Shown one piece after another: positions 1 through 28,221 of a stretch of 28,221 nucleotides of DNA. The position numbers and the translations under genes are program-made. The notes beneath the pieces are model-generated. The model worked only from the letters and a program-made list of their open reading frames with translations, was not told the origin of the DNA and ran no database searches. Origin of the DNA: Myxococcales bacterium (GTDB lineage: Bacteria; Myxococcota; Myxococcia; Myxococcales; Myxococcaceae). The DNA lies in assembly GCA_003153055.1 (NCBI GenBank), contig PMBV01000283.1, positions 1 to 28,221 on the forward strand, in the 5' to 3' direction. Each line of letters begins with the position of its first letter. The first letter of the stretch is position 1.

Positions 1-348
1 GACCCGAGACCTCGGTGAGCACAGGGCCACGAGCCCGGCCCTGCACGACTCGACCGACCGGCCGAGGGGCTCGTGGTGCTCGCCGACGCCCCCCGCCTCA
101 CTCGCAGAGCCCGAAGCCCCAGGGCAGTGGCAGCAATCATCGAGCCATAGCCCCAACCCAAGAAGGGCTGCTGGTGACGGCAGACTGGAGCGACCAACGG
201 TTGAATCACTCGCACAATGGGAACACTGCGTGTTCTCGATATGCGACGCGTCCAAGGAACGTGTTCGAGCACGACCCGCGGCAGGACTTCAGGTGCGCGC
301 CCGGAATCTTCGAAATCGCGATCCACGGGCATCGTATGCTCGAAGTCC
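1..348. other. Upstream region without a supported gene
   Basis: No convincing coding region is seen before the hydrolase start. The plus-strand frame beginning at base 1 hits TGA at 16-18, then runs open to TAG at 148-150 with a plausible but start-less protein reading. It could be the tail of an upstream gene, but nothing anchors it. A long plus-strand frame through 15-593 overlaps the hydrolase and looks like a high-GC shadow. A TTGAAT hexamer at 201-206 is the only promoter-like string noticed, and it has no good -10 partner. Confidence 0.4.
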
Positions 349-1827
349 ATGCTCTCCTGTCACCTGGCGCCTTGGCGCTTCACGGCTTCGGCGGTGATGG
401 CCGTGCTCACCATCTCTGGAGCGGCGCTCGCCCAACACCCGCGCCTGCCGCTGAGCCCCTGCCGGCTCAAGGGCGGACTCCAGGCGACCTGCGGCTCCTT
501 CGACGTTCCCGAAGACCGAGCGAAGCCCGACGGGCGGCACTTGAAGCTCAGGGTGGCCGTGGTCCCCGCGCTGGCCCGAAGCCCCCGCGCTGATCCGCTC
601 TTCATGCTCGCAGGCGGCCCGGGCCAAGCAGCAACCGAGGCGTTTCCCGAGCTCGTAACGATGGCTTTCGAGCGGGTGCATCGGTCCCGTGACATCGTGC
701 TGGTCGACCAACGCGGCACGGGCAGCTCGAACCCCCTCAAATGCCAGTTTGTCGACGCCGACGCTCCACTCGCCAAGCGCATCGCCGACCCGGGCTTCCC
801 CGCCGAGCGCCTCAAGGCGTGCCTCGAGGGCTACGACGCCGACCCTCGGCTCTACACGACCTCCATCGCCATGGAGGATCTCGACGAGGTCCGCCGGGCG
901 CTGGGCTATGGGCCCATCGACCTCTGGGGCGGGAGCTACGGCACCCGAGCCGCCCTCGTCTTCCTGCGCGAGCACGGCGACGCGGTTCGCTCGGTCATCC
1001 TCGACGGCGTCGCCCCACCCCCGCTCCGCCTGCCCATCAGCTTCGCCGCCGACGCGCAGCGGGCCCTCGACCGACTGTTCCTCGCCTGCGCCAACGAGGA
1101 GCCCTGCGCCAAGGCCTGGCCAGACCTCCCGGCCCGCTTCGAGCGCTTGCTGTCGCGCCTCGACACGTCGCCTCCGAGGGTGACCGTCGCCGACCCGCTG
1201 ACGGGAGCTCCGGTGCAGCTCACCATCGACCGCGACGTCATGACCTCGGTGTTGCGCGTGGTGCTCTACCAGCCGGGCATGGCGGTTCTGGTGCCGCTCG
1301 TCATCGCACGTGCCGAGGGAGGCGACTTCGGCCCCCTGGTAGCCATGGCCGCGGCCTTCGACGCCGGCACCCGCGACGCCATGGCCGTGGGAATGATGCT
1401 CTCGGTCGTCTGCACCGAGGACGTCCCGCGCATCGCCGATGGAGAGTGGGCCTCGGCGGCGAAGGGCACGTTCTTGGGCGAGGCCGTCTTTCGTCCATTC
1501 CGCGAGGGCTGCGCGGTGTGGCCCAAGGGCGAGGCTCCGGCGGGCTTCGGAGAGCCGGTGCGCAGCGACAAGCCGGTGTTGCTCCTCTCGGGCGAGGTAG
1601 ACCCGGTGACGCCTCCCGCATGGGCCGAGCAGGCAGCGAAGACCCTACCCAACAGCCGGCACTTCGTGGTGCCTGGAGTCGGTCACGGCGCCAGCAGCGT
1701 CGGGTGCGTCCCGCGGCTCATCTCCGAATTCCTGGACTCGGCGAACCCCGCCGCGCTCGACGGGACCTGCGTCACGACCCAGAAGCGCCCTCCGTTCTTC
1801 GTCAACTTCGCGGGGCCGACGCCATGA
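349..1827 (+). CDS. Secreted alpha/beta hydrolase, S33 peptidase / tripeptidyl aminopeptidase type
   Basis: A 492-aa protein expected to be exported and to cleave N-terminal residues from peptides, or a related ester or amide bond. Visible elements are an N-terminal signal peptide ending near GAALA/QHP, an oxyanion-type GGPG loop in LAGGPGQAA, and the strand-turn VLVDQRGTGSS typical of prolyl-aminopeptidase relatives. The nucleophile elbow GGSYG places Ser at about 196. Asp at about 418 (EVDPVTPP) and His at about 446 (GVGHG) lie in the TAP-like C-terminal region, so the triad is intact. The frame is open from 217, but ATG 349 is chosen because it puts the signal peptide at the N-terminus; ATG 397 is an alternative. 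No clear Shine-Dalgarno is seen. The stop overlaps the next ATG, so the hydrolase is probably co-translated with the ABC exporter. Family assignment is firm; the substrate is unknown. Confidence 0.88.
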   Translation: MLSCHLAPWRFTASAVMAVLTISGAALAQHPRLPLSPCRLKGGLQATCGSFDVPEDRAKPDGRHLKLRVAVVPALARSPRADPLFMLAGGPGQAATEAFPELVTMAFERVHRSRDIVLVDQRGTGSSNPLKCQFVDADAPLAKRIADPGFPAERLKACLEGYDADPRLYTTSIAMEDLDEVRRALGYGPIDLWGGSYGTRAALVFLREHGDAVRSVILDGVAPPPLRLPISFAADAQRALDRLFLACANEEPCAKAWPDLPARFERLLSRLDTSPPRVTVADPLTGAPVQLTIDRDVMTSVLRVVLYQPGMAVLVPLVIARAEGGDFGPLVAMAAAFDAGTRDAMAVGMMLSVVCTEDVPRIADGEWASAAKGTFLGEAVFRPFREGCAVWPKGEAPAGFGEPVRSDKPVLLLSGEVDPVTPPAWAEQAAKTLPNSRHFVVPGVGHGASSVGCVPRLISEFLDSANPAALDGTCVTTQKRPPFFVNFAGPTP

Positions 1828-2558
1828 TTGAGGTCCAAGGGCTGCACAAACGCTTCGGCTCGGTGGTAGCGATCGACGACGTCTCCTTCCGGGCCGACGA
1901 CGGGGTGGTGACCGGGCTCCTCGGGCCCAACGGCGCGGGGAAGACGACCTCGCTGCGAATCCTCAGCACGCTCATCATGCCGGAGCGCGGCCGGGCGATG
2001 GTCGACGGGCTCGACTGCGCCAAGGACTCCCTGGCGGTGCGCCGACGCTTGGGCGTGCTCCCCGATGCGAGGGGCCTCTACCCTCGGCTCACGGCGCGGG
2101 AGCACCTGACGTACTTCGGTCAGCTCCACGGGCTCACGGGCGAGGCCCTCGAGCGGCGCTCCGGAGAATTGATGCGGCTCCTGGAGCTCGACGGAGTGGC
2201 CGACCGACGCGTGGAGGGCTTCTCGAACGGCGAGCGCACCAAGGTGGCCCTGTGTCGCGCGCTGGTGCACGACCCGCCCAACGTCATCCTCGACGAGCCC
2301 ACCAACGGCCTCGACGTGATGAGCACCCGCGCGGTGAGGACGCTCATCAAGGAGCTCAAGGCCCAGGGGCGCTGCGTGGTCTTCTCGAGCCACGTGATGC
2401 AAGAGGTGGCAGCGCTCTGCGACCGCATCGTGGTGGTGGCCAAGGGGCGGGTGGTGGCCGACGGGACGGCGGACGAGCTCCGCCAGCGCACCGGCAAAGA
2501 CAACCTCGAGGAGGCGTTCGTGCAGGTGATTGGTTCAGACGCGGGGCTCATGTCATGA
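1824..2558 (+). CDS. ABC transporter ATP-binding protein, NatA-like
   Basis: A 244-aa cytoplasmic ATPase that would power the membrane partner encoded next. Walker A is GPNGAGKTT (about 34-42), Walker B is VILDEP (about 154-159), the D-loop is NGLD and the switch His is H190 in FSSHVM. The signature is FSNGER (about 133-138) rather than LSGGQ, and the Q-loop position reads LPDARGLY without Gln; such variants occur in the NatA/CcmA-like exporter group. Start ATG 1824 overlaps the hydrolase stop (ATGA), and the stop overlaps the permease start in the same way, which indicates tight stoichiometric coupling. NatA of Bacillus works with NatB in sodium efflux, but the group is broad and the cargo here may be a peptide or drug; the peptidase neighbour favours a peptide-like substrate (inference). 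Confidence 0.92.
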   Translation: MIEVQGLHKRFGSVVAIDDVSFRADDGVVTGLLGPNGAGKTTSLRILSTLIMPERGRAMVDGLDCAKDSLAVRRRLGVLPDARGLYPRLTAREHLTYFGQLHGLTGEALERRSGELMRLLELDGVADRRVEGFSNGERTKVALCRALVHDPPNVILDEPTNGLDVMSTRAVRTLIKELKAQGRCVVFSSHVMQEVAALCDRIVVVAKGRVVADGTADELRQRTGKDNLEEAFVQVIGSDAGLMS

Positions 2559-3754
2559 GCGCCCCGGGGCTGCTGAGCGGAGCGCGAACGGTCTTGAAGA
2601 AGGAGCTGGTCGATCACTTCCGTGACCGGCGTTCGTTGACCTCGGGCTTGCTGGTGCCGCTGTTGGGGCCGGTGCTGTTCACGCTGATGTTCACGGTGCT
2701 CGCGGACCTCTCCCGGAAGGACAAGCCCCTGGTGGTGCCGGTGAGGGGCCAGGTGCACGCTCCTTCGCTCATGGCTTTTCTGGAACGGAACGGGGCCAAG
2801 GTCGAGGCCGCTCCCGACGACGCCGAGCAGAAGGTGCGCGACGGCAAGCTCGACCTGGCGTTGATTGTCCCCGAGGGCTACGGGCGTGACTTCGTGGCCG
2901 GGCGCATGGCCAAGGTCGAGCTCGTGGTGGATTCGTCGAGCAACAAGGCCCGCGCCAACGTGCGGCGCATGGAGCGCCTGCTCGAGGGCTACGGGGCCCA
3001 GCTCGGGGCGCTGCGGCTCTTGGCGCGAGGGGTCAGCCCCACGCTGGCGATGCCGGTGCACGTGGAGGAAATCGACCTCGCCACGCCCGAGCGATCGGCC
3101 GCCGCGGTGCTGGGAATGGTCCCGATGTTCCTCCTGATGGCGGTGTTCATCGGCGGCATGTACCTGGCCATCGACTCGACGGCCGGTGAGCGCGAACGGG
3201 GCTCACTGGAGCCGTTGCTCATCAACCCAGTCACCCGGGCGCAGGTGGTGTTGGGGAAGTGGACCGCGGTGGTGCTGGTGAGCTGGGTGTCGGTGGTGGT
3301 ATCGATGGTTGGCTTCTCAGTGGCGCTGCGGCTCGTGCCCTTGCAAGACCTCGGGATCCGGGCCCAACTGGACGCCGGCCCGATGGTGGCGATGATCGCC
3401 GTGGCCCTGCCCTTGACGCTCTTCTCGGGTGGCCTCCAGATGCTCCTGGCGCTGTTCTCGCGCACCTTCAAGGAAGCCCAGACCTACCTGTCGCTGCTGA
3501 TGATCCTCCCGCTCATGCCATCGATGTTCATCAGCCTGTCGCCCATCGAGCCGAAGACGTGGATGATGGCGATCCCCGCGTTCTCGCAGACGGTGCTGCT
3601 CAACAATCTCCTGCGGGGCGATGCCATCACGCCCCTGTGGCACGTGGTGTCAGCGGTCACGACGCTGGCGGCCGCGGGAGTGGCGGTCGGGGCGGCGATT
3701 TGGCTCATCGGCCAAGAGAAGATCGTCTTCGGGCGCGGCGCCGGGACCAGCTGA
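2555..3754 (+). CDS. ABC-2 type permease, NatB-like
   Basis: A 399-aa inner-membrane permease partnering the upstream ATPase. Topology is that of ABC-2 exporters: one helix near residues 29-50 (LLVPLLGPVLFTLMF), a large extracytoplasmic domain to about 180, then helices near 185-208, 235-257, 270-300, 310-330 and a last one at about 360-388. The segment AGERERGSLEPLL after the second helix is the conserved cytoplasmic coupling motif of NatB-type permeases. The start overlaps the ATPase stop as ATGA. The last ~52 codons, including the final helix, are repeated at 7641-7799, so this 3' end may have been supplied by an inserted element. Function as an exporter subunit is secure; the transported compound is unknown. 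Confidence 0.9.
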   Translation: MSAPGLLSGARTVLKKELVDHFRDRRSLTSGLLVPLLGPVLFTLMFTVLADLSRKDKPLVVPVRGQVHAPSLMAFLERNGAKVEAAPDDAEQKVRDGKLDLALIVPEGYGRDFVAGRMAKVELVVDSSSNKARANVRRMERLLEGYGAQLGALRLLARGVSPTLAMPVHVEEIDLATPERSAAAVLGMVPMFLLMAVFIGGMYLAIDSTAGERERGSLEPLLINPVTRAQVVLGKWTAVVLVSWVSVVVSMVGFSVALRLVPLQDLGIRAQLDAGPMVAMIAVALPLTLFSGGLQMLLALFSRTFKEAQTYLSLLMILPLMPSMFISLSPIEPKTWMMAIPAFSQTVLLNNLLRGDAITPLWHVVSAVTTLAAAGVAVGAAIWLIGQEKIVFGRGAGTS

Positions 3755-3761
3755 GGCAGCC
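3596..3761 (+). repeat. Direct repeat, copy 1: 3' end of the permease gene
   Basis: This 166-bp segment matches 7641-7806 at a constant offset of 4045 bases with no indel and about 8 mismatches counted by hand (about 95% identity). It covers the last ~52 codons, the TGA and seven bases beyond. Homology stops abruptly on both sides. Five of the six mismatches inside the reading frame are synonymous; the exception is Ala to Gly in the last helix. Confidence 0.93.
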
Positions 3762-3852
3762 ATGGCTCAAGACAGCACAATGACTCTATCACCTCAGTGA
3801 AGGACATTGCAATCTTGCCTTCCAGGCACTCCGCCTGCGAGTGATCGTGTTG

Positions 3853-3880
3853 AAAACAACCACCCCCGACCTATTGGGGT
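3853..3880 (-). terminator. Possible intrinsic terminator of the island's minus-strand genes
   Basis: Read on the minus strand, ACCCC, an eight-base loop and GGGGT form a short stem that straddles the TAG of the small lipoprotein gene, followed by a T-rich run (GTTGTTTTC). The stem is only five base pairs, so this is a modest candidate. Confidence 0.4.
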
Positions 3881-4482
3881 ACGTCAGTCGACACGTGCTG
3901 TTCCAAAAACGACTGAATCGCGTGTGCGATCGGCATCACGTCGAACGTGACCGCTGCCGTAGACATGATTCTTACCCGCGCGAATACATTGAAATACACC
4001 CAGAGCACATCCCTTGCGGGGCCCACGCGCCCGGGGAAGAGCATGGCCGAATAGTCGCCCAGTTGTATCGATTGCGGAGTCGGCCCGAAGGGATTCGGCG
4101 ACCTCGACGCTGAACGCGCGACTCTCTTCATGCTTTCTATGGCCTGCGCCTGGCCTCCGCCCTGGTGAACTTCTATGGTCACACGAAGCGTCTGATTGCG
4201 GTCGACCTGCGACACGTAGTTCCATTCCGCGATGCCCCCCAGGGTAGGCAGGAAAGTTGCACTGTTCGAGAGCTTGAATCCTTCCAGAAATTGCTTCGTC
4301 ACCTGCGGCAACTGGGTCCAATCGGCGACGACTCGCTGTGAGGGAGGTCGCGGTGGAGTCTGTCCGAATCGCATCAGGTCTTCGAAATTCGCCACTGTTG
4401 GTCCGACCATCGACTCGCTCTCCTCTCGTGGCGCAGACTGGCCAACGACGCAGGCAATGACTATGGCCGAAAGCAGGATCAT
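3871..4482 (-). CDS. Small predicted lipoprotein of unknown function
   Basis: A 203-aa protein with no family I recognise. It starts with a short hydrophobic stretch leading to IVIAC, a usable lipobox with Cys at residue 11; a basic n-region is missing, so export by another signal-peptide type is possible. The mature part has a Pro/Arg-containing segment (about 43-50) and then a mixed alpha/beta region with a Tyr/Trp-containing stretch (VLWVYFNVFARV, about 160-171). It lies 87 bp downstream of the barrel-like gene on the same strand and is probably the last gene of the island's minus-strand operon. Base composition is lower in G+C than in the flanking genes. ATG 4482 is the first in-frame start. 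Confidence 0.6.
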   Translation of the reverse strand: MILLSAIVIACVVGQSAPREESESMVGPTVANFEDLMRFGQTPPRPPSQRVVADWTQLPQVTKQFLEGFKLSNSATFLPTLGGIAEWNYVSQVDRNQTLRVTIEVHQGGGQAQAIESMKRVARSASRSPNPFGPTPQSIQLGDYSAMLFPGRVGPARDVLWVYFNVFARVRIMSTAAVTFDVMPIAHAIQSFLEQHVSTDVPQ

Positions 4483-4569
4483 CGGACCCCGGTGAGTACC
4501 ACGTCCCCCGGGCCCAGCTACTCCAGAAGACCTTCGCCTGGCAGTGAAGGACCGTCATTGTCGTTCAGA

Positions 4570-6150
4570 TCAGAGCTTGTCGAACTCCTCCGAGAACAGG
4601 AGCCGCTCACCGAGGAGCGTCAAGGAGACACCCACCGTCATGGCGATCGAACTCCCAGATGCGGCATTCGCGTCGGGAGCGTTCGCGAAGGTGACGGACG
4701 GGGCGATGCGGAGCAGCCCCTTGTAAGCGTCCTTCTCTTTGCCCGCGAAGGCGAAATAGGTCGGCGCCGTCAACGTGAACTTGAAGCCCATGGGGTCGTT
4801 GGTCGGCACTTGAGCCTCGATACCGAGTGAAGCGCGATAGACGCTCTCGTGCGTATCCAGCACGCCGGCGTACGCGGCGGCGGAGAGGGACGAAACCCGC
4901 GTCGGCGACCCGAGCACCCCCTCGCTGCACGACTCGCCGGGCGCGACGTGCGCTGGGCCGCCGAGGTTCACCCCAGCGGTCGGTGTGCACCAGCGCACCA
5001 TGGCGGATGCGGCTTCCCAACCGAGCGCCCACCCAGCCCGACCCTCGATGCTCAATGTGTGAGTTGTCCCAGCCAGCAGACGAGTCGCGCTCACACCGAG
5101 ATTGGCCAAGGGCCTCGAAGCATTCCTCTTCAACTCCATCGTGCTGGTCGCGCCGCTCGGAACAAGATAGCTCATGTAGGTCTGGCCTGCGACCACGCCG
5201 AAATTGAGGAGGGTGGACGGGTAGGCGGACAACGCTAGCTTCCTCGTCTGCTTATTCAGTTCGTCTTTCCCGGTGGGGCAGAGTCTTGTTTCCAGGTCTG
5301 GCTTCGAGTTGTCTGGCAACTCGAAACGTGGTTCGCTCTGGCAGAACTTCCATTGGGCTGGCGTCGGCAGGACGTCGCTCGAGCACGGGGCGAGGCACCC
5401 CTCGAGCAGCGTGCTCAACTGGCCCTCGGCGGCTCGGATCTTCTCGTTGATAACCTCCTCACCCAACGAGGCGTCGGACACAAATGGCTCGAGACGGTCG
5501 AAGATCTTCCTGGCCTCCGTCTCATCACAGTAGGCGGCGGCCCGTCTCCATTTCTTCACTCCTGCCAGGGTCGGCGTCCAGACATGCTCGACGCGGTAAG
5601 ACAGCCGCTGGGGCGCAATGACCTGCCCCTCGAATTCGAAGGTGGCTGGCAGGTCCTCCCCCAGCACCAGACTATGGACCCACGACTTCCGCTCCTTTCC
5701 CTCGAGCGTGGCCTTCGCCTTGCAGAAGGCTTCGTCGTTCTCCGCGCCCACCCTGCACCTAGCGATGCAGATGTTGGTGCCAGCCACGAGCGCCGCGTCT
5801 CTGGCTTCGTTGTTGACGATGGGGTTCACGTCGAGGTTGAAGCTGGCATACGTCGCGCTGAGACCCAGTTTCCAGTCGTTCCCAAGAGAGAGCTCGCCAC
5901 TCTTGAGCCCGAACAGCCTGGCGAAGCCGTCTTTCGTCGCCACTCTCGCGTTGCCACGAAGGACCCACTCACCGCCAGCAGAAGCCGGGACGCGAACGCC
6001 GATGGTCGCGCGCGCCTCGGCCGCTCCGTCGGTCTTCCCTTCCAACTGGAAGTTCGGCTGCGTGAGCGACACATCAACGGCCCATGATGGCTCGGCGGCC
6101 AAGGCCAGCAGAGCGAGGGCAATTGGTCGCTGGGCTCGCGAGCGGGGCAT
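4570..6150 (-). CDS. Secreted, probable outer-membrane beta-barrel protein, unknown function
   Basis: A 526-aa protein with a clear signal peptide (n-region MPRSRAQR, hydrophobic core ALALLALAA, cleavage likely after PSWA). The mature protein is rich in alternating polar/hydrophobic stretches typical of beta strands: WKLGLSATYASFNLDV early, TLSIEGRAGWALGWEAA in the middle, FKFTLTAPTYFAFA and SIAMTVGVSLTLLGE near the end. About a dozen Cys residues lie in a central insert (about 125-310), suggesting disulfides in a periplasmic or surface domain. It does not end in the usual Phe/Tyr of classic porins (it ends FDKL), so the barrel call is an inference. The start lies 8 bp after the stop of the 126-aa gene, indicating one operon. 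No known family recognised. Confidence 0.7.
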   Translation of the reverse strand: MPRSRAQRPIALALLALAAEPSWAVDVSLTQPNFQLEGKTDGAAEARATIGVRVPASAGGEWVLRGNARVATKDGFARLFGLKSGELSLGNDWKLGLSATYASFNLDVNPIVNNEARDAALVAGTNICIARCRVGAENDEAFCKAKATLEGKERKSWVHSLVLGEDLPATFEFEGQVIAPQRLSYRVEHVWTPTLAGVKKWRRAAAYCDETEARKIFDRLEPFVSDASLGEEVINEKIRAAEGQLSTLLEGCLAPCSSDVLPTPAQWKFCQSEPRFELPDNSKPDLETRLCPTGKDELNKQTRKLALSAYPSTLLNFGVVAGQTYMSYLVPSGATSTMELKRNASRPLANLGVSATRLLAGTTHTLSIEGRAGWALGWEAASAMVRWCTPTAGVNLGGPAHVAPGESCSEGVLGSPTRVSSLSAAAYAGVLDTHESVYRASLGIEAQVPTNDPMGFKFTLTAPTYFAFAGKEKDAYKGLLRIAPSVTFANAPDANAASGSSIAMTVGVSLTLLGERLLFSEEFDKL

Positions 6151-6158
6151 GTGGCGTT

Positions 6159-6539
6159 CTAGAAGACCAGGGTGAAGAAGTCAGGCGCCGTGCCGGCGGT
6201 CTTGCTCACGACTTGACCCGCCTCCTTGGCTCGCAGCGTATACCCTGCGTTCCCCGCCGTCTGCCCTCTGAATTCCACGGGGAGCTTGGGGACCGACAGT
6301 GTCGCCGGGGCCGACGGTGAAACGAGGATCGGGCTCTTGAAAGGCGTCCCCCCCAGGTAGAGCGCGCCCTCCGTGACAACGTGCCCCGGCGCGTCGACCA
6401 TCTCAAGGGTGACCTCACGAGAACCCGCAGCTTCATGAACGGCGCGCATGGTGACCATGGCAGTGAAGTGCGGTTCACCAGGAGTCGGCCGTGTGGACGC
6501 CCTTGAGAACCGAGGTTTGACTGCCTTCTTCCTTGTCAT
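6159..6539 (-). CDS. Small protein with Ig-like beta character, unknown function
   Basis: A 126-aa protein beginning MTRKKAVKPRF. The frame is open far upstream, but ATG 6539 is chosen because a purine-rich site (GGGGGA) sits about five bases ahead of it and because the upstream extension would run antisense into the divergent gene. Residues 26-126 look like one all-beta domain with regularly spaced hydrophobic strands (EVTLEMVD, ALYLGG, ATLSVPKLPVEF, YTLRAKEAG) and a hydrophobic C-terminus (DFFTLVF). No signal peptide or membrane helix is seen. It is the first gene of the minus-strand trio, 8 bp ahead of the barrel-like gene, so the two products may interact; this is inference only. Confidence 0.6.
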   Translation of the reverse strand: MTRKKAVKPRFSRASTRPTPGEPHFTAMVTMRAVHEAAGSREVTLEMVDAPGHVVTEGALYLGGTPFKSPILVSPSAPATLSVPKLPVEFRGQTAGNAGYTLRAKEAGQVVSKTAGTAPDFFTLVF

Positions 6540-6620
6540 CTTTCCCCCTTGTGTTGAAGACAGTGGAATCCTGCCTGAGCGTTCGGTGGTAAACAACCAG
6601 GGCCTCCTTCTGGAAAGGAA

Positions 6621-7610
6621 ATGGCTTTGCGATCGTGCCCAGGTACCAGCGTCTCCGAGCCGTCCAGCCCCTGTGGGTTTGACCTCGGTCCAACCATCGA
6701 CGCGGCGTGCAAGCGTCGAAAAGTCGTCTTCGCCATACAGAGCCTGACCAGGGCGCAGGGCACCGGGCCTGACGAGGTCATCGTGCAGTGCCCCCAGTGC
6801 GAGACTTGGGTCGGGGGCACTTGTGGCTCGAACACGCCACTCAGAGTCGTGCACAAGGCCGAGTCCACTGAGCTCGAGGCGCTTCAGCAGTTGATTCGGC
6901 CCAAGGAGGTCCTCTCGGAGCTCAATGGGTACGCGCGCCTGATTTTCGGGGGAAGCGCCACCGTCGCGGCCCTGTTCAGCCTTGGTTCGTCGACGGGGTT
7001 GGGGCCTACCACGGGTGGCGGCACGGCTGTTGCCGCGGGGTCGATAGCGGCGCTGGGCATCGCGCTGGGGCTGGCCATCTGGTCGCTTGCGCCACAAGCA
7101 TCGAAGAAGGAGATCTCTGGTTCGAATCTCGAGCAATTGCACGAGGCGGTGCTCCAGCTGATCGACTCGAAGTACTTACGCATAAAGGCTGCTGCGGTCG
7201 TGTTCGTCGTGTCGCTCGTGACCATGGCGCTGGTGCCGCTGGCGAACCGGAGCACGCTGACGGCAGCGCCGGCACGAGGCGGTCCCCGCCTGTCCGCGAG
7301 CTACACGCTCTCGTCGGCGAACGCTTTGAACGTTCACCTCGTCGGCGAGGGCCTCGACGCGGGCCAGAGCGTCGAAGTGCGGCTTGAGAAGGCTGAGGGG
7401 GACGCCGGGCCCTGCGCGGGGGTGAACTGGGCCATCGCGCGAGGCGACGCAGATGCCGATGGCGGACTCCGCCTCGAGCTCTCGGCCTCGTGTCTGCCCG
7501 GAGCGCTGTTCCGGATCTCAGCGTGCAACAGCGAGAATCCGCCAAAGTGGGTGCCCCTGGTGATTCGAACGAGAGAAGTGGACTGTCCCGCTGGTCCGGC
7601 CCAAAAATAG
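6621..7610 (+). CDS. Three-helix membrane protein with N-terminal Cys motif, unknown function
   Basis: A 329-aa protein not matched to any family I know. The N-terminal ~100 residues are soluble and contain CPQC at 57-60 with another Cys at 68, resembling half a zinc ribbon; further Cys residues lie at 18 and 30. Hydrophobic helices follow near 105-124, 135-157 and 188-207, with a charged helical linker (160-187) between the second and third. The C-terminal ~110 residues form a beta-rich domain with several Cys residues (near GPCAG, ASCLPG, SACN, VDCPAG), fitting an extracytoplasmic position. ATG 6621 has AAAGGA just upstream. It is transcribed divergently from the 126-aa gene across 81 bp, so a shared control region is likely. 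It is the only plus-strand gene in the island; its stop lies 30 bp before the second natB repeat. Confidence 0.62.
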   Translation: MALRSCPGTSVSEPSSPCGFDLGPTIDAACKRRKVVFAIQSLTRAQGTGPDEVIVQCPQCETWVGGTCGSNTPLRVVHKAESTELEALQQLIRPKEVLSELNGYARLIFGGSATVAALFSLGSSTGLGPTTGGGTAVAAGSIAALGIALGLAIWSLAPQASKKEISGSNLEQLHEAVLQLIDSKYLRIKAAAVVFVVSLVTMALVPLANRSTLTAAPARGGPRLSASYTLSSANALNVHLVGEGLDAGQSVEVRLEKAEGDAGPCAGVNWAIARGDADADGGLRLELSASCLPGALFRISACNSENPPKWVPLVIRTREVDCPAGPAQK

Positions 7611-7640
7611 CGCGCGGTACGGCGTCGGAACCCAGGGGCC

Positions 7641-7799
7641 CTCCTCAACAACCTCCTGCGGGGCGATGCCATCACGCCCCTGTGGCACGTGGTGTCAGGG
7701 GTCACGACGCTGGCTGCCGCGGGAGTGGCGGTCGGGGCGGCGATCTGGCTCATCGGCCAAGAGAAGATCGTCTTTGGCCGCGGCGCCGGGACCAGCTGA
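7641..7799 (+). pseudogene. Fragment of the NatB-like permease gene (3' end), direct repeat copy 2
   Basis: Reading from 7641 gives LLNNLLRGDAITPLWHVV and onward to GRGAGTS and TGA (7797-7799). This is the last ~52 residues of the permease encoded at 2555-3754 with a single amino-acid change. DNA homology continues seven bases past the stop, to 7806. There is no start codon or 5' part, and an in-frame TAG of the preceding gene lies 30 bp upstream, so it cannot make a transporter. The mostly synonymous differences mean the two tails diverged while both were under coding selection, for example as alleles of natB in different strains. A strong hairpin follows four bases after the repeat, which is where natB's own terminator would be expected. 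Confidence 0.88.
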
Positions 7800-7810
7800 G
7801 GCCGCCGGTT

Positions 7811-7840
7811 CGCTCGACGGCCAATTGGAACCGTCGAGCG
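7811..7840. terminator. Strong hairpin, likely bidirectional terminator
   Basis: A perfect 10-bp inverted repeat, CGCTCGACGG (7811-7820) and CCGTCGAGCG (7831-7840), encloses a loop containing the palindrome CCAATTGG. It sits between the natB fragment (plus strand) and the end of the propeller gene (minus strand). There is no T-tract, so termination would depend on the hairpin itself or on Rho. Nothing equivalent follows the intact natB gene at 3754. Confidence 0.6.
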
Positions 7841-7878
7841 GCCGTGCAGCGCCTTCGATTCAGCGCAGCGTCATCGCA

Positions 7879-9354
7879 TCACCGGTGAGGGCTGTGCGGG
7901 GGCTTCCAGTACGCACCCCAGATGTCCGAACCTTCGGTATCGACACGGAAGTCGGTCCAGGCGATCCAATAGCCGCCGTCCACGTCTGCGCTGACGGCAG
8001 GGTCAGACTTCGCGCTCGCGACCGGAGAGAGCGTCGTGTCTCCAGGCCAGTAGTCGGGCAGCCCGAGCGAGACCGTCGCCACCGCGGCCGTGGCATCGAA
8101 CGGGAAGTTCTGGCTCGAAGCATAGAACACGGCCATGCCACCCGGACTCGGTCGTATGGACGCCAGGCGCGCACCGACCGGGTCCATGGGGTCGAACAGC
8201 GCCATGCCTTGCGGCCCGAACTGCCCAACAGGGTCGAGACCGTTGGGGTCATAGGCCTGCACGAAGATGCCCGAGCCGTTCTGATTCTTGTCCATCTCCC
8301 GCCACGCCACGACGAGGTGGCCGTGAATCAGAGAGAGGGCGCTGATGACGTGGGACATCTCCGGGTTGTTCGACACGGAGGCGCCGCGCGGATCCCACGC
8401 CACGGTGCCATCGGCCCTGACGTGCTGCACCAGTCCCTCGAAGGAGAGGTCCTTCTTGACGAGGCTCCAGGCGGCGAAAGCACCGCCCGCCCCGTCGGAG
8501 ACCAACTCGGGTTTGAGCACGAACGGCAGCGGGTCGAGGCAGTTGAGCTGCACGGTGACCGGCCAGACGGCGCGGCCCCAGCGGTCGAAACGCTGAACCA
8601 TGGCGTTGCCCGATGCCGGCCCTCCATTCTCCAGCCATGCAACGATGACATCAGAGGTCCCTGCGGGGATGACCTTCGGGAACCCGGCTGAGTTTCCATC
8701 GGAGCCGTGGATCCGCTGGGGCACAGCCCACTGCACAGTGCCCGACGGGCTGACTCGCTGGAGCGCAACCCCCCTGTCGGTAGCCGACTCGTAGGACCAC
8801 GCGACGACCACCGACCCGTCGCCGCACAGCACGGCGTTCGGCTCATACCCCCACATGCCGGGATCAGTGAGGACGACGCCTTTGGCGCCCCACCGCGACC
8901 GGCCTCGCTCGTCAAAGCGCTGGAGCCGCATCGTGTAGTCCGTCGTATTTCCGTAGGCCAGAATCGCGTCGCCGTTCTTCGCTGTCAACAACGTATAGTC
9001 TGTCACCCAGCTGTCTGAATCGACGACGCTGGCGAGAATACCTTCTTTGCCGAGGTGCTTGTGCCCTTCGGTATCAATGCGTTGCAGGCGCAAGGAATAC
9101 GTAGTTTGGTTGGGTGCCTGATGGTACCAGCTCAACCAAGCCGTGCCGTCATTCCGCGCGGCCAGATGAGCCAGAATCTGTTCTCCGCCGCCGCCCTGCA
9201 ACAACTGCTCACCCCGGGTCGCGGGCCGGTTCGCGGGAGCGCCCACAGTGAAGACATCGTCAGTCTCCGACGGTACTGCCGCCATGCTCGTCCCTGCGAG
9301 AAGGACCAGCGAGGAGGCCAGCAGCGGAATGAAGCGGGAATACACATGTCGCAT
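7879..9354 (-). CDS. Secreted beta-propeller-like repeat protein
   Basis: A 491-aa exported protein of unknown function. ATG 9354 is preferred over the open frame from 9420 because AAGGAA lies just upstream and the signal peptide then begins at residue 1, with cleavage near TSMAA/VPS. The mature region has six repeats of the form Q-[RHA]-aromatic/aliphatic-x3-G-x3-W, with the Gln at about 91, 145, 199, 254, 310 and 366, a period of 54-56 residues. Between them lie AWLSW/VAWS/AAWSL-type strands. This regular spacing fits a six- or seven-bladed propeller and resembles secreted repeat proteins common in Myxococcota and Bacteroidota. No catalytic motif stands out, so a binding role is likelier. 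It follows the fibro-slime gene on the same strand with a 297-bp gap. Confidence 0.75.
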   Translation of the reverse strand: MRHVYSRFIPLLASSLVLLAGTSMAAVPSETDDVFTVGAPANRPATRGEQLLQGGGGEQILAHLAARNDGTAWLSWYHQAPNQTTYSLRLQRIDTEGHKHLGKEGILASVVDSDSWVTDYTLLTAKNGDAILAYGNTTDYTMRLQRFDERGRSRWGAKGVVLTDPGMWGYEPNAVLCGDGSVVVAWSYESATDRGVALQRVSPSGTVQWAVPQRIHGSDGNSAGFPKVIPAGTSDVIVAWLENGGPASGNAMVQRFDRWGRAVWPVTVQLNCLDPLPFVLKPELVSDGAGGAFAAWSLVKKDLSFEGLVQHVRADGTVAWDPRGASVSNNPEMSHVISALSLIHGHLVVAWREMDKNQNGSGIFVQAYDPNGLDPVGQFGPQGMALFDPMDPVGARLASIRPSPGGMAVFYASSQNFPFDATAAVATVSLGLPDYWPGDTTLSPVASAKSDPAVSADVDGGYWIAWTDFRVDTEGSDIWGAYWKPPHSPHR

Positions 9355-9651
9355 GAAGGTTCCTTGAAGTGATTCGCGAGTTGCAATTGCGCGACTTCGG
9401 GTGAAGTCGGGCACGTGCAAGCAATTCGCGAGCCGGTGTTATCGAAGGAAGTGCTTCAGCGCCGCGCCGGGTGGAGATCGACCCGAACCTGGGGGCCTCT
9501 TGTCTGGCGCACGGTTTCTCGAGGCGCCTCACGGTTTTCTGATGTCTGCATGACGAGGCCCCGCCTGCCTTGAGCGCTCAGGCGAGACCAAAATTCTCAG
9601 GCGATGAGGATTCTCGGAGAGTGGGATTCGCGCCCATGAGGCGCTCGAACT
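9355..9651 (-). promoter_or_regulatory. Intergenic leader of the propeller gene with repeats and hairpin
   Basis: This 297-bp gene-free stretch contains a 6-bp perfect hairpin, GACTTC-gggt-GAAGTC (9393-9408), flanked by two copies of ATTCGCGAG (9372-9380 and 9424-9432), and a GCAATTGC palindrome at 9383-9390. Further out are the perfect palindromes GAGGCGCCTC (9521-9530) and TGAGCGCTCA (9571-9580). The latter is extended by CGCCTG/CAGGCG into a weak hairpin that could end transcription of the fibro-slime gene. It is lower in G+C than the genes around it. Which element is a promoter, operator or terminator cannot be decided from sequence. Confidence 0.4.
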
Positions 9652-10695
9652 CTAGCCCAGCTCGTCGACGACAAAGCAATCGATGGTCGTCTCGATGCGA
9701 AAGGTCGACCCCGACGTGTGTCGCTCGGCCTGGAAGATGTCGAGAGCGAACGGATGCCCCACCGAGATGCCGAGCTCGGCAGCCTTCGCGTTGAAGTCGA
9801 TGGTCCCGCTCTCCGCCGCGTGGACGCCGCCCAGGTCGAGCGCCAGGCGCTGGTTCACGAATACCCAGACATCGTCGTCCCCGCGGAAGGTGAACACCTC
9901 GCCGCCGTTATAGGTGAATGTCGTGTGAATCTCGGTGGTGAAGTGGAAGTTGTGATCCCGGCCCTGGTTGCCGAAGCCGAGGCCGTCGAGGGGAAAGAAG
10001 GCTGAGCTATCGAACACCCACCGCCCGTCTCCGGCAGGCACCAGGTGCAGCGCTCCGCGGAAGTCGAGGTTGACGCCGTCGACATCACGGTACCACTGGT
10101 CGAACTCGGCCTTCCCGGTGCTGATGCCGGTGGGCCCGGTGGGAGCGTAGACAGGGAGCCGGTCAGGGCCGAGCTGGGTCTGCACCAGCCCTTTGTAGGT
10201 TGCGATGAAGTGCTCAAAGTCCGGGTGTGAGTCTTTGAAGTCCCGGAAGCGAACGCCCAGCGTCGAACCACACACTCCGGAGTCCGTGGTTCCGGGAGCG
10301 ACTCCGCCATCCCCGCCGCCCGCGTCGGCTCCATCGGCCGCGGCTCCGGCGTCCGTGGTTCCGGGAACGACTCCGCCATCTCCACCGTCCAGCTCCGTGC
10401 CCGCATCGGCCCCATCGGCCGCGGCTCCGGCATCCGCGGAGACGCCGGAGTCCGTGGCCCCCGTCCCTCCGGCTGCTGGGGTCGGGTCGACGGTCCACCA
10501 CCCAGCTCCACCAGCGCCACCACCAGACCGACTCGTGTCGCCACCACCTCCTCCGCTTCCGCCGCCATTCGACGCACGCCCGCCGCCACTCGACGCACGC
10601 CCGCCGTCACTCGCGGCAGGTGTCAGAGTTCCTTGGCATGCCCCCAGGGCGATCAGCGCTATCAGGGTGAGTCGTGCTCCAGACCAGGTCGACAT
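9652..10695 (-). CDS. Fibro-slime domain lipoprotein
   Basis: A 347-aa surface lipoprotein. The signal peptide ends in LGAC with lipidation Cys 20. Residues ~21-145 are a disordered Gly/Ser/Asp/Ala linker with internal repeats. From about 147 to the end is a fibro-slime domain: VRFRDF near its start, PDFEHF, then [25 protein letters not shown], and [15 protein letters not shown], the hallmark order of this PA14-related module. The family occurs in extracellular proteins of Fibrobacter and myxobacteria and is thought to mediate adhesion or carbohydrate binding; the acidic DDD turn is a likely calcium or ligand site. It lies 92 bp after the GH127 gene on the same strand, so it could help hold the enzyme's substrate (inference). 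No good Shine-Dalgarno was found before ATG 10695. Confidence 0.85.
10282..10431 (-). repeat. Imperfect 69/81-bp tandem duplication in the lipoprotein linker
   Basis: Two units, 10282-10350 and 10351-10431, both begin GTCCGTGGTTCCGGGA and both end GGCCGCGGCTCCGGC. The second has a 12-bp insertion. They encode the repeated linker block [15 protein letters not shown] of the fibro-slime lipoprotein. The duplication lengthens the tether without touching the folded domain. Confidence 0.75.
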
Positions 10696-10787
10696 GCGGT
10701 CATAAGTGGAGCGTCGAGACGGATCGGGTCAGCCGCGGTCTTCGGCGAAGGAGGCAGCGGGCGCCCCTGACCGGGTCCGGGCTCACC

Positions 10788-12857
10788 TCACTGCAGGTTC
10801 CAGTAGACCGAATACCGCTGATGGTGGACCTGGTACAGTGGCCGGAAGGTAAGGCCGCTGGCCGGACCCGCGTCGTGGGCGGTGAAGGTGAGGGGCGCGT
10901 CGGCAACCGGCTTCAGCCAGGTCGCCGGGTCGGAGGAGGCGCTCGCGATGGCCGGAACACTCGCCGCCGCGGTCCCCAGGGACGCGCTCGGGTCGCCGAC
11001 GTCACTCGGCATGCCGTCGCGCCCCAGCTCTCCCGCCAGGAGAATCGGACCGTAGAGCACCGACACCATCGAGGGGACGTCCTTGGCCCGCTCGAGGCGC
11101 AGCGAGGTCGGCAACTGCAGCGTCACGACGTCGCCAGCCCGCCACTGGCGGCTGAGTGTGGCGTAGGTGGAAGGGCTGAGGGTCTGGGAGTCGGTGACTC
11201 CGTTGACGGTCAGGACTGGTGCGCCCGAGACCCAGGAGGGGATCCGCAGGTTCAGGATGGCCAATGCGGGGCTCGCCGTCTTGACGACCGTGAGACGCAC
11301 GGTCTCGCCAGCGGCGGCGTTCCCCTCCTGGCGCAGGGTCATCCCGGTGGCGTCCCACGTCAGCTCGCTGGGAATGTACAAGTTGACCCACAGCTGGTTC
11401 TGCTGCTGGAAGTAGACGCCCTCCCCGTAGCGCGCGGTGTTCTCGATGCCAGTCCCGGTGCAGCAGAACGTCCCGCTCATGTACGTCCGGAAGTGGCCGC
11501 GCAGTGGCGTGAAGTAGGTCATGTCGCCCGTGTCTGGGGCCACCGACGCCATGATGTGGTTGTAGAGCGTGCGCTCGTAGTAGTCGGCGTACTCGAGGCG
11601 CTGGTTCCGGGTGAAGAGCAGCGTCGTGAGCTTGAGCATGTTGTTCGAGTTGCACGTCTCGGCCGTCGACGCCGGGAGGCTCGCCCCGTTGTCGATGGAG
11701 CCACCTGCCTCGACGCCTCCCTTGTCGAGCCACTCGTGAAAAGAGTTTCCTCCGATGACGAAGGCGTGGCGTCCGGTGAGCAGTTTCCAGAAGGACTCCG
11801 AGGCCTTGAGGCTGGGGCTGTCACCGGAGAGGTTGGCGGTATGAGCGATGCCGACGGCCTGAGCGATGTGGGTGTTCCCGTGGAGGCCCTGGAGGTTGTC
11901 TTGGCCGGCAGCGAGCGGGTCGATGAACCATGAGCGGTTGAAGAGCTTCGCCGTCTCCAGGTACTTCGCGTCACCGGTGGAGACCGAGAGCGCCGACAGC
12001 GCGTCGCTCATGGCGCCGAACTCGTTCTGCGGGTTCTTGCTGCCGTCGGTGCGGAAGATCTTCTCGATGGTCGACGCCGGCAACGCCGCGAGTCGGGCAC
12101 GAACGAAGTCCCCCAGCTTCTTGGCCACGTCGAGGGCCTGCTGGCTCCCCACGTAGTGGTGGGCATCTACCAGGCCGGAGAGGATCTTCTGCAGCGTGTA
12201 GTAGGGCACCACGATGCCCTGGGAGTCGCCCTGCTTGCCTTCCAAGACGTCGATGGCGGCCAGGGGGAACGCCGCCAGGTAGCCGTCCTTTGCGAGCGCC
12301 GCCTGGCACTTGGCCAGCTCGGCCACCACGTACTCCACCCGCTTCTTGAGCACCTCGTCACCAGTGGCCGCTGCCATGCGCGAGGCGGCAGAGAGGTAGT
12401 GCCCGGCCATGTGGCCCCTGATGAAACCGGTGTCCCAGCCAGCGTAGCCCGCGGTGGCTCCGCCGGCCTGAGGCAGCCCAGCCAATTTCCGGTACTCGAA
12501 CAGCAGCCGGTCCGGGTCAAGGGAGGCCAGGTAGCCGCGCCGGTGGAGCTCCTGACGCTCGTAGAAAGGGCTGCCCTGCAACAGCCGAACGTGGGCCGCA
12601 TCGACCAGGCTCACCGGGCCTGACGGAGTAGGCACGCTCGCGTCCACGTCGACCCCGCTATCCGTTCTCGAGCCACCGTCGAGCCGAGCACCTCCCCCGC
12701 CTCCCACGCCTCCCGAACCTCCCCCACCCGAGCCACCACCTTCCCTCCCGGCGTCTCGGCCTACCGCGCTCCCCGCATCTTTCCTTGGGCCGGCGTCGAC
12801 CATGCCGTCGCCGCACCCCAGAGTGAGGAGCAGCGCAACAATGGGCCAGGCCGGCAT
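10788..12857 (-). CDS. GH127-family glycosidase lipoprotein (beta-L-arabinofuranosidase type)
   Basis: A 689-aa predicted surface glycosidase. A lipobox (LTLGC, Cys 15) is followed by a Gly/Asp-rich linker to about residue 80 and then the (alpha/alpha) barrel of GH127 (formerly DUF1680). Family marks include GHYLSAASRM, FGAMSDALSAL, LHGNTHIAQAVG, then ETC (Glu 400, Cys 402) and the Cys-Cys pair 465-466 in TFCCTGTG. In the characterised Bifidobacterium enzyme HypBA1 the equivalent Glu and three Cys hold zinc and supply the catalytic thiolate, so the active site appears intact. C-terminal beta domains follow. Expected activity is removal of beta-L-arabinofuranosyl residues from plant-type glycans; related families have other specificities. 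Start choice is uncertain: ATG 12857 gives the cleanest lipoprotein signal, while GTG 12887 and ATG 12914 would add Arg residues in front. Confidence 0.87.
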   Translation of the reverse strand: MPAWPIVALLLTLGCGDGMVDAGPRKDAGSAVGRDAGREGGGSGGGGSGGVGGGGGARLDGGSRTDSGVDVDASVPTPSGPVSLVDAAHVRLLQGSPFYERQELHRRGYLASLDPDRLLFEYRKLAGLPQAGGATAGYAGWDTGFIRGHMAGHYLSAASRMAAATGDEVLKKRVEYVVAELAKCQAALAKDGYLAAFPLAAIDVLEGKQGDSQGIVVPYYTLQKILSGLVDAHHYVGSQQALDVAKKLGDFVRARLAALPASTIEKIFRTDGSKNPQNEFGAMSDALSALSVSTGDAKYLETAKLFNRSWFIDPLAAGQDNLQGLHGNTHIAQAVGIAHTANLSGDSPSLKASESFWKLLTGRHAFVIGGNSFHEWLDKGGVEAGGSIDNGASLPASTAETCNSNNMLKLTTLLFTRNQRLEYADYYERTLYNHIMASVAPDTGDMTYFTPLRGHFRTYMSGTFCCTGTGIENTARYGEGVYFQQQNQLWVNLYIPSELTWDATGMTLRQEGNAAAGETVRLTVVKTASPALAILNLRIPSWVSGAPVLTVNGVTDSQTLSPSTYATLSRQWRAGDVVTLQLPTSLRLERAKDVPSMVSVLYGPILLAGELGRDGMPSDVGDPSASLGTAAASVPAIASASSDPATWLKPVADAPLTFTAHDAGPASGLTFRPLYQVHHQRYSVYWNLQ

Positions 12858-12872
12858 TCCGCGCGCTCTCAG

Positions 12873-12918
12873 GTCACGTGACGTCACGGGTAAATCGAGC
12901 CCCGCCTCGGGCAAATCG
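12873..12918 (-). promoter_or_regulatory. Operator-like repeats upstream of the GH127 gene
   Basis: Two 11-base direct repeats, CGGGTAAATCG (12887-12897) and CGGGCAAATCG (12908-12918), lie exactly 21 bp apart, two helical turns. Beside them are two overlapping 10-bp perfect palindromes, GTCACGTGAC (12873-12882) and GTGACGTCAC (12878-12887). The layout fits binding of a dimeric regulator in front of the GH127 start at 12857. If translation began at 12914, part of this would be coding. Confidence 0.4.
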
Positions 12919-12961
12919 GGTCACTAGACTAGAGCCGAAGCCGGAACCTCCCGATTGCCGC

Positions 12962-14224
12962 TCAGGGCGACGGGCGCATCCACACAGCGCGAACCAGCGG
13001 GAGCGTGCGCTCGCCCACCGTCTGGCTCCCGGCCATGATGACCACCGCCTCGATGTGCGTGCCCTCGGCGAAGTCGCCACCCCAGGCGCGGCGCGGCGGA
13101 AGAAAGACATACAACTCCCGCTCCCCAACCTTGACGACACCGATACTTTGGCTCAGCCCCTCCACCACCACGCCGTCTACCAGCGCGCTCTGACCGGTGA
13201 GGCTCTTCGGGTCATCGAGACGCGAGAGGTCGGCCGAGCCGAGCTCGAAGAAGAGCCGCGGCGAGTAGGCCGAGACGACGTCCTCGAAGTTACTCGGCTC
13301 GGCGCCAGGTCCGAACGCTCCCGGCGAGGACTTCGCTGGGCGGCGGGCCAGCTCCTCCTTCACGGCCTCGAGCGCCTGGCTGACCTCGTCGGGTCGCAGC
13401 GACCGGCAAGCGTTGAGGCGGCGAGCCCGGGCGATGAGCGCCCCGTCACCCAGCTCGGCGAGCGAGCCAACCGTCTCAGCCTCGAGCTGGGCACAGGCGG
13501 TGAACGCCTCGACGACGACCGACGAGGCAGCGTCGAGCTCGACCTCGCGGTTGGCGAACGACACCGTCTGCACCGGAGCCGTCACGCCCTTGCGATCGAA
13601 GCTCGCGACACCAGCCACCGCGTCGGCGCTCACCAGGGGCCCCGACGGGCCGAGGAGCGTCACTGGCCCCGAGAGCGGGCGTCGGTGGCACGGCTCGTCC
13701 TTCTGCCCGACGATCTGCTCGACCTTGACGTGCCGCACGTCTTCTCCTCGCTGGAGGAAGCCGACGATGCCCACCACCAGCGCCGGCACACCGACCCCCA
13801 CTCCGAGGAGCGACCAACCGCGCACCAGCGTCGACAGCGCGGGCCCATAGTGCCCCGAGCGATCGATGACCGACGTGTCGGGCGTATTCGACACGGCGTA
13901 CGACACACCGAAGGCGATGGCCCCGGCCAACGTCAGCACGATGCCCGTCGACAACGCCGGGCCAGCCGAGGGCACCGAGCGCTCGGTCACCGTGTCCTCC
14001 GCGTACTCGGAGACCTCCTCGTCGCGGCACACGTCCTCACCAGCGACCTTCAGCACCAGGTTGGGCCAGGCCACCGACGCCGTCGCGGTGACGGCTCCAT
14101 CGACCACCACCGGGCGATGGAAGTTTCGCAGCAATGGCCCGCGCTCGGTGCGAACGGTGGCCTCCGGGGCAGCACAGCCCACGAGGCCGACCAGCCCCAG
14201 CGTCAGCGCGCGCCGGGCCCTCAC
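12962..14224 (-). CDS. Predicted lipoprotein with two membrane-like helices, unknown function
   Basis: A 420-aa protein not assigned to a known family. The frame is open far upstream, antisense to prmA, but GTG 14224 is chosen: it gives the basic n-region MRARR, a hydrophobic core and LVGC (Cys 17), and it overlaps the preceding stop as GTGA. A short beta-rich region follows, then hydrophobic helices near 89-111 and 134-157, a Gly-rich hairpin-like pair, and about 260 residues of mixed alpha/beta sequence ending VWMRPSP. A lipidated N-terminus plus internal helices is unusual, and the helices may instead insert in the inner membrane. It is translationally coupled to the Cys-rich lipoprotein upstream. 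No enzymatic motif was found. Confidence 0.72.
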   Translation of the reverse strand: MRARRALTLGLVGLVGCAAPEATVRTERGPLLRNFHRPVVVDGAVTATASVAWPNLVLKVAGEDVCRDEEVSEYAEDTVTERSVPSAGPALSTGIVLTLAGAIAFGVSYAVSNTPDTSVIDRSGHYGPALSTLVRGWSLLGVGVGVPALVVGIVGFLQRGEDVRHVKVEQIVGQKDEPCHRRPLSGPVTLLGPSGPLVSADAVAGVASFDRKGVTAPVQTVSFANREVELDAASSVVVEAFTACAQLEAETVGSLAELGDGALIARARRLNACRSLRPDEVSQALEAVKEELARRPAKSSPGAFGPGAEPSNFEDVVSAYSPRLFFELGSADLSRLDDPKSLTGQSALVDGVVVEGLSQSIGVVKVGERELYVFLPPRRAWGGDFAEGTHIEAVVIMAGSQTVGERTLPLVRAVWMRPSP

Positions 14225-14574
14225 CTCGAGCCCCCCTTGAGGAAGGCCACCACATCCAAGCACGTCAGCACCTCGGTGACGGCCTCGCACGTCGGCTTGG
14301 CGAACCGGGAGCTGCTCTCGAGCGCCATCGGCGTCCGGCACTCGAGGACCCGATCTCGCGACGGCGAGGAGAAGGCGAACTCGGCCGCCCCACAGCCCGT
14401 GCGCGCCAGCAGCGTCTCCTCGCAGACGCCGGCGTCGACGCTCAGCCGGCTCAAGGTCTCGTCGCACACCGGGGCGTGGCACAGCCGGGTGATGACGTCG
14501 AGGCAGAGGTCGGCGTCGCTCGCCGCCGGCCCGACACAGGACGCCAACAGGAGGACGGCAGCGAAGGCACGCAC
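14221..14574 (-). CDS. Small Cys-rich lipoprotein, unknown function
   Basis: A 117-aa protein with GTG start at 14574 and signal LLLASC (lipid Cys 13). The mature ~100 residues carry eight more Cys residues spread through short helical stretches (for example DLCLDVITRLC, VCEETLL, TCEAVTEVLTC), pointing to four disulfides and an envelope location. It is transcribed away from prmA across 77 bp and overlaps the next minus-strand gene by four bases (GTGA). Small Cys-rich lipoproteins of this look are common in Myxococcota but have no assigned function. The start has no obvious Shine-Dalgarno. Confidence 0.65.
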   Translation of the reverse strand: MRAFAAVLLLASCVGPAASDADLCLDVITRLCHAPVCDETLSRLSVDAGVCEETLLARTGCGAAEFAFSSPSRDRVLECRTPMALESSSRFAKPTCEAVTEVLTCLDVVAFLKGGSR

Positions 14575-14651
14575 CGTGGCACTCTACCGGCTTCTGGCAA
14601 CTGGGTTGACAGAAATGACCTCGTCCGGTGGAGGTGATAGGGGCCCGTGCC

Positions 14652-15563
14652 ATGGGCTGGGTATCTCTGACTGTTGACGTGCCGACGCCGAAGAGCGAGC
14701 TGGCGCAGAGCGTGATGTACGACTTCGGCGTGGCGGGGCTCGAGGTGCGCGACTGGGGCCAGAACGTGATGCCGCAGGTGAGGGCTCCCAAGCAGGGGGA
14801 GGCCATCATCATCGGCTACTTCGAGGCCCGTGCTCAGGCGGTCAAGGCGAGGAAGGCGCTCGAGAAGCGCATCACCGAGGTCCGCGCGTCACTCGAGGCG
14901 GTGGTGGAGCGCGACTGGAGCCTGGAGTGGAAGAAGCAGATCAAATCCGTCACCGTCGGGCGCCTGTGGGTTGGGCCGCCGTGGGAGCGGAAGTCGGCAC
15001 CAGCGGACAAGGTTCGCCTCTTCATCGAGCCGAAGATGGCCTTCGGAACCGGCGACCACCCGACCACCAAGCTGTGCCTGGCTGCCGTCGATGAGGTGAT
15101 GGGCAAGCACCCGGGCGCGTCGGTGCTCGACGTGGGCACGGGCACGGGCGTGCTCGCCATGGCAGCCAAGAAGCTCGGCGCCTCGCGCACCGTCGGCACC
15201 GACAATGACCCGGTCGCCATCGAGCTGGCCATCGAGTGCGCCGAGGAGAACGAGCTCGAGGGCATCGAGCTGTCGACCAAATCTCTCAAGGCAGTCACCG
15301 GCCGCTTCGACCTGGTCGTGGCGAACATCTTGGCCAATACACTCATCGAGCTGGCGCCGCTGCTGGCTGCGAAGACCGGCGGAAGGCTGGTGCTGGCCGG
15401 GGTCCTCGTGCCCCAAGCCAAAGACGTGACGGCGGCCTTCGTCAAGGCGGGGCTCACCCACGTCGGCGACACGGTGGAGGGAGAGTGGATCCGCCTCGAC
15501 TTCGACGCTCCGACGAAGAAGATGGCCAGCGCGGCCCGGCCAGCCAAACGCCGCGCCACCTAG
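14652..15563 (+). CDS. prmA: Ribosomal protein L11 methyltransferase PrmA
   Basis: A 303-aa cytoplasmic SAM-dependent enzyme that methylates ribosomal protein L11. The PrmA hallmark FGTGDHPTT is at about 131-139, followed by the SAM-binding motif I LDVGTGTG (about 159-166), an acidic motif II end (GTDNDP) and the catalytic-pocket motif VVANILANTL. The N-terminal substrate-binding part begins MGWVSLTVDVP. ATG 14652 is chosen on family length. GTG 14628 and GTG 14634 are in frame, and the GGAGGTGAT at 14630-14638 lies 13 bases before the ATG, a long spacing. A perfect TTGACA at 14606-14611 has no good -10 partner. The C-terminus ends in a short basic tail. It heads a probable operon with rsmE 24 bp downstream. 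Confidence 0.95.
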   Translation: MGWVSLTVDVPTPKSELAQSVMYDFGVAGLEVRDWGQNVMPQVRAPKQGEAIIIGYFEARAQAVKARKALEKRITEVRASLEAVVERDWSLEWKKQIKSVTVGRLWVGPPWERKSAPADKVRLFIEPKMAFGTGDHPTTKLCLAAVDEVMGKHPGASVLDVGTGTGVLAMAAKKLGASRTVGTDNDPVAIELAIECAEENELEGIELSTKSLKAVTGRFDLVVANILANTLIELAPLLAAKTGGRLVLAGVLVPQAKDVTAAFVKAGLTHVGDTVEGEWIRLDFDAPTKKMASAARPAKRRAT

Positions 15564-15587
15564 CCAGCACGAGAGGACCTCGCAGAC

Positions 15588-16313
15588 ATGAAACGGCTCT
15601 TCCTCGCCGGTGCCCACGCCGGCCCATGCGTCGTCCCAGAGGCCGCGGCTCACCACCTGGTCGACGTGTTGCGAATGAGCGAAGGAGACGCCCTCGAGGT
15701 CTTCGACGGCGCGGGAACGACGTTCCCCGCCCGCATCGAGCAACTCGACGGAGAGACGGTCATGCTGGCCCTGGGAGAAGGTCGAGCGGCCCCAGCACTT
15801 CGGCGCGTCACCATCGTTCAGGGCCTGCCCAAAGGTGACAAGCTTGACTGGGTGCTCCAGAAGGGCACGGAGCTCGGCGCCAGCGCCTTCTCCATCGCCA
15901 TCTGCGAGCGCACCGTCGTCAAGGTCGAGGGCAAGGAGGCCCACAAGGTCGCCCGTTGGCAGCGCATCGTCGAGGAGGCTGCCCGTCAATGCGGCCGGGC
16001 CGACGTCCCCCCGGTTCAGCCCCCGCTCGCCCTCGAGGCAGCGGTGCGAGCGTTGGCCCCGGGCACCCGCGTCTACGTCCTCGACGAGTCCGAGCGCGCC
16101 ACCACGCTCTCCGCGGCGTTTCTCTTGGCCCAACCCACCGACGAGGTCGCCGTCGTCATCGGCCCAGAGGGCGGCCTGTCTCGGACGGAGGTCGACGGCC
16201 TCCTGACGCTCCATGCGGTCCCCGTCACCCTGGGTCGACTGGTACTGCGAACCGAGACCGCCGCCCTCGCGGCCCTCGCCGTCCTCAGGCATCTCGACGG
16301 TGCCCTGGGGTAG
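15588..16313 (+). CDS. rsmE: 16S rRNA (uracil-1498-N3)-methyltransferase RsmE
   Basis: A 241-aa SPOUT-class enzyme that methylates U1498 of 16S rRNA. The N-terminal PUA-like domain (about 1-70) includes HHLVDVLRMSEGD. The SPOUT domain shows KGDKLDWVLQKGTELG, WQRIVEEAARQCGR, the knot motif VIGPEGGLS (about 190-198) and LGRLVLRTETAALAAL, all diagnostic. A GAGGA site precedes ATG 15588. The length fits the family. Pairing prmA with rsmE is a common bacterial arrangement. Confidence 0.95.
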   Translation: MKRLFLAGAHAGPCVVPEAAAHHLVDVLRMSEGDALEVFDGAGTTFPARIEQLDGETVMLALGEGRAAPALRRVTIVQGLPKGDKLDWVLQKGTELGASAFSIAICERTVVKVEGKEAHKVARWQRIVEEAARQCGRADVPPVQPPLALEAAVRALAPGTRVYVLDESERATTLSAAFLLAQPTDEVAVVIGPEGGLSRTEVDGLLTLHAVPVTLGRLVLRTETAALAALAVLRHLDGALG

Positions 16314-16364
16314 GAAAAGGTGGGTTTTCTTGATCCACGAGGCTGAACGTCGTCTCATGCCGCG

Positions 16365-18443
16365 GTGAGCAACGACGATCCCAAAACACCGCTCGACGCG
16401 GCCCCCTCCGAGACGCCCGAGCTGCTCCAGAAGGAACTCAGCCTCGACCGACGGAGCGCTCGCGCCCCCACCTTCGAAGAGCTACGCGCCCGCCCGGAGA
16501 CCGCGGGAGAACCCGCCGCGAGACGCCCCCCGACCGTGCCCGCTCGTCCGGCCATTCAGGCCCAAGCGCCGCACGCTCCGCTGACGTACACCCCCCTGCC
16601 AGCACGTGCCCCTCAGCCGACGTATTCCGCACCGCCGACGCTCGCCGCGCCACCAGCTCGCACCACGCAGCCCTCCGCAGCACCACCGGGGCCTGCGCCG
16701 CAGCCGTACGCTGCCCCGCGCACGCACGCCGCCCAGCCGACCCTCTCAGGTCAGGCGACGAACACCGGCGCCTCGCCGAAATACTCCACCCCGCCAGCGC
16801 AACGCGTCGGGCTCCCCACCTACGATGATCACGAAGAGCCGGCGACCCTGATTGCCCAGATGAACCTCGCAGCCGAGTCGCCAGCCCCCGCATCGACTCA
16901 CAGCGAACAGCAGACCCAGGTCGCGCAGCTCACGCCCCACCCAGAGCCGACGCGCATTGCCCAGCCACCACGGGCCTCCCTCCCTCCCGCGCAGCAGACG
17001 ACAGACACCTCCCAGCCGATTCCGAGGGCTCAGCTCCCAGGGGCTCGCCCTGCCACTCAGGCCCGACCCCCAGCCAGCCAGCCCTTTCCCGCCGGGCTCA
17101 CGCCACGCCCTGGACCATCAGCGTACCCACCACCGGCCCAGCCACCACGCCCCGCGGCCTCGACGCAGCCCGAGACCGCGGCCCGACCCATGCCCGCCGC
17201 TTCGCTTTCGCCGCGCCCTGGCCTGCCCGCGCCAGTCGAGGCCTCGGCCCACCCAGCGGCCCCATCGGCTCGCCCTGTCTTCACGCCGCACGTCGGCACG
17301 CTGGGCCCCGAGCATTATCGCCGGGCCGGCGAGTCAGCGGTCCCCGCACAGCGACCCCTGCCCGTTCGCTCGAGCCCATCGTCTCCACCCATCGATCCGG
17401 CCAATACCAGCGCCACGATGCTCTCGGCTCACGCTCCCCCCGCCCAGGCCGCGCCGCCCAGCCCAACTGACTGGGCCGAGCTGCAGAAGAAGGGTGACGC
17501 ACCCTCGATGCCCATCCTCATCACTCCGGCCGAGCCAGCGCTGGGCGGCTCGGTGCCACCCGGCCACTCTCTGCGCTCGCGAACGGAGGCCCGGGCCAGC
17601 GGTCCCCTGCAGCGACCGCAACCGGTGACACAGGAGGAGCCGATTGCTCCCCCGGTGGAGCCCGTCGTCGCGCAGGTCAAGCCAGCACCCCCGCCCACCC
17701 GCGCAGCGCCCGTGCACCGCGCCGCGAGTCAGCCGCTCGACGTGAGGAGCATTCCCCTGGCTGAGCCTCCACAGGGCATCCTGCCGGCCCGCGCCCTGCC
17801 CGCCCACATGCTGGTGACACAGCCGGGCACCCCTGGCCCGTACTCCAAGCGGCCGCCGCTCCCCACTCCGCTTCCTGAGCTCGACGACGATTCGGCACCG
17901 GCTGCGCGCACCAACCTGCCCGGGCCTCGCCCCTCTCAGTCGCCGCGCGCCGACGCCGAGGTCGAGACACCCGAGCTCGCCAAGGCGACGACCGATTCGA
18001 CGGTGCTGGCCGCGCCCGCCAGCCTCCTCCGGCGCCTCCTCGCCTGGACGGTCGACCTCTCCATCATCGGTCTGACGGCGGGCTTCTTCCTCTCGGGCGC
18101 CATTCTCGTCATCGCCCCCAAGGGCCTGTCGGTGATGCGCGGGCTCCTCGCCATCGCGCTCCCCGCGGTGCTCCTCGGCGGCGTGCTGTCCTTCGTCTAC
18201 ACGACCATCTTCGCCTTCCTGTTCAAGGGGAAGACCCCTGGCCGACGACTGGCTGGCATCCGCCTGGTCGACAGTACGGGCTCGGTACCGGGGCCTGGTC
18301 GCGCGCTCCTCAGGGCCAGCCTCTCTCTGGTGTCCTTCGGCCTGTTCCTCTCGGGCTTCTGGCTGGGCCTCTTCGACCGACGGGGACAGACGCTCCATGA
18401 CAAGCTCGCCCGCACCTTCGTCGTCCGCTTCCTCGATACCTAG
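16365..18443 (+). CDS. RDD-family membrane protein with a long Pro/Ala/Gln-rich N-terminal arm
   Basis: A 692-aa protein starting at GTG 16365. Residues ~1-550 are low-complexity and rich in Pro, Ala, Gln and Arg, with no predicted fold or signal peptide, so this arm should be cytoplasmic. Residues ~553-692 form an RDD domain: an Arg-Asp helix (RLLAWTVDLSIIG), helices near 562-582, 592-620 and 647-669, and the motifs GKTPGRRLAGIRLVD and LFDRRGQTLHDKLA, which carry the conserved Arg and Asp residues. RDD proteins are small inner-membrane proteins, some linked to sodium-proton exchange, usually only 150-250 aa, so the arm is exceptional. It sits 51 bp after rsmE and 30 bp before the MshEN/HEAT gene, probably in one operon. 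Confidence 0.87.
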   Translation: MSNDDPKTPLDAAPSETPELLQKELSLDRRSARAPTFEELRARPETAGEPAARRPPTVPARPAIQAQAPHAPLTYTPLPARAPQPTYSAPPTLAAPPARTTQPSAAPPGPAPQPYAAPRTHAAQPTLSGQATNTGASPKYSTPPAQRVGLPTYDDHEEPATLIAQMNLAAESPAPASTHSEQQTQVAQLTPHPEPTRIAQPPRASLPPAQQTTDTSQPIPRAQLPGARPATQARPPASQPFPAGLTPRPGPSAYPPPAQPPRPAASTQPETAARPMPAASLSPRPGLPAPVEASAHPAAPSARPVFTPHVGTLGPEHYRRAGESAVPAQRPLPVRSSPSSPPIDPANTSATMLSAHAPPAQAAPPSPTDWAELQKKGDAPSMPILITPAEPALGGSVPPGHSLRSRTEARASGPLQRPQPVTQEEPIAPPVEPVVAQVKPAPPPTRAAPVHRAASQPLDVRSIPLAEPPQGILPARALPAHMLVTQPGTPGPYSKRPPLPTPLPELDDDSAPAARTNLPGPRPSQSPRADAEVETPELAKATTDSTVLAAPASLLRRLLAWTVDLSIIGLTAGFFLSGAILVIAPKGLSVMRGLLAIALPAVLLGGVLSFVYTTIFAFLFKGKTPGRRLAGIRLVDSTGSVPGPGRALLRASLSLVSFGLFLSGFWLGLFDRRGQTLHDKLARTFVVRFLDT

Positions 18444-18473
18444 CGCTCCCAAGAATCTGCCCGTCGGAAGGAA

Positions 18474-21293
18474 ATGCCCCAGCGCCTCGCACAGCATCTC
18501 ATCGCCCGCGGGCTCGTCCCCGCTCGAGTCGTCGACGAAGCGCTGAGGCGCGCGACGGCAGAAGGTGTCTCGTTGGACACGGTGCTGCTCGAGGCGGGGG
18601 TGGTGTCCGAAGCGGGAATCCTCCAGGCCCTGGCCGACGTGTCGGGGGTGCGGCTGGTGAACCTGGCCGACTTCGAGCCCAACACGAGCGCCGCGGCGCA
18701 CATGCCCTTCGGCCTCACCCAGCAGCTCAACATCGTGCCACTGTCCCTCGACGGGAGGGCGCTGCACCTCGCCAGCGCTTACCCGCTGTCCAAGAGCAAG
18801 CTCAAGAACCTCGGCTTCGTGCTGGGGCTCAAGGTCGAGCTGTGGGTGGCGTTGGAGTGTCGCATCCGCGCCTGGCAAGCGGTGCTCTACGGCCAGAAGC
18901 TCGAACGCCGCTATCAGAAGCTCATCGAAACCCTGGACCCCGCGCCCCAAGCGAGAGTGACGGCCCCTGGTCCCGAGGAAGAGGGCCGGCTCTCGCCCGA
19001 CATGCTCGAGCGCATCGCCCGCGGAATCGTCGAGGAGCCGCTGCTGCTCGATCGCCCCAAGCGCGCCTCGGGCGGGTTCGAAAAGGACGAGTCGTCGGAG
19101 CCCGAGGGCCAAGCCACCGTCGCCATCGAGACCTCGACCTATGAACGCTTCGCCCGGGCCGGCCAGGGGCAGTCAGCGCGCGAGACGGGCCAGGGCTCGC
19201 AGCATGACCAGACCGTGCGCGTCGACCTCAACGGGTACAGCCACTTCGCGAGGGAGGTCTCCAAGACGACGCTGCCTCACCAGCCGGTGGTAGCCCCCAA
19301 GCGCGTCACCTTCCCCGGAGGCGTGCTGCCACCCCGTCGCGCAGCAGAGAGCGCGCCAGACAGACAGCAGCGCCCCTCCCGCCCAGAGTTGGTGCGCCCG
19401 GCCCCACCACCCCGGCCGAGGGTCGAGACGCTCTCGCCACCCAGTCAACCAGCGCCGCGGCGGCCCACCCCAAAGTCCCTTCCGCCGTCGTTGCCCGAGC
19501 CGAAGAAGGTGAACGACCCAGATCTCGACTTCTCGGACGTCAACGAGGCGCTGAAGGAGCCCAGGCAGCTCTCTCCCCATCAAGCCAGCGCCCCCGACCG
19601 GCAGGCCCGCGAGACGCTGCCTCCCACCGTGCCCACGCCGCCGCCGACGGTCACGGAAACCCAAAGGCCTCCAGGAGCGCTGCCTCCACCGCTCCCAAGT
19701 CTTCCGGTGTCCAGCGCGCTCGACGACGAGGCAAGGGAGCCATCGATCTCCGGGCCTCCCGACACCTCGCGCCTCCAGGTCCGCCCAGCCGACGAGCCAC
19801 CGGTGGCTCCGCCAGTCGCGCACGCCTTCGCCAGGCCGCCCGATGAGGCACGGGAGGGGCCGATTCCCCCGAGCGCGCTCGATTGGTCCTTGGGCGACGC
19901 GAAGCGCTCCCTTGCCCTCGCCAAGGAGGATCGAGACGCTTTGGTCTCCGTCATTCTCGAGTACGGCCGGCGAACCTTCGAGTTCGTCGGGGCCTTCGCG
20001 GTGATGAAGGGCGCGGCCGTAGGCTGGGAGTCTCGCGGCGGAGGCACCGACCCGAAGGCCCTTCGGCAGGTGTCGATTCCACTCGACGCGGCGAGCGTCT
20101 TTCGCACGGTCGCGCTGACCCGGGGCAGCTACATCGGCCCCGTTCCACCAGACCCGCTGAGCCAGCACTACCTGGCGCTGCTCGGGCGAGCCCCACGCAC
20201 CGTCTTCCTCTGGCCCATCGAGGTGAAGTCGCGGCTGGTGACGATGGTCTATGCCGACCACGGGGCCAAGCCCGTGTCTCGACGACGGCTGGCCGACTAC
20301 GTGCTCTTCTGCCAGGAGCTCTCGACGACCTTCCACGAGCTCATCGTGTTCCGGCGGAACAACGCCCGCATCTCGCAGATCCTCCCGGTGCCCGCCGAGG
20401 TGGAGCTGCCCCAACCGCCTCCCGCGGAGCAGGCCCCGAACCCCGAGTGGGCCGCGAACCTCATCGCGTTGTTGACTGGGCCGGATCAGGCCGAGCGCTC
20501 GATGGCGATGACCGAGTTGGCCAAGCACCCGGAGCTCGCCGCGCCGACCCTGGGGCAGGCCTTCCCCGGGCCCACCGGCTGGTCTCGACGCCCGGTGGTG
20601 GAGTTCCCTGAGCCCGACGAGCTTGGGCCCGTGGCCGGAGCCCTGGCGCGCATGGGGAAAGCAGGGGCCGAGGCGCTGACGCCGCTGCTCGCCTCGAAGG
20701 ACTCCGGCACGCGGTACCTCGCCTTGTTGACGGCGGGGAGCGTCCGGTACCCCGAGGTCCTCGACGGTGTGTGGGCGGGGCTGTTCGATCTCGAGGCCGA
20801 CGTGTCCTCGGCGGCGCGCGCAGCGGCGGTGGCTTTGCGGGGCGTCAGCGGGCTTGAGGGCCGGTTGCCGGAGCTCCGCGACGCCCTGAGCTCCACCGAC
20901 GCGCTCAAGCAGAGCCTGGCTGCCAAGGCCCTGGGGGCGCTCCATGATCGCTCCAGCGTCGAGCTGCTCATCGCCTTGACCGGGAGCCCCGATGTGCTGG
21001 TGGCCCAGTCGGCCGCCACCGGGCTCAAAGACATCACCCGCGCGACCTTCGGGGCCGATCGCCCCCTGTGGGCACAGTGGTGGGAGGAGGCCCAGAAACA
21101 CCGCCGGGTCGAGTGGCTCGTCGACGCGCTCGACGACGGAGACCGCGACACCAGGCAGGCCGCCATCGAGGAGCTGTCGAAGGCCTTCGGCGACCCCGCT
21201 GGCTTCTCGGCCGACGCGCCAGAGCCCGAGCGCGCCGAGGCCGTGCTGCGATGGAGAGCGCGGGTGGCCGAGCACCCGGAGATCGAGGTGTAG
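18474..21293 (+). CDS. MshEN-type N-terminal domain protein with central GAF-like region and HEAT repeats
   Basis: A 939-aa cytoplasmic protein. Residues ~1-110 resemble the N-terminal domain of type II secretion and pilus ATPases (GspE_N/MshEN), with two helical hairpins (RLAQHLIARGLV, SLDTVLLEAGVV) and then SGVRLVNL. The Gly of RLGxxL is replaced by Ala and expected Gln residues are absent, so cyclic-di-GMP binding may be lost. Residues ~155-470 are Pro-rich and disordered. Residues ~488-630 form a compact alpha/beta region (VSVILEYGRRTFEFVGAF, FLWPIEVKSRLVTMVYAD) resembling a GAF fold. From about 660 to the end are HEAT-like helical repeats (ERSMAMTELAKHPEL, TDALKQSLAAKALGAL, RDTRQAAIEELSKAF). 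No Walker motif is present, so it is not an ATPase. GGAAGG lies only two bases before ATG 18474, an unusually short spacing. A scaffold or regulatory role is inferred. Confidence 0.78.
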   Translation: MPQRLAQHLIARGLVPARVVDEALRRATAEGVSLDTVLLEAGVVSEAGILQALADVSGVRLVNLADFEPNTSAAAHMPFGLTQQLNIVPLSLDGRALHLASAYPLSKSKLKNLGFVLGLKVELWVALECRIRAWQAVLYGQKLERRYQKLIETLDPAPQARVTAPGPEEEGRLSPDMLERIARGIVEEPLLLDRPKRASGGFEKDESSEPEGQATVAIETSTYERFARAGQGQSARETGQGSQHDQTVRVDLNGYSHFAREVSKTTLPHQPVVAPKRVTFPGGVLPPRRAAESAPDRQQRPSRPELVRPAPPPRPRVETLSPPSQPAPRRPTPKSLPPSLPEPKKVNDPDLDFSDVNEALKEPRQLSPHQASAPDRQARETLPPTVPTPPPTVTETQRPPGALPPPLPSLPVSSALDDEAREPSISGPPDTSRLQVRPADEPPVAPPVAHAFARPPDEAREGPIPPSALDWSLGDAKRSLALAKEDRDALVSVILEYGRRTFEFVGAFAVMKGAAVGWESRGGGTDPKALRQVSIPLDAASVFRTVALTRGSYIGPVPPDPLSQHYLALLGRAPRTVFLWPIEVKSRLVTMVYADHGAKPVSRRRLADYVLFCQELSTTFHELIVFRRNNARISQILPVPAEVELPQPPPAEQAPNPEWAANLIALLTGPDQAERSMAMTELAKHPELAAPTLGQAFPGPTGWSRRPVVEFPEPDELGPVAGALARMGKAGAEALTPLLASKDSGTRYLALLTAGSVRYPEVLDGVWAGLFDLEADVSSAARAAAVALRGVSGLEGRLPELRDALSSTDALKQSLAAKALGALHDRSSVELLIALTGSPDVLVAQSAATGLKDITRATFGADRPLWAQWWEEAQKHRRVEWLVDALDDGDRDTRQAAIEELSKAFGDPAGFSADAPEPERAEAVLRWRARVAEHPEIEV

Positions 21294-21380
21294 GTGCCGG
21301 GCCTGCCCCATCGGAGCTTCTGCGAGATTCAGTCAAGGCCGTGACCCGATCGCACCTTTGGTTGCTCCGTACCCCAGCAC

Positions 21381-23018
21381 ATGCGCCTCCCTCCCACACT
21401 GGTGCTGTGCCTTGCTTTCGCAGCTTGCTCTGGTCTTGACCCAACGACCTCCGATGGTGGGGCAGGTGGAGGGAGGACCTCGGCGGGCGGAGGAACGTCG
21501 TCGGCAGGCGGAGGCGCAGCCGCGGGCGGAGGCGCGGCCGCGGGCGGAGGCTCAGCCGCGGGCGGGGGCTCAGCCGCGGGCGGAGGCTCAGCCACGGGCG
21601 GAGGCTCAGCCACGGGCGGAGGCTCAGCCGCGGGCGGAGGCTCAGCCGCGGGCGGAGGCTCGGCGGCAGGCGGCGGGCGTGGTGCCGCCCTCGAAGTCAA
21701 CCCGGCCAAGCTCGAGCTACCCGAGGTCGGCGGGGCAGCGCAGGGAGTCAGCCTCGGCGGAGGACAACCACCCTACCGCGTCTCCGGATGCGAGGGGATC
21801 CTCCGGACCGAGGTGTCGGGGTCGATGCTCTTGGTCGCCCCGCTGAGCCCGGGCTCCTGTGCACTCTCGGTGAGCGACTCGACGGCGCCCGCGCCAGGGC
21901 AGGGCACGCTCGAGGTGAAGGTGACCAGCACCACGGCCTCTCTGTCGCCCACTCCTCCCATGGGATGGAACAGCTGGAACCGGTTTGGCTGCGACGTCAG
22001 TGAGAGCCTCATCAAAGGGGTGGCAGACGCCATGGCGTCCAATGGGATGAAGGAAGCGGGCTATCGCTACGTCAACATCGACGACTGCTGGCAGGTGAGC
22101 CGCGAGGCGAACGGGACCATCAAGGCCGATGCCACTCGCTTCCCGAACGGGATTTCGGGCTTGGCGACCTCCATCCACGGTCTGGGCCTGAAGTTGGGCG
22201 TCTATTCTGACCGCGGCACGAAGACCTGCGCCGGGCGGCCAGGCTCACAGGGCTACGAGACCCAAGACGCCACCGCCTACGCCGCGTGGGGAGTGGACTA
22301 CCTCAAGTATGACAACTGCAACGCGACCTTGGACCAGCACACTCAATACCAGGCGATGAAGGACGCGCTCACCGCGAGTGGAAGGAGCATCGTGTTCAGC
22401 ATCTGCGCTTGGGGCTACGCCCAGTGGATGCCCAGCGCGGGAGAGCTCTGGCGCACCACGGGGGACATCAACGACTCCTGGGGCTCGGTCTCGGGGATCA
22501 TCGATACCAACGCGGGTTTGGCCAGCCACGCCAGCCCCGGCCACTGGAACGACCCCGACATGCTCGAGGTCGGGAATGGCCACATGACAGACACCGAGTA
22601 CCGCGCGCACTTCAGTCTGTGGGCCATCATGGCGGCGCCGCTCATCGCCGGAAACGACGTCCGGTCGATGACCGCCGAGACGAAGGCGATTCTGACCGCG
22701 AAGGAGGTCATCCAAGTCAACCAGGACCTCCTCGGCCGACAGGGAACGCGGGTGCGCGACGATGGCGACCGTGAGGTGTGGAGCAAGGTCCAGAGCGGAG
22801 TGGGACGGCGGGTGGTGGCCCTCTTCAATCGAGGCGGTGCCGCCGCGAGCATCACCGTGAGCTGGGCGGAGATCGGCCTCGATTCGGGGGCGGCCGCGGT
22901 GCGGGATCTCTGGGCGCGAAGCGACCTCGGTCCCACCGCTACCAAGTACTCCGCGAACGTACCGTCGCACGGAGTCGTGCTGCTCGAGGTCGTCGGGAAG
23001 GAGAAGAGCTCCCCCTGA
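21381..23018 (+). CDS. GH27 alpha-galactosidase-family lipoprotein
   Basis: A 545-aa predicted surface glycosidase removing alpha-linked galactose; some family members act on beta-L-arabinopyranose. The signal ends AFAAC (lipid Cys 16), a Gly-rich repeat linker runs to about residue 101, and a small Ig-like domain (about 102-185) precedes the GH27 barrel. Barrel marks are PPMGWNSWNRFGC (from about 190), the nucleophile in DYLKYDNC (Asp 311) and the acid/base in TTGDINDSW (Asp 362), plus GHWNDPDMLEVGNG. The C-terminal antiparallel beta domain ends VVLLEVVGKEKSSP. The active site is intact. No clear Shine-Dalgarno precedes ATG 21381. The last ~68 bp recur in decayed form at 23495-23563, beyond the convergent two-CW gene. 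Confidence 0.93.
   Translation: MRLPPTLVLCLAFAACSGLDPTTSDGGAGGGRTSAGGGTSSAGGGAAAGGGAAAGGGSAAGGGSAAGGGSATGGGSATGGGSAAGGGSAAGGGSAAGGGRGAALEVNPAKLELPEVGGAAQGVSLGGGQPPYRVSGCEGILRTEVSGSMLLVAPLSPGSCALSVSDSTAPAPGQGTLEVKVTSTTASLSPTPPMGWNSWNRFGCDVSESLIKGVADAMASNGMKEAGYRYVNIDDCWQVSREANGTIKADATRFPNGISGLATSIHGLGLKLGVYSDRGTKTCAGRPGSQGYETQDATAYAAWGVDYLKYDNCNATLDQHTQYQAMKDALTASGRSIVFSICAWGYAQWMPSAGELWRTTGDINDSWGSVSGIIDTNAGLASHASPGHWNDPDMLEVGNGHMTDTEYRAHFSLWAIMAAPLIAGNDVRSMTAETKAILTAKEVIQVNQDLLGRQGTRVRDDGDREVWSKVQSGVGRRVVALFNRGGAAASITVSWAEIGLDSGAAAVRDLWARSDLGPTATKYSANVPSHGVVLLEVVGKEKSSP
21504..21683 (+). repeat. 18-bp tandem repeat, ten units, encoding the AGGGSA linker
   Basis: Ten in-frame units of the type GCGGGCGGAGGCTCAGCC encode AGGGSA, with AGGGAA, TGGGSA and AGGGRG variants at particular positions. 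Several adjacent units are identical or differ by one base, so the array is recently expanded and probably length-variable between strains. Gain or loss of units would keep the frame and only alter the tether of the GH27 enzyme. Confidence 0.92.
22951..23018 (+). repeat. Diverged direct repeat, copy 1: 3' end of the GH27 gene
   Basis: This segment aligns with 23495-23563 over about 68 bases at roughly 80% identity, counted by hand, with one 1-base indel near the stop. The strongest block is GTGCTGCTCGAGGTCGTC, identical in both copies. Confidence 0.75.
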
Positions 23019-23029
23019 GGCGTGCGTGG

Positions 23030-23326
23030 TCATTTGAGTTTCTGGAAGATGGTCGATGGGCCCACCAGCCGTGACCCTTCCTCGTGCACCACGGCCTTGT
23101 AATGGTTGCAGACCATGCAGTTGGGTACCTTCCCCGCGAACGACGCCTGCACCTTGCCCCCGCAGAGCGTGCCCACGAGCGCCCAGCAGGCGCGCCCTCC
23201 GTTGACGCCACCGTTGATCCCGTTGACCCGGGACTCCGTCGCGGCGGGACACACTCCCAGCTCCGACACCTTCGGGCCCCCTACCTGGCGACCGCAGCCC
23301 TTCGCTTCCCAGCAGTTCTTGCTCAC
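23030..23326 (-). CDS. Two-CW domain protein
   Basis: A 98-aa protein of the two-CW family, named for paired Cys-Trp motifs. These are seen at 5-6 (KNCWE) and 47-48 (RACWA), with conserved Cys at 11, 26, 55, 70 and 73 (CMVC). Seven Cys residues in a protein this small suggest metal or cluster binding. The family is found alone or fused to sensor domains in many proteobacteria, but its biochemical role is not established. It starts at GTG 23326 with a strong GGGGGTGA site upstream. It converges on the GH27 gene with an 11-bp gap and is bracketed by the two copies of the GH27 3' end, so it may be a later arrival at this site. Confidence 0.8.
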   Translation of the reverse strand: MSKNCWEAKGCGRQVGGPKVSELGVCPAATESRVNGINGGVNGGRACWALVGTLCGGKVQASFAGKVPNCMVCNHYKAVVHEEGSRLVGPSTIFQKLK

Positions 23327-23748
23327 GGGTCACCCCCGGGACTCGCGCCTGCAAGAATCCCACCTCCCGGAGGGCCGCGAGATTCAGGGGAGCTCCCTGG
23401 GTCCCTTTCACCTCCCAGAGGCGTCACGGCCCGGGTGAGAAACCGCCTCTACGGCAGCGAAGTGACCGGCCCAGTGGTGTACGTGCCCCTCCAGCGGAGA
23501 GCGTACCGTCTCGCGGACTCGTGCTGCTCGAGGTCGTCCGCAAGGAGAGGGGCTCAGCCCTGACGCCCGCACCTGGTTCGGGGACACATCAAAGACAAGG
23601 CAGTGCCGTGGTGTTCTCGGTCGACCGGTGAATACCAAGACATTCAGGACCTCGAGCTTCTCGCACACTGATGGGGCGCATCGGTGGCTCGCGCTTCCGC
23701 CGAAATCTGGATATGCCCTGCCGCATGCGCGTTCGACCTAGCGGAGCA
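23327..23748. other. Gene-free stretch holding the GH27 tail remnant
   Basis: These 422 bp separate the two-CW start from the heme-motif lipoprotein. Apart from the decayed GH27 3' end at 23495-23563, I see no gene. The part after 23564 is lower in G+C and presumably contains the promoter of the downstream lipoprotein, but no convincing -35/-10 pair was found. Confidence 0.5.
23495..23563 (+). pseudogene. Remnant of a GH27 gene 3' end, diverged repeat copy 2
   Basis: In one frame this reads ESVPSRGLVLLEVVRKERGS, matching the end of the upstream GH27 enzyme (ANVPSHGVVLLEVVGKEKSS). A one-base insertion shifts the original stop out of frame, and the reading continues to a TGA at 23629-23631. 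There is no start or catalytic region, so it is a relic. It lies beyond the two-CW gene, about 545 bp from the intact copy. Confidence 0.7.
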
Positions 23749-25722
23749 ATGTGGCGCCAAGCCCCCTTTCTGATGAGTCTGCTTGCGGTCGCGTGCGAGT
23801 GCGCCCAGCCCATCGACAGCCCCTCGAAGCTCGCCGATGGCGGCGTCTCGGCGTGCATCAGCACGGCGGCATCACTGGCCGTCACTCCCGCGATGCCCAG
23901 TTTCACGCTCGCGGCCGGAGCCAGTGTCACCCAGAAGTTCACCGCGACCGCCACCCTGGCCGACGGGGCCACCCGTGACGTCACCGGCGCGGTCAACTGG
24001 AGCGCCTCTCGCGGCGACGGCGCGAACCCCGGCACCATCGGACCGGACGGCAGCTGGACCTCGGCGCCGGGCATCGGGGGGGTGGTCACCATCACTGCGA
24101 CCGACACCTGTGTATCGGCCTCGACCGATGTGACCTTGAAGCTCGACACGGTGTTCAACGACCCCGGGCCTGCCACCACCGGTCGATTCGCCGGGCCGGT
24201 GGTGACGAACGTCGCGGCCAAGTCACCGGTGTTCGTCTACCCCAACACCGAGACCCGCTTCCCGGTGAATATCTACAAGGTGCTGTTCCAGTGGCGAAAG
24301 AGCGGCAACGACTTCTTTCGCCTGACGTTCGCCGGCCCCGGCGGGACGACCACGGTCTACAGCAACGGTGCGCACGCGCAGTGCATCGCCGCCAGCCCCC
24401 CGGCGGGCTGCTACGAGTCGAACCTCGCCGCCTGGCAGGCGATCGCCAACTCCAACGCCGGTGGCGTCGTGACTGTGACGGTCGACGGAGTCGCTCCCAA
24501 CGACCCCAATGTCTACCGCTCGGCGACGATCGAGATAGGGTTCTCCAAGCGCCCGGTGCCGGGGGCCATTTTCTATTGGTCGACCACCGCCGGGGGCATT
24601 CGTCGGGCGACGGTCTCCGACTTCGCACCCGAGGCGTACGCCGTCGCTCAGCCCAAGGCCACGGTTCTCCCCAACAGTGGTGCAGTGAAATGCATCGCCT
24701 GTCACACCGTGAGCCGCGACGGAAAGAAGATGATCGCCGCCACGGAGGCAGCGAGTGGAGCGAGCGTCTTCGTATATGATGTGACACTCCAATCGCCCCC
24801 CAACGACTACATCAACACTGGCGTGGGTGTGGCGGGCCACGAGTTCGGCACCTTGTCGCCCGACAACCTGCGTGCGGTAGCAACCAACAAGGGCGCGATG
24901 GCCGAGTACGACATCTCCGGGCCGGGTCGCTCGGCCCCGAAAGTGAGCGATCTTCCCCTCAGTGGGATCAAGGGCACGATGCCCGATTGGTCGCCTAAGG
25001 GCAGCGAGTTGGTCTTCGCTACGGGCTCAGGAGATGCCCCGAAGCTGGCGGGCCTCTCGGTCATCGGCTACCAGAGCGGCACCTGGGGGCCGATCCGCTC
25101 GCTCGCGCCAGCCAACGGCAAGACCAACGTCTTCCCGAGCTACTCGCCCGATGGCGATTGGGTCGTCTACGCGCGCGCCGACAAAGGCGATCACGGCGAC
25201 CTCACCGCGCAGCTCATGGTCATCAAGGCCGACGGGAGCCAGGGCGATGGCGGCGTGGACCTCGTGAAGGCCAACCGGTGGGTGAACAACCAAGTGACCG
25301 CGGGGCAGTTCGAGAACAACGAGCCGACCTGGGCGCCCCCTGGGGACCTGTACTGGGTGGCCTTCAACTCGTTGCGGCCCTACGGCGTGGTCTTCCCCAA
25401 GGGCGGCACTCAGCAGATCTGGGTTGCAGCTGTCGACCCGGCCAAACTGGCCAGCGGGGGAGACCCGAGCTTCCCCGCTTTCCGGTTCTCGTTTCAGGAC
25501 TTGGAGGAGAACAACCACCGCGCTTTCTGGACCCTCGATGTGCGCGTTCCCGATGGTGGTACCTTCATCGAAGGCGGTGGCGACGGTGGCACCAGCGACT
25601 GCATCTCGGAGGGAAATGGCTGCAGCCAGACTTCGGGGCTGAAATGCTGCGCCCCGAACTTCTGTGACGTCTCACCCGATGGTGGGACCGGGACTCAGTG
25701 CCAAGGGTTCGACCTCGGGTAG
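23749..25722 (+). CDS. Lipoprotein with Ig-like domain, c-type heme motif, TolB-like propeller and Cys-knot-like tail
   Basis: A 657-aa predicted outer-surface lipoprotein (LLAVAC, lipid Cys 16). Residues ~41-135 form a bacterial Ig-like domain. A beta-rich region follows, then CIACH at 315-319, the covalent heme c attachment motif. Next come WD40/TolB-type strands (LSPDNLRAVAT, DWSPKGSELVFAT, YSPDGDWVVYAR), ending near 600. The tail has six Cys (618, 625, 633, 634, 639, 651) in the order C-x6-C-x7-CC-x4-C-x11-C, the spacing type of knottin folds. One heme on a propeller suggests a surface redox or sensing role, but function is unknown. ATG 23749 gives the shortest clean signal; ATG 23725 and 23713 are in frame, and the GGAG before 23749 is very close. 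Confidence 0.77.
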   Translation: MWRQAPFLMSLLAVACECAQPIDSPSKLADGGVSACISTAASLAVTPAMPSFTLAAGASVTQKFTATATLADGATRDVTGAVNWSASRGDGANPGTIGPDGSWTSAPGIGGVVTITATDTCVSASTDVTLKLDTVFNDPGPATTGRFAGPVVTNVAAKSPVFVYPNTETRFPVNIYKVLFQWRKSGNDFFRLTFAGPGGTTTVYSNGAHAQCIAASPPAGCYESNLAAWQAIANSNAGGVVTVTVDGVAPNDPNVYRSATIEIGFSKRPVPGAIFYWSTTAGGIRRATVSDFAPEAYAVAQPKATVLPNSGAVKCIACHTVSRDGKKMIAATEAASGASVFVYDVTLQSPPNDYINTGVGVAGHEFGTLSPDNLRAVATNKGAMAEYDISGPGRSAPKVSDLPLSGIKGTMPDWSPKGSELVFATGSGDAPKLAGLSVIGYQSGTWGPIRSLAPANGKTNVFPSYSPDGDWVVYARADKGDHGDLTAQLMVIKADGSQGDGGVDLVKANRWVNNQVTAGQFENNEPTWAPPGDLYWVAFNSLRPYGVVFPKGGTQQIWVAAVDPAKLASGGDPSFPAFRFSFQDLEENNHRAFWTLDVRVPDGGTFIEGGGDGGTSDCISEGNGCSQTSGLKCCAPNFCDVSPDGGTGTQCQGFDLG

Positions 25723-25734
25723 GGCCGGGGCGCA

Positions 25735-25770
25735 GGGCGGGGCGGCTCCTCTCCACGTCGAGTCCCGCCC
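25735..25770. terminator. Possible bidirectional terminator between convergent genes
   Basis: A 7-bp perfect inverted repeat, GGGCGGG (25735-25741) and CCCGCCC (25764-25770), lies in the 58-bp gap between two converging lipoprotein genes. The loop is 22 bases and there is no T-tract, so confidence is limited. Confidence 0.35.
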
Positions 25771-25780
25771 GAGTTCCCTC

Positions 25781-27808
25781 TCAGAAGCTCGCGGCGGGAA
25801 TGGTCAGCTTCTTGATGGCCGCGTACTCGAGCTCGATCCCGGCGGCCGCGATGGTCGCCGCCGAATCGGTAGGGCTCGGGCCATTGTCGGTGATGGTCAT
25901 GTGCGAGCCGTTCTTGTTTTGGTGCACGATGTTCGGCGAGTTGACCAGGACGTTGTGCGCGACGGTGAAGCCGTCGGTCTGCTCGTCCATATAGAGGTTG
26001 TTGATGCTGTAGTCTGCCCACTGGCTCGTCGAGAAGTCGTGACAGTAGTTGTTCAGCATCTCCGAGGCAGGCATCTGCGCCGACAGCGTGTAGATCGCCC
26101 CGCAGTCACCCAGTATCTGGCACACGTGATGGATGTCGTTGTGGTTGATTTTGTTGTTCGTCATGGCGTTGGCCGCGTTGGTCCAGCCGTAGCCGACCGA
26201 AATGCCGGAGTAATTGATGTGGCCGACCTCGTTGTGCTCGAGGTCGAGGAACGCGGGGTAGCCGGCTGCGATGCCCGTGGCGCCCTGGATTTCGGTGGTC
26301 ACGTTGTCGATGTAGTTGTTCTTGATGGTGTCGCGGGTACAGACCTCGTTCTTGTCCGTCGGGTTGTAGGCGACGTGATACTCGGTCGTTTCGTCGACGG
26401 TGAACTTGCCGAGCGAGATGCCGCTTCCGCCGATGTCAGTGAAGGCGTTTCCGATGATCAGGTCGTCGTGGGTGCCAGAGATGAAGTCGAGGCCCGTGGC
26501 AGCCATTTGAGTGAACAGATTGCCTTCAAATCGAATGTGATTGGCGTTGGTTACGATGACGCCCGCGGCCGGTCGACCGACGGTCTGCTGGTTGTTGGAT
26601 GGCGCCGTCAAGTTGTACTGGCCAGCCTGTGCGTCGAGGAACCCGGACTTACTCGGGCGCAGGTAGGTCGAATGTGCAAACGTCAGGCCCTGAAACCAGA
26701 GGTAGCTTGCTTGATCCGAGGTGCTGGTGCCGTTCAGGCTGACCAGCGTCTCGAGCATCGGCGCGACGACGGTGGCGGTCGTCATGTCCTCCCCTGGCCT
26801 CGGCTTGTAGTAGAGAACCCCCGCCGTCTCGTCGAGGTACCACTCACCGGGCTGGTCGAGGAACTCGAGGGCGTTCTCGAAGTAGTAGCGAAGGGAAGAC
26901 GGGAAGAACGCGGGGTTGGGCCGCTCGAAGATGAGGCCGTCCTCTGGGCTCTGCACTTTGACGTACGAAGTATCGCCCGAGGTGGTGACCGACGCGAGCC
27001 GCATGATGTTGTCCGCCCAGAGGACCATCAGGTGCATCTCGACCTTGGTGAGGTTCTTCCAATTCGCGACGTCCGAGCTCGCGACTTTGAAGTTGTGGGC
27101 TCCGGAGTCCCAGCCGGTGGCCCGGGTGAAGTTTGGCTCACCGTTCGAGCCGAGGTTCGGGCTGCGGGCCCGAACGGCCTTGACGCCATTGACGTAGAGC
27201 TGACGAAAGGGCGTCGAGACCCCAGAGGCCGAATAGATGTTGTGGGCCGAGTCCGACATCGTCCAGCCCTTGATGGGCTGGCCTCCCGTGATCAGCGGTC
27301 GCTCGCCGGGGTAGGCCAGGTACTTGACGTAGAAGCCTCCCCCGCCTGAATCGGCATTGGAGAAGGTCAAGGTACTGGTCAAGGGGTAGGTGCCACCGCG
27401 GACATACACAGTGAAGTGCGACGTCATCGTGCCCTTTCGCGCACGCACGAGGTCCCGAGCTTTTGCCAGGGTCCGCACCGGCCCCGCGAGTGTGCCTGGG
27501 TTCGCGTCATCGCCACCTGGCGCAACGTAGACCTCAGTGGAGGTGCCGGAGTCCGGGTCGAGGTTGCTGCCTCCACCGCCGCTTCCACCGCTCCCCCCGC
27601 CGTAGCCCCCGCCGCCAGCGCCGCCGCCACTCCCGTTCTGCGGGCCGCCGCCGCCAGAGCCGGCGTCCGCCACCGAGAAGGAGCCTGCGTCGTTTGGCCC
27701 CAGGCGCTCGTCGATGGATCCGACGAGCCCGACGGGGCAAGCCGCGAGCATGAGAACGAGGGTGGCGCTTGGGACGCCAACCGAAAGCCTTTTGGGACAG
27801 TGCGGCAC
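25781..27808 (-). CDS. Right-handed beta-helix lipoprotein, GH141-like
   Basis: A 675-aa predicted surface glycan-active enzyme. GTG 27808 starts a basic n-region (PHCPKR) and a core ending LAAC (lipid Cys 24), followed by a Gly-rich linker to about residue 90. The domain opens VYVAPGGDDANPGT, then VRTLAKARDLVRARKG, YVRGGTYPL, YPGERPLITGG and IKGW, the N-terminal signature shared by GH141 enzymes and close beta-helix relatives. WYLDETAGVLYYKPRPGED and then about ten helix turns follow (for example NHIRFEGNLF, DDLIIGNAF, RDTIKNNYIDN, NKINHNDIHHV). Known GH141 members are alpha-L-fucosidases of pectin rhamnogalacturonan-II or xylanases; I could not verify catalytic residues, so a non-hydrolase beta-helix protein remains possible. 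It converges with the heme-motif lipoprotein. Confidence 0.77.
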   Translation of the reverse strand: MPHCPKRLSVGVPSATLVLMLAACPVGLVGSIDERLGPNDAGSFSVADAGSGGGGPQNGSGGGAGGGGYGGGSGGSGGGGSNLDPDSGTSTEVYVAPGGDDANPGTLAGPVRTLAKARDLVRARKGTMTSHFTVYVRGGTYPLTSTLTFSNADSGGGGFYVKYLAYPGERPLITGGQPIKGWTMSDSAHNIYSASGVSTPFRQLYVNGVKAVRARSPNLGSNGEPNFTRATGWDSGAHNFKVASSDVANWKNLTKVEMHLMVLWADNIMRLASVTTSGDTSYVKVQSPEDGLIFERPNPAFFPSSLRYYFENALEFLDQPGEWYLDETAGVLYYKPRPGEDMTTATVVAPMLETLVSLNGTSTSDQASYLWFQGLTFAHSTYLRPSKSGFLDAQAGQYNLTAPSNNQQTVGRPAAGVIVTNANHIRFEGNLFTQMAATGLDFISGTHDDLIIGNAFTDIGGSGISLGKFTVDETTEYHVAYNPTDKNEVCTRDTIKNNYIDNVTTEIQGATGIAAGYPAFLDLEHNEVGHINYSGISVGYGWTNAANAMTNNKINHNDIHHVCQILGDCGAIYTLSAQMPASEMLNNYCHDFSTSQWADYSINNLYMDEQTDGFTVAHNVLVNSPNIVHQNKNGSHMTITDNGPSPTDSAATIAAAGIELEYAAIKKLTIPAASF

Positions 27809-28002
27809 ATCGAGTAGGATGAACCCCGTCCCGAGAATGGGTCAGAGCGTCCCTCCACTCCAAAGCCCACGGCGACCGCGTCTCACGCGCTGACCGTACC
27901 GAGCGCCAACCGTGGCGGAGCACAGGGGGGTCCATACCTCCTGACCGGCCACCGGAGAGAGTCGAATCCAGAAGAAGGCGGTGAGCGGTGACCCAGTGCT
28001 GG

Positions 28003-28043
28003 CTCCGCGAACCTCCCTCTCGTGAAGCAAACACTCGCGGAGG
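28003..28043 (+). promoter_or_regulatory. Hairpin masking a Shine-Dalgarno site
   Basis: CTCCGCGA (28003-28010) is exactly complementary to TCGCGGAG (28035-28042), an 8-bp stem with a 24-base loop. The 3' arm covers four of five bases of the GGAGG (28039-28043) that serves the ATG at 28051. Folding would hide the ribosome site, so translation may be conditional. Confidence 0.4.
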
Positions 28044-28050
28044 CATCTGC

Positions 28051-28221
28051 ATGGTACGCACCTCGCTCATCTGGGTGAGCATTCTATCCTTCTCGGCCTG
28101 CGAAGGGGCGAGCCCGGAGAGTGACACGGGAGGTTCTGGCGGAAGGGGGGGCGGCGGCGGTGGCTCTGCCATTGGCGGTGGCTCTGGCGTCGGCGGCGGC
28201 TCTGGCGTCGGCGGCGGCTCT
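28051..28221 (+). CDS. Gly-rich lipoprotein, 5' part only (cut by window end)
   Basis: The first 57 codons of an open frame. ATG 28051 has GGAGG seven bases upstream. The product begins MVRTSLIWVSILSFSAC, a lipoprotein signal with lipid Cys 17, and continues into a Gly/Ser linker of GGGS units (GGGGGGSAIGGGSGVGGGS). The functional domain lies beyond the window. By analogy with the other Gly-linked lipoproteins here, it may carry a glycan-active or binding domain, but nothing in the visible part shows that. Confidence 0.75.
   Translation, partial: MVRTSLIWVSILSFSACEGASPESDTGGSGGRGGGGGGSAIGGGSGVGGGSGVGGGS

What the first reader, a model, noticed from the sequence alone, without database searches (positions are those of the whole stretch)
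3596..7806. A 3.9-kb gene block is bracketed by two copies of the natB 3' end
Bases 3596-3761 and 7641-7806 match without indels at about 95% identity. The match covers the last ~52 codons plus seven bases after the stop of the NatB-like permease. Between them lie four unfamiliar genes in lower-GC DNA. Five of six coding differences are synonymous, so the tails diverged under selection in separate genes rather than by recent local copying. That is what insertion at a gene's 3' end, with the incomer supplying a replacement tail, would leave. No recombinase is visible.
Basis: partly seen in the sequence, partly recalled or inferred. Interest (0 to 1): 0.75.

Follow-up and report, generated by a model that had tools for sequence, protein, structure and literature searches.

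The report
Gene block between duplicated gene tails
In an uncultured, probably myxobacterial genome, four unfamiliar genes sit between two copies of the end of a transporter gene, most likely a scar left when incoming DNA hooked onto that gene's end by ordinary recombination.

Summary
Window 3596-3761 and 7641-7806 match at 158 of 166 bases without indels: the last 52 codons of a natB-like permease plus 7 bases, bracketing 3.88 kb with four genes and no recognisable recombinase. Homology stops sharply at the copies. None of 105 other natB locus records has a second tail. Best explanation: a fragment carrying natB's end plus the block entered by homologous recombination through that end (re-circularised fragment and single crossover, or homology-facilitated illegitimate recombination); E. 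coli experiments give such 109-950-bp gene-end duplications. Context: a second gene in this window (an alpha-galactosidase) also has a short copy of its 3' end downstream. Gene 3'-end repeats occur for 2 of 16 window genes against 1 of 1042 control genes, and 5'-end repeats for none. Distant relatives of the block's c2 gene lie at variable sites where other genes' tails (lipoprotein, ferritin-like, terminase) are duplicated or orphaned. The anchors are unrelated, which argues against one att site.

The parts
1824..2558 (+). natA-like ABC ATPase
   Evidence: Pfam ABC_tran 6.9e-28; found in 102 of 103 natB loci
2555..3754 (+). natB-like ABC-2 permease, intact
   Evidence: Pfam ABC2_membrane_3 2.8e-30; homologues named sodium transport system permease by JGI
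3596..3761 (+). left copy of the natB 3' end (firm start 3599)
3871..4482 (-). block gene c1, 203 aa, N-terminus signal-like by eye
   Evidence: no family; distant relatives in 8 of 195 Myxococcota genomes at E<=0.01
4570..6150 (-). block gene c2, 526 aa, N-terminus signal-like by eye, six conserved Cys columns in its family alignment
   Evidence: no family above threshold; relatives in 9 of 195 Myxococcota genomes at E<=0.01; alignment
6159..6563 (-). block gene c3, 134 aa from TTG (126 aa from ATG at 6539); predicted beta-sandwich
   Evidence: single-sequence AlphaFold2 model, mean pLDDT 72.9, 8 strands; small gene directly before c2 relatives in 5 loci
6621..7610 (+). block gene c4, 329 aa; CxxC motif and two hydrophobic stretches by eye
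   Evidence: no family above threshold; weak relatives in 6 of 195 genomes at E<=0.01
7611..7640 (.). 30 bases from the c4 stop to the joint 7640/7641 with the natB tail
   Evidence: no natB homology before the joint
7641..7806 (+). right copy of the natB 3' end; open frame begins at 7611, no start codon in that frame before natB residues
7797..7855 (+). hairpin after the right copy
   Evidence: dG -36.1 kcal/mol, 0 of 200 shuffles as low
7879..9420 (-). next gene downstream of the insertion
   Evidence: Pfam match weak and below cut-off; no relative found in 103 natB loci
21381..23018 (+). alpha-galactosidase gene, second gene of the window with a 3'-end copy
   Evidence: Melibiase_2 2.8e-79, Melibiase_C 8.5e-19; 3' end 22955-23021
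23499..23566 (+). 68-bp copy (83.8%) of the alpha-galactosidase 3' end, ending 3 bases past the stop-equivalent; an ORF 23030-23326 (-) lies between
   Evidence: E 8.8e-15; in frame 19 aa, 68% identical, E 1.7e-5

Best explanation
The block entered by homologous recombination that used natB's 3' end as its only hook. A DNA fragment from the same or a sister species, in which natB was followed by the c1-c4 block, carried a piece of natB's end. Its two ends were joined into a circle (the joint would be 7640/7641) and the circle went in by one crossover within the natB end; or, a near variant, one end recombined homologously and the other joined illegitimately inside the resident tail. Either way natB stays intact with the block behind it, and a truncated second tail stays in front of the resident hairpin. 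Shown: the repeat, its sharp edges, its end 7 bases past the stop, no recognisable recombinase, and gene-tail copies elsewhere in this window and at sites of c2 relatives. Inferred: donor, circle, direction and time. The block's own function is not known; two of its genes look exported by eye.
For: Repeat 158/166 with no homology beyond it; right tail, not left, followed by the hairpin. The two tails (51 of 52 aa identical) are closer to each other than to the nearest relative (41 of 52), so both come from one species or close sisters, as homologous entry needs. Second gene-end copy in the same window: alpha-galactosidase, 68 bp, ends 3 bases past the stop. Gene 3'-end repeats reaching the stop: 2 of 16 window genes, against 0 of 143 genes at Myxococcota-side natB loci and 1 of 899 at other natB loci; 5'-end repeats 0 in all five sets, 1264 genes. 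c2 relatives sit at comparable places: between a gene and a 606-bp copy of its 3' end (L146), against a 338-bp orphan ferritin-like tail (L145), and beside a terminase whose tail is copied at the same site in G108 and at a related stretch in G102. Experiment: of 60 E. coli clones from a fragment with homology at one end, 56 gave a PCR product for a duplication, 14 sequenced ones 109-950 bp, explained by a re-circularised molecule and single crossover; 4 of 60 were homology-facilitated illegitimate recombination (PMC3240628, section 12 read).
Against: No donor strain, empty site or read evidence was available. No close relative held. L146 has a transposase abutting its right copy and its anchor gene lies elsewhere in G060 and G099, so IS action may explain that case. 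L143 shows a 4.04-kb difference from its sisters with no tail copy, and L142 and L147 have no tail copy of their own, so c2 genes also move without this scar. natB's downstream is not a general hot spot: 27 of 31 sister pairs share it. The one amino-acid change is in the right copy, as decay after a local duplication would also give. DNA uptake by this host is assumed; a paper search listed 6 of 106 papers, none with Myxococcus in its title.
Confidence: 0.58

Rival explanations
1. Local duplication and deletion: natB (or the natAB end) was duplicated in tandem, the block arose or came in between, and all but the tail of the second copy was lost.
For: Would also give a tail fragment; the only amino-acid change is in the right copy; tandem full genes with diverged 5' parts occur at the ferritin-like sites L189 and L192 and a 4.6-kb tandem duplication at L150.
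Against: With the right copy neutral, at most one replacement in six has P 0.025-0.066. No trace of natB before 7641. No tandem natB tail in 105 other records. Does not by itself explain why repeats end at stop codons and never reach start codons.
Confidence: 0.17
2. A site-specific integrative element, or a decayed one without its recombinase (CIME), whose att site is the natB 3' end and which brought a replacement tail.
For: Direct repeats at a gene's 3' end with the host gene kept whole; a phage-integrase-family gene stands near one c2 relative (L147:10002-10679).
Against: No recombinase family in the block. Anchors of comparable loci are unrelated genes with repeats of 68-606 bp. The block's genes are not linked elsewhere: none of 16 loci fetched around c1, c2 or c4 relatives had two of the families. 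c2 and c4 not found in IMG/VR or plasmids.
Confidence: 0.13
3. Metagenome misassembly joined two natB haplotypes.
For: No whole genome is held for the window; its NatB is on contigs of at most 31,319 bases, so it is probably an assembled metagenome.
Against: The copies differ at 8 sites and share at most 46 identical bases in a row. The same NatB is on five contigs, and c2 with Cys for Arg at residue 3 is on an ENA contig of 9,846 bases; neither fact shows the junction itself. A second, independent tail copy exists in the window.
Confidence: 0.08

Closest known systems
Single-crossover insertion of a re-circularised fragment, and homology-facilitated illegitimate recombination (PMC3240628)
   Same: Partial duplication of a gene end (there 109-950 bp, here 166 bp) around inserted DNA, without a recombinase.
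   Different: There a laboratory plasmid at lacZ; here a natural block at an ABC permease gene, with no donor known.
Rhs orphan fragments and T6SS effector-immunity arrays (PMC3967940, PMC5361080; passages read)
   Same: A displaced 3' gene fragment lies behind incoming genes; main and orphan rhs share 95% over 522 bp; the Vibrio authors propose homology-facilitated illegitimate recombination.
   Different: There the displaced end is a variable effector with an immunity gene; here it is a conserved end of a transporter gene with no effector or immunity family found.
CIME / integrative element at a gene's 3' end (PMC5704250 seen in a search listing only; definition recalled)
   Same: Direct repeats of a gene end around cargo without a recombinase.
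   Different: No related element with a recombinase and no common att sequence found.
Small variable segments of bacterial genomes (PMC2884548, passages read)
   Same: Replaced or inserted segments attributed largely to illegitimate recombination, homology-assisted in part.
   Different: Most repeats there are under 30 bp; here 166 bp covering a gene end.

Membership tests
Single-crossover / homology-facilitated recombination product | Partial duplication of the homologous gene end flanking the insert | tested here: met
   166 bp, 158 identical
Single-crossover / homology-facilitated recombination product | No homology between the two outer or the two inner sides of the copies | tested here: met
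Single-crossover / homology-facilitated recombination product | Existing donor haplotype with natB followed by the block, and recipient with natB followed by the hairpin | not testable with these tools
   No natB closer than 56-57% in genomes; metagenome contigs capped at 0 scans
Site-specific integrative element or CIME | Flanking direct repeats at the end of a host gene | tested here: met
Site-specific integrative element or CIME | Recombinase in the element (a CIME lacks one but shares att with an element that has it) | tested here: not met
   No recombinase family in c1-c4; a partner element elsewhere was not testable
Composite transposon / IS-flanked segment | IS at the ends of the block | tested here: not met
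   No transposase family in the block; no inverted repeat >=40 nt in the window. L146 does have a DDE_Tnp_1 gene
Rhs/T6SS-type orphan module array | Displaced fragment is a variable effector end with an immunity gene | tested here: not met
   Displaced tail is 51/52 identical to natB's own; no effector or immunity family in Pfam or NCBIfam and no defence family in PADLOC

The most novel reading that the evidence does not exclude
In this lineage, and in Myxococcota more widely, the 3' ends of ordinary genes (permease, alpha-galactosidase, lipoprotein, ferritin-like, phage terminase) serve as general landing pads. Cassettes of patchy, exported-looking cargo such as c3-c2 pass between strains as tail-plus-cassette units without any recombinase. 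Orphan tails ending at stop codons are the scars, and each scar is a new hook for the next exchange.
Probability: 0.27. Interest if true: 0.7.

Novelty: new variant of a known kind. Interest (0 to 1): 0.46.

Why it matters
If right, orphan gene tails that end at stop codons are a readable scar of recombinase-free gene gain, which would let one count such events across large myxobacterial genomes. It carries a displacement model known from toxin loci over to ordinary genes, and it points to an uncharacterised, patchy gene pair (c3-c2) that recurs at variable sites, one of them prophage-like.

Tried and rejected
Protein-database searches with c4 and c2 each returned one protein, 100% identical over the part aligned: a shorter reading of c4 and a c2 allele; distant c2 relatives turned up only by genome search. 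c2 and c4 not found in IMG/VR or plasmids; a natB-tail pattern not in IMG/VR. c1 and c3 were not searched there. No tRNA and no Rfam match at gathering scores in the window. Foldseek of the c3 model: no match at E<=0.001, best 0.016 (MmpL5-S5-AcpM entry), not used. c4 was suspected to match L146:7734-8870 by its CxxC motif; BLASTP gave E 1.6. A tblastn extension of the tail match 30 aa upstream was no better than shuffles. L146 was first taken as a clean second example; the transposase and the moved anchor gene make it ambiguous. natB's downstream as a hot spot: rejected. The label Mx alpha for the prophage-like sites is recalled, not tested. A direct repeat in L195 (133 bp, 86%) is not at a gene end. 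The c1 and c4 loci L150-L156 were left out of the counts; L150 and L153 hold tandem duplications. A fold of c2 with its relatives was not tried, since loci from the genome search are outside what the fold tool says it accepts.
Full report
What is there. Window 3596-3761 and 7641-7806 form a direct repeat of 166 bases, 158 identical, no indels. The left copy is the end of an intact natB-like permease gene (2555-3754) in a hydrolase-natA-natB group; relatives of natB, natA and the hydrolase were found in 103, 102 and 98 of 103 fetched loci. The right copy starts inside the gene, has no start codon in its frame before it, and is followed by a strong hairpin that the left copy lacks. Both copies run 7 bases past the stop. 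No homology continues outside them.

How unusual it is. The same test on other natB loci found no second tail in 105 records (some genomes occur twice, through); eight of them gave only 16-33-base matches at E 1e-3 to 2e-5. Repeats of >=150 bp, >=90%, >=1 kb apart were absent from 95 natB loci, 1.45 Mb.

A second case in the same window. The alpha-galactosidase gene 21381-23018 has a 68-bp, 83.8% copy of its 3' end at 23499-23566, E 8.8e-15, ending 3 bases past the stop-equivalent; 477 bases and an ORF 23030-23326 (-) lie between. Only the last 19 aa match, and a remnant of a tandem relative is possible. Of 18 genes listed by hand, natB and this one have 3'-end copies in the window; among 5' ends only one 41-base match within a repetitive stretch was seen. 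With one automatic gene caller for all sets, 3'-end repeats (>=50 bp, >=80%, reaching the stop) were seen for 2 of 16 window genes, 0 of 143 genes at 21 natB loci (L001, L104-L123), 1 of 899 at 79 other natB loci, 2 of 71 at 8 c2 loci (both in L146, one pair) and 8 entries among 135 genes at 19 sister loci (L189, L192, L197, L205; pairs count twice, and L189 and L192 are tandem full genes); 5'-end repeats reaching the start were 0 of 1264 genes. The window was chosen for its natB repeat, so only the alpha-galactosidase case is independent evidence for this genome.

Origin of the window. No whole genome is held for it. The nearest natB in GTDB contigs is 56%; in 147 genomes of that genome's class, 57%. 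In the protein database the window's NatB is on five contigs of at most 31,319 bases, with relatives at 86% and 78% known here as proteins only. The three listed homologues that bear an organism name (53-58%) are from Myxococcales/Myxococcota. The two tails are 51 of 52 aa identical; the 86% relative's tail is 41 of 52. So both tails stem from one species or close sisters.

Did the tails diverge apart? With 181 synonymous and 431 nonsynonymous weighted opportunities, at most one replacement in six has P 0.07-0.87 if both copies were constrained (omega 0.5-0.05) and 0.025-0.066 if the right copy was neutral; the likelihood ratio is 2.8-7.7. The one replacement is in the right copy: of 19 relatives, 14 have Ala as the left, 2 Gly as the right, 2 Val, 1 Thr.

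The cargo. c1 (3871-4482 -), c2 (4570-6150 -), c3 (6159-6563 -) and c4 (6621-7610 +) match no family above threshold. A c2 protein with Cys for Arg at residue 3 lies on a 9,846-base ENA contig. Searches of 195 Myxococcota genomes gave c2 relatives in 9, c1 in 8 and c4 in 6 at E<=0.01; c3 was not searched. On rescoring 16 fetched loci, 7 held a c2 relative at E<=1e-12 and 2 a weak one, and none held two of the families. A small gene stands directly before the c2 relative in L142, L143, L145, L146 and L147, as c3 before c2, but none of them matches c3 significantly. So c3-c2 is a pair by position only, and the block looks like a composite of patchy myxobacterial genes.

Comparable sites. L146 (G062): genes like c3-c2, a 378-aa gene and a DDE_Tnp_1 transposase lie between a lipoprotein-like gene and a 606-bp, 99.3% copy of its 3' end that runs 11 bases past the stop. 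The transposase abuts the copy, and in G060 and G099 only the anchor gene matches the fetched stretches, so IS action is possible. L145 (G070): the pair abuts a 338-bp orphan tail of a ferritin-like gene (label weak, Pfam E 0.036-0.045); sister G058 is collinear up to that tail and has two full genes there. L147 (G105): the pair lies beside a terminase (two frames, pieces searched apart) and a phage-integrase-family gene. At that site G108, G118 and G121 hold other genes, and G108 has extra terminase tails of 137 and 42 aa; a related stretch of G102 has one of 43 aa. L143 (G083): 4.04 kb against about 0.2 kb in G082 and G084, no tail copy. L142 (G049): right flank matched in 8 of 8 genomes searched, left not alongside it in the two read. 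With limits of 100 bp, 80% and 500 bp apart, gene-end repeats occur in 4 of 26 c2 and sister loci without the window (L146, L189, L197, L205) against 1 of 95 natB control loci; Fisher p 0.007, although related loci are not independent.

Mechanism. The common feature is a copy of a gene's 3' end that stops within 11 bases of the stop codon, where two haplotypes with different downstream genes would cease to be alike. In E. coli, of 60 clones from a fragment homologous at one end, 56 gave the PCR product of a gene-end duplication, 109-950 bp in the 14 sequenced, explained by re-circularisation and single crossover; 4 were homology-facilitated illegitimate recombination (PMC3240628, section 12 read; passages). 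Salmonella rhs main and orphan share 95% over 522 bp (PMC3967940, passages); the Vibrio array paper proposes homology-facilitated illegitimate recombination for displaced genes (PMC5361080, passages). The window fits this with an ordinary permease as anchor. Hence tail-anchored homologous entry 0.58, local duplication and deletion 0.17, site-specific element 0.13, misassembly 0.08.

Limits. No donor, empty site or reads; metagenome contigs could not be scanned. DNA uptake by this host is assumed: a search for Myxococcus xanthus with natural transformation and competence listed 6 of 106 papers, none with Myxococcus in its title. A search for gene-end partial duplication by cassettes returned three papers, none on this by title. 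I do not claim the pattern is unpublished.

Noticed in passing
window 21381-23566: Second gene-end repeat: the alpha-galactosidase 3' end recurs as a 68-bp copy about 0.5 kb downstream, with a small ORF on the other strand between them.
   Followed up: partly
L147:8553-10008, L197:4495-4933 and 5846-5970, L205:10341-10468: Prophage-like sites where tails of the terminase gene (137, 42 and 43 aa) stand apart from the main gene, with different genes in between from genome to genome.
   Followed up: partly
L145:4708-6913 against L188-L196: One chromosomal site in sister species holds one or two ferritin-like genes, other genes, or the c3-c2 pair with only a ferritin-like tail: a small replacement hot spot.
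   Followed up: partly
L150:2678-7230 and 15022-19577; L153:5125-6043 and 7694-8598: Relatives of c1 lie inside tandem duplications (4.6 kb at 93%; 0.9 kb at 85%).
   Followed up: no
window 21471-21694 and 28138-28217: 18-base GC-rich repeats, Gly/Ala-rich when read in the alpha-galactosidase gene, just after its start; similar units near the window's end.
   Followed up: no
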